Origin: Bolinopsis microptera
Lineage: Eukaryota > Ctenophora > Tentaculata > Lobata > Bolinopsidae
Direction of reading: 5' to 3'
Length of the DNA: 64,000 nt
NCBI RefSeq assembly: GCF_026151205.1
Contig: NC_087072.1
Location: 9,235,669-9,299,668, forward strand
The notes below the pieces were generated by a model. The model was not told the DNA's origin. It was given only the letters and a program-made list of their open reading frames with translations, and searched no databases. Below, piece after piece: positions 1-64,000 of this stretch (its first letter is position 1; each line of letters opens with the position of its first letter). The translations under genes were made by a program, and so were the position numbers.

Positions 1-128
1 CTAACATCTACCACTACACGTCTTCTTTATCATAGTGTTGCCTTGTGACTTTCAGTTATCAAATTATATTCTAAATATTATTGATTGCGTCTGTGAGTTT
101 TACTATAATTTCAGTGCCGCTGATATTA

Positions 129-1218
129 TGCCAGTTCAAAAGACGGCCATCTTTTTCCTACTTCTTCTATACGCCATTACCCTCGTCTACTTTTTGAAAG
201 AGGGGAACTTTGGTGACAAATCATCTGTGGTACTTATTGTAGACACTGGAGCTCAAGTGCAAGAATCTGGGTTTTCAGAGGAAAGTAGAGTTGAGAAAAA
301 GTGGGACTCAATCTCTCATCAAAATATTACTGACCTGGATGTTCATGACTCGAACAGTCTAAATATAAAACCTCCTCGCCAGGATTGGGCCGCTTCTCAA
401 ATGAAGAAGACAATGGCTTTGTTAGATATGGAATACCCTACGACTAAAGAATGGAGAGAATGTGGGCCTAGAACGTACTACTTTCCTAACATTAACGCTA
501 TTTTCACCGGCATACCAAAAACTGGCTGCACCAACTGGATCATCGCCTTACTTCGGGCCGAAGGAAAGTTGACGAAAGAACCAAATCCATCCAACGTAAA
601 CTGGGTTCACGGGAAGGTGTCCTACGAGAACCGGATGAACAGAGTCCCTGATCAGTACACCAGTTCAGACTTTCAAAAAGCATTCAGTTTCGCAACCCCT
701 GGACTCGTTTAGTTTCAGGGTTCCGGGACAAATTGTCCGATGAGAATAATCAGGGACCCTCACTCAGAGTTATTGGTATGTGGGTTGTTCGAGATATAAG
801 GGGGGTAAAGGACCGTGAGGTGCTGAGAGAACTTTACCCCACCTTTGAAGAGTTTGCTAGGTATTTAGTCAAGTGGTATGGTGTGCGGGAAGTAAATGCT
901 CATTTCATCCCTCAAACGGATCACTTATGTTTGAGACATGCTATTTATGATTTTATAGTTCCTTTAGAACATTCTGGTAGCCTTGGTCAGGAGGTTTTAA
1001 AGAAAATTAACGCATCTGATACGTCTCTACTGGGCTCTTATGATAAATCTCAAGATCCTCGTCACCAAAAATCAACTTTGTTCGCCAAGAATTGGCTCTC
1101 TGAGTTGGATCAAGACCTCATCGAGCAAGTGTACACTATTTTCAAAGCAGACTTTGCTTTGCTAAATTATAGTAATTTTACGCACCCCGATTTTCCTCTC
1201 CCCTTACATAATATTTAG
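129..1218 (+). pseudogene. Carbohydrate sulfotransferase pseudogene (HNK-1ST/CHST family), frameshifted
   Basis: This is a divergent relative of the five intact sulfotransferase genes at 19.5-28.9 kb. A splice acceptor (TAATTTCAG) ends just upstream, so the ATG at 129 is the likely start; it gives a signal-anchor N-terminus with a hydrophobic run at residues 7-19. The 5'-phosphosulfate-binding motif IPKTGCTNW is present. At 690/691 the frame breaks: compared with the paralogues about 10 bases are missing, which removes the Thr-Val-Val that precedes RNPWTR in the 3'-phosphate-binding motif. The second frame then runs RNPWTRLVSGFRDKL to a stop at 1216-1218 and keeps the family C-terminus (NYSNFTHPDFPLPLH). 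No other disabling change was seen, so loss is recent or this is a sequencing error. If genuine, the lesion destroys PAPS binding even were the frame rescued. Confidence 0.85.
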
Positions 1219-2234
1219 GTTATACGTTGATCAAACTTGCTTAATTAATCCCTAATTCGGGCATAGAATAACAATGACACAAATAACATTGCGTTATTAC
1301 AACATTGTCTGCTAATATTGTTTACGCCCTCTTCAAATCACAGTTTGAACGTGACTCCATGAAGAAATGATGATATTTGAGATAACATGAAAACATCGCA
1401 TGTTTCATGAAATCTGATTTCGCTCACTGAAATGGCCGGATTAAATATATAGCCGTACCAATGACTGTTAGTGATGTTGACATTCTAACAACTGATCTAA
1501 TGCTGGTGCATGGTTCGTTTTGATTGATGGGAATAGCTCTTTTATTCACGTGTTTAATAACTTTTTGGATGCTTCTTTTCCGCCTGCTAGTAAGGTAATA
1601 TATCTGCTCCTGCAAATATGTCGTGTCAGAAGTTTGGGTAGCAATGTTCTGGTTCTGGGATGAAATTTGGGGCTGAACAACTGTGCTGTTTATCATCTCA
1701 ACACTCTGGTGGGTATGATACTGTTACTTGCGGTCTGGGCAGGGAAGAACTCTAATCTCGACTGATAAACCTACTCAAAGAACTTATGGACCTTGTATGG
1801 GGACGACAGATTTAAACGAGGATAACACCCAAGGGAAATCTTCTGACCTTACTCCTACAGAGCGAGTGTGCTTTATGAGATTGAGACCTTTTGGACCTAG
1901 CTTGAGAACCGCTCCCCTATCTTGAACCTCTATCTTGAATCGGAATGCTTTCATTCATACCTCTGGTTGGGACACGCTACAAATGGCAATATTCAAATAT
2001 CTTCTCATTTTATTTCTATATAGACATTCAACACAGCAAATCTATAACATTTATTGAGTGCTTATATTAATGCTTTTCATACAAAGTTACAACAAAGTCT
2101 TCGTGTTATGTATCCTGGGTTTGAACTGGATATTACCCGCTTAAAATATTTCCATCGCGTTACATAATACTCAATAAATGTAATAGATTTGTAGTGTTGT
2201 AATTAGTTTAAAACTAATTACAACACTTTAAATA
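1219..2234. other. Gene-free stretch with two nested inverted repeats
   Basis: No coding region is recognised. A 90-codon open frame on the minus strand (1424-1696) resembles nothing I know. At 2193-2227 there is a perfect palindrome with 17-bp arms (AGTGTTGTAATTAGTTT and its complement) separated by one base. Just outside it, AATAAATGTAATAGATTT near 2173-2190 is complementary to a stretch near 2041-2060, giving a larger stem-loop. Confidence 0.5.
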
Positions 2235-3061
2235 CAGGGTGGCCCATAAAACACTACCCATCCTTATCTCTTAAATTTGTTACAGGTCGCTGAGATCTTG
2301 CTAACTATTTTATTTCAGAATGGAAAAGCGCCATAACTTACGTTCTGATTAATATTTTTGCTTCAAATTTTTAGAGAATGTCAATCATAATTAGACACAA
2401 CTTCGTGCCAAGTTTTGTGTGAGTCTGAGCTTGTCTGACAAAGTTAGCTCCTGAGCGTGCTAGCTTTAATTTCTCACCCAGAACTGTGTACATTGGTTAA
2501 TAGGAACCTCAACAAAAATCCTGGGTAAAAAAATCAAAAAACCACCGATTTATTTATGTTTTACCAATTCTATTCACCATGATCCATCGCACATTCTCTG
2601 GACGATATAAACAAGCAGGGAGGATCATCTGTGATAGTCCTTATCAGTTAAAATATAGGATGTACACTGTACCATAGGCATAATGGAATGTGCGATGGAT
2701 CATGGTGAATAAAATTGGTAAAACATAAAAAAATCGGTGGTTTTTAAATTTTTTTACCCAGGATTTTTTTGGTGGTTCCTATTAACCAATGTAAACAGTT
2801 CTGGGTGAGAAATTCAAGCTAGCTCGCTCAGCTGGGCTAAATTGGTCAAATAAGCTCAGTGAAGCTCGCACTCACACAAAACTTGCCACAAAGGTTTAGC
2901 TACTTGTTATTAACATTCTGTGAAATTTAGAAGCAAAAATATTTATCAGAACATAAGTTATGCCACTTTTTGTTTTTTAAATAGTTAGCAAGATCTCAGC
3001 GACCTGTAACAATTTTAAGAGATAAGGATGGGTAGTGTTTTATGAATTATGGGCCACCCTG
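2235..3061. mobile_element. Foldback DNA transposon, Tc1/mariner-like ends, TA target site
   Basis: The ends are CAGGGTGGCCCATAA on the left and the inverted form TTATGGGCCACCCTG on the right, each flanked by TA. The inverted repeat runs far inward: about 360 bp at each end are complementary with scattered differences, leaving roughly 90 bp in the middle (about 2597-2684). No transposase frame exists. TA duplication with CAGGGTG termini is typical of the Tc1/mariner superfamily; the family call is inference from the ends only. Confidence 0.75.
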
Positions 3062-3150
3062 TATAATAAATAAAGTCATATTTTAATTAACATTTAAGCT
3101 TGGTACAAACCCCAATTAAACTTTCCGTTTGTGTTTCACTTGTGTTTGTT
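3062..3150. other. AT-rich spacer between repeats
   Basis: A short AT-rich stretch with a TTTG-rich run joining the foldback element to the SINE tail. Nothing else is seen. Confidence 0.4.
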
Positions 3151-3414
3151 GTTTGTTTGTTTATAGAACCCGTCCCCAATCTCGTATCGGAAAATGACTA
3201 AACTCAGGTCTGAGTGTGAATACGGGTGGTACCTGCAAGAGTGTTCATTAAGCATTTAGAGTTCTGTAAAACTGCAGTTACAATTGTGCTAGAGTATTTT
3301 TAGTATATACGATTGGTATCAGATATATATCCCTACATGCTTCCAAAATTTGTAAAGCCGTAGTACATACATATCACATTACACCGGAGCCTACACAGTG
3401 CAATCTCCCCCAGT
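3151..3414 (-). mobile_element. SINE-like retroelement, longest copy (about 264 bp)
   Basis: Read on the minus strand, this element ends in GGGTTCTATAAACAAACAAA, an (AAAC)n tail. The same sequence occurs interrupted at 12126-12299 plus 18854-18950 (split by the LINE) and as a 5'-shortened copy at 38408-38565 that has a clean target-site duplication. Three copies with a simple tail and 5' shortening indicate spread by LINE machinery. No convincing tRNA cloverleaf was found in the head, so its polymerase III origin is unproven. Confidence 0.75.
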
Positions 3415-3540
3415 TGATCTGCGCCGCGTATGTTTATATAATTATAAGCGCGCGGCGCAGACTGGAGGAAACCACACTCTGCAAGTTCGATCCAGTGCAA
3501 TGCTACATGTACGTACTACGGCTTCATCTCCAACTTTCTG
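3415..3540 (+). repeat. Diverged inverted SINE head next to an 11-bp GC-rich hairpin
   Basis: Positions 3418-3428 (TCTGCGCCGCG) and 3451-3461 are perfect inverted repeats around an AT-rich loop. From 3461 the plus strand (ACTGGAGG, then GTACGTACTACGGCTT) resembles the head of the minus-strand SINE ending at 3414, so two SINE heads lie head to head. It includes GTTCGATCC, which resembles a polymerase III B box. Confidence 0.45.
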
Positions 3541-4185
3541 CACAATGTACTGGAATGTTTTGAAGGAAAAGAAAGAACAAAAAAAATGATATATATAAAT
3601 AAAATCAGCGATTTAATGTTAGCCTTAGGAGGGTAACTTTAATTCCCTGGTTTCTAAAATCAGCTTTTTAAAAAAAATAATGATAAAGTATGTAACGTCG
3701 ATACCAAACCGATTATTGAGCGATAATAACTGAGTAGTTGATTCCTGGGTTGCGGAGTCATTCAGATGTTCCAGTTTTTTAATGTGGTTCTTGTTCAGTT
3801 CTTGACCAGAAGTGTCTAATGAAGTAAGTCAGACAAGCAAACTCTTCCTTATATGCTAATATAAGTCGTCTCAATCCCAGAAATTATGAATGATGACCCA
3901 GTGTAAAAGTGCAGAAATCGGCCGAAAATAACAAAGACTAAAAATAGTTAAAAAGTGACAGGATTCAAACACAAGGAAAATTAATAACTTAGAGGGTAAT
4001 AAGGAATATCTCCAAACGGAGTTTTCTGAGAGGGTGAGAGGTTCTTTAATTAGAGCTAATGTGATGGCTGAAAATTGACTGGTTAATTGTAGTATCAACT
4101 CAAAACAACAATGTGTCCAATCTCCATGATTTTACTGCCAGATAAGATACCACATCCTTTTACCTTCGCTTATACTTTATATTTA
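3541..4185. other. No recognisable feature
   Basis: AT-rich DNA with only short open frames and no repeat shared with the rest of the window. Confidence 0.4.
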
Positions 4186-4501
4186 CTAGCAGGAACCCGT
4201 ATAACCCTAAAATAGTGTCAAGACTCAAGAGACTAAATAATTATTACCAATTTAATTCGCGTTTTTGACACCACTTGGGGGTTCAAATTTTGGGCTCTAA
4301 AACTCCTATTCCTTGGCCAATTTTTTATTTTTTCATGCTGATTTGGAGGCCATTAAAGCATTTGACCCAGTCAAAAAAGTATCAGTTGTATATCTTTTAC
4401 GGTTTTTGCGGAAAGTCGCGTTAAAATTGATGCCGTGGTGTCAGTAAAATGGTACGGATAAACACATCCATATATATCGTCTCGCTTTATATATAGTAAG
4501 A
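4186..4501 (-). mobile_element. Non-autonomous Helitron, copy 1
   Basis: On the minus strand the element starts TCTTACTATATATAAAGCGA and ends GGGTTCCTGCTAG, followed by T; the base before the start is A. A TC start, CTAG end and insertion between A and T without duplication are Helitron hallmarks. A second copy of nearly the same length lies at 7256-7568. It has no Rep/helicase frame, so it depended on another element. Confidence 0.75.
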
Positions 4502-4905
4502 TGATATTGATGCTGTGTTATAATAAATTGAGAATTACTGTTCACTCCATCAAGTTTTCTTTTTTTGGTGAATATAATTAAGGGAGGAAGCATCTCCTAC
4601 CTGTTACCTCCTCGCTCGGAAACAATATCAGCAACGTGGTGATCATTACCAATCACGTCAGTTGAGGACTCTATCCAGTTCTGATGTGACCACTGCTGCT
4701 CCACTCTGCGAAATGTCAGGCTTGTAAAACTGTCAACTTTGTGTGTCAGTAAATTTCCTCAAAGATGTTAGTTCTCAGCACAGCGTCACGGTTCGTAACT
4801 ACATGTTGCAAAATAATACTCGCGATGAATCATCTGCTGAATGATTGCACATCAACGCACTAACTATCTTTGGGCCGAGTAGTGATTCAAAGCGTGGGAG
4901 CTTAA
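4502..4905. other. No recognisable feature
   Basis: Unique-looking sequence without a coding region; it ends in the TTAA target of the next element. Confidence 0.4.
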
Positions 4906-5630
4906 GGGGGCAGGGGGGGGTCTTCATGGAAATTTTCTCAAAATCGACTTTTTAGTTGTTTCTGATAGAGGGGAGTAATATCTATCAGATGCTGTTAATC
5001 TCGTGGAAAAATATCGTTCCTAGCCGAAATTATTGCTGGTCAAAGGTCAGCGCGTGTGTGTAATTGTATTGCGCGAGCGATTTTTGATCGCGTGCCCTGA
5101 AAATCGAGTCTAAAAATCTATCTTCTCCTACATTTTTTGAGCAATCACCCTGAAACTTTCAGGATATGTTCTAGGGATCATTTAGAAGAGATGAGCCGGG
5201 CAGAATTTTGAGATGGGCCTTTTACATTTTTTTATTCGATTTTGAAAATCGTGGACCTCGTTTTTTGATGATTTTTCGAGGTCCACGATTTTCAAAATCG
5301 AATAAAAATTTTTTAAAGGCCTATCTCAAAATTCTGCCCGGCTCATCTCTTCTAAATGATCCTTAGAACATATCCTGAAAGTTTCAGGGTGATTGCTCAA
5401 AAAATGTAGGAGAAGATAGATTTTTAGACTCGATTTTCAGGGCACGCGATCAAAAATCGCTCGCGCAATACAATTACTCACACGCGCTGACCTTTGACCA
5501 GCAATAATTTCGGCTAGGAACGATATTTTTCCACGAGATCAAAAGCATCTGATAGATATTACTCCCCTCTATCAGAAACAACTAAAAAGTCGATTTTGAG
5601 AAAATTTCCATGAAGACCCCCCCTGCCCCC
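4906..5630. mobile_element. Giant palindromic foldback element with TTAA target sites
   Basis: Two arms of about 355 bp (4906-5260 and 5277-5630) are near-perfect inverted copies around a 16-base T-rich loop. Both ends carry the G-run GGGGGCAGGG and are flanked by TTAA (4902-4905 and 5631-5634). TTAA duplication is used by piggyBac and Kolobok transposons; no transposase is present. A tiny relative made of just the two ends lies at 30662-30727. The arms differ by only a few bases, so the element is young or homogenised. Confidence 0.8.
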
Positions 5631-5634
5631 TTAA

Positions 5635-6439
5635 TAGGGATCGTTTCTCAGTATTGAATTCAGTTCTGAAGACAGAATCGAACCTCAGTCATATAATCAA
5701 TCGAAGAATCATCAACTATCTTAAATCTTATTTCATATTTATCGAGATTATTCAAGAATAATATGCTATGTGAACTTCTGGTTTTTTGGAAGATGAATGC
5801 ATAACAACAAGTCAACTGTGCACAATGACCCCGATCAGTTAATCTGCTACTACCTGGGGATAAAATCCGATTGTTCAAAATTACCTACCATGTCCAAAAT
5901 AACCCCTGTCCATAATTAGCCCACCCTACAGAGGCTTAACGTTTGAGCTAACAATTTCACTGCCACAAGTGACATTTTTATCTGATCAGGACAGTAGTAA
6001 ACTGACCAGTGACCACAGCTATACTCAGGGGTGTAGGAAGAGGGGGGGGGGCGGAAAGGGGCCAATATTTTTAGGCTCATTTGGCCAATCCGTCATTGCA
6101 TTATCCAAATTGTCTTACTGCTAAAGACAAAGTGTAGTTCAGATTTACATTCCTCATTGCTAGAATTACTTCCTTTAAGCAAATTGTCCAAAAAAATTGC
6201 AGATTCTCCCTCTTTGCAATTTTATTGACAATTATAAAACTTTTCTTATTTCCTTAATATTAGTACCTCGGTGAACTGAACTCTGTCGACCAACTGTTCA
6301 AATCAGTCGCATAGGTACTAATTTTTCCTGCCTATACCCGTCAGCATTTCTATAAGAATAATTTACTAATCGTACTGATCAACTGGAGGTGTGCTCAAAA
6401 TAAACGTGAAAAATCGAAAATAAGCTCAAAGTTTAGTAA
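5635..6439. other. Gene-free stretch with transposon-end fragments
   Basis: AGGACAGTAGTAAACTGACC near 5987 is inverted near 7577-7595, just beyond the second Helitron. CAGGGGTGTAGGAA near 6016 is inverted near 12010-12025. These look like ends of decayed transposons. No gene was seen. Confidence 0.4.
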
Positions 6440-7227
6440 TACCTTAATTCCCAAAAATTTGGGCGACAAAAAATTTGAGCGGGCCTTTCGCCCAAATTTT
6501 TTGCAGACCAAATTAATTGCATAAATCTTTTCCGTCTGCTAAATTTGTTGCTAACCAAACTTTTGGCATTTGGCCTGTGGCCCTGAAATCTATAGAAAGA
6601 TGGCTTTTTCTTCATATCTAAGTGAAATAATATTTGAAATTTTAGTTTTCTAATCCGTCATTCATGGCTTGACCAAGTAAAAAGGCTTATATTTTAAATG
6701 AATAGAAATAACTGGAATAGCTAACAGCTACTAATAAAACAAATGGCTAGAGGTATGGATAGCTAGAGATTTAAACAAGATCTGCAAATGGATTATCATC
6801 CACCGTAAAGTCTGATCTACAAGCATCAGTTATACTCGACTTCTCATTGAGAAGTTCTCAAAGCCTTTCCTTATGTCATCTGGCCTCCCTTTTAAATATA
6901 CAAAAAGTTCGTTGATACAACGAGCGTGTACTTCACGGATCACTGTCAAGCGGGTATCAATTTTCACATTGTCTGATGAAACTCCTCCATTGAGCTGACA
7001 CACCTACATGCTTAAAATTGAAAGCAAAATGACAGGAATAATAAGGAATAATAATGAACTGAGGCAAATATCTAACTGAAATTTTAGTGGAAAATCGTTC
7101 ATTTTTCGAAGAATTTGTGCCCAAATTTTCGGTCGCCCAAATGAGTTCAAATTTTCTGCCCAAATTTTTCGGGCTCAAATAAATTGTGCTCAATATAATG
7201 GCACACAAATTTTTGGGAACTAAGGTA
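6440..7227. mobile_element. Terminal-inverted-repeat element (MITE-like), 788 bp
   Basis: The left end TACCTTAATTCCCAAAAATT is matched by the inverted right end AATTTTTGGGAACTAAGGTA with one mismatch. Inside both ends are repeated AATTTGGGC/GCCCAAATT motifs, so the ends can form longer imperfect stems. There is no transposase frame and the target duplication is unclear, so the superfamily is not assigned. Confidence 0.55.
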
Positions 7228-7255
7228 AATTGGAAATAATATGGTTTATTAAGTA

Positions 7256-7568
7256 CTAGCAGGAACCCGTCTAACCCTAAAATGGTGTCAAGACTCAAGA
7301 GACTAAAACAATTATTACCTATTTAATTCGCATTTTTGACACCACTTGGGGTACCAAATTTGGGGCTCTAAAACTCCTATTTCTTGGCCAATTTTTTATT
7401 TTTTCATGCTGATTTGGAGGCCATTAAAGCATTCGACCCAGTCAAAAAAGTTTCAGTTGTATATCTTTTACGGTTTTTGCAGAAATTCGCGTTAAAGATG
7501 ATGCCGTGGTGTCAGTAAAATGGCACAGATAAATATATATATATCGTCTCGCTTTATATATAGTAAGA
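7256..7568 (-). mobile_element. Non-autonomous Helitron, copy 2
   Basis: Near-identical to the copy at 4186-4501. Minus-strand start TCTTACTATATATAAAGCGA, end GGGTTCCTGCTAG, with A before and T after. The two copies are in the same orientation about 3 kb apart. Confidence 0.75.
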
Positions 7569-8254
7569 TAGCTGTGGTCAGTTTACTACCGTCCTCATAA
7601 TATACAAATTTCAAATGTGACAGTGCAATTGTTTCATATTGTAGCTCAAACTTGGCTCTCGTTCAAAGTTTTATCTATGTTGGTTTTATACCCGTAAACT
7701 CTTAATAACTTGTACGTCTTTGTTTTTCGGAGTCAGCCGATACTTTCCCTCATCACATCATGTCCATCATGTTTGTTGACATACCACGGGCCCATACCAC
7801 CATTAATATCATATCATTGTGCACCAACTAATTATATCCATTCCATTGGTCTCGACGTGATGAGGGACAGTCTACTCTTACAGTTATACTGATAGCTTCA
7901 AAAGTTCGAGCTGGAATATTGAACAATTGAGTTGTGGGTATGGGAGCGTTCACATATTATGACGTCAACAGCCGAGGGGAAGGGCTGGTTTGGACTTTGG
8001 AAATGCTGAACGGGGGGCCGGGGGGGTCTGAGCCCTGCAGAAATGTAACGTGAATTTTGGGAAAAATTGTTGGTTCAAATCAATTTTATTAACCATTTCT
8101 ATACCCCCTCGCTGGCTGACGGGAGGGGGAAGTATTAAGTAAGGGGGTTAAGAAGGCGAGGGGGTCTGGCGAATGCTGACGTCATTAGGGGAGGGGGGTC
8201 ACTCAATACTGATAGTTGCTGACAGGGAGGGGGAGTAAAATTGGCTAAAATCAG
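7569..8254. repeat. G-rich MITE fragment in gene-free DNA
   Basis: GGGAGCGTTCACATA at 7942 starts a sequence with CGTCAACAGCCGAGGGG, several G-runs and GCTGACAGGGAGGGGG that matches the element at 40158-40341. The right-hand end (AACGCTCCC) is missing here; the sequence instead passes into the satellite at about 8265. No coding region was found. Confidence 0.55.
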
Positions 8255-8400
8255 TTAAGTTAGTTAGTTAACGTTACATTATACATTACATATTCTAGAG
8301 TTAACATTAGCTTGTGCCTTACATCTAGAGTTAACAATTAACATTAACTTGTGCCTTACATTTAGAGTTAATGTTACATTATCTATATTATATTTTAAAC
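8255..8400 (+). repeat. Degenerate satellite units (outlier of the 30-bp array)
   Basis: Several diverged units of TAGAGTTAACGTTACATTAT, with spacers such as TTGTGCCTTACAT, lie about 600 bp before the main array. Confidence 0.65.
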
Positions 8401-9001
8401 TTGACGAAATTTCCCCGGCAACGGGGACATAGAAGAAAAAACACCGAAAATCGACCTCAAAATGACCCTCTGGTGATGCCAAACCCAGCTCGCAAATGGA
8501 GTTGAAACCTCGCCATTTTTAGCAGGGTTGTAGAAAAAGGATAGGAATAGGCTATAGCATTCTTAGAATTTTGATTTAGGCTTTAGATTTTTTATAATAA
8601 ACGTCGGAAGTGAGGTTAAATAATCGTTAGAATAATGGCGTTATTTTAGCAAAGGTTTACTGCGCTGTTGCGTAGCAACGATAAAAATGCACGTGCGCGA
8701 GCAAGAACATCTTAACTACGCGCGTTGTTATGCTGTATGCATGCTACGTCATAACTTCAAAACTAGCTCACATTTACGCTCACGCTATGACTTATATTCA
8801 TAACTTTGGTTGTGATTGGTATTTTTTGATGCGGTAAAAAGTATCGTTTTGGGAATCCGAATACTAACAACGCTGTCGCCATTGTTAAATAAATTCCATT
8901 ATGTCTACTGTATAACAGAGCTGTATGATGAAGAGAAATTAAAACATAACTGATTTTTAAAATTTCCTCGAACAAAGCTTTCGACTAGCGGGTTTCTAGT
9001 A
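8401..9001. other. Gene-free stretch
   Basis: No coding region recognised. GTTGCGTAGCAAC near 8663 is an imperfect palindrome resembling an RFX X-box half-site pair. The stretch separates outlying satellite units from the main array. Confidence 0.35.
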
Positions 9002-9912
9002 CCTTATATCTGGAGTTAACGTTACATTATACCTTACATCTAGAGTTAACGTTACATTATACCTTACATTTAGAGTTAACGTTACATTATACCTTACATC
9101 TAGAGTTAACGTTACATCATACCTTACATCTAGAGTTAACGTTACATTATACCGTACATCTAGAGTTAACGTTACATTATACCTTTCATCTAGAGTTAAC
9201 GTTACATTATACCTTACATCTAGAGTTAACGTTACATTATACCTTACATTTAGAGTTAACGTTACATTATACCTTACATCTAGAGTTAACGTTACATTAT
9301 ACCGTACATCTAGAGTTAACGTTACATTATACCGTACATCTAGAGTTAACGTTACATTATACCTTACATCTAGAGTTAACGTTACATTATACCTTACATC
9401 TAGAGTTAACGTTACATTATACCGTACATCTAGAGTTAACGTTACATTATACCTTACATCTAGAGTTAACGTTACATTATACCTTACATCTAGAGTTAAC
9501 GTTACATTATACCTTACATCTAGAGTTATAACGTTACATTATACCTTACATCTAGAGTTAACGTTACATTATACCTTACATCTAGAGTTATAACGTTACA
9601 TTATACCTTTCATCTAGAGTTAACGTTACATTATACCTCACATCTAGAGTTATAACGTTACATTATACCTTACATCTAGAGTTAACGTTACATTATACCT
9701 TTCATCTAGAGTTAACGTTACATTATACCTTACATCTAGAGTTAACGTTACATTATACCGTACATCTAGAGTTAACGTCACATTATACTGTACATCTAGA
9801 GTTAACGTTACATTATACCTTTCATCTAGAGTTAACGTTACATTATACCTTACATGTAGAGTTATAACGTTACATTATTCCTTACATCTAGAGTTAACGT
9901 TACATTATACAT
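9002..9912 (+). repeat. 30-bp satellite array, about 30 copies
   Basis: The unit reads ACCTTACATCTAGAGTTAAC then GTTACATTAT and is repeated about 30 times with very few changes: CTT/CGT and ATC/ATT variants, and a few units lengthened to 32 bp by an extra TA before ACGTTAC. There are no unique spacers between units. The unit contains the palindromes TCTAGA and GTTAAC. Variant units alternate along the array, as expected of unequal crossing-over. Confidence 0.9.
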
Positions 9913-10269
9913 TCATGTTATTTTCTTACCTTTCTTTTGACGTATTACCAAGAAATCACTGGACCTCGTTAGTCGATAAGGATCCAGTTAGTGACGAGCT
10001 ATGAAGTAATCATTCGACCTCATTAATACTGATCCTGTCAGTTACGAACTATGAAGTTATTATTCTACCTCTTTAATGCTGATTCTGTCAGCGAAGAGTT
10101 GTGAAGAAATTAATGAAGACCTCGTTGATATCCTCGTTCAACAAATATACTCATCTGGTAACCAAATCCCTTATATGGCCTTCTTCTGAGGATCCGAAAA
10201 CTAAGTCTACCCATATCAGAACCTACTGACTTCATTAAACCAATCAATAAAAAGAAGAAGAACTCTGGA
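9913..10269. other. Spacer between opposed satellite arrays
   Basis: Contains three imperfect direct repeats of about 60 bp (ACCTCGTTAGTCGATAAGGA, ACCTCATTAATACTGATCC and ACCTCTTTAATGCTGATTC, each followed by a GTCAG-type box). No gene is seen. Confidence 0.45.
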
Positions 10270-10680
10270 TACAACATAAGGTATAATGTAATGTTACAGT
10301 TAACTCTGAAGTAAGGTATACGATAATCTTAACTTTACATGTGGCGTGGAAGGTAATGTTAACTCACGAATCACGATGTAAGGTAAAATGTAACGTTAAC
10401 GGTATAATGTAACGTTAACTCTAGATGTACGGTATAATGTAATGTTAACTCTAGATGTAATGTATAATGGAACGTTAACTCCATATATATAAGGTATAAT
10501 GTAACATTAACTCTAAATTTAAGGCACAAGTAAATGGTAACTCAAATTGTAAGATACAAGGTAATATTAACTACATATGCTAAGTAAAAGGTAAGGTTAA
10601 CTCTAATTGTAAGATACAAGGTAATATTAATATGCTAAGTAAAAGGTAAGGTTAACTTTAAATTTGAGGCAAAAGGCAAT
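10270..10680 (-). repeat. Inverted, degenerate copy of the 30-bp satellite
   Basis: The plus strand reads GGTATAATGTAACGTTAACT then CTAGATGTA, the reverse complement of the unit at 9002-9912. About ten units decay from near-perfect (10400-10490) to very diverged (10520-10680). Together the arrays form an inverted pair around a roughly 360-bp spacer. Confidence 0.75.
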
Positions 10681-11335
10681 AAGTAGTGTACAACGGAAGG
10701 GGACCATTCTCATAACAGGAGCGTCAACTTATCCGTAAGTAGCCCTAGCACAATCCTTAAATACCGTTAGTTCATCCTTAAACCGTTATAAAGACTTGAA
10801 ATACCGCTTATAGAAGTCCTGGTACAATCCTTGGTAGTCCTTTTCGATATTGGTTGAAATCCGTATTCGTTAATCTTAAGCAAATATTTGAATAAATTTC
10901 TTTCGTCTTCTGAACTTGAGATCTTTCCTTCATAAGCCCGATTATTAGTTGAGAACTAGTAGCGTCGTTGTTTACAATTACTGAGATTCGGCAGAGAGAC
11001 TGGTGCCACCCGATAAGCCGCTCAGGCGCTTAGCTTATAATAACATCTAGATGACATTCAAGTGCATTTTAAAGCAATTTGCCCTTGAGTATGATAATTA
11101 TAACCAGTTTTATCGTGTTCGGCGTCCTCGGAAACATAGGGTTACATGATTTTCGCTTCGATTTTCATCAACAAAAAATCCTTCTATTTTAAAATCTCTG
11201 GCCCAGCTGCCTGCTGGGTTTCAAAAGGTGATCGAGATGCTGCGATAATTGCGCAGCTCATCTTAATTGGATCCAATTACACGTGATACACTATATTATT
11301 CCATATAAGGCCTGGTCAGGAAGCTTGAGCTCTGG
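10681..11335. other. No recognisable feature
   Basis: Mixed-composition sequence without a supported coding region or repeat. Confidence 0.35.
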
Positions 11336-11441
11336 TGACGTCACGAGATATCCTAGTCAGCATTCGACACGTTACGAATGTGATCACGTGACCAAGGATT
11401 TACGAATCAAGGTCACGTGATAGGATTGGTGGTCACGTGAC
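11336..11441. promoter_or_regulatory. Cluster of CRE and CACGTG E-box motifs
   Basis: TGACGTCA at 11336-11343 is a perfect CRE palindrome. It is followed by CACGTG at 11385, 11414 and 11434; the last lies in the ten-base palindrome GTCACGTGAC (11432-11441). Four bZIP/bHLH-type sites in about 105 bp suggest a regulatory element, but no gene start is recognised nearby. Confidence 0.4.
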
Positions 11442-12125
11442 TTCAGTTATCCCTTATATGGCACAAGTAGCTGCAACTGATCAGCTCTTAATTGGGCTGC
11501 AATCATTGACAGGCCTATAATTACTCATTTTTCAATGACCGATATCTCGATTTTTAATAGGATTAGAGCGTAAAACGAATGCTTCCCGGAATCAGCACAA
11601 TGAAGAGAACAAGATCCTGTTGGATTCTCAATTATTCATCACCCACCGGTAGTCCCTACTCCTTATGCACCTTTTTCAAACCACATTTATTTAGCAAGAG
11701 CTGCTGGCAGGCTATAATATACATTTAAAATTATAATATTTTGATCGTTCTTAGAACTGTGTTTGAAAATGATCTCTAATGCCAAATTGCTCAGCTAGGC
11801 CTTTTGCACGGTGAAATGTTCTCCATTAATACTCATCTAGAATTTGGACAGGATGCTGCTCTCGGCGGTCCTGTCATAAACTTTAAACTTTAAACTTTTT
11901 ACAGGCATGTGCATGGTTGACACTGAATGTTTCGCTGTTTTGACATTCAGGTGCACAGCGCGCTACATTTTAAAAACTCTATAATTTTGGCCCCCCGACG
12001 AAGAAATTTATTCCTACACCCCTGGGCCTATACTTGATAATAGCCTTTAATTCCTTCAATTTCGAAAATTCGGTGATATGAAATGTCAAGATTTATCAAA
12101 TTATTTAAGGGAGTTGAATTAACGA
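11442..12125. other. Gene-free stretch with one transposon-end fragment
   Basis: TTCCTACACCCCTG near 12010 is the inverted form of a motif near 6016 and is probably a decayed transposon end. Nothing else is recognised. Confidence 0.35.
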
Positions 12126-12299
12126 TTTGTTTGTTTGTTTAAAGAACCCGTCCCCAATCTCGTATCGGAAAATGACTAAACTCAGGTCTGAGTGTGAATA
12201 CGGGTGGTACCTGCAAGAGTGTTCATTAAGCATTTGGAATTCTCTAAAACTGCAGTTACAATTGTGCTAGAGTATTTTTAGTATATACGATTGGTATCA
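12126..12299 (-). mobile_element. SINE, left part of a copy split by the LINE
   Basis: Matches the tail-proximal part of the SINE at 3151-3414 almost base for base, including the (AAAC)n tail on the minus strand. It stops at ATCA (12296-12299), where the uninterrupted SINE continues into GATATATATCCC. That continuation is found 6.5 kb away at 18858. Confidence 0.8.
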
Positions 12300-12379
12300 A
12301 TCATTTTTACTTTCATTCAATCATTTTTACTTTTCATTCAATCATTTTTACTTTCATTCAATCATTTTTACTTTACATT
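12300..12379 (+). repeat. Tandem 20-21-bp repeats in the LINE 5' leader
   Basis: ATCATTTTTACTTTCATTCA is repeated three times and followed by a partial fourth unit. Tandem repeats at the 5' end of LINEs often carry promoter activity; here that role is inferred. Confidence 0.7.
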
Positions 12380-12454
12380 ACGCATCAACATTTTTGCTCT
12401 CTAATCTTTTCACAAGTGCACTGACTTGCTGATAAGAAACTGCTTGATTTTATC

Positions 12455-14248
12455 ATGTCCGGCCATCTTAACAAGTCGACCTCTGCTGCTAACAAGACTC
12501 CTGCTGCTAAGAAGACTCCTGCTAGGAAGAACAGTATCACTAAACCTGCTGCCTCCGGGTCACCCTCCGACACGGAGGCACCCTCCCTCGGTATGTTGGG
12601 CTTTGGTGTGCCATCAATTTACACGTTTTGCGCTAAGACGTGTTTAAACGTTTTACCTACCCTCTCCAAAGAAGATATAGATTTTGAATACAACAGGCTC
12701 CGTTTAATTGACTCCGCATTTACTGGCAAAGCCACTAAGCCTGACACCAAACAAGCCGCCATCAAACAATATCTAACACGTCAAATAGTCGTTGATATAG
12801 ATCAATCCATGAATAGTCTAACTGCGGCAGCTAACTTACTTTCATGTACTGTTAATGGGGAGTGCGAGAAGGCGGTGAAACATCTAACAGAACGTGCTCT
12901 GACGGCGATCGAAGAAGTCTCTGATGAAACGAAGAAACAGACCACCCTCATCACACAGCAGACTGCAACTCTCATCTCTGAAGCCCCCTCGCAGAACCTC
13001 GACACTTCCAGAGAAGTTACAAGTATGCCTCATTCGCCGGTAAGACTTTTAGAGTGCGATCTTTCCGAGTTAACTTTTGATAAAGTTTCAAGTGAGCTAA
13101 ACTTTGACATGCACCACCCTGGAGGCCGTATCACAACTTATTATGGCTCCGTCCCCTACACGTACGGCAGAACCTCACATCCTGTCTCTGTTGGGCCACT
13201 TCCACCCACTCTGGAACATGCGTACGAGCAACTGCAAAAACTGGACGCTGACATAACCCCAGAGAACTACACTTGCCTTTGCACTTTATACAAGGACGGA
13301 TCGGTCGGCATACCGATGCATAATGACAGCGAACCTAGCATAATGGAGGATAGTCAAATTTATACAGTGTCGATTGGAGCACCTAGAAACCTTAGGATAT
13401 CAAGTACAGTAGGCCCCTTTGTCGAGCATAACATTCCACTTGAGCACGGTTCACTTTACGTCATGTCACGAGCAGATCAGGACAACTGGCGCCACGGCAT
13501 TGACCGCGATATCTCGGTAAGGTTTCCACGCATTTCACTGACTTTCCGCAAACTGAAACAACAAGAGTCATGCACTGTGCCTGCACCTCCAGCTCTCCAT
13601 CGGATACCACCTGTTGCCCCTCCAGCTCAGAACTCCTCCTCTCAGTCTCGTCACTCCAGGGTCCTATTCATACATGACTCTATTCATCGTGAAACACCTG
13701 AATGGTTGTTCGATCAGATACCCGGCCACCGCTGTCAGAAGCGTTTGAACTACCAGCTCATAGACTCTTTGGATCATGACCTCAAACATGCCAAAACTGT
13801 GATCATCTCATGTGGCATAAACGATCTTTCACGGTATGGAAAATCTGCCAAGAGTCTGGCTGATAACTTTTGTCCCCGCCTTGTCGAAAGCTGTAAGAGC
13901 AACAAAAGCACACAGTTTGTTTTTTGTGCTTTGTCTTTAACGAGAATTGGTTGGTTGAACAGAGAAATTGATGATTTTAATCTATGTATGGTGAATCTCG
14001 CCAGGGTGATACCCAATCTGACATTTTACGATGCCCATGCCGTTATCAAGCGGGTTCATTCATACTACGTATGGGACCGCAATGATAAGCATGGCATCCA
14101 TTTACATCACGATGTCAGAAGGGCTGTTGCATATGAACTTGTCAACTGCGTTGGCAAGTTATGTGGATCAGAACTGCCACGCCACAGGAACTGTGCGTGG
14201 CTCTACCACCATGAGCCTAACAGTCCTTTCAGATATCACCGTGGTTGA
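12455..14248 (+). CDS. LINE ORF1 protein: AlkB-like dioxygenase plus SGNH-esterase-like domain
   Basis: 597 residues. Residues 1-40 are basic and Lys/Ala/Pro/Ser-rich, likely nucleic-acid binding. Residues about 215-368 form an AlkB-type Fe(II)/2-oxoglutarate dioxygenase: iron ligands H289-x-D291 (IPMHNDSEP) and H347 (NWRHGI), and the 2-oxoglutarate/substrate arginines R359 and R365 in RISLTFR, with the family's six-residue spacing. GPLPPTLEHAYEQL and LYKDG also fit the family. Residues about 400-570 look like an SGNH hydrolase: FIHDSI with S409, CGIND (N456, D457) and HGIHL with H549. Esterase domains are known in CR1-type ORF1 proteins; AlkB domains are known in plant RNA viruses, where they repair alkylated RNA. 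The AlkB chemistry predicts oxidative demethylation of nucleic acid; the substrate here is unknown. The Gly of GDS and the usual Asp three residues before the catalytic His are both His. Confidence 0.85.
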   Translation: MSGHLNKSTSAANKTPAAKKTPARKNSITKPAASGSPSDTEAPSLGMLGFGVPSIYTFCAKTCLNVLPTLSKEDIDFEYNRLRLIDSAFTGKATKPDTKQAAIKQYLTRQIVVDIDQSMNSLTAAANLLSCTVNGECEKAVKHLTERALTAIEEVSDETKKQTTLITQQTATLISEAPSQNLDTSREVTSMPHSPVRLLECDLSELTFDKVSSELNFDMHHPGGRITTYYGSVPYTYGRTSHPVSVGPLPPTLEHAYEQLQKLDADITPENYTCLCTLYKDGSVGIPMHNDSEPSIMEDSQIYTVSIGAPRNLRISSTVGPFVEHNIPLEHGSLYVMSRADQDNWRHGIDRDISVRFPRISLTFRKLKQQESCTVPAPPALHRIPPVAPPAQNSSSQSRHSRVLFIHDSIHRETPEWLFDQIPGHRCQKRLNYQLIDSLDHDLKHAKTVIISCGINDLSRYGKSAKSLADNFCPRLVESCKSNKSTQFVFCALSLTRIGWLNREIDDFNLCMVNLARVIPNLTFYDAHAVIKRVHSYYVWDRNDKHGIHLHHDVRRAVAYELVNCVGKLCGSELPRHRNCAWLYHHEPNSPFRYHRG

Positions 14249-14988
14249 GCACTAATCCATAAATGAATTAATTATATAAAAATCAACCTTTTCTGTCAAG
14301 CCCTTAAATTAAGCATATCATCAAGTATTTTCATATCTTTTTCAGTACATCCTCACTCCTCATCCAAATTCATCATTTGATTGCTACCACGATCGATTTT
14401 TGAAGAAATGATCTGATTGGTCGAAAATGCTTATCTTCTTAAGCTTATCAGATGAACTGATGAACATTCTTTCACTATCAAGCATTTTTGTCTCTTATCA
14501 TCCCACCATACATTTCCTAAAACATTTTCACATTACCAAACAAAACTGTGCACATTTTATTTAATAATTATAGAAGCTTCTCTGGTAAATCAGCATCAAG
14601 CACGTTTCCTCAGTCAAAGTTCAGTGCAACAGTATTTTCGAAAACTTCACAAACAACTAAATAGCAAAAATCACCACACAAAACTACACAACGAAACAAT
14701 TTCACACATACAAATCACAACGACTTAATATACACTTTAGGTAAAGTCATATTATCATACTGATAAGCCCGAAAATCGAGATAAGGGCACTATATTGTAA
14801 CATTTGATTTAGCGAATATTTTTAACAAATAAGTAGATAAGACTCAGATCACGATTCTGTAGCATACAGGACCTCCGGTTCTCGTGAAAGAATCTGATTT
14901 GCACTAGTATAGATATATTTTACGTTATTTATAAATTTATACATTTTTTATTCTCTAATTCCTCCACAAGCATAAGAGTTAACTTAAA
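14249..14988 (+). other. LINE inter-ORF region
   Basis: 740 bp of AT-rich sequence without a long frame separates the two ORFs. In most two-ORF LINEs the frames nearly touch or overlap, so ORF2 must be translated by another route: a separate promoter, splicing, or internal initiation. A/C-rich unstructured stretches (14620-14730) come before the ORF2 start. Confidence 0.6.
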
Positions 14989-17900
14989 ATGGCAGCGAAT
15001 GGAAATGTTACTGATACTTCTGGTCATAAAATCAAAATAAAATGTGGTAGCTGTAGCGGCTGGTGTTATTCTTCCAAAAACATCCGCAGCTGTTCATGGT
15101 GCCAAAACAACGTCCACGTCAAATGTTTTAAGGAAAATTTAGGTTGTACAAGCTGTTGTGAAAGTCTTATTCCTGGATTTTACGCGACTTACTATGAAAT
15201 TTACGATGACTACAATAAGCTTAATTGCGCTATTTATAATCCATACGCTCAAAATAGTCGATGTAATCTTATTGGAGACGCCATGACCAATGAAGAGCAC
15301 CAGGATTCAACATGGAGTGACATTTCGGCTTTCCTAACTCACTGTCAGTATAAACAGCAACGTAACGTAAAAAGGTCGACATCCTCTCAACTTAAAACAT
15401 TTTCCATGAATATCAGATCCCTTTTCAAAAATATTGATCAACTACGAGAAGATATAGAAATATATGATAAGTATGATGTATTGTGTTTTAACGAAACTAA
15501 CTGCACACTAGAAAAATTGCCTAACGGAATAAACGACATCACATTAAATGGATTCCATGAACCGTATATCCAAGATCCCATCCGCACATCGGGTAAAGGT
15601 GGGGGGCTTGCCATATACATACACAAACGTGTAGCTGACTCTGATAAAATTGATATTTTCAATCCCAACCCTGAACCCTCAAATACTAGCGGCGAATTTC
15701 AATTTATCAAGATCCACCAGTGTAAAGGATATAATAGAACAAAGATAATTGGAAATGTTTATCGCTCTCCCGCTAGAAAACCTGAAGCATTTCTTGAAAT
15801 TTTTAAAAGTACGCTTCACAACCTGGGAAGACACTCTCGCAAACATATGACGTTACATGGAGATTTTAATCTAAATTTACTGAAGCACAGTAGCAACCAG
15901 GCATGTCAAAGCATTATAGATATTGCATCCTCTTACGGTTTCATCCAAATTGTATCACGTCCAACTCGCATAACAGACCACAGTGCCACGCTTATTGATC
16001 ATATCTACACGAACAATCTTGAAGATACAATAAGCTGCAACGTATTAACGACAGATCTGTCGGATCACTTAGCGATAGTTACAACAATTAATCTTGATAA
16101 TACATCCACCAGCAGTTACCGCTCCGCATCTTATAATCAAAATCCAACACAAACCAACGTACGTAGTTTTAATGAGGCCAACAACCATAAATTTAGAGAT
16201 TTAATAATGGAAGAAAATTGGTCTGTAATACTAACAAATACCCCTGATGCTAACCAGCAGTTTGATTGTTTAAATTCGGCTTACAACAGGATTTATAACG
16301 CTGCCTACCCGACAAAAAGACAGTCCGAGCGCAGACAAAATGAACGTGTTAATCCCAAACCATGGATACTGCCCTGGCTTGAAGAAGCTATAGAACGTAA
16401 AAATCAGGCATATCATGATTTTGTTAAGGAACCAGTTGATAGGAACCAGCTAAAATATGACCGTTTGAAAAAGTTTTGCACCAAACACGTTGACAAAGCC
16501 AAAAACATACACTACAAAAAATTCTTTGAACAACACAAAGATAATTCTAAGAAGCAGTGGCAGATGATTAACGGACTTCTGAATAGGAAACCAGCCAAAC
16601 CTACATCGATAAAACTGTCGGACGAAAACGGACAAGTCAGCACTCCGGCAGCAGTAGCAGAAAAATTTAATGATCACTTCTCAAACATCGCTCCAAAAAT
16701 TAAATCTGAAATTAGTAGTAGGACCACTTTCGATCCTGGTGGGGCCCAGGGGACACTACGTAACCCTTCTCCAAATAGTATCTACATAAAACCAGTCACA
16801 ACTACCGAAGTTCAAGACGTTATTAACCTATTTAAGAATAAAGCTACTCTTGACACCAAAATCCAACCACTCAAAATTGCCAACAGCTGTCATAATTTTA
16901 CCACTGTATTGGCCCACGTTGTTAACAGCTCGTTCGAACAAGGGGTCTTTCCCCAAGCCTTGAAAACGGCAAAAGTAGTTCCTGTACATAAATGTGGATC
17001 TAAAACTGACATCAAAAATTACAGACCGATATCTCTACTTGCCACTTTCTCAAAAGTCTACGAAAAGCTTATGCACAATCGAGTCATAAATTTCTTGGAT
17101 ACCTACAATATACTTTGTGAAAATCAATACGGCTTCCGCCCAGGTAGGTCTTGTGAACATGCACTTCTTAATGCTAAAGACAGAATCCTCAATTCAATGT
17201 CTAAAAAGCAAGTTACTTTGCTCCTCTTGATTGACTTTAGCAAAGCCTTTGACCTTGTGGATCACTCCATACTCCTGAATAAGCTCGAGCACTATGGCAT
17301 AAGAGGTCTAGCTTTAAACTGGTTTAAATCATATCTTATGAACAGAAACCAGTTTGTATCAATTGGATCCTCTGAATCCTCAGCCAATCCAATTATTTAC
17401 GGTGTACCCCAAGGTTCAATTTTGGGACCTCTCCTTTTTATAATCTACATAAACGATCTTCCTCAAATATCAGAAATAGCTAATTTCATCATGTACGCAG
17501 ATGATGCAAACATTTTCCTAACAGGAGAAAATATAAACGAGGTTTATGATAAGCTCAAAATTCTTAGCGATGTCTTAGTTAAATGGGTAGATAACAACGG
17601 ATTAGCTCTAAATCTTAAAAAAACGAATTATATGATCTTTTCTCGACAAAGAAACCTCATTTATCGCGATGTAGTAATTTCTGGTGTCACAATCGAAAGA
17701 AAAACAGAAGCCCGTTTCTTAGGTGTTATAATAGATAACAAACTGAACTGGTCGCAACATATTTCTGCCATGAAAATGAAAATGGCCAGATACATTGGAG
17801 TCATGTACAAACTTAAAAAATATTTGCCTCTGGAAGCACGTTTACAAATATATCACAGCTTTGTGCAGTCTCACCTTAATTACTGCTCCCTCGTCTGGGG

Positions 17901-18474
17901 TTTTGCTGCCAAATCCCATATAGAAACACTATTTGTTAAACAGAAAATGGGTCTTAGAGCAATACTACCAGGTTTTGTTAATTACTGGTACAAAGATGGT
18001 ACACCACCAGCAAGTACCAAGTCTGGTTTCTATGTACACAAAATATTGACAGTTCAAAGTATCATCGTGAAGAACGCATTAGTTTTTATACATAAGCTAA
18101 AAAACTTCCCAAGTCTAGTGCCTCCCTCTATAAAGAAAACAATACCTAACAGTGCACCAATATTTAACGTCGCCGATCCGGATTCGAGTCTTACAACTTT
18201 ATGGTCAGATGAATACGGTAAACACCCTTACAATAATTCAGTATTCTACAAAGGTCCACTATTAGCAATAAACAGATATAGTGTCGCAGCAACTTCCTTG
18301 CCAAGTCTATTCAACCTTAACATCTACAAAAGGTGCATAAAAAACATGCTCATTGATCAACAAAACGAGGGCATTGCAGACGAATGGCCTAACTTTATGT
18401 TATACAATATAACGGGACTAAGGAAATCAGAGCGCAACATCAACCGTAATGCTAATAATAACTCTGTCCCATAA
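14989..18474 (+). CDS. LINE ORF2 protein: zinc finger, APE endonuclease and reverse transcriptase
   Basis: 1,161 residues and intact. The N-terminus has a Cys/His zinc-finger array: C19-x2-C22, C35-x2-C38, H43-x2-C46 and C53-x2-C56, resembling a PHD or treble-clef fold. The endonuclease domain follows at about residues 125-365, with FNETN, GNVYRSP, LHGDFNLNL and the terminal LSDH, all expected of APE-type target-nicking enzymes. The reverse transcriptase occupies about residues 560-900: NYRPISLLATFSK, QYGFRPGRS, LIDFSKAFD, GVPQGSILGPLLF and the catalytic YADD, then FLGVIIDNKLNW. It would nick genomic DNA and copy the element RNA by target-primed reverse transcription. It has no C-terminal RNase H or restriction-like nuclease. 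The best fit is the CR1/Jockey-type group. Confidence 0.93.
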   Translation: MAANGNVTDTSGHKIKIKCGSCSGWCYSSKNIRSCSWCQNNVHVKCFKENLGCTSCCESLIPGFYATYYEIYDDYNKLNCAIYNPYAQNSRCNLIGDAMTNEEHQDSTWSDISAFLTHCQYKQQRNVKRSTSSQLKTFSMNIRSLFKNIDQLREDIEIYDKYDVLCFNETNCTLEKLPNGINDITLNGFHEPYIQDPIRTSGKGGGLAIYIHKRVADSDKIDIFNPNPEPSNTSGEFQFIKIHQCKGYNRTKIIGNVYRSPARKPEAFLEIFKSTLHNLGRHSRKHMTLHGDFNLNLLKHSSNQACQSIIDIASSYGFIQIVSRPTRITDHSATLIDHIYTNNLEDTISCNVLTTDLSDHLAIVTTINLDNTSTSSYRSASYNQNPTQTNVRSFNEANNHKFRDLIMEENWSVILTNTPDANQQFDCLNSAYNRIYNAAYPTKRQSERRQNERVNPKPWILPWLEEAIERKNQAYHDFVKEPVDRNQLKYDRLKKFCTKHVDKAKNIHYKKFFEQHKDNSKKQWQMINGLLNRKPAKPTSIKLSDENGQVSTPAAVAEKFNDHFSNIAPKIKSEISSRTTFDPGGAQGTLRNPSPNSIYIKPVTTTEVQDVINLFKNKATLDTKIQPLKIANSCHNFTTVLAHVVNSSFEQGVFPQALKTAKVVPVHKCGSKTDIKNYRPISLLATFSKVYEKLMHNRVINFLDTYNILCENQYGFRPGRSCEHALLNAKDRILNSMSKKQVTLLLLIDFSKAFDLVDHSILLNKLEHYGIRGLALNWFKSYLMNRNQFVSIGSSESSANPIIYGVPQGSILGPLLFIIYINDLPQISEIANFIMYADDANIFLTGENINEVYDKLKILSDVLVKWVDNNGLALNLKKTNYMIFSRQRNLIYRDVVISGVTIERKTEARFLGVIIDNKLNWSQHISAMKMKMARYIGVMYKLKKYLPLEARLQIYHSFVQSHLNYCSLVWGFAAKSHIETLFVKQKMGLRAILPGFVNYWYKDGTPPASTKSGFYVHKILTVQSIIVKNALVFIHKLKNFPSLVPPSIKKTIPNSAPIFNVADPDSSLTTLWSDEYGKHPYNNSVFYKGPLLAINRYSVAATSLPSLFNLNIYKRCIKNMLIDQQNEGIADEWPNFMLYNITGLRKSERNINRNANNNSVP

Positions 18475-18853
18475 GCACGCCATCACAGAATCAATTTCAC
18501 TGCATACCATCTCAGTTACACTGCCATCAATTCGCCAGCAAAAACGGCATGACGCTATGCGACTGATAACAGTCGTTAAATTTTAAAAATTTTGGAATTG
18601 CTAGCTAGCAGTAGCTATGCGCCTGTTTCCACTCTAACAACTCTAAAAGCATATTAATATGATAATTTCAACTAAAGGCAACTTTATATGTGCTCAGCTA
18701 TGTTTTGTTTCGACAAGCTCTATTATATACATTTTAATCGTTTTAATGAGATCTAATCTTGTATGAGTTTTGAGTTTGAATTGAAAACACTTATTATATA
18801 TATTATTTTTTGAGTAAACATTGGCTGGTACTTCGGGCCGGTCCCCAACAAAA

Positions 18854-18950
18854 ATCAGATATATATCCCTACATGCTTCCAAAATTTGTAAAGCCGTAGT
18901 ACATACATATCACATTACACCGGAGCCTACACAGTGCAATCTCCTCCAGT
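18854..18950 (-). mobile_element. SINE, right part of the copy split by the LINE
   Basis: Continues exactly where the left part (12126-12299) breaks off after the duplicated ATCA, matching 3323-3414 of the intact copy with few changes. Confidence 0.8.
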
Positions 18951-19484
18951 CGCGTATTCATAGTTCTGCTTATTTGGTTCACAGGTTTTTCCTAGACTTT
19001 GTGATCGGACTTAACTCTCTGTACCAGTATTTCGTTATCTTAGGAGTTATTCCGCTTTTATTTTATTCCCATTCTCGACTCCTCGCTAGCAGTCCGGTTA
19101 ATTTAGTACCTCTAAGTACCTTATCATTTAATCATTATATTAGGACTTATTAAAGAACATCTCACCCTCTAAGAAAACTCACCGCTTCGTTCATTTTTAT
19201 AGCTTTATTCTTTTTATCTACAAGTCGCGTAATTAACGATTTAAGATGTAACTCATTGGATAATTTCCTATGCGACTGTTCTGTATGTCAGATAGATCAT
19301 AGATTAGGCTGATTTAATGTGAAATTAGAAACTCTGTGGCTTTCGTCGCATGAGAAGAAGTGCAAATTACACTCCTTCGTGGTTGACCTATCAGCACTTA
19401 TTTACTTTCAAGTGTTAGTTTGAAACATTGTGTGCATATTCTACTTCATTGTTTGTGTGATTATTTTAATTTTTAATTGCAGTA
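18951..19484 (+). other. 5' flank of the first intact sulfotransferase gene
   Basis: No coding region. The last 45 bases resemble the flank of the other copies and end in a splice acceptor, TTTAATTGCAG, two bases before the start codon. The promoter or 5' exon was not located. Confidence 0.5.
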
Positions 19485-20579
19485 ATGGTAGAGGATGGTC
19501 AATCTGTTATAGTTAAAAAACGGTACATATTCCTTGCGATTTTTGCTCTTGCAGCGGTATTCGTTCTCCTGCTTCCTGACCGAGCTAAAACCGTCTCCAA
19601 TCTTCATGTAAAAACTGTTATTTCAAAGATTTCCTCTGATTCTTCGCTCGTAGAAACGACTGCATCTTCTTCAGAAAATATCAATCACACTTCTTTAGAA
19701 GACGAAACATTTTCGGTTTTGGAACCACCCTCTCAAAAATGGGCTCAAGACCAGTTTGAAAAATCACTGGTCTTAATGCACCAAAAATACAGTCAACCAA
19801 GTATGTGGGAAAACTGTGGTATGCAAACATATTATTTCGAGAACATAAAAACAATTTTCACGGGAATTCCAAAGACAGGATGTTCCAACTGGATTGAGGC
19901 TCTGCTCCGAGCTAACGGAGATCTAAAGAACCAACTAAATCCAACTGAGGTGAAAAAGGTACACGGTGGAATTAGCAACAAGCACAGAATACCGAACATA
20001 TTGAACCGCTTTAACGCCTCAGTATTCCAACAAGATTTCAGTTTTACCGTGGTCAGGAACCCCTGGACCAGAATGGTTTCTGGTTACAGAGATAAATTAT
20101 CAGACGAGAAAACTCAGGGAGGTTCGTTTCGGTCTATAGGGAAAAATATTGTGAAAGAGATGAGAGGCATTACTAACGAGGAAGCACGTGATAAGTTATA
20201 CCCAACGTTTACAGAGTTTGCTTCATGGCTCGTCAACCACAATGGATCGGAGAACCGACATTTTTACCAACAATTCAGAACTTTGTGTATACCTGCAGCT
20301 AGATACGATTATATTATCCCTCTTGAGTATGCTGGACCCTTAAGTCAGGATGTCTGGGGTAGAATCAATGCAAGCACCTCATTGCTAGGATCATATGATG
20401 AATCATCGGACCCTCGCCTTCAAAAATCAACCCTTTATGCTAAGGAGTGGTTTTCAAAGATTGACGAGAACACAATTGAGAAATTGTATAATATTTTTAG
20501 AATAGACTTTGCTCTTATGGACTATAGTAACTTTACACATCCAGATTTCCCGTTACCTTTGCATGATTTAAAACAATGA
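19485..20579 (+). CDS. Carbohydrate sulfotransferase, HNK-1ST/CHST8-14 family, copy 1
   Basis: 364 residues in one coding exon. The predicted enzyme transfers sulfate from PAPS to a sugar hydroxyl on a glycoprotein or proteoglycan in the Golgi lumen. Residues about 14-31 form a hydrophobic signal anchor (type II membrane protein), then a Ser/Thr-rich stem. The 5'-phosphosulfate site is IPKTGCSNW (residues 128-136) and the 3'-phosphate site is RNPWTRMVSGYRDKL (from R191). The C-terminus has YDYIIPLEYAG and ends in NFTHPDFPLPLH. NxS/T glycosylation sites occur (NHTS, NAS, NFT). The sugar acceptor cannot be read from sequence. An acceptor two bases before ATG implies a 5' UTR intron or spliced leader. 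Confidence 0.93.
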   Translation: MVEDGQSVIVKKRYIFLAIFALAAVFVLLLPDRAKTVSNLHVKTVISKISSDSSLVETTASSSENINHTSLEDETFSVLEPPSQKWAQDQFEKSLVLMHQKYSQPSMWENCGMQTYYFENIKTIFTGIPKTGCSNWIEALLRANGDLKNQLNPTEVKKVHGGISNKHRIPNILNRFNASVFQQDFSFTVVRNPWTRMVSGYRDKLSDEKTQGGSFRSIGKNIVKEMRGITNEEARDKLYPTFTEFASWLVNHNGSENRHFYQQFRTLCIPAARYDYIIPLEYAGPLSQDVWGRINASTSLLGSYDESSDPRLQKSTLYAKEWFSKIDENTIEKLYNIFRIDFALMDYSNFTHPDFPLPLHDLKQ

Positions 20580-21242
20580 AATAAAGTTAAAATTAAATTG
20601 ACTTTTAAATTTTACAATAATTATATGCGAAAATGAAAAATTACCAATTAATCCCAATGTAGTTCCCGGTGACCAGGAAGTTACCAGTGTTCAATAATTG
20701 TGCTTTGATACAAGAGTAGATAACTTCAATCGAGACGATCAAATTTTCAAACTTGCTCCATGTCTTGAAATTGGTTATTAGGAAATTTCTAGATGCGTAA
20801 AGGAGTCCGAGTAAGCCGTGATGAATAAATGATTTAAGATGCAATTATTATTAGATTATTTCCTGATACGAGATTGGGGACAAGTACATTACAAGTACAT
20901 TACACGTGTACTTATTACTTTTTGTATACTGAGCTTGCGTTAAACCTAATACTGCGACAAACGGAAAGCCCAAAGGTACACGTCAAATGTGGCTTTATGT
21001 AGTGAAGTGTACTTTAATGACTCGCTATCTCAACTGAAGTGTGTCATCAGTCCGATAATTTGTGTTGATATTTGATAACATGCAGTGAAGCAGCATGAAA
21101 AGAAGTCGCATGAAAAGAAGTCGCATGAAAAGAAGTGCAGACTGTAGAGTGTGGATTGACAAAGAATTGAAGAAGGTGTTATGTGCACAAAATCTTCTCA
21201 ATTAAATCATTTGTGTGGTTATTTTAGTCTTGAATTGCAGTA
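20580..21242 (+). repeat. Spacer of the sulfotransferase array, unit 1
   Basis: Shared with the other spacers: a 3' flank (ATTACCAATTAATC, GTTCCCGGTGACCAGGAAG) and a block with CTGATACGAGATTGGGGAC, part of which matches the tail side of the SINE family over 17 bases. A 15-bp unit (CGCATGAAAAGAAGT) is present about three times near 21092-21136; the other spacers have about two. Confidence 0.75.
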
Positions 21243-22328
21243 ATGGTAGAGGATGGTAAATCTGTTAGAGTTAAAAAACGATACGTATTCCTTGGGATTT
21301 TTGCTCTTTCAGCAGTATTCGTCCTCCTGTTTCCTGACCAAGCTACAGCCATCTCCAATCTTCGTATAAAAACTGTTAGTGTTACCTCAACGCCTTCTCC
21401 GGGCATAGAAACGACTGCATCTTCTTCAGAAAATATCAATCACATATCTTTAGAAGACGAAACATTTTCGGTTTTGAAACCACCCTCTCAAAAATGGGCT
21501 CAAGAACAGTTTAAAAAAGCATTGGTCTTAATGGACCAAAAATACAGTCAACCAAGTATGTGGGAAAACTGTGGAAAGCAAACATATTATTTCGAGAACA
21601 TAAAAACAATTTTCACGGGAATTCCAAAGACAGGATGTTCCAACTGGATTGAGGCTCTGCTCCGAGCTAACGGAGATCTAAAGAACCAACTAAATCCAAC
21701 TGAGGTGAAAAAGGTACACGGTGGAATTAGCAACAAGCACAGAATACCGAACATATTGAACCGCTTTAACGCCTCAGAATTCCAACAAGATTTCAGTTTT
21801 ACCGTGATCAGGAACCCCTGGACCAGAATGGTTTCTGGTTACAGGGATAAATTATCAGACGAGAAAACTCAGGGAGGTTCGTTTCGGTCTTTAGGGAAAA
21901 ATATTGTGAAAGAGATGAGAGGCATTACTAACAAGCAAGAGCTTGATAAGTTATATCCAACTTTTACAGAGTTTGCATTATGGCTCGTCAAGCACAATGG
22001 ATCGGGTAACCCACATTTTCACCAACAATTCAAAACTTTGTGTATACCTGCAGCTAGATACGATTATATTATCCCTCTTGAGTATGCTGGACCCTTAAGT
22101 CAGGATGTCTGGGGTAGAATCAATGCAAGCACCTCATTGCTAGGATCATATGATGAATCATCGGACCCTCGCCTTCAAAAATCAGCCTTTTATGCTAAGG
22201 AGTGGTTTTCAAAGATCGACGAGAACACAATTGAGAAATTGTATAATATTTTTAGAATAGACTTTGCTCTTATGGACTATAGTAACTTTACACATCCAGA
22301 TTTCCCGTTACCTTTGCATGATATATAA
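21243..22328 (+). CDS. Carbohydrate sulfotransferase, copy 2
   Basis: 361 residues with the same architecture as copy 1: signal anchor, stem, IPKTGCSNW and IRNPWTRMVSGYRDKL. It differs from copy 1 mainly in the stem (SVTSTPSPGIE) and in a block before the last third (ITNKQELDKLYPTFTEF, then LVKHNGSGNPHFHQQF). It ends LPLHDI, two residues shorter than its neighbours. The acceptor TTGAATTGCAG ends two bases before the ATG. The start codon is supported by conservation across all copies. Confidence 0.93.
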   Translation: MVEDGKSVRVKKRYVFLGIFALSAVFVLLFPDQATAISNLRIKTVSVTSTPSPGIETTASSSENINHISLEDETFSVLKPPSQKWAQEQFKKALVLMDQKYSQPSMWENCGKQTYYFENIKTIFTGIPKTGCSNWIEALLRANGDLKNQLNPTEVKKVHGGISNKHRIPNILNRFNASEFQQDFSFTVIRNPWTRMVSGYRDKLSDEKTQGGSFRSLGKNIVKEMRGITNKQELDKLYPTFTEFALWLVKHNGSGNPHFHQQFKTLCIPAARYDYIIPLEYAGPLSQDVWGRINASTSLLGSYDESSDPRLQKSAFYAKEWFSKIDENTIEKLYNIFRIDFALMDYSNFTHPDFPLPLHDI

Positions 22329-22948
22329 AACAATGAAATTAAATTAAAATTAAATTGACTTTTAAATTTTACAATAATTATATGCGAAAATGGAAAATTA
22401 CCAATTAATCCCATAGTTCCCGGTGACCAGGAAGTTACCAGTGTTCAATAATTGTGTTTTGATACAAGAGTAGATAATTTCAATCGAGACGATCAAATTT
22501 TCAAACTTGCTCCATGTCTTGAAATTGGTTATTAGGAAATTTCAATATGCGTAAAGAAGTCCGAGTAAGCCGTGATAAATAAATAATTTAAGATGCAACT
22601 GAGTTAGATTATTTCCTGATACGAGATTGGGGACAAGTACATTACAAGTACATTACACGTGTACTTATTACTTTTTGTATACTGAGCTTGCGTTAAACTT
22701 AATACTGCGACAAACGGAAAGCCCAAATGTACACGTCAAATGTGGCTTTATGTAGTGAAGTGTGTCATTAGTCCGATAATTTGTGCTGATATTTGATAAC
22801 ATACAGTGAAGCCGCATGAAAAGAAGTCGCATGAAAAGAAGTGCAGACTGTAGAGTGTAGATTGACAAAGAATTCAAGAAGGTTTTGTGTGCACAAAACC
22901 TTCTCAATTAAATCATTTGTGGGGTTATTTTAGTCTTGAATTGCAGTA
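22329..22948 (+). repeat. Spacer of the sulfotransferase array, unit 2
   Basis: Closely similar to the spacer at 20580-21242, a little shorter, with no inserted segment. Contains the CTGATACGAGATTGGGGAC block and two copies of the 15-bp CGCATGAAAAGAAGT unit. Confidence 0.75.
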
Positions 22949-24040
22949 ATGGTAGAGGATGGTAAATCTGTTAGAGTTAAAAAACGATACGTATTCCTTG
23001 GGATTTTTGCTCTTTCAGCAGTATTCGTCCTCCTGTTTCCTGACCAAGCTACAGCCATCTCCAATCTTCGTATACAAATTGTTAGTGTTACCTCAACGCC
23101 TTCTCCGGACATAGAAACGACTGCATCTTCTTCAGAAAATATCAATCACATTTCTTTAGAAGACAAACAATTTTCGGTTTTGGAACCACCCTCTCAAAAA
23201 TGGGCTCAAGAACAGTTTAAAAAAGCACTGGTCTTAATGGACCAAAAATACAGTCAACCAAGTATGTGGGAAAACTGTGGAAAGCAAACATATTATTTCG
23301 AGAACATAAAAACAATTTTCACGGGAATTCCAAAGACAGGATGTTCCAACTGGATTGAGGCTCTGCTCCGAGCTAACGGAGATCTTAAGAACCAACTAAA
23401 TCCAACTAAGGTGAAAAAGGTACACGGTGGAATTAGCAACAAGCACAGAATACCGAACATATTAAACCGCTTTAACGCCTCAGAATTCCAACAAGATTTC
23501 AGTTTTACCGTGGTCAGGAACCCCTGGACCAGAATGGTTTCTGGTTACAGAGATAAATTATCAGACGAGAAAACTCAGGGAGGTTCGTTTCGGTCTATAG
23601 GGAAAAAGATTGTGAAAGAGATGAGAGGCATTACTAACAAGCAAGAGCTTGATAAGTTATATCCAACTTTTACAGAGTTTGCTTCATGGCTCGCCAAACA
23701 CTATGGATCGGGTAACCCACATTTTCACCAACAATTCAAAACTTTGTGTATACCTGCAGCTAGATACGATTATATTATCCCTCTTGAGTATGCTGGACCC
23801 TTAAGTCAGGATGTCTGGGGTAGAATCAATGCAAGCACCTCATTGCTAGGATCATATGATGAATCATCGGACCCTCGCCTTCAAAAATCAGCCTTTTATG
23901 CTAAGGACTGGTTTTCAAAGATTGACGAGAACACAATTGAGAAATTGTATAATATTTTTAGAATAGACTTTGCTCTTATGGACTATAGTAACTTTACACA
24001 TCCAGATTTCCCGTTACCTTTGCATGATTTAAAACAATGA
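22949..24040 (+). CDS. Carbohydrate sulfotransferase, copy 3
   Basis: 363 residues. Both PAPS-binding motifs are intact (IPKTGCSNW, VVRNPWTRMVSGYRDKL). It is almost identical to copy 4: I count only a handful of residue differences, all in the first third (LLF/LLL, RIQIV/RIKTV, EQF/DQF). The block WLAKHYGSGNPHFHQQF is shared only by copies 3 and 4. The splice acceptor is again two bases before ATG. Confidence 0.93.
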   Translation: MVEDGKSVRVKKRYVFLGIFALSAVFVLLFPDQATAISNLRIQIVSVTSTPSPDIETTASSSENINHISLEDKQFSVLEPPSQKWAQEQFKKALVLMDQKYSQPSMWENCGKQTYYFENIKTIFTGIPKTGCSNWIEALLRANGDLKNQLNPTKVKKVHGGISNKHRIPNILNRFNASEFQQDFSFTVVRNPWTRMVSGYRDKLSDEKTQGGSFRSIGKKIVKEMRGITNKQELDKLYPTFTEFASWLAKHYGSGNPHFHQQFKTLCIPAARYDYIIPLEYAGPLSQDVWGRINASTSLLGSYDESSDPRLQKSAFYAKDWFSKIDENTIEKLYNIFRIDFALMDYSNFTHPDFPLPLHDLKQ

Positions 24041-25392
24041 AATATAATTAAAATTAAATTGACTTTTAAATTTTACAATAATTATATGCGAAAATGGAAA
24101 ATTACCAATTAATCTCAATGTAGTTCCCGGTGACCAGGAAGTTACCAGTGTTCAATAATTGTGTTTTGATACAAGAGTAGATAATTTCAATCGAGACGAT
24201 CAAATTTTCAAACTTGCTCCATGTCTTGAAATTGGTTATTAGGAAATTTCAAGATGCGTAAAGGAGTCCGAGTAAGCCGTGATGAATAAATGATTTAGGA
24301 TGCAACTGAGTTAGATTATTTCCTGATACGAGATTGGGAACAAGTACATTACAAGTACATTACACGTGTAATTGTTACTTTTTGTATACTGAGCTTGCGT
24401 TAAACTTAATACTGCGACAAACGGAAAGCCCAAAGGTACACGTCAAATGTGGCTTTATGTTGTGAAGTGTACTTTGATGACTTGCTATCTCAACTGAAGT
24501 GTGTCATTAGTCCGATAATTTGTGCTGATATTTTGTTTTAAGTGCGAACACTTTAATGTAAGTAGTTTACTTGATTTAGACTTTTGGTTTTGTACAAGTA
24601 AGACAACTATCTAAAATGTGGTGATTAGAAATAGCGTCTCACAATAAAAGTGATCTAAACATCATTGATCCTCTTCTTATAAAGGTTGTCACTTGTCATC
24701 TTCTCCGTATGTTTATCCCCTCCATTCTTGATCGTCAAAACATACGTCCTCATCAAACCATCCATCGTTAACTTTCTGCAGTCCTCGCCAAAACATCAAT
24801 CGTTAACTTTCTGCAGTCCTCGCCAAAACATCAATCTTTAACTTTCCGTAGTCCTCGCCAAAACATCAATCTTTAACTTTCCGTAGTCCTCGCCAAAACA
24901 TCAATCTTTAACTTTCCGTAGTCCTCGCCAAAACATCTATCTTTAACTATCCGCATTCACTCCTGTCCACAGGTTTAAACTGTAGACTCTTGTTACATGT
25001 ATGAGGCTTGAATGTGAAAGTAGTACCATGTGACTATGAGATCTGGTTGATCTCTGATCACATGGTATTGGAGTAATGAGATTATGTATCTCTAGTCATA
25101 GATTCCTATAGCTTAGAATTCGGATTTAAATTAGACTACTGGATGGAACCTTGATATAACGACAAGTAACGAGTAATGAGTAAGATTAGATATTACTCTC
25201 TGGACACGAAATCCTATGGATTCGTGGTTACAACAATTTGGTAACATGCAGTGAAGCCGCATGAAAAGAAGTCGCATGAAAAGAAGTGCAGACTGTAGGG
25301 TGTAGATTGACAAAGAATTCAAGCAGTTTTGTGTGCACAAAACCTTCTCAATTAAATCATTTGTGTGGTTATTTTAGTCTTGAATTGCAGTA
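24041..25392 (+). repeat. Long spacer of the sulfotransferase array, with a 0.7-kb insertion
   Basis: The standard spacer is interrupted after GTGCTGATATT (about 24533) by roughly 710 bp not present in the first two spacers, and resumes at GTAACATGCAGTGAAGCCGC (about 25241). The same insertion is in the next spacer, so it predates the last duplication. It contains the 35-bp minisatellite and a palindromic block around CATGTGACTATGAGATC. No coding region was seen. Confidence 0.75.
24772..24955 (+). repeat. 35-bp minisatellite, five units plus a partial
   Basis: The unit begins CAATCTTTAACTTTCCGTAG and continues TCCTCGCCAAAACAT. Two CGTTAACTTTCTGCAG variants are followed by three CTTTAACTTTCCGTAG units and a diverged partial. 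The next spacer has one unit fewer. Confidence 0.85.
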
Positions 25393-26484
25393 ATGGTAGA
25401 GGATGGTAAATCTGTTAGAGTTAAAAAACGATACGTATTCCTTGGGATTTTTGCTCTTTCAGCAGTATTCGTCCTCCTGCTTCCTGACCAAGCTACAGCC
25501 ATCTCCAATCTTCGTATAAAAACTGTTAGTGTTACCTCAACGCCTTCTCCGGACATAGAAACGACTGCATCTTCTTCAGAAAATATCAATCACATTTCTT
25601 TAGAAGACAAACAATTTTCGGTTTTGGAACCACCCTCTCAAAAATGGGCTCAAGACCAGTTTAAAAAAGCACTGGTCTTAATGGACCAAAAATACAGTCA
25701 ACCAAGTATGTGGGAAAACTGTGGAAAGCAAACATATTATTTCGAGAACATAAAAACAATTTTCACGGGAATTCCAAAGACAGGATGTTCCAACTGGATT
25801 GAGGCTCTGCTCCGAGCTAACGGAGATCTTAAGAACCAACTAAATCCAACTAAGGTGAAAAAGGTACACGGTGGAATTAGCAACAAGCACAGAATACCGA
25901 ACATATTAAACCGCTTTAACGCCTCAGAATTCCAACAAGATTTCAGTTTTACCGTGGTCAGGAACCCCTGGACCAGAATGGTTTCTGGTTACAGAGATAA
26001 ATTATCAGACGAGAAAACTCAGGGAGGTTCGTTTCGGTCTATAGGGAAAAAGATTGTGAAAGAGATGAGAGGCATTACTAACAAGCAAGAGCTTGATAAG
26101 TTATATCCAACTTTTACAGAGTTTGCTTCATGGCTCGCCAAACACTATGGATCGGGTAACCCACATTTTCACCAACAATTCAAAACTTTGTGTATACCTG
26201 CAGCTAGATACGATTATATTATCCCTCTTGAGTATGCTGGACCCTTAAGTCAGGATGTCTGGGGTAGAATCAATGCAAGCACCTCATTGCTAGGATCATA
26301 TGATGAATCATCGGACCCTCGCCTTCAAAAATCAGCCTTTTATGCTAAGGACTGGTTTTCAAAGATTGACGAGAACACAATTGAGAAATTGTATAATATT
26401 TTTAGAATAGACTTTGCTCTTATGGACTATAGTAACTTTACACATCCAGATTTCCCGTTACCTTTGCATGATTTAAAACAATGA
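25393..26484 (+). CDS. Carbohydrate sulfotransferase, copy 4
   Basis: 363 residues, the near-twin of copy 3, with identical catalytic and C-terminal regions. Both genes share the 3' flank and the long inserted spacer, so copies 3 and 4 arose by a recent tandem duplication of about 2.4 kb. Signal anchor, IPKTGCSNW and VVRNPWTRMVSGYRDKL are all intact, and the acceptor lies two bases before ATG. Confidence 0.93.
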   Translation: MVEDGKSVRVKKRYVFLGIFALSAVFVLLLPDQATAISNLRIKTVSVTSTPSPDIETTASSSENINHISLEDKQFSVLEPPSQKWAQDQFKKALVLMDQKYSQPSMWENCGKQTYYFENIKTIFTGIPKTGCSNWIEALLRANGDLKNQLNPTKVKKVHGGISNKHRIPNILNRFNASEFQQDFSFTVVRNPWTRMVSGYRDKLSDEKTQGGSFRSIGKKIVKEMRGITNKQELDKLYPTFTEFASWLAKHYGSGNPHFHQQFKTLCIPAARYDYIIPLEYAGPLSQDVWGRINASTSLLGSYDESSDPRLQKSAFYAKDWFSKIDENTIEKLYNIFRIDFALMDYSNFTHPDFPLPLHDLKQ

Positions 26485-27797
26485 AATATAATTAAAATTA
26501 AATTGACTTTTAAATTTTACAATAATTATATGCGAAAATGGAAAATTACCAATTAATCTCAATGTAGTTCCCGGTGACCAGGAAGTTACCAGTGTTCAAT
26601 AATTGTGTTTTGATACAAGAGTAGATAATTTCAATCGAGACGATCAAATTTTCAAACTTGCTCCATGTCTTGAAATTGGTTATTAGGAAATTTCAAGATG
26701 CGTAAAGGAGTCCGAGTAAGCCGTGATGAATAAATGATTTAGGATGCAACTGAGTTAGATTATTTCCTGATACGAGATTGGGAACAAGTACATTACAAGT
26801 ACATTACACGTGTAATTGTTACTTTTTGTATACTGAGCTTGCGTTAAACTTAATACTGCGACAAACGGAAAGCCCAAAGGTACACGTCAAATGTGGCTTT
26901 ATGTTGTGAAGTGTACTTTGATGACTTGCTATCTCAACTGAAGTGTGTCATTAGTCCGATAATTTGTGCTGATATTTTGTTTTAAGTGCGAACACTTTAA
27001 TGTAAGTAGTTTACTTGATTTAGACTTTTGGTTTTGTACAAGTAAGACAACTATCTAAAATGTGGTGATTAGAAATAGCGTCTCACAATAAAAGTGATCT
27101 AAACATCATTGATCCTCTTCTTATAAAGGTTGTCACTTGTCATCTTCTCCGTATGTTTATCCCCTCCATTCTTGATCGTCAAAACATACGTCCTCATCAA
27201 ACCATCCATCGTTAACTTTCTGCAGTCCTCGCCAAAACATCAATCGTTAACTTTCTGCAGTCCTCGCCAAAACATCAATCTTTAACTTTCCGTAGTCCTC
27301 GCCAAAACATCAATCTTTAACTTTCCGTAGTCCTCGCCAAAACATCTATCTTTAACTATCCGCATTCACTCCTGTCCACAGGTTTAAACTGTAGACTCTT
27401 GTTACATGTATGAGGCTTGAATGTGAAAGTAGTACCATGTGACTATGAGATCTGGTTGATCTCTGATCACATGGTATTGGAGTAATGAGATTATGTATCT
27501 CTAGTCATAGATTCCTATAGCTTAGAATTCGGATTTAAATTAGACTACTGGATGGAACCTTGATATAACGACAAGTAACGAGTAATGAGTAAGATTAGAT
27601 ATTACTCTCTGGACACGAAATCCTATGGATTCGTGGTTACAACAATTTGGTAACATGCAGTGAAGCCGCATGAAAAGAAGTCGCATGAAAAGAAGTGCAG
27701 ACTGTGGGGTGTAGATTGACAAAGAATTCAACATTTTGTGCACAAAACCTTCTCAATTTAATCATTTGTGTGGTTATTTTAGTCTTGAATTGCAGTA
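26485..27797 (+). repeat. Long spacer of the sulfotransferase array, second copy of the insertion
   Basis: Nearly identical to 24041-25392 but about 39 bp shorter, largely through the loss of one 35-bp minisatellite unit. The inserted segment runs from about 26949 to 27649. Confidence 0.75.
27206..27365 (+). repeat. 35-bp minisatellite, four units plus a partial
   Basis: Same unit order as at 24772-24955 but with two rather than three CTTTAACTTTCCGTAG units. Confidence 0.85.
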
Positions 27798-28889
27798 ATG
27801 GTAGAGGATGGTAAATCTGTTAGAGTTAAAAAACGATACGTATTCCTTGGGATTTTTGCTCTTTCAGCAGTATTCGTCCTCCTGCTTCCTGACCAAGCTA
27901 CAGCCATCTCCAATCTTCGTATAAAAACTGTTAGTGTTACCTCAACGCCATCTCCGGACATAGAAACGACTGCATCTTCTTCAGAAAATATCAATCACAT
28001 TTCTTTAGAAGACAAACAATTTTCGGTTTTGGAACCACCCTCTCAAAAATGGGCTCAAGACCAGTTTGAAAAATCACTGGTCTTAATGAACCAAAAATAC
28101 AGTCAAGCAAGTATGTGGGAAAACTGTGGAATGCAAACATATTATTTCGAGAACATAAAAACAATTTTCACGGGAATTCCAAAGACAGGATGTTCCAACT
28201 GGATTGAGGCTCTGCTCCGAGCTAACGGAGATCTGAAGAACCAACTAAATCCAACTGAGGTGAAAAAGGTACACGGTGGAATTAGCAACAAGCACAGAAT
28301 ACCGAACATATTGAACCGCTTTAACGCCTCAGAATTCCAACAAGATTTCAGTTTTACCGTGGTCAGGAACCCCTGGACCAGAATGGTTTCTGGTTACAGA
28401 GATAAATTATCAGACGAGAAAACTCAGGGAGATTCGTTTCGGTCTATAGGGAAAAAGATTGTGAAAGAGATGAGAGGCATCACTAACAAGCAAGAGCTTG
28501 ATATGTTATACCCAACGTTTACAGAGTTTGCTTCATGGCTCGTCAACCACAATGGATCGGAGAACCGACATTTTTACCAACAATTCAGAACTTTGTGTAT
28601 ACCTGCAGCTAGATACGATTATATTATCCCTCTTGAGTATGCTGGACCCTTAAGTCAGGATGTCTGGGGTAGAATCAATGCAAGCACCTCATTGCTAGGA
28701 TCATATGATGAATCATCGGACCCTCGCCTTCAAAAATCAGCCTTTTATGCTAAGGAGTGGTTTTCAAAGATTGACGAGAACACAATTGAGAAATTGTATA
28801 ATATTTTTAGAATAGACTTTGCTCTTATGGACTATAGTAACTTTACACATCCAGATTTTCCACTACCTTTACATGATTCAAAACGATGA
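27798..28889 (+). CDS. Carbohydrate sulfotransferase, copy 5 (mosaic)
   Basis: 363 residues with all PAPS-binding motifs intact. Residues 1 to about 80 match copies 3 and 4. Several later blocks match copy 1 instead: QDQFEKSLVLM, MWENCGMQTYY and WLVNHNGSENRHFYQQFRTL. Between and after them the gene follows the common sequence, with SAFYAKEWF as in copy 2. This patchwork is best explained by gene conversion or unequal crossing-over between array members. The last coding bases and the 3' flank differ from the other copies, marking the right edge of the duplicated unit. Confidence 0.93.
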   Translation: MVEDGKSVRVKKRYVFLGIFALSAVFVLLLPDQATAISNLRIKTVSVTSTPSPDIETTASSSENINHISLEDKQFSVLEPPSQKWAQDQFEKSLVLMNQKYSQASMWENCGMQTYYFENIKTIFTGIPKTGCSNWIEALLRANGDLKNQLNPTEVKKVHGGISNKHRIPNILNRFNASEFQQDFSFTVVRNPWTRMVSGYRDKLSDEKTQGDSFRSIGKKIVKEMRGITNKQELDMLYPTFTEFASWLVNHNGSENRHFYQQFRTLCIPAARYDYIIPLEYAGPLSQDVWGRINASTSLLGSYDESSDPRLQKSAFYAKEWFSKIDENTIEKLYNIFRIDFALMDYSNFTHPDFPLPLHDSKR

Positions 28890-29221
28890 TTTTACGAAAA
28901 TTATTTATGTGATATATATTGATAGTATGTATGATGACATTTTCTGGATACCTGTGGTTATCAAATAATTTTTTATAAACTTATGCCAAAACTTCAAGTC
29001 GAAAGGTTAACATTTAGACCCGTGTCCTGGCCAACTTAACGATCAGTCGACGCAAAAAAATATTCTTGGTACAAAAAGATTCAAAGAGGTCTGTACGGAA
29101 TTTCAAGATAGCTACATGTCAGTGTGAAATTGCTGTACACTATAGTGAGCCGTTCTTAGAAATTAATATTAATAGTAAAATATATTTGGCTTATCAAACT
29201 AATGTTAATTCCATATTTCAG
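28890..29221. other. Junction between the sulfotransferase array and Acinus-like exons
   Basis: AT-rich sequence that ends in the splice acceptor TTCCATATTTCAG. I could not recognise the upstream half of the Acinus RNA-recognition motif here. Confidence 0.4.
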
Positions 29222-31270
29222 TTTGCGACAGTAGGTGAAGCGACACGAGCGCGACAGTCGCTCCATGGTGCGGTGTGGCCGCTAACCAGCCCCAAAACTC
29301 TTAATGTGGATTACGCGGAAGACGAGAGGGTGAGTTCTTTATACTAACATTACCTTTATAGCTGCTGTAATATAGCTATATTGCAACTTTATTATAGCTG
29401 TTGCAATCTACCCTTTCATTTGACGTTTTAATGTGTGTTTTTAGCTTGTTACCGTTGGTTTTATCCCATTTACCCTTCACTTGTAGAACTCTTGAACTTT
29501 GATATGGCTGGGGAGAAAGTACACCTGCAGTTACCATGGCAACCATATAACTACACGGATACCTGCTAACTCCTCCCAATCCTTCTTTCGACCTGGATAC
29601 TATCTGCTCCATCTTCAATCTCTAATTCGTCTTCTGAAGACCATCATTATCAGTTCAGTAATTCCTTCATCACAGACATTATCTAAAATCAAAGACTTTG
29701 TTTTTATAAGAAGAGCTCATTTCATATATATATAAAGTGGACTGTACGATTGTTTATGTTCATCTACCATGGACATGATATGATGGTGAAAGAAGAAACT
29801 CGGTGATTAGAATCGCTTGAAGTTGAGATTACTCCTTAGCGTCGGGTAAACCTTCCCAAAGGAGAGAGATCTTAAAGATAATCCACCCCTAACAGACTGT
29901 ACGATGTAACCATGGGAACTGGGAAGGGCTTTACTTCGTTCCCAAGATCCTATATCCTAATGGTGGTCTGATGGAACTGTGAAATTAGAGCAGACTGATA
30001 GTGCTGGCTACTCGGTAGATATATGGTAAAGTCTAGTCGCCTCAATATAGTTCACACCAGCCCATGTTGACTGTCCCCTGTTTATTGTCTAACATCGTAC
30101 GTGTGATTCAGTTTCACTGTGATTAATCAATGATCTAGGCCTCATCACATCCTCCTAATAGGCGTAGTTGTCTAAGATTGCTGTCATTATGTTTATCACA
30201 TGACTGATCATTGATCAAAGTTTGGGCTATTAACTGTGCCATGATATTATGTACATTGTACACGAAGTTGAACCTAAGTCCTGTTGTGTAACTAAAAATG
30301 TCCTGTTACTGTTACGGCCTTGTGTGGAGCGAGAAAATATTTTCTATCATCGGAAAACGGCCTAAAAAATAAAAAAAGGCTGTTATGTTTTTTAGATGTA
30401 CAGCGAAACAGACGGTGAACTGATCGGAGACAGTATTGACATTCAAGTCTTTGAGGAACAGAAGAGAAAGAAGCCTAGAAAAGAAAAAGGTATTTTTGAA
30501 TCGGCGTTCATTTTTTCAATTTAGAACATTATTCAATGAACAATAATGATGAACGACTTTGACAGTTGACTGTAATAAGCGTTATAAAGGAATCATATTT
30601 GTTGCACTACAAGCACAGTTACTATATATAATCAATAATCATATCAATTGTGTGTGCAAGGTTAGTTAAGAGGGCAGAGGGGGTCTTCATGGAAATTTCC
30701 ATGAAGACCCCCTGCCCCCCTAACTAATGTTTTCAATATATTAAATATGATTATACGATTGACGATAGAATGAAAGTCTTCCTTTTTCAATTTTAAGATA
30801 TTTTATTAAAATCGAATTGCTCGATTCGCAATTGTATTTAACACTGGTATTGTTCAGGAGACAAAAAGGAAGCTAAGAAAACTTTATTGGATGATTTCTT
30901 CAAGAAAACTGTAGCGGTTCCGAGTATTTATTGGCTTCCTCTCAATGAAAAAGAGGTTCGGTCAAACTTTAAGATTTGATTTTGCGACACAATTTTTTCT
31001 TAAATCGCCTAAAAATTTGTAGTATGATACCAGTGAAATAATTTAGCTATTTCTTGTTCAATTAGGGCTAAAAGTGTTTCTTTTGAGATATACAATTCGC
31101 AGGCTAAAGCACGAGCAGAAGAGCGTGCGAAAGGAAAGCCGCGCTACTTTGTCCCGGAGCCGGAGCTAGATGCTGAGTACGTAAGACCACGCGCCATTCC
31201 CAGGTGGAAAACTCCAGAGAGAACCAGGTCCCCCGCCAGAAGGAGGGTCGATGATAGAAGACGCAGATAA
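29222..31270 (+). CDS. ACIN1: Acinus-like RNA-binding protein, C-terminal exons only
   Basis: Four exons join in frame: 29222-29329, 30396-30489, 30858-30955 and 31103-31270 (TAA). The first encodes the second half of the Acinus RNA-recognition motif (RQSLHGAVWPLTSP, then NVDYAEDER). The third encodes the RNPS1-SAP18-binding (RSB) motif, LLDDFFKKTVAVPSIYWLPL. The last is Arg-rich (RWKTPERTRSPARRR), like the family's RS/RE-rich tail. Acinus scaffolds the ASAP complex linked to the exon junction complex in the nucleus. All introns are GT-AG and the phases agree. The N-terminal exons (SAP domain and first half of the RRM) are not recognisable upstream, where the sulfotransferase array lies, so the gene is either split around that array or truncated. 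The tail is much shorter than in vertebrates. Confidence 0.8.
29530..29543. promoter_or_regulatory. Perfect X-box palindrome (RFX-type site)
   Basis: GTTACCATGGCAAC in the first visible Acinus intron matches the consensus bound by RFX winged-helix factors. One such 14-bp match can occur by chance in 64 kb only rarely, but function is unproven. Confidence 0.35.
30662..30727. mobile_element. Minimal palindrome derived from the TTAA foldback family
   Basis: TTAGTTAAGAGGGCAGAGGG leads into GTCTTCATGGAAATTTCCAT and back out through the complement. This is the two ends of the 725-bp element at 4906-5630 joined with the whole interior lost. It lies inside an Acinus intron. Confidence 0.75.
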
Positions 31271-31800
31271 GGACCACGTGACAGCAGCAAATTTGAGTCA
31301 TGTGACATGTTCGTTATAAACCACTTTAAAGTCCTCAATAAGTTTCGGTTCCCATTGTGATGGTTGACAATGTTAATGGCAGTTTACTCTAACATTTATG
31401 TTATTTAAGTTTTATCAGTTCATAAAGTTCAAAAAACAGTTATTTAATCTATTTAATTTTGAGGCTATATGTCCTGTATTACTTTGTAACTTAATATGGC
31501 ATAATATTCCTGGGACAATATCAAATATAACAGGGGTTCGCACGAGGCATAATATAAGTGTATCTGAGGTTGTTAATTTTATACGCTATTCTGCCAGATT
31601 TTATGACAGTTTGTTTTCTTAAGGCCGGTTGTGGCTGGGGTCAGGTTAATATGTGTAAATATAAATTGTCGTTCGCGGTGCGCGTGTTGAAATTTGGCAG
31701 AATAGGGCGGTCGATCCAATTTTATATCGAAATGCTTTTCCTAGTAAAAACATAGTTATGTCAGAGACGAGAGAGGGAACATTCACCATTGCTACGCTGC
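31271..31800. other. 3' flank of the Acinus-like gene
   Basis: AT-rich probable 3' UTR and intergenic DNA. No polyadenylation signal stands out and no further coding region is recognised. Confidence 0.35.
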
Positions 31801-31928
31801 TAAACTTTCGTGCAGGTTCTGTTCGCTTCTACGTCTAGGTTCGGTATACTTGCGCGGCTCAGTTCGCATGCGTATTTTTATTGCAAACTTGGAACCGTGC
31901 AAGTGAACCGAACCTGCACAACAGTTTA
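31801..31928. mobile_element. 128-bp MITE with 28-bp inverted ends
   Basis: Left end TAAACTTTCGTGCAGGTTC (31801) and right end GAACCTGCACAACAGTTTA (to 31928) are imperfect inverted repeats that extend a further nine bases inward. No coding capacity. Confidence 0.55.
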
Positions 31929-32576
31929 ACACATAGCTATATCTATGGGGATACCTTTACAATATTATCGGGAGGAGTAATAGTATTGTTAATGCCATCA
32001 ATAATATTGATAATCGTGTATCAGTTTTATCAGAGAGTAGCACCCAGTCTCACATTTTATCTGAGACCGAGGTCGAGTATTATATATTTGACTCTTATTT
32101 TAGCCAGAAGTACCTTGGCACATCTAAAGTATTGGCTTGTGAATGAGAATGATATTGATAACGCGCTGACAATAATTTATGTGAAATTACGAATTTAAAC
32201 ATTCAGCTCTTTGGAATTGAACTTTTTTATTTTGTTATTGTGAGCTTTTATAAATCGGAACACTCGTGAATTTAATTGTGATGTTCTACCGGTGCAGTGC
32301 CACAGTATCTTGCATCTGGGACGCGTATCATAGGTCATGGTCTATATCACTTTACTTGACTCCTGACTGAACCATCAATTTTCTATTTTGATTGATAATC
32401 AGCATCGAATAATGCTACTTTTACGACTCATAAGTAATAATATGATCATTGCTAAAGGCCCTTTTCACTTCTGTAAATATATCAAAAATTCGTGGGGTGA
32501 TTTGGAATCAGCGTCCTAAAATAATAACGATCAAGGTTAGTTTCCATTAACCGTAACGGATGATACTTGCGTGTCT
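31929..32576. other. No recognisable feature
   Basis: AT-rich intergenic DNA with short open frames only. Confidence 0.35.
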
Positions 32577-32810
32577 TGGTAGGTTATAAACCTACAAGTT
32601 TCCAACTGTCGGGTAATCACTCTAAGTCTACACGTGACATTTTTAAACATGTTCTCAAGGTGGCCCTGAAGGCCTGAACACTAAATGACTATTCGAAACC
32701 CTAACTGAATTGTCCAATTCCACAATCTTACATCAAACACCTGATCGACGACCAAGTCACCAAACTTAATCAAGAATCATGGATTACTGATGGTCCCAGA
32801 CACGGCTCTT

Positions 32811-33289
32811 ACTAATTTGCTCGCCCAAAAATTATCACGTGACTTTGGTTTTTATGGTTTTGTAGCCGAACAAAACGGTTTCACATAAACCCTTCACCTA
32901 ACCATGTGCTTTCGCGCCACTGCGGGCGCGCTTGTTTCACAAGTCAAGAAAAGCACCTATCCACGAACCCCGATGGGAAGGTTCCTTTTTACCGCCGTGA
33001 GGCGGGCGCGCGCTACTGCAAGCGCAAGGGCTCTGGATAGAGCAACATAAACCCTAATCCCAACCCTAACCATAACCCCAAAGCTATCCATAACCCTTAC
33101 ACGAGCCCTAAACAATCAAATTCGTGTTTTACTAGCCTGTCGCGTGACCAAAACAGTTTTTCGCCCATAACTTTCCAGGGAAGCATTTTTAACAGAATCA
33201 GCGTCCAAAAATACATCGAACTAGATTACTTTTAAACCTTCAGGGCCTTTCTACAAGAACTTTCTTAAAATTTGGGCGAGCGATTTAGT
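32811..33289. mobile_element. MITE with GCTCGCCC ends, copy 1, carrying a nested insertion
   Basis: Ends ACTAATTTGCTCGCCCAAA and TTTGGGCGAGCGATTTAGT form terminal inverted repeats. The interior matches the copy at 43953-44322 (AAACCCTAATCCCAACCCTA, CCAGGGAAGCATTTT). A 151-bp insertion at 32894-33044 is flanked by an 11-bp duplication. Confidence 0.75.
32894..33044. mobile_element. 151-bp insertion with 11-bp target duplication
   Basis: ACATAAACCCT occurs at 32883-32893 and again at 33045-33055, whereas the related MITE at 44 kb has it once. The insert is GC-rich (GGGCGCGCGCTACTGCAAGC) with no coding capacity. An 11-bp duplication fits a SINE or a Mutator-like element. Confidence 0.65.
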
Positions 33290-33369
33290 GAGAGCGCCCA
33301 GACACACTAAACTGACATTCGGACACAAAAACATCAACATCATCAAAAAAACTCAACATTACACTCAGT

Positions 33370-33895
33370 AACAACAGACAAAATTACAGAACTGCAGTGC
33401 ACCTCATCACGGGACATTGTGGCCTTAACAAACACCTTGACGGATGTTACTCGTCTAAATTTCTTCGAAGTAGCGCGCGCCGCTTTCTTGCCCGATGGCA
33501 AGTGCTACGAAGTAGCGCGCGCCGGGCCAGATCATTAACAATGGTCAGACAAACACTTGACCATTGTTAATGATCTAGCCCGGCGCGCGCTACTTCGTAG
33601 CACTTGCCATCGGGCAAGAGAAGAAAGCGGCGCGCGCTACTTCGAAGAAATTTAGACGAGTAACATCCGTCAAACAAACACCTACATACCATTCGCAAAT
33701 CAGACACAAGCTTGCTTGTCCTAAATGCGGCGACGAAGAGGAGACTGTCTCACACTTTCTCGTACAGTGCCCGGCTATTGCCCAAATAAGAGGTCAATAT
33801 TTCCGGGACTACTACCTCTCTGTCAATGACATATTCGACAACCAACACAACTCCACCAATACCATGTGCCAAAGGAGTTGGATCAGCCCGGTATA
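33370..33895 (+). pseudogene. LINE reverse-transcriptase C-terminal remnant, interrupted
   Basis: Before the insertion the frame gives RTAVHLITGHCGLNKHL. After it come HTIRKSDTSL and, one frame over, CPKCGDEEETVSHFLVQCP with RGQYFRDYY. This is the Cys-His zinc-knuckle tail typical of Jockey/R1-type LINE ORF2 proteins. It is broken by a frameshift and by the 235-bp foldback element at 33438-33672. No RT core remains. Confidence 0.75.
33438..33672. mobile_element. 235-bp GC-rich foldback element with 11-bp target duplication
   Basis: The two arms (about 105-110 bp each) are nearly perfect complements, from TGACGGATGTTACTCG inward to GACCATTGTTAATGATCT around a loop of about 16 bases. AACAAACACCT flanks it on both sides (33427-33437 and 33673-33683). 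Each arm also contains GAAGTAGCGCGCGCC twice in direct orientation. Long inverted ends with a 9-11-bp duplication suit Mutator-like elements; this is inference. Confidence 0.8.
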
Positions 33896-33936
33896 ACATA
33901 GCGATTACTCAAACTTTGTAGGTTTACAACCTACCA

Positions 33937-34150
33937 GGACGCGCGCCGAGTTGGACTCGTCGACGGTCCTGGTAGGTAGAAATACGACTCAATTACGGCA
34001 GAAAAGTGCCGTAGATGCTGATTGGCTGAGACGTTTGCGCCAATAGGAGAGCTTATATTGAGTCACGTGAGCTATGCGCGGCGTAAAATCACTCTGCAGT
34101 TCGAAATTCTGTGATAAAATCGAGCGCTCATCAATTTTGTCTGGCTCTGT
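33937..34150. promoter_or_regulatory. Promoter-like stretch: CCAAT boxes and an E-box
   Basis: ATTGG at 34021 and CCAAT at 34040 (opposed CCAAT boxes) are followed by TCACGTGA (CACGTG at 34064) in a locally CpG-rich stretch. No recognisable coding exon follows, so it could be an orphan promoter or transposon sequence. Confidence 0.3.
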
Positions 34151-35239
34151 AACTTCACTTCCTCACGCAGTTTATAATCGATTCACTGTTGTTTTGTTCG
34201 TTGTCTATGACCGTATTGAAATTAAGCTTAACATTTGATAACAGATTCTATTCACTTCCAGCTTTAATTTGATCGCTTGCTGAGTTGCATGTCATTTGTT
34301 TGATTGTTTCCAGATTCAATCTGACCGGTGTATCATCAATCAATATTACGGTTCAGTCATTCAGTGGGCCATAATTAAGCTGCTACCTGTGCATATGCAG
34401 ATGAACAAACGAATATTGTGGTGCATGCCAATGTAAATGAAGGTTTTTGTCGCTTACCTTAGTGTACAGCAGGGTGTCAGAATTATTGGCGTGTTTGAAA
34501 TTTTATGTGTATTTTATGATGAAATCAATATTTTTCGACGGGTCATAACTTTACTTCTGAATATCGAAATTACAAAATTCAAAAACTGGTCTGTAGACAA
34601 TCGTCTGAACTTTTTCTTAAATTCAGAATTTTGTGTTGATGTACCTCAAAACCCATAATTTAGGCCGTTATTTAAAGGGTCGATTCCATACTTGGTTAGA
34701 TTTACGAAGGAGTAAGGGATTTATGTGTAATTTTTTTTGGTGAATTTTTTCTGAAATTATTCTTTAGACTAAAGTGCACAACTCTTCAGGCGACAGCGAA
34801 ACATATAGAAAACTATAGATTTTATAAAAGCTCTCTTTCTCCTCTAACTGACGCAAGAAAATGTAGTCAGGCGGATTCATCCCGGAATTCAGGAGAAGCA
34901 GCCGAAGGCTTCAAGTCCAATTATCCAAATTTTTCTCTTTCGTCGTAATTATCGACGAAATTTAACTTCTTTCGGACTTTGTTTTTAGACTGAACTGTAG
35001 TATGAAGGATTATCTCTCGAATGATTAAGACTCCATAGGAAACTGTACAATTAATTTTGAAGATCAAACATATTTTTACTATTGGCATTGTTGATGCGAC
35101 CTAACCCGATCGTTTTTGCTATAACTATATCCCTTGAACTATATGTTCAAGACTAGAATTTCGAGTTCTCCTTATGCTACAGGTACTCCAAATATCGTAT
35201 GATAATAATAATCTAAATCATTGGCTAGAAATGACGTGA
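34151..35239. other. No recognisable feature
   Basis: AT-rich sequence without supported coding regions or shared repeats. Confidence 0.35.
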
Positions 35240-36645
35240 CACACTTGTAATCCAGTGGCAGTAATGTTTATTAACGGCATTACATGGAGTCCCTGTTCAT
35301 TTTACCAAATAATGAACTGTGACTAAACTTCCAAGTTGAATTCTTTAACTTGCCCCTCGGACGTTATTCCACAGTAACAGACCTGATACAACGTGAGGGA
35401 CACCAGTTATATATCGGTTATTAAATATAAGGCTGATGTGTTAAGTTATTAATTGTTTCTAAGGTGTGTCCCAATTCCCATACATCCGTTTACACTCAGT
35501 GTGTACTGAACGATTTGCTTATAATAACAAGAACCCATTTGTGTATTAAAACATAGACCTCAGTTTGTAAAGTAAATCTTTTGAGTTTGTAAAGTAAATC
35601 TTTTGAGTTTGAACACCTCCTAGTTACCATGGTGATAATTCCAGAGATATCACGCGATTTGGTAACCAAGTAAATTGTTATAATTGAATGCGTAGAGTAC
35701 ACTAATCATTGGCTTTTACTTTTAGTGGCAGTAATTTTTATTGAACTGTGACTAAACTTCCAAGTTGAATTCTTTAACTAGCCCCTCGGACGTTTCCATA
35801 GTAACAGACCTGATATAATAACGTGAGGGACACCAGTTATATATCGGTTATTAAATGTAAGGCTACTACGATTAGCTATTAAGTGTTTCTAAGGTGTGTC
35901 CCAATTCCCATACATCCGTTTACACTCAGTGTGTACTGAACGATTTGCTTATAATAACAAGAACCCATTTGTGTATTAAAACATAGACCTCAGTTTGTAA
36001 AGTAAATCTTTTGAGTTTGTAAAGTAAATCTTTTGAGTTTGAACACCTCCTAGTTACCATGGTGATAATTCCAGAGATATCACTCGATTTGCTAACCAAG
36101 TAAATTGTTATAATTGAATGCGTAGAGTACACTAATCATTGGCTTTTACTTTTAGTGGCAGTAATTTTTATTGAACTGTGACTAAACTTCCAAGTTGAAT
36201 TCTTTAACTAGCCCCTCGGACGTTTGCATAGTAACAGACCTGATATAATAACGTGAGGGACACCAGTTATATATCGGTTATTAAACGTAAGGCTACAACG
36301 ATTAGCTATTAAGTGTTTCTAAGGTGTGTCCCAACTCCCAATTCCCATACATCCGTTTACACTCAGTGTGTACTGAATGATTTGCTTACAATAACAAGAA
36401 CCCATTTGTGTAAATATTACATTATATCATACCTACTATTTAAGCTTCAATTATCCGTTGAACATGGATATTAAAACATAGACCTCAGTTTGTAAAGTAA
36501 ATCTTCTGAACACCTCCCAGTTACCATGGTGATAATCCAAGAGATATCACGCGTCTTTCTAACCCAGTATCGCTATAATTGTATAATCGAATCCGTAGAA
36601 AGTGCAATTATCATTGGCTATCAATGACGTGACATAGTTGTAGTC
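35240..36645 (+). repeat. Tandem repeat of about 430 bp, three copies
   Basis: Units start at GTGGCAGTAATNTTTATT at about 35255, 35725 and 36155. Each carries TTGAATTCTTTAACT, GCCCCTCGGACG, AGGTGTGTCCCA and a GTTACCATGGTGAT box. Units 1 and 2 are nearly identical through most of their length. Unit 3 has an extra ATATTACATTATATCATACC-type segment of about 60 bp. Short minus-strand open frames repeated in each unit are by-products. Confidence 0.85.
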
Positions 36646-37241
36646 TAGTGGTAATAATGTTTTTGGCTAGCTGACTGAACACGCCATTTTGGAACTAAAT
36701 TGATCGTCTCCAGGTCCCCGGACAGTTTCATCTTTAAATATCTTAGTTAATTAGTTTAAATCAGACTTATAGACAATAGATTACAGAACCCTTGATTTCA
36801 TCGCCTTTGTACACTGCAGTACAGGAGTAAAACTCCTACATACAATCGGAAAATGATCTGACGGTGTACACTCTTTAAATGTATAATAACCTCCTTTTAA
36901 AATAAAATATATATTTTTAACAAATTTGCTGTTAATTAGTACTTGAGTATTTAGTATCCGTGTAAATAAGTCCTCTTTACTGGTTTTTGTCGTTGCTTAG
37001 TAACCTTAAAATGTGTGCTTTTAACGGTATAAATACGGTAAATATTTAACTCTGTGAGATTATCATGAACTAATACTCTTCAAAATTTCGTTAGCCAGGA
37101 CTGATCTAGTGCAAGATGAAGTACTGTTAACTTTTAACGAGAACAAGCAGAGTTAAGTTTTCGTTATGGAGAATGGAGAATGTAAGCAAGTGATTTTTAA
37201 ATATCATTTTCTACTGATAAGTTTTTAATTTATATTACAAC
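36646..37241. other. No recognisable feature
   Basis: AT-rich intergenic DNA. Confidence 0.35.
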
Positions 37242-37798
37242 AGGTAAAAACTGTCTTCTTCTCTGTTGGACGTTGGTAGGTTAAACATTTGTGTCATTGT
37301 AAACTAAAAGTTAAATTATTTAAACGTAATTAAATTGATACATCTCACTAATTCAATATATTTATCCAGGTGTTTGGGCAGAGTCGGACAGATTTTAGAA
37401 AATCGCTAGGGTACCATCCTGCAGAAGATGGTGAACATATTTATTAATAATAAGCACTGCTACATTTGACTAGAATATGATAGAGGAGGGAAAAATCCAA
37501 CAGGCGAATTAAAAGCCCGTGCTATAATACCACTCTTTCTTAACTTTAACTATCTCATCAATCAAGGTTCTTCAAAACTGTCTTCTTCTCTGTTGGTAGG
37601 TTATACATTTGTGTCATTGTAAACTTAAAGTTAAATTATTTAAACGTAATTAAATTGATACATCTCACTAATTCAATATATTTATCCAGGTGTTTGGGCA
37701 GAGTCGGACAGATTTTAGAAAAGCGCTAGAGTACCATCCTGCAGAAGACGACGAACAAATTAGCACTGCTACATTTTACTAGAATATGATAGAGGAGT
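37242..37798 (+). repeat. Direct repeat, two copies of about 235 bp
   Basis: AAAACTGTCTTCTTCTCTGT starts both copies (about 37247 and 37573), and both end with CTAGAATATGATAGAGGAG. The first has a short extra TATTTATTAATAATAAG segment. Confidence 0.8.
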
Positions 37799-38397
37799 TA
37801 TACTGTTATTCTCCCCTTTGCTTTTTCGCTGAAGCTCGTTTACAGACAACACTTCCCCTGGAACTGGATCACGATCACGAAAGATAAAACCCGAAGGTGA
37901 CCTACTCTGATCTTGTTATCTCAGATTCTCACAAAGTAAATTTATCATAATTTCCGCATACCCCTCTAAGTAAGACAGTGCTAATTTAGTCGTTTACTAT
38001 TATATGTTTCGATGACATTTTCGAATTGTTTTAATAGACTCAGTTTCTAATGAAATTAAATCGTGAAATCATTTTCTAATGTCATTTATTGTTAACTTGA
38101 ATGCAACTTGGTTGTGAAATAGGTTATTTTATTTCTGTGCAAATTTGTAGACTTTTAAGTCAACTACTTGCAGGATAAGATTTTCAACAGAACCAAGAGC
38201 GGTACCCAAATCAACGATGTGGTTTGCAAGGGAAGCAGTGGTCAAATATCCTGTTCAAACTAAACAGAATTCTCGTCAGATCCGGTAAATTTATAATGAT
38301 TTGATAAAATTATCGATGCAAATGACAATCTTTTAGATTACAAAATCAGTCAAGCAATCTTAACCATATTGTTGCAGATTTTGAACTATACCGCCGC
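37799..38397. other. No recognisable feature
   Basis: Intergenic DNA without a supported gene or repeat. Confidence 0.35.
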
Positions 38398-38407
38398 AAC
38401 CACATAT

Positions 38408-38565
38408 GTTTGTTTGTTTGTTTATAGAACCCGTCCCCAATCTCGTATCGGAAAATGACTAAACTCAGGTCTGAGTGTGAATACGGGTGGTACCTGCAAG
38501 AGTGTTCATTAAGCATTTAGAGTTCTGTAAAACTGCAGTTACAATTGTGCTAGAGTATTTTTAGT
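38408..38565 (-). mobile_element. SINE copy, 5'-shortened, with 10-bp target duplication
   Basis: AACCACATAT at 38398-38407 is repeated at 38566-38575. Between them is the tail-side 158 bp of the SINE family, with its (AAAC)n tail on the minus strand and its 5' end lost at ACTAAAAATACTC. Duplication, tail and 5' shortening together identify retrotransposition. Confidence 0.88.
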
Positions 38566-38575
38566 AACCACATAT

Positions 38576-39600
38576 AAACCACCAGATTAAATTTTGAGAC
38601 ACAAATTTACACTTTCTGGCCTTTAGAGAATATCACGCTGTATCAACAAAAACATGTACCTTTTGGTCGTTTAAATCGCCCTGGGCAGTGGCACTGCGAG
38701 GTATTGACAGCAAATAGGAGCTATAAATTTGGTTTTCAATTGGTTTAAACAAAACAATGCATGTTTCTCCGCCAATATATTCCTACTAATATGACTAATA
38801 CTGTGTCTGTGATAAAGCGTACGTAAATAATCGATCGGCTGTGCATGGTCTCCCATGATATTTAATGGTTTATTAGGGATGATGTGGTCCCTGGGAAGGG
38901 GCATTCCCAGTTTAACCTACTTACTCTCCAAACTTGGGGTAAATAAAACTTCGCATTATAATTATTATTTATGAAAAGAAAATTGAACATTTCAATTTCC
39001 ATGATCCATTAGGATATTGTTAATAGCACTTGCTAAGTTTTGTAAAGGAATTAGCAATAACTTTAGTGTCACTTTGGCAGTTGCCAATTTATGGGGATAT
39101 TTCCGCATTGCATGACATGGACCATTTAAATAATATCTTAATTTGATATTGCGATTATCGAGTCACTCTGAAACAAATTGTGTCTAACTAGACCAAATGT
39201 AAACAACAGTTGTGCATGGAAATGGATTGGATATCTACATGAATTTAGTCGAAATTGCATAGTGAAAGGTCATTTCATAATAAATTACTCGTATAAACTC
39301 ATACTTCATACAATTCTAAGTTCTTATGTACATGTTCAATGTTCATGATTCGCTGTAGAATAAAGGGCGGTTCACAAAAAACACTTTTCGTTCAAATAGT
39401 TAGATATCACCTTTAATTAGTTGCTCTATAGGGTCAAGAACAACCACAATTTTTTTTGTGTCCCTACGGTTTCGTATAATACTGACTTGGGCCACGCCCA
39501 TATTTTTCACCAATTTTTAAAAGGTAAAATTCTCTAAATCGTCAATTTAGTCACGAAGGAGTATGGAAAGAGTTCTAAATGTGTGCTCCTCTAATATAAA
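38576..39600. other. No recognisable feature
   Basis: AT-rich intergenic DNA; only short open frames without recognisable similarity. Confidence 0.35.
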
Positions 39601-39607
39601 CAGTAGG

Positions 39608-39770
39608 AAATGGTTAACTTAAGTCGAGGTCTCAGGTCTCAGGTCTCTACAATGTCGGGAAGTTCCTGCAGGAATTTGGGCATTGCGCTTGAAGCGCAAG
39701 ATTCACTGCGCCAAAAGCGAAGGTCGTAGAGACATGAGACCTTGACTAAAGTTAACCATTTCATACCATT
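39608..39770. repeat. Inverted-repeat element of about 160 bp
   Basis: AATGGTTAACTTAAGTCGAG at 39608 is mirrored by CCTTGACTAAAGTTAACCAT near 39742-39763. GGTCTCAGGTCTCTAC is mirrored by GTAGAGACATGAGACC. The centre holds GCGCTTGAAGCGC, a smaller palindrome. Confidence 0.6.
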
Positions 39771-40157
39771 GCTATAAGAGTATGGCACTTTCAGAGCCCT
39801 GAACACACTCCCATATCTCTTAATCGTCAATTATATGAATTTTACCTGTTAAAATATATCTTCTTTTACTGATATCAATTTAGTTTAACACTGTTAGTTT
39901 TTAAAAAGAACATAATACTTCACACCAAACTAACACACAATATGATAATATAGGGTTACTTCTACACACAGACATAACCCTTTATCAACTGTAATATAAC
40001 ATAATTGATTAAAGTATCAATGTCTGGCGAGATATTTGTTTCTGCACACTGAAGATGTAGCGAGGAGCCTACACTGCACGTGGGCGAAATTTTCCCGCTT
40101 AAACTGACTCGATACTAACTGAAACTCTACACTTTGCATTTCATGGGAGCGTTATAA
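39771..40157. other. No recognisable feature
   Basis: Intergenic DNA. Confidence 0.3.
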
Positions 40158-40341
40158 GGGAGCGTTCACATATGACGTCAGCAGCCGAGGGGGAGGCCGG
40201 AGGGGGTTGTGAAATGCTGACGGGAGGAGGGGGTTTGAGGGGGGGGGGGGGTTGGGTCGCTCAATGCTGAAAGTTGCTGACAGGCGGGGGGGGGGGGTAA
40301 AATTTGCCAAAATAGTGCTGATTTTATATGTTAACGCTCCC
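40158..40341. mobile_element. G-rich MITE with GGGAGCGTT ends
   Basis: Left end GGGAGCGTTCACATATGACG and right end TATGTTAACGCTCCC are inverted repeats flanked by TATA-like sequence. The interior has several runs of 10-12 G that could form quadruplexes. Fragments of the family lie at 7942 and, inverted, near 44570-44600. Confidence 0.65.
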
Positions 40342-40777
40342 TATAATAAATGCTCACTCTGCATTAACTAAGAATTGAATTTAGCAGTTGGAAGTTTGAG
40401 GGCTGAGGCGATTTCTTTTCAAAATTTGTGCCGGCCCCCATTTCTTGCCCCCATTTCTTGCGCCCATTGCGAGCTTGCCCCTTGCTGGTTTAGAGTGGTT
40501 ACTTATAGTATGTGTTTGGTGTGTAATAATTACAACCTTGCTATCAAGCTCAACCAAAAATATTAGATCGTAGAGTAAACACTAAACCATGGCCATCTTG
40601 TATTGATCTAAAGACGTTTAATGGTTTGTACTGAAATAGTTGCAAACTTTTCCATAACCGTTTTGCTAAGATGACTACGTAATTAATTTTTATAACTGCA
40701 ATTATACTCAATAGGCGTACGTCATACTATTCTAATGGTAAAATAATAATGGGGCGACATAAGTTGAAGTGTCCGTA
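40342..40777. other. No recognisable feature
   Basis: Intergenic DNA with a short direct repeat, CCCCATTTCTTG. Confidence 0.3.
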
Positions 40778-41990
40778 GCCTAGGAGCCATCAAAAGTCAT
40801 TACCCAGGTTCATGGAATGAACGGAAATGAACAAACATGAACATTATCCTCAAAGTACTCAAAATTGTTCAAAATTGGTCGGAAAGAGTTTAATATAGGT
40901 CCTAGGAGTACTCAAACCAAGTTTGGGAATCACTGCATGTCTAGCACCGATGTAACCAATGTGCCAATTTCGTCCCAATAATCGTCCCGAGTATCTGCAG
41001 ATTTTTGGAACATGGGGACTTCGAAGTATTGGCTGTATTTGAGTGCTGGGAAGCCTCAATTCGGTTTTCTAAGATGGATATAGTTAAAAACTAGGCCTAG
41101 GAGCCATCAAAGGTCGCATAACATTACCCATGTTCATGGAATGAACGGAAATGAACAAACATGAACATTATCCTCAAAGTGCTCAAAATCGTTCAAAATT
41201 GGTCGGAAAGAGTTTATATTGGTCCTAGGAGTACTCAAACCAAGTTTGGGAATCACTGCATGTCTAGCACCGATGTAACCAATGTGCCAATTTCGTCCCA
41301 ATAATCGTCCCGAGTATCTGCAGATTTTTGGAACATGGGGACATCGAAGTATTGGCTGTATTTGAGTGCTGGGAAGCCTCAATTCGGTTTTCTAAGATGG
41401 ATATAGTTAAAAACTAGGCCTAGGAGCCATCAAAAGTCACATAACATTACCCAGGTTCATGGAATGAACGGAAATGAACAAACATGAACATTATCCTCAA
41501 AGTGCTCAAAATTGTTCAAAATTGGTCGGAAAGAGTTAATATTGGTCCTAGGAGTACTCAAACCAAGTTTGGGAATCACTGCATGTCTAGCACCGATGTA
41601 ACCAATGTGCCAATTTCGTCCCAATAATCGTCCCGAGTATCTGCAGATTTTTGGAACATGGGGACTTCGAAGTATTGGCTGTATTTGAGTGCTGGGAAGC
41701 CTCAATTCGGTTTTCTAAGATGGATATAGTTAAAAACTAGGCCTAGGAGCCATCACAGGTCGCATAACATTACCCAGGTTCATGGAATGAACGGAAATGA
41801 ACAAACATGAACATTATCCTCAAAGTGCTCAAAATTGTTCAAAATTGGTCGGAAAGAGTTAATATTAGTCCTAGGAGTACTCAAACCAAGTTTGGGAATC
41901 ACTGCATGTCTAGAACCGATGTAACCAATGTTCCAATTTTGTCCCAATAATCCTCCTAAGTATCCCATATTCAATTTTGCGACCAATTTT
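40778..41990 (+). repeat. Tandem repeat of 323 bp, nearly four copies
   Basis: Units begin GCCTAGGAGCCATCA at about 40778, 41096, 41419 and 41742, and differ by only a few bases. The last unit diverges after about 240 bp. The period is not a multiple of three, so the 80-codon open frames on the minus strand cannot form one long repeat protein. It looks like a short satellite array. Confidence 0.9.
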
Positions 41991-42311
41991 GTATTATATT
42001 TTCGTTAAATTTCCTATCAGAATTATGTACACAATTATTAGCACACGTACCTGAATTCTCTCCAAGTGAAGTTGGCAATTAAAATAATATGTTGTTATGT
42101 AATATTCCAACTTCATGACCGAAATGTTATCACGAGATGTACATGTTCGCTTACTTTGTCATTACTTTATTACGGCAGGCTGCGGTAATCTATAAATAAT
42201 CATACTTTACACACATTTCTTTACACGCTGTAGGTTCCACATTGCACATTGGCGTATCATATTCCACTTAAAATTAAAAATTACCATGCACACGCACAAA
42301 TTGCCCATTTT

Positions 42312-42352
42312 TGTCGATAAATGGTACATAAAAATGTAACCATTTATCGACA
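42312..42352. repeat. Perfect 13-bp hairpin
   Basis: TGTCGATAAATGG (42312-42324) pairs with CCATTTATCGACA (42340-42352) around a 15-base loop. Confidence 0.6.
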
Positions 42353-43566
42353 GAAATACGATATATATAATGTTCCCGAATAGTATAACCTAAAAATGAC
42401 TTGTTTGAAATCAAATATCTAATTAGCCGAGTTCTGATTATATCTTACCAACCTTCCCGATAACACCAGTTTGTATCTAAACATTTGCTCCTAATAGCAA
42501 CACTGACGTAATGGGTTTTATTTTCAGTTACTGATGGACTGACCTGCCATTGTGTGATACTGATAGTCGCCGAAGGATCTCTCTGACATGAAAACGGCTA
42601 TACTGACGTCTGACAAAGTTACTCAGAATGTTCTTTCTTCTCTAATCTCTGACTCTCATTTTGCTGTGCCGGAGCCCGGAATGTCGTGCCCTTATTATTT
42701 CTGGAAGATAATGTACTGCTGGGAATAATCTATACTCTATTTCTCCTGAAACTGTAAAACATACAGTAGGTGAGGACATACTAGAATTTTTGGAATATAA
42801 TTATATGGCTTACAAATACAATTCAGTCACACTGTAGGCTCAATATTGTGAACAGTCATAATTGTGGGTCAAGTTTTTGTAGCTTAATCAGTAATGCATC
42901 ATGTCTTAACTCCCAAACCATCTGATAAACCGAGTTTCAACCTCTTTGATCAATTAAAATGAATTACTTTCAGTTACTGCCAAAACTTTCTTCTACAAAT
43001 CCTCTACAATGATGCCGAACGCTTGAACTTGAAGATTGAGTTAATCTTCAAGATGTTGCTCCGATCAAAGAATTTAAGATGACAATTCCAGTTCATAATG
43101 TTACACTGTGCACGGGATTTAGAAAGATAAACATTATATATTATAATCCGTTGTTTCAATATTTTGTTTTCTTTGTTAATCACTAACTGATCGATGATCT
43201 AACTAGGTTTTATCTCTAACTTAAACTGTGATCTGAGAGAAGCTTTATCAGTGTGTAGTGTGCGTGCAGTACTGCGCCGTGACGTAATAGGACAAAAAGT
43301 ACCTGCCACCAATGGTCAACACCAAAAGCGCGGCGTACTGCGCGCGACCAACTTTTTCGCCCGTACAATATATGGAACAGATATTTTACGAGTATCACCC
43401 GTTAACTCAAACTGCAAACGTCGTCTTAGTTCGCCTCTCTAGCTTCCACACTCATTACTGGGCGGCGCTCAGCCTAGGTCATTCCGTCGAATCTTTATTC
43501 GGGCTGAGTAAATTACGACTTCCATCGCCCTGAAAAAAGTGCGAATATTCATTGGATGTTAGAGCG
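42353..43566. other. No recognisable gene
   Basis: Two overlapping 60-70-codon plus-strand frames near 43250-43530 have no recognisable similarity. The composition becomes more CpG-rich toward the E-box cluster. Confidence 0.3.
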
Positions 43567-43660
43567 CACGTGACTAGCATTCACGTGATCGTTCAGAACC
43601 AATTACAGCCGCGCAAAAGATCACGTGCACGCCAACTACCAATAAGAAAGAAGTGACGTA
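43567..43660. promoter_or_regulatory. E-box/CCAAT cluster
   Basis: CACGTG at 43567, 43582 and 43622, CCAAT at 43599 and 43639, and TGACGTA at 43654 all lie within 95 bp of CpG-rich DNA. This resembles an animal promoter, but no coding exon is recognised on either side. Confidence 0.4.
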
Positions 43661-43952
43661 TGCGCTACAAGAGCCGCGCGCTGAGTTAGATTAAACAATC
43701 TGATTATTTGATTGTAAAATCGCATAAACGCGCCTATTTGCGCGTTTTAGAGGGTTCAAATACGCCAGGCTATGTTAATGAACATAATAGCCTGGGGTCC
43801 CCAGGTAACCACACTCAATACCACCGGCCACTTATTAAGCGTTCATCTATGACACAACACTTACCATGTCATCCTTGACTACACATTTTGATTCCGCCGG
43901 TATCCTCCCACAAGACTGCCATACCCCAGAGGTAGGCAAAGCATCTGGCTTT

Positions 43953-44322
43953 TACTAAATCGCTCGCCCAAAAATTTCACGTGACTTTGGTTTTTTTGGT
44001 TTTGCAGCCGTACAAAACGGTTTTACATAAACCCTAATCCCAACCCTAACCCTAACCATAACCCCGAAGCTATCCATAATCTTAACCACAACCTTAACCC
44101 TAACCCGAGCCCTAAATAATCGAATTCACGTTTTACTAGCCTGTCACGTGACCAAAACGTTTTTTTGCCCATAACTATCCAGGGAAGCATTTTAACCCTA
44201 CGTCATGGGGGGTGATTCGGGATCAGCGTCCAAAAATACACCGATCTAGATCACTTTCATTGTTCATGCCTAAAAGGCCTTTTCACAAGAATTTTCTTAA
44301 AATTTGGGCGAGCGATTTAGTA
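43953..44322. mobile_element. MITE with GCTCGCCC ends, copy 2 (uninterrupted)
   Basis: TACTAAATCGCTCGCCC and GGGCGAGCGATTTAGTA are perfect 17-bp inverted ends. The interior holds AACCCTAACCCTAACC-type telomere-like runs shared with copy 1 at 32811-33289. No transposase. Confidence 0.8.
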
Positions 44323-44684
44323 GGAGTGAAAGCATCCATACGCTTTCCTTTCGTGGGCCAACCAGGCCCAGCCTGATCTCTTTAATAAAATTTAAAACCC
44401 TAACTGCTAACTGAAGCATTAGCTGCTCAAACCTTGTAACAGTGATCACATCGTGACACCCACTGTCGCTTCACTATAGTGTAGAGTTTCAACGATACAT
44501 GTGACATGGGGAGACCCCCGTCAGCAACCTAACCGCCAGCGTTTCCATACTCCCCTTTACTTGGCTGATGACGTCATATGTCATATGTGAACGCTCCTAT
44601 GTATGGCCATATTATATATGACGTGATCGAGTCAGTTTTTTTCGCCAGGGAAGCATTTTAACTTTTTAACTCTATGACATGTTT
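44323..44684. repeat. Decayed repeat fragments
   Basis: Contains CATCGTGACACCCACTGTCG near 44452, related to the inverted end that starts at about 44685, and an inverted fragment of the GGGAGCGTT MITE family (TATGTGAACGCTCC near 44583). Confidence 0.45.
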
Positions 44685-45069
44685 GTATTATATCACAACG
44701 TGACCCCCAATGTCGTTTCACTAAAGTGGCGTTTCTAAGCTACGATACATGGGGAGCCGCGCACTCGTGCGCGGCGGGTCATACATTGTATGGCAATGTC
44801 ATGTGTGATGTGGGGTGATTCGAAATTAGTGTTCCAAATACATGACGAGATACACAAATCATTTGATAATTTTGTCATTTCTAATCTGTTTCACATCATT
44901 TTTTCAGATCAGATGCAACATGTAATAATCTACCGTCTCAGAAAAATTAGGCGTCCAACATGTTCACAGAGAACAATATAGGTGTATATTGCTACCAATA
45001 ATTTTTTCAAAAACATTTTAACAAAACACATGATCTACTCCATTATAGGGGCTCCATTATAGGGGCATT

Positions 45070-48000
45070 ATGTCTCCTATGCCTTCTGCTCCTATACCCC
45101 CTCCTAGAACTCCTAGAACTCGAAAAGATCCTATAGCAGAGTATATAAAATCGGAAAGACTGAAATCAGACAAGGTAGAAGAGAACCCTGTCACTCCAAA
45201 ATCGGATCTATGTGGAATCTGCAATAAAGGAGATGGGAAAAGAACATCCAGATGGGTTGAGTGCGGAAAATGCCAGGTATGGTTCCACATTTCATGTGTC
45301 AATGTTTCAATAAAACAATATGACATGATAAGTAAAGAGTCTACCGAGTGGACATGCCAGAAATGCAAGAAAACTGGCAAGATGGATAAAATTAAGTTGA
45401 CGTGGGGAGAAATGAACAGTGAGGAAGCCATTACTGAAATGGTCAACAGAGTGTATGCAGAGATAATAACATGGGATAAGAATTTAATGCGACTTCCACG
45501 TGGTAAGGCTGGCAAAGACTTCATCCTTGAGCTAACCAGGCTGTTCTCTATGTTCACCCCTGATTCTGTATGGGAGAAGGTTTCACTTTCCCTTGTTCAG
45601 ATATTTATTCCCTTGATCCTTCAGAAACCATCAGCAAGATCTAAAGCTCGTGAGAACAACAAATATCTGATCTCCAGGCTTCAGAAATGGGATATCGGAG
45701 ACATAGAGGGACTCTTAATTGAGTGTAAAGTGATACAGAGCCGCCTTCAGAAAACAAACGTCACTAAAGAGTCCAATGAAAAGAAGGCTTTCTGCCGGAG
45801 AATGCTTCAGGGTAAAGTAAAGGAAGCCACACGACTAATAGACAACGAGAAGAGAACAGGCATTCTTCCTATCGATGACGACACAATCAGACAGCTACGG
45901 GAGAAGCATCCCCCTGCAACAAAACGTGAGGGGCCAGAGAAACTTCCAACAATCGATATCCAACCTGTATTGTTTGAAGAAATCGATGGTGAAGCTATAA
46001 AAGCTGCGGCCAAGAATACCCATGGTTCAGGAGGCCCCACCCTCATTGATGCTGATGGTTGGAAACATATCTTATGCTCAAAGAGCTATGGAAAATCCAA
46101 CGATATCCTAGCTCAAGCCATAGCCGATGTCACCAAAAGACTATGCACAGAAACTATTGATCCTTCCATGCTCAGTGACCTTCTTGCAAGTAGATTGATC
46201 CCTTTAGATAAGCGACCAGGAGTCAGACCTATCGGCATTGGTGAAGTTTTGCGACGTATCATGACAAAAACTGTAACAAGAACCATCAAAGAACACATTA
46301 AGGAAGCAAGTGGGTCTCTTCAAACTTGTAGTGGCATTGAGTCAGGCATAGAGGCTGCAGTTCACTCAATGGCCGAGAACTTTGCCAACGAAAACAGCCA
46401 AGGCCTTCTCCTAGTTGATGCTTCAAATGCGTTCAACAGTTTACACCGAGAGCAGGCCCTAGATACTGTTGCAACAACCTGCCCTGTGTTTCACCAATTT
46501 CTCAAAAACACCTATCAAGCAAGGACAAAGCTCTTTATTTCAGGGTCAAAGTCAGGGGAGTTCATCTGGGGTGAAGAAGGAAACACTCAAGGAGATGTTG
46601 CAGCAATGCAATTTTACTCCATAGCCACTAGACCTATAATAGATGATCTCAGAGCTTATGCAGAAGCAACCATGGTGTGGTACGCTGATGACAGCTCCGC
46701 ATGTGGAAGCTTCATCCAACTTCTTCAGTGGTGGAATAGACTCTGTGACATCGGCCCGGGATATGGGTACTACCCCAACGCTAAAAAGACCATTCTAATT
46801 GTCAAGAATCCCGAAGACCAAACTGAAGCAGAGACTCTATTTGGGCATCTTGGTGTTAAGATCACGACATCTGGAGAACGTCACCTTGGTGCTGTGTTAG
46901 GCTCAAAGAAATACAGGGAAGATTACATCAAAGAAAAAGTTGAGAAATGGATAACAGATATTGAGCAACTTGCTGATATTGCATCTGAAGAACCACAGCT
47001 GGCTTATTCAGCTTTCACCAAAGGAGTATGCCACCGATGGAGGTTCTTCATGAGGACAATACCTGATATTGCTGAGTACTTTGCCCCACTGGAGAGCAAG
47101 ATCATGCATGTACTCATTCCAGCCTTCCTTGGTCGCCCAGTCAGCCAGCACGAGAGAGATATCCTCGAACTTCCTGTTCGATGTGGAGGGCTAGGCATCA
47201 TCAATCCTGTCCGGATAACAACCCGTGAATATGTTTACTCAGTAGCAGTAACTAAAGACCTTGTGAGTTTGATCAACCAACAAGACCAGGATATCACCAA
47301 GCTGGATCTGGGCAAGACAAAAGAAAAGAAAGAAGAACTGAGCAAACAGAAAGAGGAGTTTCTCTCCCAAAGGTTCAAGGTGCTCTATAATGAGTCAGAT
47401 CATCAACTTAAGAACCACCTAGACCAAGCAAGAGAGAAGGGAGCCTCAACATGGCTCTCAACACTACCACTGAAGGACCTCAACTATGTTCTGAACAGGC
47501 AGGAGTTTCAAGACAGCATACGCCTACGTTATGGTTGGAAGATCCAAGGAGTGCCCTCTAAATGTGCCTGTGGAAATGTAAACAGTATCTACCACGCCCT
47601 TGACTGTAAACTAGGTGGATACGTTGCCATGCGCCACAATGCCATAAGAGACACTGCTGCTTTCTTCCTCCGAGAAGCAAAGTGTAAAGACGTAAGGATA
47701 GAACCAGCACTCCTGACAGTCCAACCAAGCTCATTCTCAAGGAAGACCAACACCCAGGATGAAGCCCGTCTTGATGTAGCAGCTGTCGGATTGTATGCAC
47801 CTTTCGAAAGAACATTCTATGACATCAGGGTCACACATCCCAACTGTGACACAAATACATTTAAGCCACTAGATAAGATCTATAGAGATCATGAGAAAGA
47901 AAAGAAAGATTTTTATGAAGAGACTAGAGAGTACTTCAGTCGGAGAAGGGATCCTTTGTCCCTCTAGTCTTCACAACCTCCGGAGGTATGGGACCGCTCT

Positions 48001-48224
48001 GCACAGTGTTTGTAGATCGTGTCTCTGAGATGATAGCTGACCACAAAAAAGAAGCCAAGAGCCAAGTCAAAAATCATATCAGAACACGATTCAGATTTGA
48101 TCTGTTAAGAAGTACACTCATTGCACTGAGGGGAATCAGAGGAAGGTCAACAGCCCAGCATCTTGAACTGCAAGACGTATCCTTCAACCTCATTCCCCAG
48201 AAGACGAGCTTTGAGGTCTCCTAG
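45070..48224 (+). CDS. PHD-RT-restriction-like-endonuclease polyprotein, frameshifted near the C-terminus
   Basis: The main frame (45070-47967) encodes 965 residues. A canonical C4HC3 PHD finger at about residues 48-102 (CGIC, CGKCQVWFHISC, CQKC) would bind histone tails. The RT follows at about residues 330-620: LVDASNAFNSL (motif A), EEGNTQGDVAA (B), VWYADD (C) and GYYPNAKKT (D). The tail has a zinc knuckle, CACGNVNSIYHALDC, then RHNAIRD, and a likely PD-(D/E)xK nuclease core with RLDVAAVG and FYDIRV. The frame stops at 47967, but the other frame continues the domain (GSFVPLVFTTSGGMGP and FRFDLLRSTLIALRG) to a stop at 48224. A one-base indel near 47930-47950 therefore separates the last 80-90 residues, so this copy is probably inactive unless frameshifting is used. 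Proteins of this RT type are common in cnidarian and other marine genomes. Confidence 0.82.
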
Positions 48225-48301
48225 ATTTATTTATGTAAATTTTGTAGATATTTTACTGTACTATTTTATATTGTATACAATTTTACGGACGAAATGATCC
48301 C

Positions 48302-48418
48302 AGGGGGGACTCCCAACCCACCGCTTCGGCGGGTAGTTGATGCACCGATCACAAGCAAGAGCCACTTTGGTCAACTTGCTGTGAGGTGTCTCAGCTACAT
48401 GGGTTGGGGGTCCCCCCT
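48302..48418 (+). other. Highly structured RNA element at the retroelement 3' end
   Basis: AGGGGGGACTCCCAACCCA (48302-48320) pairs with TGGGTTGGGGGTCCCCCCT (48400-48418): 19 continuous pairs with one G-U. Inside, CCGC-TTCG-GCGG (48321-48332) is a classic UUCG tetraloop hairpin. TAGTTG (48334-48339) pairs with CAGCTA (48392-48397), CACC (48343-48346) with GGTG (48385-48388), and the AGCAAG region (48354-48359) with CTTGCT (48375-48380). A run of 13 T follows at once. It is likely the 3' RNA structure recognised by the element's RT. Confidence 0.75.
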
Positions 48419-48458
48419 TTTTTTTTTTTTACAATATAGGTGTTTTAATATTATATGG

Positions 48459-49567
48459 CACAGTGGGCTGTGAGTGGGGGTCATGCTAGCATAGGGTATT
48501 TTAGACCATCACACATGCCCCTAACTTTGTTTCTAGGGTAATTTGGGTACAAAAATACGATTCCAATCATTTACAGGGCCGAAAATGTCTCAGAAAAAAT
48601 TTTTGGGCCGATTTTAAGCAATCTTGTAGTCCAAAAATAGGAGGCTGATCCCAGGAAAAGTTGTTTTTTTAGAGGTTTAATCAATTTTAAAGCTCTTTTA
48701 TGAACTGTAAACGAAGGAAGCTATCTTAGGAACTCAAATCTTTTTGAATTATGAAAAAATATTGATCAGAACAAAAGTTGTGCCCATTTATATGACCAAA
48801 ATTTTCTGAAACACCAAAATTGTTCCTGTTATTTTCAAAAATTTCGTTTAAAATCACGATTTTTTGGATTTTTATCAATTTTAACTATAATAATTGTGAT
48901 ATTTTGATTTTTCATCCATATGCATCTGGTCTAGGATGCAAAAAATGCCACAAACATGGAGAATAACTAAAATATGTCAATTTAATAGCAAAATTGAGCT
49001 CATAAATTATCTAAAAATGCAGCAAATTTTACCCAATTTTTGAGTTTCTTAATTTTGTAAACAGAGTTCCCCCAAAAGTTCCCAAAGTGATTCTTATTGC
49101 ATCTGATAGGGAATTGTCTAAGCTTTCTGATGATACCATGCATTATACCGAACTATTGCAAACCAACAACGATTTCTGTCGTTAAATACCCCAAAAATTG
49201 CCTAAAATACACGCCATAAAAAAGGCGCGGTCAAAAATCAGGTGAAAATGTTAAAGTCACACAGTTTTTTTTAGATGGCTGAGTATTCTTAAGTACTATA
49301 CTGTATTTCAATTATTAAAAACTGCCTTGATCAGGCATTTTAGCCCAAAATAATAAATATTAGGCAATTTTTGGCTAAAAAAGGCAAAATTTCTTGACAG
49401 TGAAAAATGCTATTTTTTCACGCGACGCCATTTTGGCATCTTGCAAAGTTTTTAATTACGGTTTTTTGCATGAAATCGGGCTAGAGTTTTACAATAAGGA
49501 AAGCTTATTTTCAAAGAAATTTAAGAAAGTCGATTTTAGGCCTATGCTAGCATGGTAGCCCACTGTG
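48459..49567. mobile_element. Non-autonomous element with Transib/RAG-like CACAGTG ends
   Basis: The left end CACAGTGGGCT and right end AGCCCACTGTG are perfect inverted repeats, with ATGCTAGCATAG and CTATGCTAGCAT a little further in. TATGG flanks both sides (48454-48458 and 49568-49572). Transib transposons and their RAG relatives make 5-bp duplications and begin with CACWRTG, the same heptamer as V(D)J signals. The 1.1-kb interior is AT-rich and non-coding. The superfamily call rests on ends and duplication size only. Confidence 0.6.
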
Positions 49568-49825
49568 TATGGGCGTGGTCGAAATATTCGAATTTTAAAA
49601 TTTTGGCGACGGAATCCTCGAGCAAGTCGGTACAGTATGCTTGTCATACGTTGTATGACCCGCTGCACACGATTGAGCGGCTCCCCTGTATCGTAGAAAC
49701 TCTACAGTGTGAAACTCTACAGTGTGAAACGACCGTGGGGGTCACAACGTGATACAACAGTATGCCATCTGCAAAGCAACAACTCTCAAATATAAAAGAC
49801 GGCGGAGGTATAAGACTCAATGAAT

Positions 49826-49857
49826 GGGTACTGACTTTTGGCCCACCCTGTATTATT
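49826..49857. repeat. Fragment of a mariner-like foldback end
   Basis: AATGGGTACTGACTTTTGGC followed by CCACCCTGTATTA resembles the right end of the element at 2235-3061. Confidence 0.5.
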
Positions 49858-50652
49858 CTTTTTTACCTGGGGCCAGGCTTAGGTGTTAGTGCTCATAAAC
49901 ACAAATGATATAGAGGGGGTGCAAAATCGTCGTTTGAATGTGGGACAATTTTGAAAAATTTAACTGAGGTACTAGCAAAACTGCACGTTTTGCTCTAGAA
50001 ACATACTTTTTTAGAGATTTTACCGGCGGGGCATATCCTCTAAAATCACCTAATTTGTTCAATTTTAGGGAGAGATGTCAAAAGGGGAGGGGGCGCCAAC
50101 AGGGGGGCGAATCTTCGGCGGGGGCGCCAACACACAACAGGCAACGTTACTTCATTGCAGTCTTACAACCTCATCCCTGCCCGGCCCCTATGATGCAATG
50201 GAGTAGATGTGTATATATATGATTGTTGATATTTCATATATAATATTGGCAGCAGTGGACAATTTCTTTTACCTGTGTATTGTGCTCTGCCAAGTGCATC
50301 ACTCGATTTAATTGAATGCATATATTATATTGTTTGAAAATCTTTCCATTTCTTTTATGAAAGATGCATCACAAATGTCTTTTTCGTTAAAAAAACTGCA
50401 ATATTTAAACTGATAACAATCTGTCCTATCAATACAAATTTGTACAGTATGGTTAATTTACTCACATTTTATCCAAATTTCTAACTCTACATTATAATAG
50501 ACGTGACCATATCCACTATTGTTTCCTTCTTAATCTATCCTCACTTTTCCATGTCGGTAATTTTTATAAAAGTAGTTTCGTGATTTTAGGTTCAAAATTG
50601 CGAAGCTATGCAGTAGTTGCATGATCATGGTCGAATTATACATGTTAATAAA
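49858..50652. other. No recognisable gene
   Basis: Intergenic DNA; GGGGGCGCCAACA occurs twice near 50088 and 50118. Confidence 0.3.
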
Positions 50653-51480
50653 GTAATTAAAATAAAGATCATCATGTTTAAGTTTAATCCTAGCAAATGC
50701 AAAATAATGCATGTTCCATTTAATGAAAATCCCCTTCAAGAATATGTATTTAGTGGTGTTACACTTGAATGTATTGAAGCAGAGAAAGATCTTGGAGTTT
50801 TAACTTCTTCAGATTTGAAATGGTCGAAACATATTAAAAGTTGTTTTAGTAAAGCAAACAGTATGATTGCATGGGTTACAAGGAATCTCATTATAAGACA
50901 AATTAACGTTATGAGAAATGTTTATAAAACTATAATAAGACCCCACTTGGAGTATTGTGCTCAGTTGTGGTCTCCACCTGCCTGCCATGGGAATTGGGCT
51001 ACTATCATTGAACTGGAAAATGTCCAGAGAAGGTTCACACGCCTTATTGATGATATTGGAACACTTCCTTACAGTGAAAGGTTGGATGCCTTACAGATTA
51101 CAACACTCGCAGAGAGACGGGTTAGAGGAGATTTGATTGAAGCCTACAAAATTGTAAATGGATTGGTTGAGTATGGAAAAGATATTTTCAATTTAAGTAG
51201 ATCGGGAGATAAAATTGTTAGCACTAAATCTAACAATATTGATAGAAATATTAAAACCTTGTCTAATCATTTTTTATCAGAGCGTGTTATCAGCTTTTGG
51301 AATAAATTACCATCTTTTGTTAGAAATTCAGTGTCTGTTATTGATTTTAAAATTAATCTAGAAGAATTTAAAAAGACTAATAATTCAGTAGACACAGGCA
51401 ACTTTTGGGAAGTGTCAAATATAGTTTTAGCAAAAATAGAGGGTGTAAATTATATCGAAAAGAAGAAGCAACAAGTTTAA
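50653..51480 (+). pseudogene. 5'-truncated LINE, C-terminal part of the reverse transcriptase
   Basis: The open frame encodes about 275 residues downstream of the RT core: FNPSKCKIMHV, EKDLGVLTSSDLKWSKHI, RPHLEYCAQLWSP, LENVQRRFTRLI, ERRVRGDLIEAYKIVNGL and SFWNKLPSFVRNSV. These are the thumb and C-terminal motifs of CR1/Jockey-type LINE proteins. The catalytic YADD region and everything upstream is missing, as expected from 5' truncation during insertion. The frame itself is undamaged, so the insertion is fairly recent. Confidence 0.88.
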
Positions 51481-51499
51481 GTCCAATATTCATATAAAA

Positions 51500-52437
51500 A
51501 TCCGTGTGTTGCCAAGAAAAAGGGAATAAATATGACAATTATGTTAGTTATAGAATTTGTTTGTTTTTTAATGACGAAGGCTGTGAAATGTTCACAGTTC
51601 TGATAATGAGGAAATCAGAAAGAATGTTTAAAACTAGTGATGATGTTTATAAATCAAGAGGCTTGCATATAATGAACATATTGACATGGGTGCAGAGTTG
51701 AGTCTGTACGGAACCTAGTAGTTTCAGTTCCTTGTTTAACTTGCCGTACAGCAAGGACATCCACTACTTTAGCCCGGCGAGGCACATAGCTCACTCTACA
51801 ACTCTGTGTCAAATGTTTCATATATACTAGCCAAGTTCAGTAAAACAAAATTTTTTAGTAAAACAAAATTTTTATTTACCACAAAACAATCAATACATAT
51901 TTAATATTATTATACATTTACAAATAAATCTAAATTTAAATTCAGCTATATACACAGTACACAGCCCGCCGCGCAGACAGCCACACATTGCTGAGAGATT
52001 CTCAGATATATCCTTGTGTTTGAGAAGCGCTCGTTAGGACTGCTTCCTTTCCCTTCAGTATCCCACAGTCTCTCGAGTTTCGTAACTGCCAGAGAGCTCT
52101 CTTAAACAATTACTAGACCCGGTGATTATAAATCAAGAGGCTTGCATATAATGAACATATTGACATGGGTGCAAAGTTGAGTCTGTACGGAACCTAGTAG
52201 TTTCAGTTCCTTGTTTAACTTGCCGTACAGCAAGGACATCCACTACTTTAGCCCGGCGAGGCACATAGCTCACTCTACAACTCTGTGTCAAATGTTTCAT
52301 ATATATACTAGCCAAGTTCACAAGATATATCCTTGTGTTTGAGAAGCGCTCGTTAGAACTGCTTCCTTTCCCTTCAGTATCCCATGTCATTATTCCTAAT
52401 CTAATCTAATCATAAATGCTCACAATTGACGTTTTTA
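51500..52437 (+). repeat. Direct repeat of about 260 bp, two copies
   Basis: ATAAATCAAGAGGCTTGCAT at about 51649 and 52128 starts two copies sharing AGCAAGGACATCCACTACTT and GCCCGGCGAGGCACATAGCT. CTTGTGTTTGAGAAGCGCTC occurs at about 52013 and 52332. Between the copies is a short AT-rich insert with doubled AGTAAAACAAAATTTTT. It may be 3' UTR of the preceding LINE; CTAATCTAATCTAAT near 52397 resembles a LINE tail. Confidence 0.7.
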
Positions 52438-52600
52438 AGGGGTCGTTCACAATAATTACATGATCATTTTTTTGCAATTTTTACCCCTCCCCCTCCGTAA
52501 TAAATTTTAAAAATAGTATTTGTTTCTTAACTTTTACACTAGGTTCATCATTTGGAAAGCCCCCTTAGTGATTAAATTACAAAATATGTGAACGACCCCT
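52438..52600. mobile_element. 163-bp MITE with AGGGGTCGTTCACA ends
   Basis: AGGGGTCGTTCACA (52438) and TGTGAACGACCCCT (to 52600) are perfect 14-bp inverted ends. The interior is short and non-coding. No clear target duplication. Confidence 0.7.
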
Positions 52601-53386
52601 AATGAAATAAAATGAAGAATATAGATATAAATATCATCACCAATTCCAAATACAGCCATCCAAACTCCTAGATTAGGATTATCAGTGCTGTGAAGTGTGA
52701 ACATTTCACAGCTTTTGTCATTAAAACAAACATATTTTGTTACATCTCGCTTCATGTACACGCTGAATTATCATGTCCCGATATAACCTAAATCTTCAAA
52801 AATGTATAAGCTAGATTTGGCAATTTACTTGAAAAGTGTCGACTTGCATTGACCAGCATTTAACGGAATTCGTTTGAGATTATTTTGGGCACCTTGACAA
52901 AAGCTATTCATATTATTATGCTTTTGTCACCATCATGCTTTCTATACAGAAATAAGCCAACGTTTCTGAGTTTGTTGTTCACTACGATTTGTAGTGCATA
53001 TACTGACATATAAATTATTACAAAAGATTTGATCCTGATTCATGAAGTTTTAAAGAATTTATTGTAATGCATGCATGAGTGTGCTTTTTGTGGAGATATA
53101 AAATGTACCTTTTTCAAATCCTTTGATAAATAATAATGATATCTAGTGTATATATTTCTTTAGTGTAAATCAAAACCATAAATTGCTGCAAATTTAGCCT
53201 AAATTATCCTTCCTATGACCTAACATTGTAGCATATTTTGCATTTCAATCATCAACTATAGCTGGATGAAAGAAGAGGGGAACTTATTCTGTGCGTTCTA
53301 ATTATATTAATTTGAACTGTATGACAGTTTAATTACAATCTTAGTCAAGAAAATGTCTCCTAAACATTCCATCTTAACAGGAAGAT
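52601..53386. other. Intergenic DNA and PPAN 5' flank
   Basis: An inverted match links AACATTTCACAGC near 52700 to GCTGTGAAATGTT near 51580. The end of the stretch is a pyrimidine-rich acceptor, CATTCCATCTTAACAG, seven bases before the PPAN start codon. Confidence 0.4.
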
Positions 53387-54864
53387 ATGAAACAAAGGAG
53401 AAAGAAGAAGCGTACTCATGTTGTAGAAGATGAAGAAGGACCACACACATTTGTTGTAAATAAAGGCAAGATTGGTAAATCTGGTCTAAGTTTAATGCTT
53501 GATGTCAGAAAATGTCTGGAGCCTCTTACAGCCAGAAACTTGAAAGCACGAAAATACAACAAAATTAAAGATTACATTCATGTTTCCTCACAGTTTGGTG
53601 TTTCACATCTTCTTCTAATGTCCAAGTCAATGCTTGGCTACATGAATCTACGTGTTTGCAAGGTTTGTGAAAAGAAAGAATCTTTTGTAATCCTATTTAC
53701 AGGTTACTAATTTTGTAGCATAATCATACGATGGTTTTTTAGGAAAGGTAACAAGAGTTAAGAAGTTTCTTATCTGTTTATGTGTCTGTTTATTCTGAAA
53801 GCTTGTTATTGTGGTTTTATCATTGAAAGTATTTTGATTTAATGAAACTTACTTTTCAGGTACCAAGAGGTCCAACTCTTTCATTTAGAATATCTTCTTT
53901 CCTGCTGTTGAAAGATTTAGTTTCTTCACTAAAGCGTGTGAAAACTCACCAGCAAAGTCATGAATCTGCTCCTTTGTTAATCATGAATGGGTTTGATGAG
54001 TCCCTTCCTCACCACAAGTTAATAACTACTACCTTTCAAAACATGCTTCCAGCTGTCAATGTCAAAACTGTAAAGTTGAACTCTATCAAAAGATGCTTGC
54101 TTCTCAATTATACCGCTGACACTGACACTATTGAATTGCGCCATTACAATATTGCTGCTACTCCTGTTGGTGTCAACAAAGCTGTCAAAAAGTTACTGAA
54201 GAAAGTTCCTGACCTAAGCAGATATTCAGACATTTCAGAGTTTCTCACAAATGGTTATTTTAGCGAAAGTGATGGAGAAGACGGGCCAGAAAATCAGGTT
54301 GAACTTCCTCAAAATCTTTCTGGTAAAGGTAATATGAAGTCCAATAGAAGTGCAGTGCGGCTCACTGAACTAGGTCCAAGACTAACTTTAAAGCTAGTTA
54401 AGATCCAAGAGGGTGTGGGAGAAGGTGAGGTTTTGTACCATTCTCACGTTAAGAAAACCGCTGAAGAAAAGAAGAAACTTCGTGTAAAAATAGAGAAACA
54501 GAAGGTTCTAAAAGAAAAACGTAAGAAAGAGCAGGCAAAGAATGTTGAGAGGAAGAAAAAAGAGAGGGAACAAGAAACTTCTAAAAAGCGGAAGCGTGAG
54601 CGTGCTGTACGTCCAGAAAAAGATGAATACTCTGATGATGATGACGTGCAGTACTACAAAGATGAGATTGGTGAAATGCCAGATGCTGAACTTTTACTCA
54701 GGACTAAAAGGACAAAACGATCTGAAAACTTCAGTAAAGATAACCCCAAGAAGAAAGTGAAATTTGCAGAACCTGAACCTAGCACATCAAAAACTAAAAT
54801 GGAGCATAGCAAGTCAACTAATGTCAAAGGAATCGCTTTTCGCAGGAAGAAGAAGAGTGCTTGA
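53387..54864 (+). CDS. PPAN: Peter Pan/SSF1 homologue, Brix-domain ribosome biogenesis factor
   Basis: Two coding exons, 53387-53662 and 53860-54864, join in phase 0 (CK|VPRGPTL) and give about 426 residues. The Brix domain runs from about residue 25 to 290: SLMLDVRKCLEPLTARNLK, IKDYIHVSSQFGVSHLLLMS, VPRGPTLSFRI and RLTELGPRLTLKLVKIQEG. A long Lys/Glu-rich coiled tail follows (EEKKKLRVKIEKQKVLKEK, SKKRKRER), usual for this nucleolar family. The protein acts in 60S subunit maturation, in pre-rRNA processing and 5S RNP incorporation. The start is supported by the basic QRRKKKRTHVV stretch seen at the N-terminus of orthologues. A splice acceptor just before the ATG implies a non-coding first exon or a spliced leader. 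Confidence 0.93.
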
Positions 54865-55203
54865 TTTAGTTGGGATACCGGGATTATTAATTTATTTACT
54901 CTAGTACCAGTTTTTAATGTTAAGATTCCTACTGACCAGTTTTATTATGATCTTACTAACTTTCTTTTAATTTATAAATCTCTGCTTTCTGAACAGTTTT
55001 TGATATTGCTTTTTATTCGTGTGCTAAACTCGTGAACTAATTATGATAAAAAATTCAGTGTAATTATTATTTGTTCTGGAACATGATCAATCATTTCTAC
55101 ATGAAATCGTTTAACTTTAAATTTAAACTTCAACTACATCACTGACCCCTAACCAATTTAGTTTTGCAATCATAAGGTCTACCGGAAACCAGCTGCCAGT
55201 GCC
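54865..55203 (+). other. PPAN-PPP6R intergenic region
   Basis: About 340 bp of AT-rich DNA that must hold the PPAN 3' end and the PPP6R 5' end. No canonical AATAAA was seen. Confidence 0.4.
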
Positions 55204-58200
55204 ATGTTTTGGCAACAACTGAATCTTGAGGACTCGTTGCTCAATGAGCTTGTGACGAAGGAAGACACTACTCTTGACAGGGTACTGGAAGAGAGTGACA
55301 TCATCCAGGAATGCAAAACAAAGAATGAAAAATTATTAGAGTTCTTGTGCAGGATGGAAAACATGCACCAGCTCATCGATTACATAATTTCAGAACCACA
55401 GGATGAAAGTGATGAGAAAACTAAATTTTATAAATCTTATATCAGCTGTGAACTGTTATCAAGCGACACAACCCTTATCACTGATACTCTCGCTAACGAT
55501 TCTACTTTAATATCACAACTCTGGAGCTTTGTGAGAACTCATGAAGAAATAAATCCTCTTCTTGCTTCATTTTTCAGCAGAGTTGTTCAAATCCTATTGA
55601 ATCGAAGGCCAAATTTAATCCTGGAATTCTTGAAAGACCACCCATCTCTGATAGATGACTTAATTTTCCACATCGATACATCCGCAATCATGGACTTGAT
55701 CTATAGAATTGTCATATGTTTTGAAAATTCCATCACTCGGTTTAAAGTGTGCCATTGGTTGAGGGACATGAGATTAGTTGAAAAGTTGGTATCGTCCTTA
55801 TCAGAGGAGGCGTCCAGTGACACCCTGTGTAATACTTGTCATTTGTTGAGTGACGTCATCAAGGTGTGCAGGGATCCTCAGGAGAGTTTCAAAGGAGCCA
55901 AAGATGCTCTCCTTATCGAGCTCGAGGAGGAAACTACGATACAAAATATTATCACTACCATCACTTCCAGCAAAAACAAGTTTCTTATTAATCATGGAGT
56001 TGGTGTTTTACAGACCTATCTAACTAAGGTGATTTACATCGACACTTTTTTGGATGGCATGTTTTTCAATCCATGGACATCAAAATTGTGTATTTTATTC
56101 GACCTCACTGTTATTCTGATTTATTATGTAACTTACCATTTAAAGTATATAATTATCCTTTATTTCAGCCAACCCCAACATCAATGGTGCCTAACATGAC
56201 TGTTGAAATAGATAAACCTTCTATTGTCTCTTTAGAGTCTTTTAATAAATCTATATCTGCAAATCTAGAAGCTTTACAGGTATATATTATTTCCTTGATT
56301 CCCTGCCTGTTCTCCATTTTAAACGTGATGTTCGTGCTTAGCCTCCCCATTATATTCAATCAAATGTGGATTGTGTTATGAATTTTGTAAGTAACTTAGT
56401 TAGTAATCTAGTTAGTTACCTAGTTTTAAATAACTTCAACATTATACAGGGGTTACTGGTCCAGCCTAAAGGAACGGCTTTTAGATCGGATCGGCTCCAA
56501 ATCGTAAAGTTGATAGTCCTGCTGGTGCAGTGCTATTCTGTAGATATAAACAGCGAGCTAGTCAGACTGAGGACACTGGAACACCTGTGGAAGTTGTTCC
56601 TACAGCACCCTTTCAACAACTTCCTCCACACTCAGGTACCTAGTACACTTCTTCTCTACTTTTAATCTCCTTATATTAGCTACTACTGACATACATTTTC
56701 TTGTTAGTTCTTGTGATATACATTTTGCAGCAGCACTTATTTTTTAGAATGTGTGCAAGTGCCCAGTCCCCAGCCCCTATTATATAGGAATTTACTGTTA
56801 ATCTGGGGATGGCAAATGTAAAGTTTTCCCGGTAAATGAAGGGAATGGCTATGCTAAATGCTATGACTGTACAATGTACAATGTACGTCGGTATATAGAC
56901 TCTCTTTATTGTAGGCTGCTTAACTTCATTTAAAACAGTAAACACTGTCAAAGGTCAGACGTATCGAGCAGACAACTGAGTCGTAGACAATTTACTTGTG
57001 CGGTCAAGAACCTTGTGTTGAAAAAGGGCCCTGGTTCGAACAAATTATCAACTATTAGATCATTTTCAGTATTTATTAAAATTTTCCCATCGTTTGGCTT
57101 TGTTACAAAAATTGCAACAATTGACACATTCCATTCATATTTTAGAATACACGCGAGTTCAAAGTATACAGGAATTAATTAACCTGATGCCCTCCCCACA
57201 GGTAGTGTCGATGATACACCACATTCTGAACACTAAGATAGCGAATAATGACGACGCTATTCTCCTAAACTTTATGATCAGTGACATGAAGATCCTCTCT
57301 AAGATAGAAGATGCTTGGTCGGAACAAACAATACGGGAAGACCACAGCAACCCGTGTAAAAAGCGAGTGAGGAGAGCTGGGTATCTCGGTCACGTGTACA
57401 GAATAGCTTATGATGTTCAGGAGATCATTACAGGCAAGGAGAACAAGAAGTATTTCCAGGAGTGGTTGGACTGTCATGAAGATCCTCAGTTTTGGCAAAC
57501 TTTCTTCGATGAAACCCTCAAGGTAACTTCTTTTCAACTGATCGTGAGATTATCCGCAATCTGCAAAATATTTCTAGAATTTCTTCACTGAGTCTGTACT
57601 TAAGAAATTCGAGAGTGTAACAAATAATAATTTAGGAGCAGAGGAAAAAGAACGAATCAGATCTTGGACCAGATCCACGGAGGTACCTGCACAACATTGA
57701 TAGTGACGATGATTCTGATGATAAGATTGGGATTGGTCTGAAGAATCTTGTAAATAATCCTCTATTCACGGTGAGTCATTCAGTTATTTAGGTTTTGAGT
57801 TATTGATTTATTAAGTTACTGACTGAGGAGTCGGAAATCAAGTCTGTGGTTACACTAAGCCATCTGATTTTTAGATGCTTTGTAAGTATGAATGATTAGT
57901 TATATGATATTGACCGAATGTTCTCACAATCTCAAGGACCTTGTAACTTTCAGTGGAAGACAGATGACGATGACGATGCAGACTTCTCGTTTGAACCCAC
58001 AGGAAACGATTTCTCACAAGTAATGGACTTCAAACCAGTAGTGGTGCCAGAATGGAAAGAGAGGAATATAGAGTTCTGGGATAAAAACATTGGGATATCA
58101 GATACAGATGGGGCTACAAGTATGCAGGTGCGTGGGAAGTTTGTAAACATGTTAACAAAAATGTGTTCTAAAACATTTCAATGTATATACCTACTATGAG

Positions 58201-59707
58201 TACTAATCACCTGTTCAATGCCCATGTTATATCTTACATTGACCGCTTTATTTATAATATTGTAGTCATGAGCACTAGATGGCCCCCCTTCTCCTCTTTT
58301 GGCACCATACTACAAGATATAATACCACCACATTCCACCAGACACAAGAAGGTAGCTCCTCCAGCTCAGAAGACGAGGATATAAAGGACGTGCACGATCC
58401 CTGGGCATCAACCACCCCTCAGGGTGCCACCATACCTGTTAAACAGGTACGTTATGTTCTCGATCTAGAATTTTCGCAGCTGCTGGAGAATGATTTTCTT
58501 TCTAATGTTGAAATGATTTAGTTTACATCTTACGTGTATGTCTATGTTCTTGATATTGAGGCTCACATGTTTTTCTCGCTAAATTTTAGCTTTATAAGAT
58601 CCGAGAGAGAATGTTTTATCTCTGAAAAGGTCGGTTTCAGGTGACCATGCGATTCTAGCAGAGATGAAACACCTGCCTCCAGGGTGCGTTTGCATGGCAT
58701 TCTTGTGATTTGCTATTTTATCTTACCGGAATGTCATGGACCAGTGGATTGCAGTCGCATCACACTTAAAAAATATTGCTCTTTAAAATACTTCTATCTT
58801 CAAGATACCAAGCAATCGGTCTTTTCTTTGTCTGAACCTAGCCAGCATAACAATAATATATAGCAACACTGCAACAGACTAGTTTTAAAAGAGCCAAAGT
58901 TTTGGATAATAACAAGCACATAAAGTAGTATAATAGGCCGAACTAACTGATTTTTTGTGTTGCTTGCGCTGCTGCTTTACTCGACTTGACTTGTTTGTGT
59001 CCATCATCATTACACACGATTAAATCTTCTTCTAAGGGTATGTAGCCTCTTTTAATTTTGGTGTGGAATGTAATCGACTTTGTTATCATGGGTATCATTC
59101 TTAACAATCCTCAACATCGCTTGCCAAGAAAAATAAATATCTATCGTTCTTCACATATATTTCATAGTTCATGTACGTATATATATAGATTTCGGTAGAA
59201 AAATAAATGTTGCCTTCACTGAAGTGAGCATTTACTGAATATTGTAGCTCTTCTTGTAGTCAACACAGTTTTATTAAGATTATGAAGAAAACATTTTGCG
59301 CTTCTGGTTTGGGTCTTTTAACTTGATTCTGTGTCATGTTCAGACATTATCAATAATGCATAAAGTAGTGTTGAGCTAGAACATACACTAAACGACTACA
59401 TCCCCAGGAGTTCTCTAAAATGGACACTGACGTAAGCTGGGCGAACTTCAACAACTTTGAGTCTAGTGGGCAGGTGCCGGAGAAGTGGGACAGTACGCCG
59501 CCCGATGGACAAGTCCTCCACTCCAACCCACCTACCCCGGACGAGAAACACAGCGCCAGCAAGTACGCGGCAGAGGGGGAGTGTTACATGGTTGAGGAGA
59601 TAAAATCTAACGGAATGGTATGTGATGAGAATGTGGCGGGGGAGAATGCCGCTGAGAAGATGGTGACAGAGCAGTGGCCCCCTGCCAGCCAGGAGATTGC
59701 GTCGTGA
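55204..59707 (+). CDS. PPP6R: Serine/threonine protein phosphatase 6 regulatory subunit (SAPS domain)
   Basis: Eight exons keep one frame: 55204-56028, 56169-56279, 56450-56635, 57202-57522, 57636-57770, 57954-58127, 58342-58446 and 59408-59707, about 718 residues. All junctions are phase 0 with GT-AG introns. The SAPS domain fills roughly the first 480 residues: MFWQQLNLEDSLLNELVTKE, ISCELLSSDT, NPLLASFFSRVVQILLNRRP, TSAIMDLIYRI, NNFLHTQ and GYLGHVYRIAYDV. It binds the PP6 catalytic subunit and selects its substrates. The tail is acidic and disordered (SDDDDSDD-like runs, KTDDDDDADF), then has WANFNNFES, a WxxF motif conserved near the C-terminus. The seventh exon has a weak polypyrimidine tract, so its 5' edge is the least certain. 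The vertebrate family has three paralogues; which one this matches cannot be said. Confidence 0.9.
58447..59407 (+). other. PPP6R: Last and longest PPP6R intron
   Basis: About 960 bp without repeats shared with the rest of the window. It starts GTACGTT and ends CATCCCCAG. Confidence 0.7.
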
Positions 59708-61789
59708 GGGAGTGACGCGCACACGTGGTGCGCAGCGGAGATATTATCTGCTGTGGTACCTTGATATAACGCTGTGAGATATCGTGTGGGTGTTACATTG
59801 TAGTTTTTAGTTTGTCCGATCAATTTAAGACGATTAATTATTTGGTTGATTAATTAATTAGTTATAAATTGATTAATTAATTAATCAAGTTAAGATGATT
59901 GATTGATGTGTTATTTCGGCCGGTTGCTTGAGACTATACTTTCAGCGGTATAAATATTTGTTCGCTTACATTAGATAATAACGATTTGATTAGATGATAA
60001 CGAATTGATTTTGTCGACTCGTAGTTGTAATTTTAATTATTCTTATATAGAATTAGACTCGTACTTTAATTATATAATGATCTAAGTAATCAGGTCACGG
60101 CCATTTTAGTGCCAATCATTGAAATATTTTGTGACCCGTTATAAGTACCAATGGATATTTGCAGGTATTGAAAATTATCACTTACACTTACCTTAGGCTA
60201 TGCTATGGTAGTTCTTGATATAACTTTCTTAAGTCAGATCTGTAAATATATTTTTAAAATGGTAGTCCTCCAGTTAAATTTTGTTCACAATCAAGTCTTG
60301 CGCTCGTTTTCTTTTTAGAAAACATATTATATACTTTCAACAAAGAATGAATAATCAGGTTTTTACAGAAATTGGGACACTTATTTTATGTAAAATCGAA
60401 AGACGATCACTCGAAACCATGTGCTAACTTCATACGTATATAAAGGTTAAATAATTACATAATTATTAATAGCATAATTGCATAATTACCAGCAGACGAA
60501 TCAGAGAGATGTTTAAGTGTCTTCACATGTGTAAGTCTTGTTTTGATAATTCTATTACTAATTATTGTCACCAGTATACCCTCATATGATAATAATTTTA
60601 TGTTATTTAGACATGTCTAAAGTCCTTTAAAACTACAATTTAACGGCTTATTTGTCTGTACGACACAAATTCATTTTTTGAAAATCTTTTACAAGGGCTT
60701 TAAGTTTAATATTAAAATTTACTCATTCAAAACGGGGAAAGCCCCCACAAGGGACATGTTTTATACATTCAACATTGATAATTTACGAGATTGTCTCTGT
60801 GCGAGTTTTGTATCATTTGTCAAATTATTACAATTTAAATTTGCTCAGTTTTCCATTAATTTCTCGTCTTCTTCGGACTATGTTAACGTCGTTAACGAAA
60901 TAGTTGAACATCAAATTAACCTGGGTTTGAGTAACACTAATGCACGTCATTCCAGTACGAATCTTTAGTAATTTCTAGTAATTGATCACGAGGTTGAATT
61001 TAACCTGGCAGGAAACCATTAGTAATAGTATTCAGCAAATGACTGGTTACCGTCCGCGCCCTAGGAACCAAAAGGTTGATGAAGGAGTAATTAATCAGTG
61101 AAAAGGCAGGTACAGTACATATGCAGAATAATTATCGATATTTACAGAATCAATTGAACGGATCCTCAAAAGAAAAAAAAAAACTAGTCGTTATAAATAG
61201 AGTAAAGACTTGTTCCGACTTGCAAGGCGCTGTGTTTACAAAGGGTGCGATTAAGAACTATTTAATCGGAGCCTGGCGGATCTAAGTAGGAATATATAAA
61301 ACCGATAGAATGACCGTTAATCAAATTGTGGCTATTTGATGAGGCAGTATAGAGCCTCTGACTCAAAGAGGCCTCCTTGTTTACAAACATTTTTGTCTTG
61401 AGCGAGGTTGTGGTGGAATTAGATTGCAGTTCATTGTCCTTGTTTGTGTTTTAGTACTTTCTGAGATCATGAGCTAATAAATAATGTAAATTTAATGGAT
61501 TGTGTTTTTTATTCACTAGTTGCACTTACCGCGAAGTTTTTATATATAATTTCCAAAGTGGGCTGTGTTAGAATTAATCGTTTTATCCTGGTTCACACCT
61601 CTATTAAGTAAGTAGTAGATTACCTATAGCAATCTGCGCAGTATATTTGTAACGAAATGAGATTAGTTGAGCCCGGTAATTTCTGAGCCCTAGTTACGTC
61701 ACGCGGTCGTCACGTGACTTCACACCAACACGTGACATTTAACTCACTATAACTCACTCCACCCTCTTATCATTTCTTTGTCTTGTAAA
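59708..61789. other. PPP6R to mevalonate kinase intergenic region
   Basis: AT-rich. A TTAATTAATTA-rich palindromic stretch near 59835-59890 can form a hairpin. A 96-codon frame at 60678-60968 has no recognisable similarity. The final 110 bp hold the putative mevalonate kinase promoter. Confidence 0.45.
61709..61734. promoter_or_regulatory. E-boxes upstream of mevalonate kinase
   Basis: GTCACGTGAC (61709-61718) is a perfect ten-base palindrome matching the CLEAR-type site bound by MiT/TFE bHLH factors. A second CACGTG is at 61729-61734. They lie about 60-80 bp before the start codon in a CpG-richer stretch, where a promoter would be. Confidence 0.5.
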
Positions 61790-64000
61790 ATGGCTGACGT
61801 TTCTTGTAGGCTGATGAAGGTGAAAGTGCGATGCCCGGGTAAAGTGATATTGTTTGGCGAGCACGCCAGTGTGTACGGTTACCCCTCTCTGGTCACCACT
61901 GTCTCAGCTTATACCCAGGTTAGTTTTTAAAGTAACTTGTTTGTTATCAGCTTTTATCTGATGGTGCAGTTTCGCTGCAAATTCACGTTTTTAATGCCGT
62001 CACGTCACTGTACACAGTACACACTCTACTATAAATCTGTCGAGCGCCTAAAGCACAGTTATTTATCCTCCTTGGCTACAATACAGTTACCACTTACCAT
62101 TAAACAGCTCAAGGATTACCTGTCCTGAAATGGGGCTTTAATCTGTCATAATTCCGGTTCCCTTGTCTTGTAACGTTATTTCTGCAGGTAGAAATAGAAC
62201 AGCTGATAGAACCTGTAATCAGATATGAAGCCCCAGCATTCGATTTCAAGTTGGAGTGTAAGGTGACACTGTTTGATGATGTGACCCCTATCAGAGATGA
62301 AGTGTCTGAGAAACAGGCCTGTCAGCAGATCAGACACATTCTCTCACAAAAACAGGTACGGAGACCAGGGGCGGTGTGGGGGATCAGAAACATACCATCA
62401 TAGAAACAGATAAGACTTGAAGGGTACAAGGGGCCAAGGGTCGGAGGTGAGGGGGTTGCAATAAAAATGACAAAACTGATCTGTAAAAATGTTAAGAAGT
62501 CCTACCTCCTTCCCATAGTTATAATTTTTCCCATATTCTAGTGTTTCGTTAATTTGAAATTACAATAAGTTTATTAAGTTAGACCAAATTTTATCTTATC
62601 GATAACATTGTTATCCTAAAATTTTGCAAGACCTGGCAATTTGAAATATATCGAATCAATAATGTAATTTGATCGAAGTTTTCATGGTGTGTACTGTGAA
62701 GACGTACAAAATATTTCTCCGTTTATTTGCTCAAATATTTCATTGTGAAATTTCGAAAACCGAAAGTTTTACTTTGACACTGCACTTATGACAACATTAT
62801 CACGTGATTAACTTATACAAGAAAGTTCCAACTAAGTTTATAAGATAATAAACTGTAATACCAACTAATCGCATGATCTAATATTCCTGTTGATATCTCC
62901 TTCGTCATCCCAGTTTTTACAGAGCGTCACAGAAGAAAGTTGGTTTCTCCTCCTTTATTTCTACCACAAGATTGTACCTCACACTGACCGATCCCGATTC
63001 GGAATTAAAGTAACCGCTACAACCGACCTCTGGCCCGGCGCAGGTTAACTTAATTACATTATATATTGTTATCTCCAGTGCTCTTATCTATTTGGTGTCT
63101 AAAAATACATGCGGTCAGTTTAATAAACCGGCTCTGAAATCTGCATTTAATTTGGAACTTTGTAATCTGTCGCGGTGGGGTAGCAATTCTATTGTAACTT
63201 TATGTTAGGCTCATTACTGCCAGAAATATTTAGATACGTCTGTAACTTGACGTGTATCTACTTACATTCACATTTGGGACTTGTCATGTTCATGAGTTCC
63301 CTGTAGTCAAACAAACGATTATTGATTATCTAAGCGGTTGAAAAAGACTTAAATAATACTGGAGATGAGCGGACGACTACCATAACTATTCTCATGCCTT
63401 CTTCCTCCCCTGATGACTAACTAGGAACTAACCACACATCTGTGAGATCCCGGATACGTAGTAACTGGTCACTAGTTAGTGATCACCTGGTAATTTGGTT
63501 ACTAGTAACCTGCAACTGATCCTCTGCTAACAACTTGTGCTTGTCAGTCGCTAGATGGCCCGAGTCCAGGCATAATGAGCTACAACTATTTATTATGACA
63601 GATAGATATTTCAGATGTGATCTAAAGCTTTCTCATTCTACTTAAGCCTTGCCCAGTGACCAGCACTCCGACCCGAAATCATTGGCACACCCAAAACACA
63701 CCCGTGACAAGTCATTTTTCGACCCAAACATACTTTCGGTAACAATCACAATCACTAATATCTGCCTCGACCCCACCCGGTCCTAACTCCGGCCTTAACT
63801 CCGGCCATAACTCCGGCCATAACTCCGGCCATAACTCCGGCCATAACTCCGGCCATTACTCCGGCCCTAACTCCGGCCATAACTCCGGCCATAACTCCGG
63901 CCATAACTCCGGAACAGCTCATGAACAGCATTTTTTCAGGTATGGGTTCCTCAGCCTCCTACTGCTGCAGTCTCGCCCTAGGATTGTTAACACTTTGTAA
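61790..64000 (+). CDS. MVK: Mevalonate kinase, 5' part (runs off the window)
   Basis: Exons 61790-61918, 62188-62355, 62914-63043 and 63940 to about 63996 are in frame; the third ends in phase 1 and the split Gly codon is restored in the fourth. The product phosphorylates mevalonate with ATP in isoprenoid and sterol synthesis. PGKVILFGEHASVYG (residues 16-30) is the GHMP-kinase N-terminal motif, with the Lys and Glu expected of the family. GAGMGSSASYCC at about residue 141 is the glycine/serine-rich ATP-binding loop. The start follows TTGTAAA and fits the length of known N-termini. The window ends at a probable donor (TTTGTAA), so roughly 60% of the protein lies beyond it. Confidence 0.9.
63784..63913 (+). 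repeat. 12-bp CpG minisatellite in a mevalonate kinase intron
   Basis: TAACTCCGGCCA is repeated about eleven times with rare changes (TTACTCC, CCTAACTCC) and ends about 26 bases before the exon 4 acceptor. Each unit contains CCGG, so the array is a dense CpG cluster in AT-rich DNA. Confidence 0.9.

Follow-up and report, generated by a model that had tools for sequence, protein, structure and literature searches.

The locus described here raises the question of what an AlkB-type dioxygenase would do inside the ORF1 protein of a LINE. ORF1 proteins are poorly understood (PMC3905857), and for those of the esterase type a role at membranes has been proposed but is not settled. In the window, by which we mean the whole 64-kb stretch of Bolinopsis microptera DNA that was analyzed, a first-pass annotation had noted an intact reading frame of 597 residues that appeared to fuse an AlkB domain to an SGNH-esterase-like domain, and had suggested that the element might erase methyl marks from its own RNA, its cDNA or its target. 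The latter suggestion is compatible with the domain findings presented below, and the fusion itself is supported for the AlkB half and probable for the SGNH half.

Architecture of the element

The frame in question, ORF1, extends from 12455 to 14248 on the + strand and consists of an ATG start and 597 codons without an internal stop, with coordinates exactly as annotated; all residues that had been singled out beforehand (H289, D291, H347, R359, R365, S409, N456, D457 and H549) are found at their places. It is part of a full-length APE-type LINE of 6554 bp (12300..18853, +) with both ORFs intact and a build like that of CR1 and L2 elements, in which a 5' UTR, ORF1, an inter-ORF spacer, ORF2 and a 3' UTR follow one another. 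The limits of the element were obtained by comparison with an empty site in the same window, an uninterrupted copy of the target repeat at 3149..3414. This repeat has a length of about 266 bp, and the LINE splits one copy of it into two segments, 12127-12299 and 18854-18950; the left segment agrees with the empty site at 97.7% over its 173 bp, and the right one, 97 bp in length, at 99%. The letters ATCA, present a single time in the empty site, flank the LINE on both sides, at 12296..12299 and 18854..18857, and thus constitute a 4-bp target-site duplication. As the LINE itself opens with ATCA, the same letters as the duplication, its ends are uncertain by about 4 bp, and within this margin the clean ends ascribed to the element beforehand are borne out by the empty site. 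The target repeat opens with TTTG repeats, and a further partial copy of it is found at 38409-38566; its copies are 97-99% alike to the sequences flanking the LINE.

At its extreme 5' end (12297..12379, +) the element has an array of a 20-bp unit repeated in tandem four times (4.1 copies with 95% matches by Tandem Repeats Finder); the array stops at 12379, and ORF1 starts 75 nt further on. The inter-ORF spacer (14249..14988, +) comprises 740 nt with a GC content of 31% and contains stops in the ORF2 frame within the 300 nt preceding ORF2, the part that was checked. A stretch of 24 bp in this spacer resembles part of the 5' UTR to a degree seen in 0 of 500 shuffles; as that part of the 5' UTR was picked after inspection, no conclusion is drawn from the likeness. 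In the 3' UTR (18475..18853, +), a hairpin with a 7-bp outer stem is predicted at about 18820-18842, directly before the 3' end of the LINE, and a 100-nt fold of this region is no more stable than its shuffles (z 0.27). From the 5' tandem array, the intact ORFs and the precise empty site we infer that the insertion is young and full-length.

ORF2 (14989..18474, +) encodes an intact protein of 1161 residues, and the zinc finger, APE-type endonuclease and reverse transcriptase that had been assigned to it are all confirmed by motifs and Pfam. The finger is of the C4HC3 (PHD/C1-like) type, with the pattern CxxC..CxxC..HxxC..CxxC in residues 19-56 (15043..15156, +; Pfam C1_1 0.018, sub-threshold). 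It is followed by the endonuclease in residues 139-360 (15403..16068, +; Pfam Exo_endo_phos 7.1e-6), with N, E, D-x-N and SDH motifs, and by the reverse transcriptase in residues 672-915 (17002..17733, +; Pfam RVT_1 6.7e-38), with GVPQGS and YADD. Up to E 1 these three Pfam families are the only ones matched, and RNase H is not among them. Judged by its motifs, such a combination of domains agrees with the CR1/L2 part of the Jockey superfamily.

Several other features share the window with the LINE. A weak remnant at 50737-50973 resembles ORF2 residues 893-971 with 28% identity (E 1.8e-6 within the window). A frame of 965 residues at 45070-47967 (+) combines a PHD finger (4.1e-9) with a reverse transcriptase (1.6e-10) and represents another retroelement type with a PHD finger; it has no APE match up to E 0.1, and its C-terminal Cys/His and Asp motifs resemble, by eye, a restriction-like endonuclease. 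Some 630 bp downstream of the LINE begins a tandem array (19485-28889, +) of sulfotransferase (PF03567) frames that are 361-364 residues long and apparently lack introns; Pfam was run on three of its five full-length frames and on a fragment at 733-1218 (+), and all of these matched. Satellite arrays are located at 9000-9910 (unit of 30 bp), 35313-36412 (430), 40798-41964 (323) and 63784-63912 (12).

An AlkB domain in the ORF1 protein

The N-terminal region of ORF1p is rich in lysine, with 7 Lys/Arg against 2 acidic residues among residues 1-45, and contains two long predicted helices, a possible coiled coil, in residues 98-175 (12746..12979, +; AF2, pLDDT of 42-63 as ten-residue means). The heptad signal of these helices is weak, in that 83 of 2000 shuffles reach its score. 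Residues 191-369 (13025..13561, +) form an AlkB-type Fe(II)/2-oxoglutarate dioxygenase domain. The Pfam profile PF13532 matches with 64.5 bits against a cut-off of 31.2, a phmmer search of the PDB finds ALKBH3 at 1.8e-16, and when the domain alone is compared with PDB sequences, ALKBH3 and then ALKBH2 are the sole families up to E 10, so that the sequence similarity behind the AlkB assignment is far beyond chance. As evidenced by Foldseek and VIA-align searches with the predicted structure, the model has the double-stranded beta-helix of an AlkB fold and is of high confidence; structure prediction had been named beforehand as the check that might overturn the assignment.

Identity to human ALKBH3 and ALKBH2 amounts to 24-28% in the VIA alignments and to up to 31% in those of Foldseek, and the fold matches include ALKBH3 bound to single-stranded DNA containing 3mC. 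ALKBH5 does not occur among the sequence matches with E values of up to 10 and ranks lower than ALKBH2 and ALKBH3 by fold, while several bacterial AlkB proteins score level with ALKBH3 against the ORF1p domain. Viral AlkB domains, including Riboviria and Picornavirales records, are found among the fold matches in BFVD as well. In a tree the ORF1p domain sits unplaced on an extremely long branch, which could also be expected from relaxed constraint or from a new role.

The iron ligands of the HxD...H motif are kept (H289, D291 and H347), and so is the 2-oxoglutarate motif RxxxxxR, in which R359 and R365 form part of RISLTFR and both arginines are found in 83 of 83 aligned relatives. In the Asn-x-Tyr motif that stabilizes 2-oxoglutarate, Tyr279 is kept, but the asparagine is replaced by Thr277; at this position 82 of the 83 relatives have Asn and one has Thr. 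The AlkB signature that had been called complete is therefore complete with respect to HxD, the second histidine and both arginines, but not with respect to the asparagine that helps to hold 2-oxoglutarate, and the exchange could weaken the binding of this cosubstrate. W217F and P224G are further departures from a strong AlkB consensus, and Met288 is a minority form shared with 5 of the 83 relatives.

The domain agrees with the majority residue in 58 of 168 aligned columns, or about one third. Despite this general divergence it retains every one of the 13 columns that are invariant among the 83 relatives, including H289, D291, H347, Y279, R359 and R365, which suggests that the active site has been under selection and is counted here in favor of an enzymatic reading. 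Four of the invariant columns (H289, D291, Q342 and H347) overlap the search patterns and are thus partly invariant by construction, which does not apply to the other nine, and as all 83 relatives were confirmed by their similarity to the ORF1p domain, every column is biased somewhat towards it.

The same residues bear on the view that the AlkB fold has little or no catalytic activity left and has been kept as a module for binding single-stranded nucleic acid, replacing the RRM or zinc knuckles that other ORF1 proteins have and this one lacks. Neither RRM nor CCHC is found among the four Pfam families that match ORF1p up to E 1, esterase-containing ORF1 proteins from RepBase are described as being without a structured RNA-binding domain (PMC3905857), and second-shell changes such as N277T and W217F would be in keeping with a loss of activity. 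A dead module should, however, lose its metal and 2-oxoglutarate ligands first, and all five of these survive together with Tyr279 in a domain that matches the majority at so few positions. We consequently regard a purely binding role as unlikely.

The SGNH-like C-terminal domain

Residues 400-570 of ORF1p (13652..14164, +) form an SGNH/GDSL-esterase-like domain that, to judge from its motifs and its modelled fold, is very probably derived from an SGNH esterase. Of the three blocks that can be read by eye, block I is represented by S409 in HDS, block III by N456 in GIND and block V by H549 in HGIHL, so that the serine, asparagine and histidine of the earlier assignment stand where an SGNH protein needs them. 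This does not extend to the aspartate expected three residues before the histidine, where His546 is found instead and D544 is close but out of register, nor to the profile cut-off: Pfam Lipase_GDSL_2 matches with E 0.0097 in the entire ORF1p and E 0.0014 in the isolated domain, both below the cut-off, and misses the gathering score with 19.6 bits versus 32.9. For the glycine of block II, visual inspection of residues 410-445 reveals no clear block. The order of the motifs was reproduced in 65 of 200000 shuffles with a loose pattern and in 1 with a strict one, in a test that was designed after the motifs had been seen and serves as a guide only.

No sequence in the PDB matches the domain up to E 10, and its AF2 single-sequence model, in which four strands alternate with helices, is of low confidence (pLDDT 45.8). 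With this model Foldseek returns three matches at E <= 0.001, all of them to the SGNH hydrolase TesA from E. coli (best 2.2e-4), and further down the list SGNH esterases share the ranks with other alpha/beta folds, among them quinone reductases and CobU. Of the 50 matches listed by VIA-align, 3 are designed scaffolds; the titles of the other 47 name esterases, lipases, (acyl)hydrolases, thioesterases, PAF acetylhydrolases, O-acetyltransferases or, in one instance, a hemolysin, which we take to be members of the SGNH superfamily. The esterase of ZfL2-1 (4c1b) is not among the 50 fold matches listed by Foldseek or VIA-align, which with a query model of such low confidence is uninformative either way. 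Searches of plasmids and phages with tblastn and this domain gave weak partial matches, with E values of at least 0.6 among the matches listed (for plasmids the best 10 of 27, for phages the best 10 of 23).

Relation to known elements and source of the fusion

ORF1p thus begins with a lysine-rich region and predicted helices, continues with an ALKBH2/3-like AlkB domain and then has a probable SGNH-esterase-derived domain. The closest parallel are the type IV (esterase) ORF1 proteins of CR1/L2 LINEs, for example zebrafish ZfL2-1 (PDB 4c1a, 4c1b), in which a coiled coil and a linker precede the esterase (PMC3905857). Both elements are APE-type LINEs with two ORFs, and in both ORF1p has a helical N terminus, a linker and a C-terminal SGNH-like domain, with no RRM or CCHC found. 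Unlike ZfL2-1, the present protein has a whole AlkB domain between the helices and the SGNH-like domain, and its His546 takes the place of the aspartate of the Asp-x-x-His pair, D279/H282 in ZfL2-1 (PMC3905857). By this analogy, it reads like an esterase-type ORF1 protein into whose linker an AlkB domain has been placed.

In a survey of 448 elements of the Jockey superfamily the ORF1 domains are given as RRM, CCHC, PHD, transposase 22, coiled-coil, leucine zipper/zinc finger and esterase. Esterase ORF1s are confined there to two vertebrate subgroups, neither AlkB nor oxygenase occurs as a word in the main text, and the subgroups L2_1 and CR1_2 have an unclassified ORF1 (PMC4120745). The same survey reports a PHD domain, probably at the start of ORF2, for L2 subgroup 5, which thus shares an early PHD-type finger in ORF2 with the present element, but has an ORF1 of the transposase-22 type (PMC4120745). 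SGNH domains have been captured repeatedly by retroelements, as is shown by the GDSL-esterase ORF3 of Vesta LTR elements and of Athena/Terminons in bdelloids, elements of other classes than the LINE, and the main text of that study does not contain the words dioxygenase or oxygenase (PMC5408684).

An AlkB domain has been described in Ty3/Gypsy elements of the orchid Phalaenopsis, where it shows m6A demethylase activity in vitro, and these are the sole retroelement-encoded AlkB among the matches listed from the open-licence literature (PMC9289625). The orchid and the ORF1p domain have in common that they are encoded by a retroelement and that the Fe(II) and 2-oxoglutarate residues are kept. The orchid element is an LTR element with a separate extra ORF that is ALKBH5-like and has an intact Asn-Tyr pair, the one printed as Asn193/Tyr195 of ALKBH5 and described as stabilizing 2-oxoglutarate (PMC9289625), whereas the present one is a LINE with an ALKBH2/3-like domain inside ORF1p, in which the Asn is replaced by Thr. 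Plant RNA viruses (Alphaflexi-, Betaflexi- and Closteroviridae) as well as Riboviria and Picornavirales likewise carry AlkB in an RNA-based replicator, where it presumably acts on their own RNA (PMC9289625); there it is part of polyproteins or replicases and, unlike in the LINE, reverse transcription is not involved. Human ALKBH3 and ALKBH2, in contrast to the ORF1p domain, are stand-alone host enzymes. A krill genome paper considered as a further precedent for AlkB in a retrotransposon concerns the host gene alkB2 only (PMC11294593). The matches listed from 5.39 million open-licence papers include no LINE whose ORF1 joins AlkB to an SGNH-like domain. While AlkB in a retroelement is therefore not new, an esterase-type LINE ORF1 that took up an AlkB domain appears to be so within this literature.

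As self-comparison of the 64-kb window revealed no second copy of the LINE, the fusion might be idiosyncratic to a single copy, created by capture of a host ALKBH cDNA or by an assembly error, rather than a trait of a LINE family. None of the sequences compared, however, exceeds about 35% identity over the AlkB domain, the highest value for a shorter stretch being 39% across 95 residues (locus L128), which rules out a recent capture of any compared gene, the host's own genes lying outside this comparison. In addition, the AlkB domain is placed in frame between two other regions of ORF1, within an element that has clean ends, and we hold a one-off fusion to be very unlikely. Among candidates for the source, a prokaryotic or viral fusion was set aside: 2 of 135 loci scanned (L120 and L130) have a stop-to-stop frame of more than 300 residues around the AlkB signature, in what is a weak test with flanks of 0.4 to 1.5 kb. 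A seemingly RT-like context near the AlkB of locus L091 is by eye not an RT motif, and searches of viral contigs with ORF1p and with ORF2p retrieved no relative of either.

A possible role in template repair

The element combines a well-formed predicted dioxygenase site in ORF1p with the parts for target-primed reverse transcription, and we infer that this site is functional and works on the RNA of the element itself. In the reading that we tentatively prefer, and to which we give close to an even chance, the AlkB domain demethylates m1A and m3C on the RNA template of the LINE, and the SGNH-like part is a membrane or lipid module. ORF1p would bind the LINE's own RNA in a ribonucleoprotein, where the AlkB domain would use Fe(II), O2 and 2-oxoglutarate to strip methyl groups from the Watson-Crick face (m1A, m3C) of the single-stranded template, and perhaps also from first-strand cDNA. 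Such marks stop reverse transcriptases, and their removal would be expected to raise the yield of full-length target-primed cDNA; LINE RNA would gain from cleaning because one reverse transcriptase must copy it end to end. The SGNH-like domain, as proposed for ZfL2-1, would put the particle at membranes or bind lipid, and may no longer hydrolyze well.

ALKBH2/3-type enzymes have m1A and m3C as their substrates, and because the ORF1p domain most resembles this type among the PDB sequences, removal of these marks is favored over the erasure of m6A. In RNA, m1A and m3C are demethylated by AlkB itself and m1G by its D135S variant (PMC8053708). Erasure of m6A, as proposed for the orchid Gypsy element, would free the element's RNA from m6A readers, granules or decay, and has its precedent in a retroelement-encoded AlkB that demethylates m6A in vitro; that domain, however, is ALKBH5-like (PMC9289625), whereas the one in ORF1p is ALKBH2/3-like. 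Moreover, L1 retrotransposition is promoted by the m6A writer METTL3 and suppressed by ALKBH5 (PMC7873242), and we judge this role to be rather improbable.

The resemblance to ALKBH2 and ALKBH3 would also be in line with DNA repair in cis, directed at alkylation damage in single-stranded DNA, either of the nicked target or of the first-strand cDNA, as both nearest relatives by sequence and fold have, according to the titles of their structures, been solved in complex with ssDNA and dsDNA. ORF1p is, however, expected in an RNA particle, and nothing puts it at the target site, so that repair of DNA, too, appears improbable to us.

Beyond the single element, demethylation of the template would point to an animal LINE lineage with template repair in its core particle, in which a bifunctional ORF1p, AlkB demethylase and SGNH-like protein in one, clears RT-blocking methyl groups from the RNA and from single-stranded cDNA; we consider this broader proposal possible, if somewhat doubtful. 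Alongside the SGNH-like part, an AlkB domain provides ORF1p with an enzymatic task that is tied to reverse transcription and open to experiment, and makes it testable whether alkylated bases, or m1A and m3C, in LINE RNA limit target-primed reverse transcription. It would add LINEs to plant RNA viruses and the orchid Gypsy elements as replicators with captured nucleic-acid demethylases.
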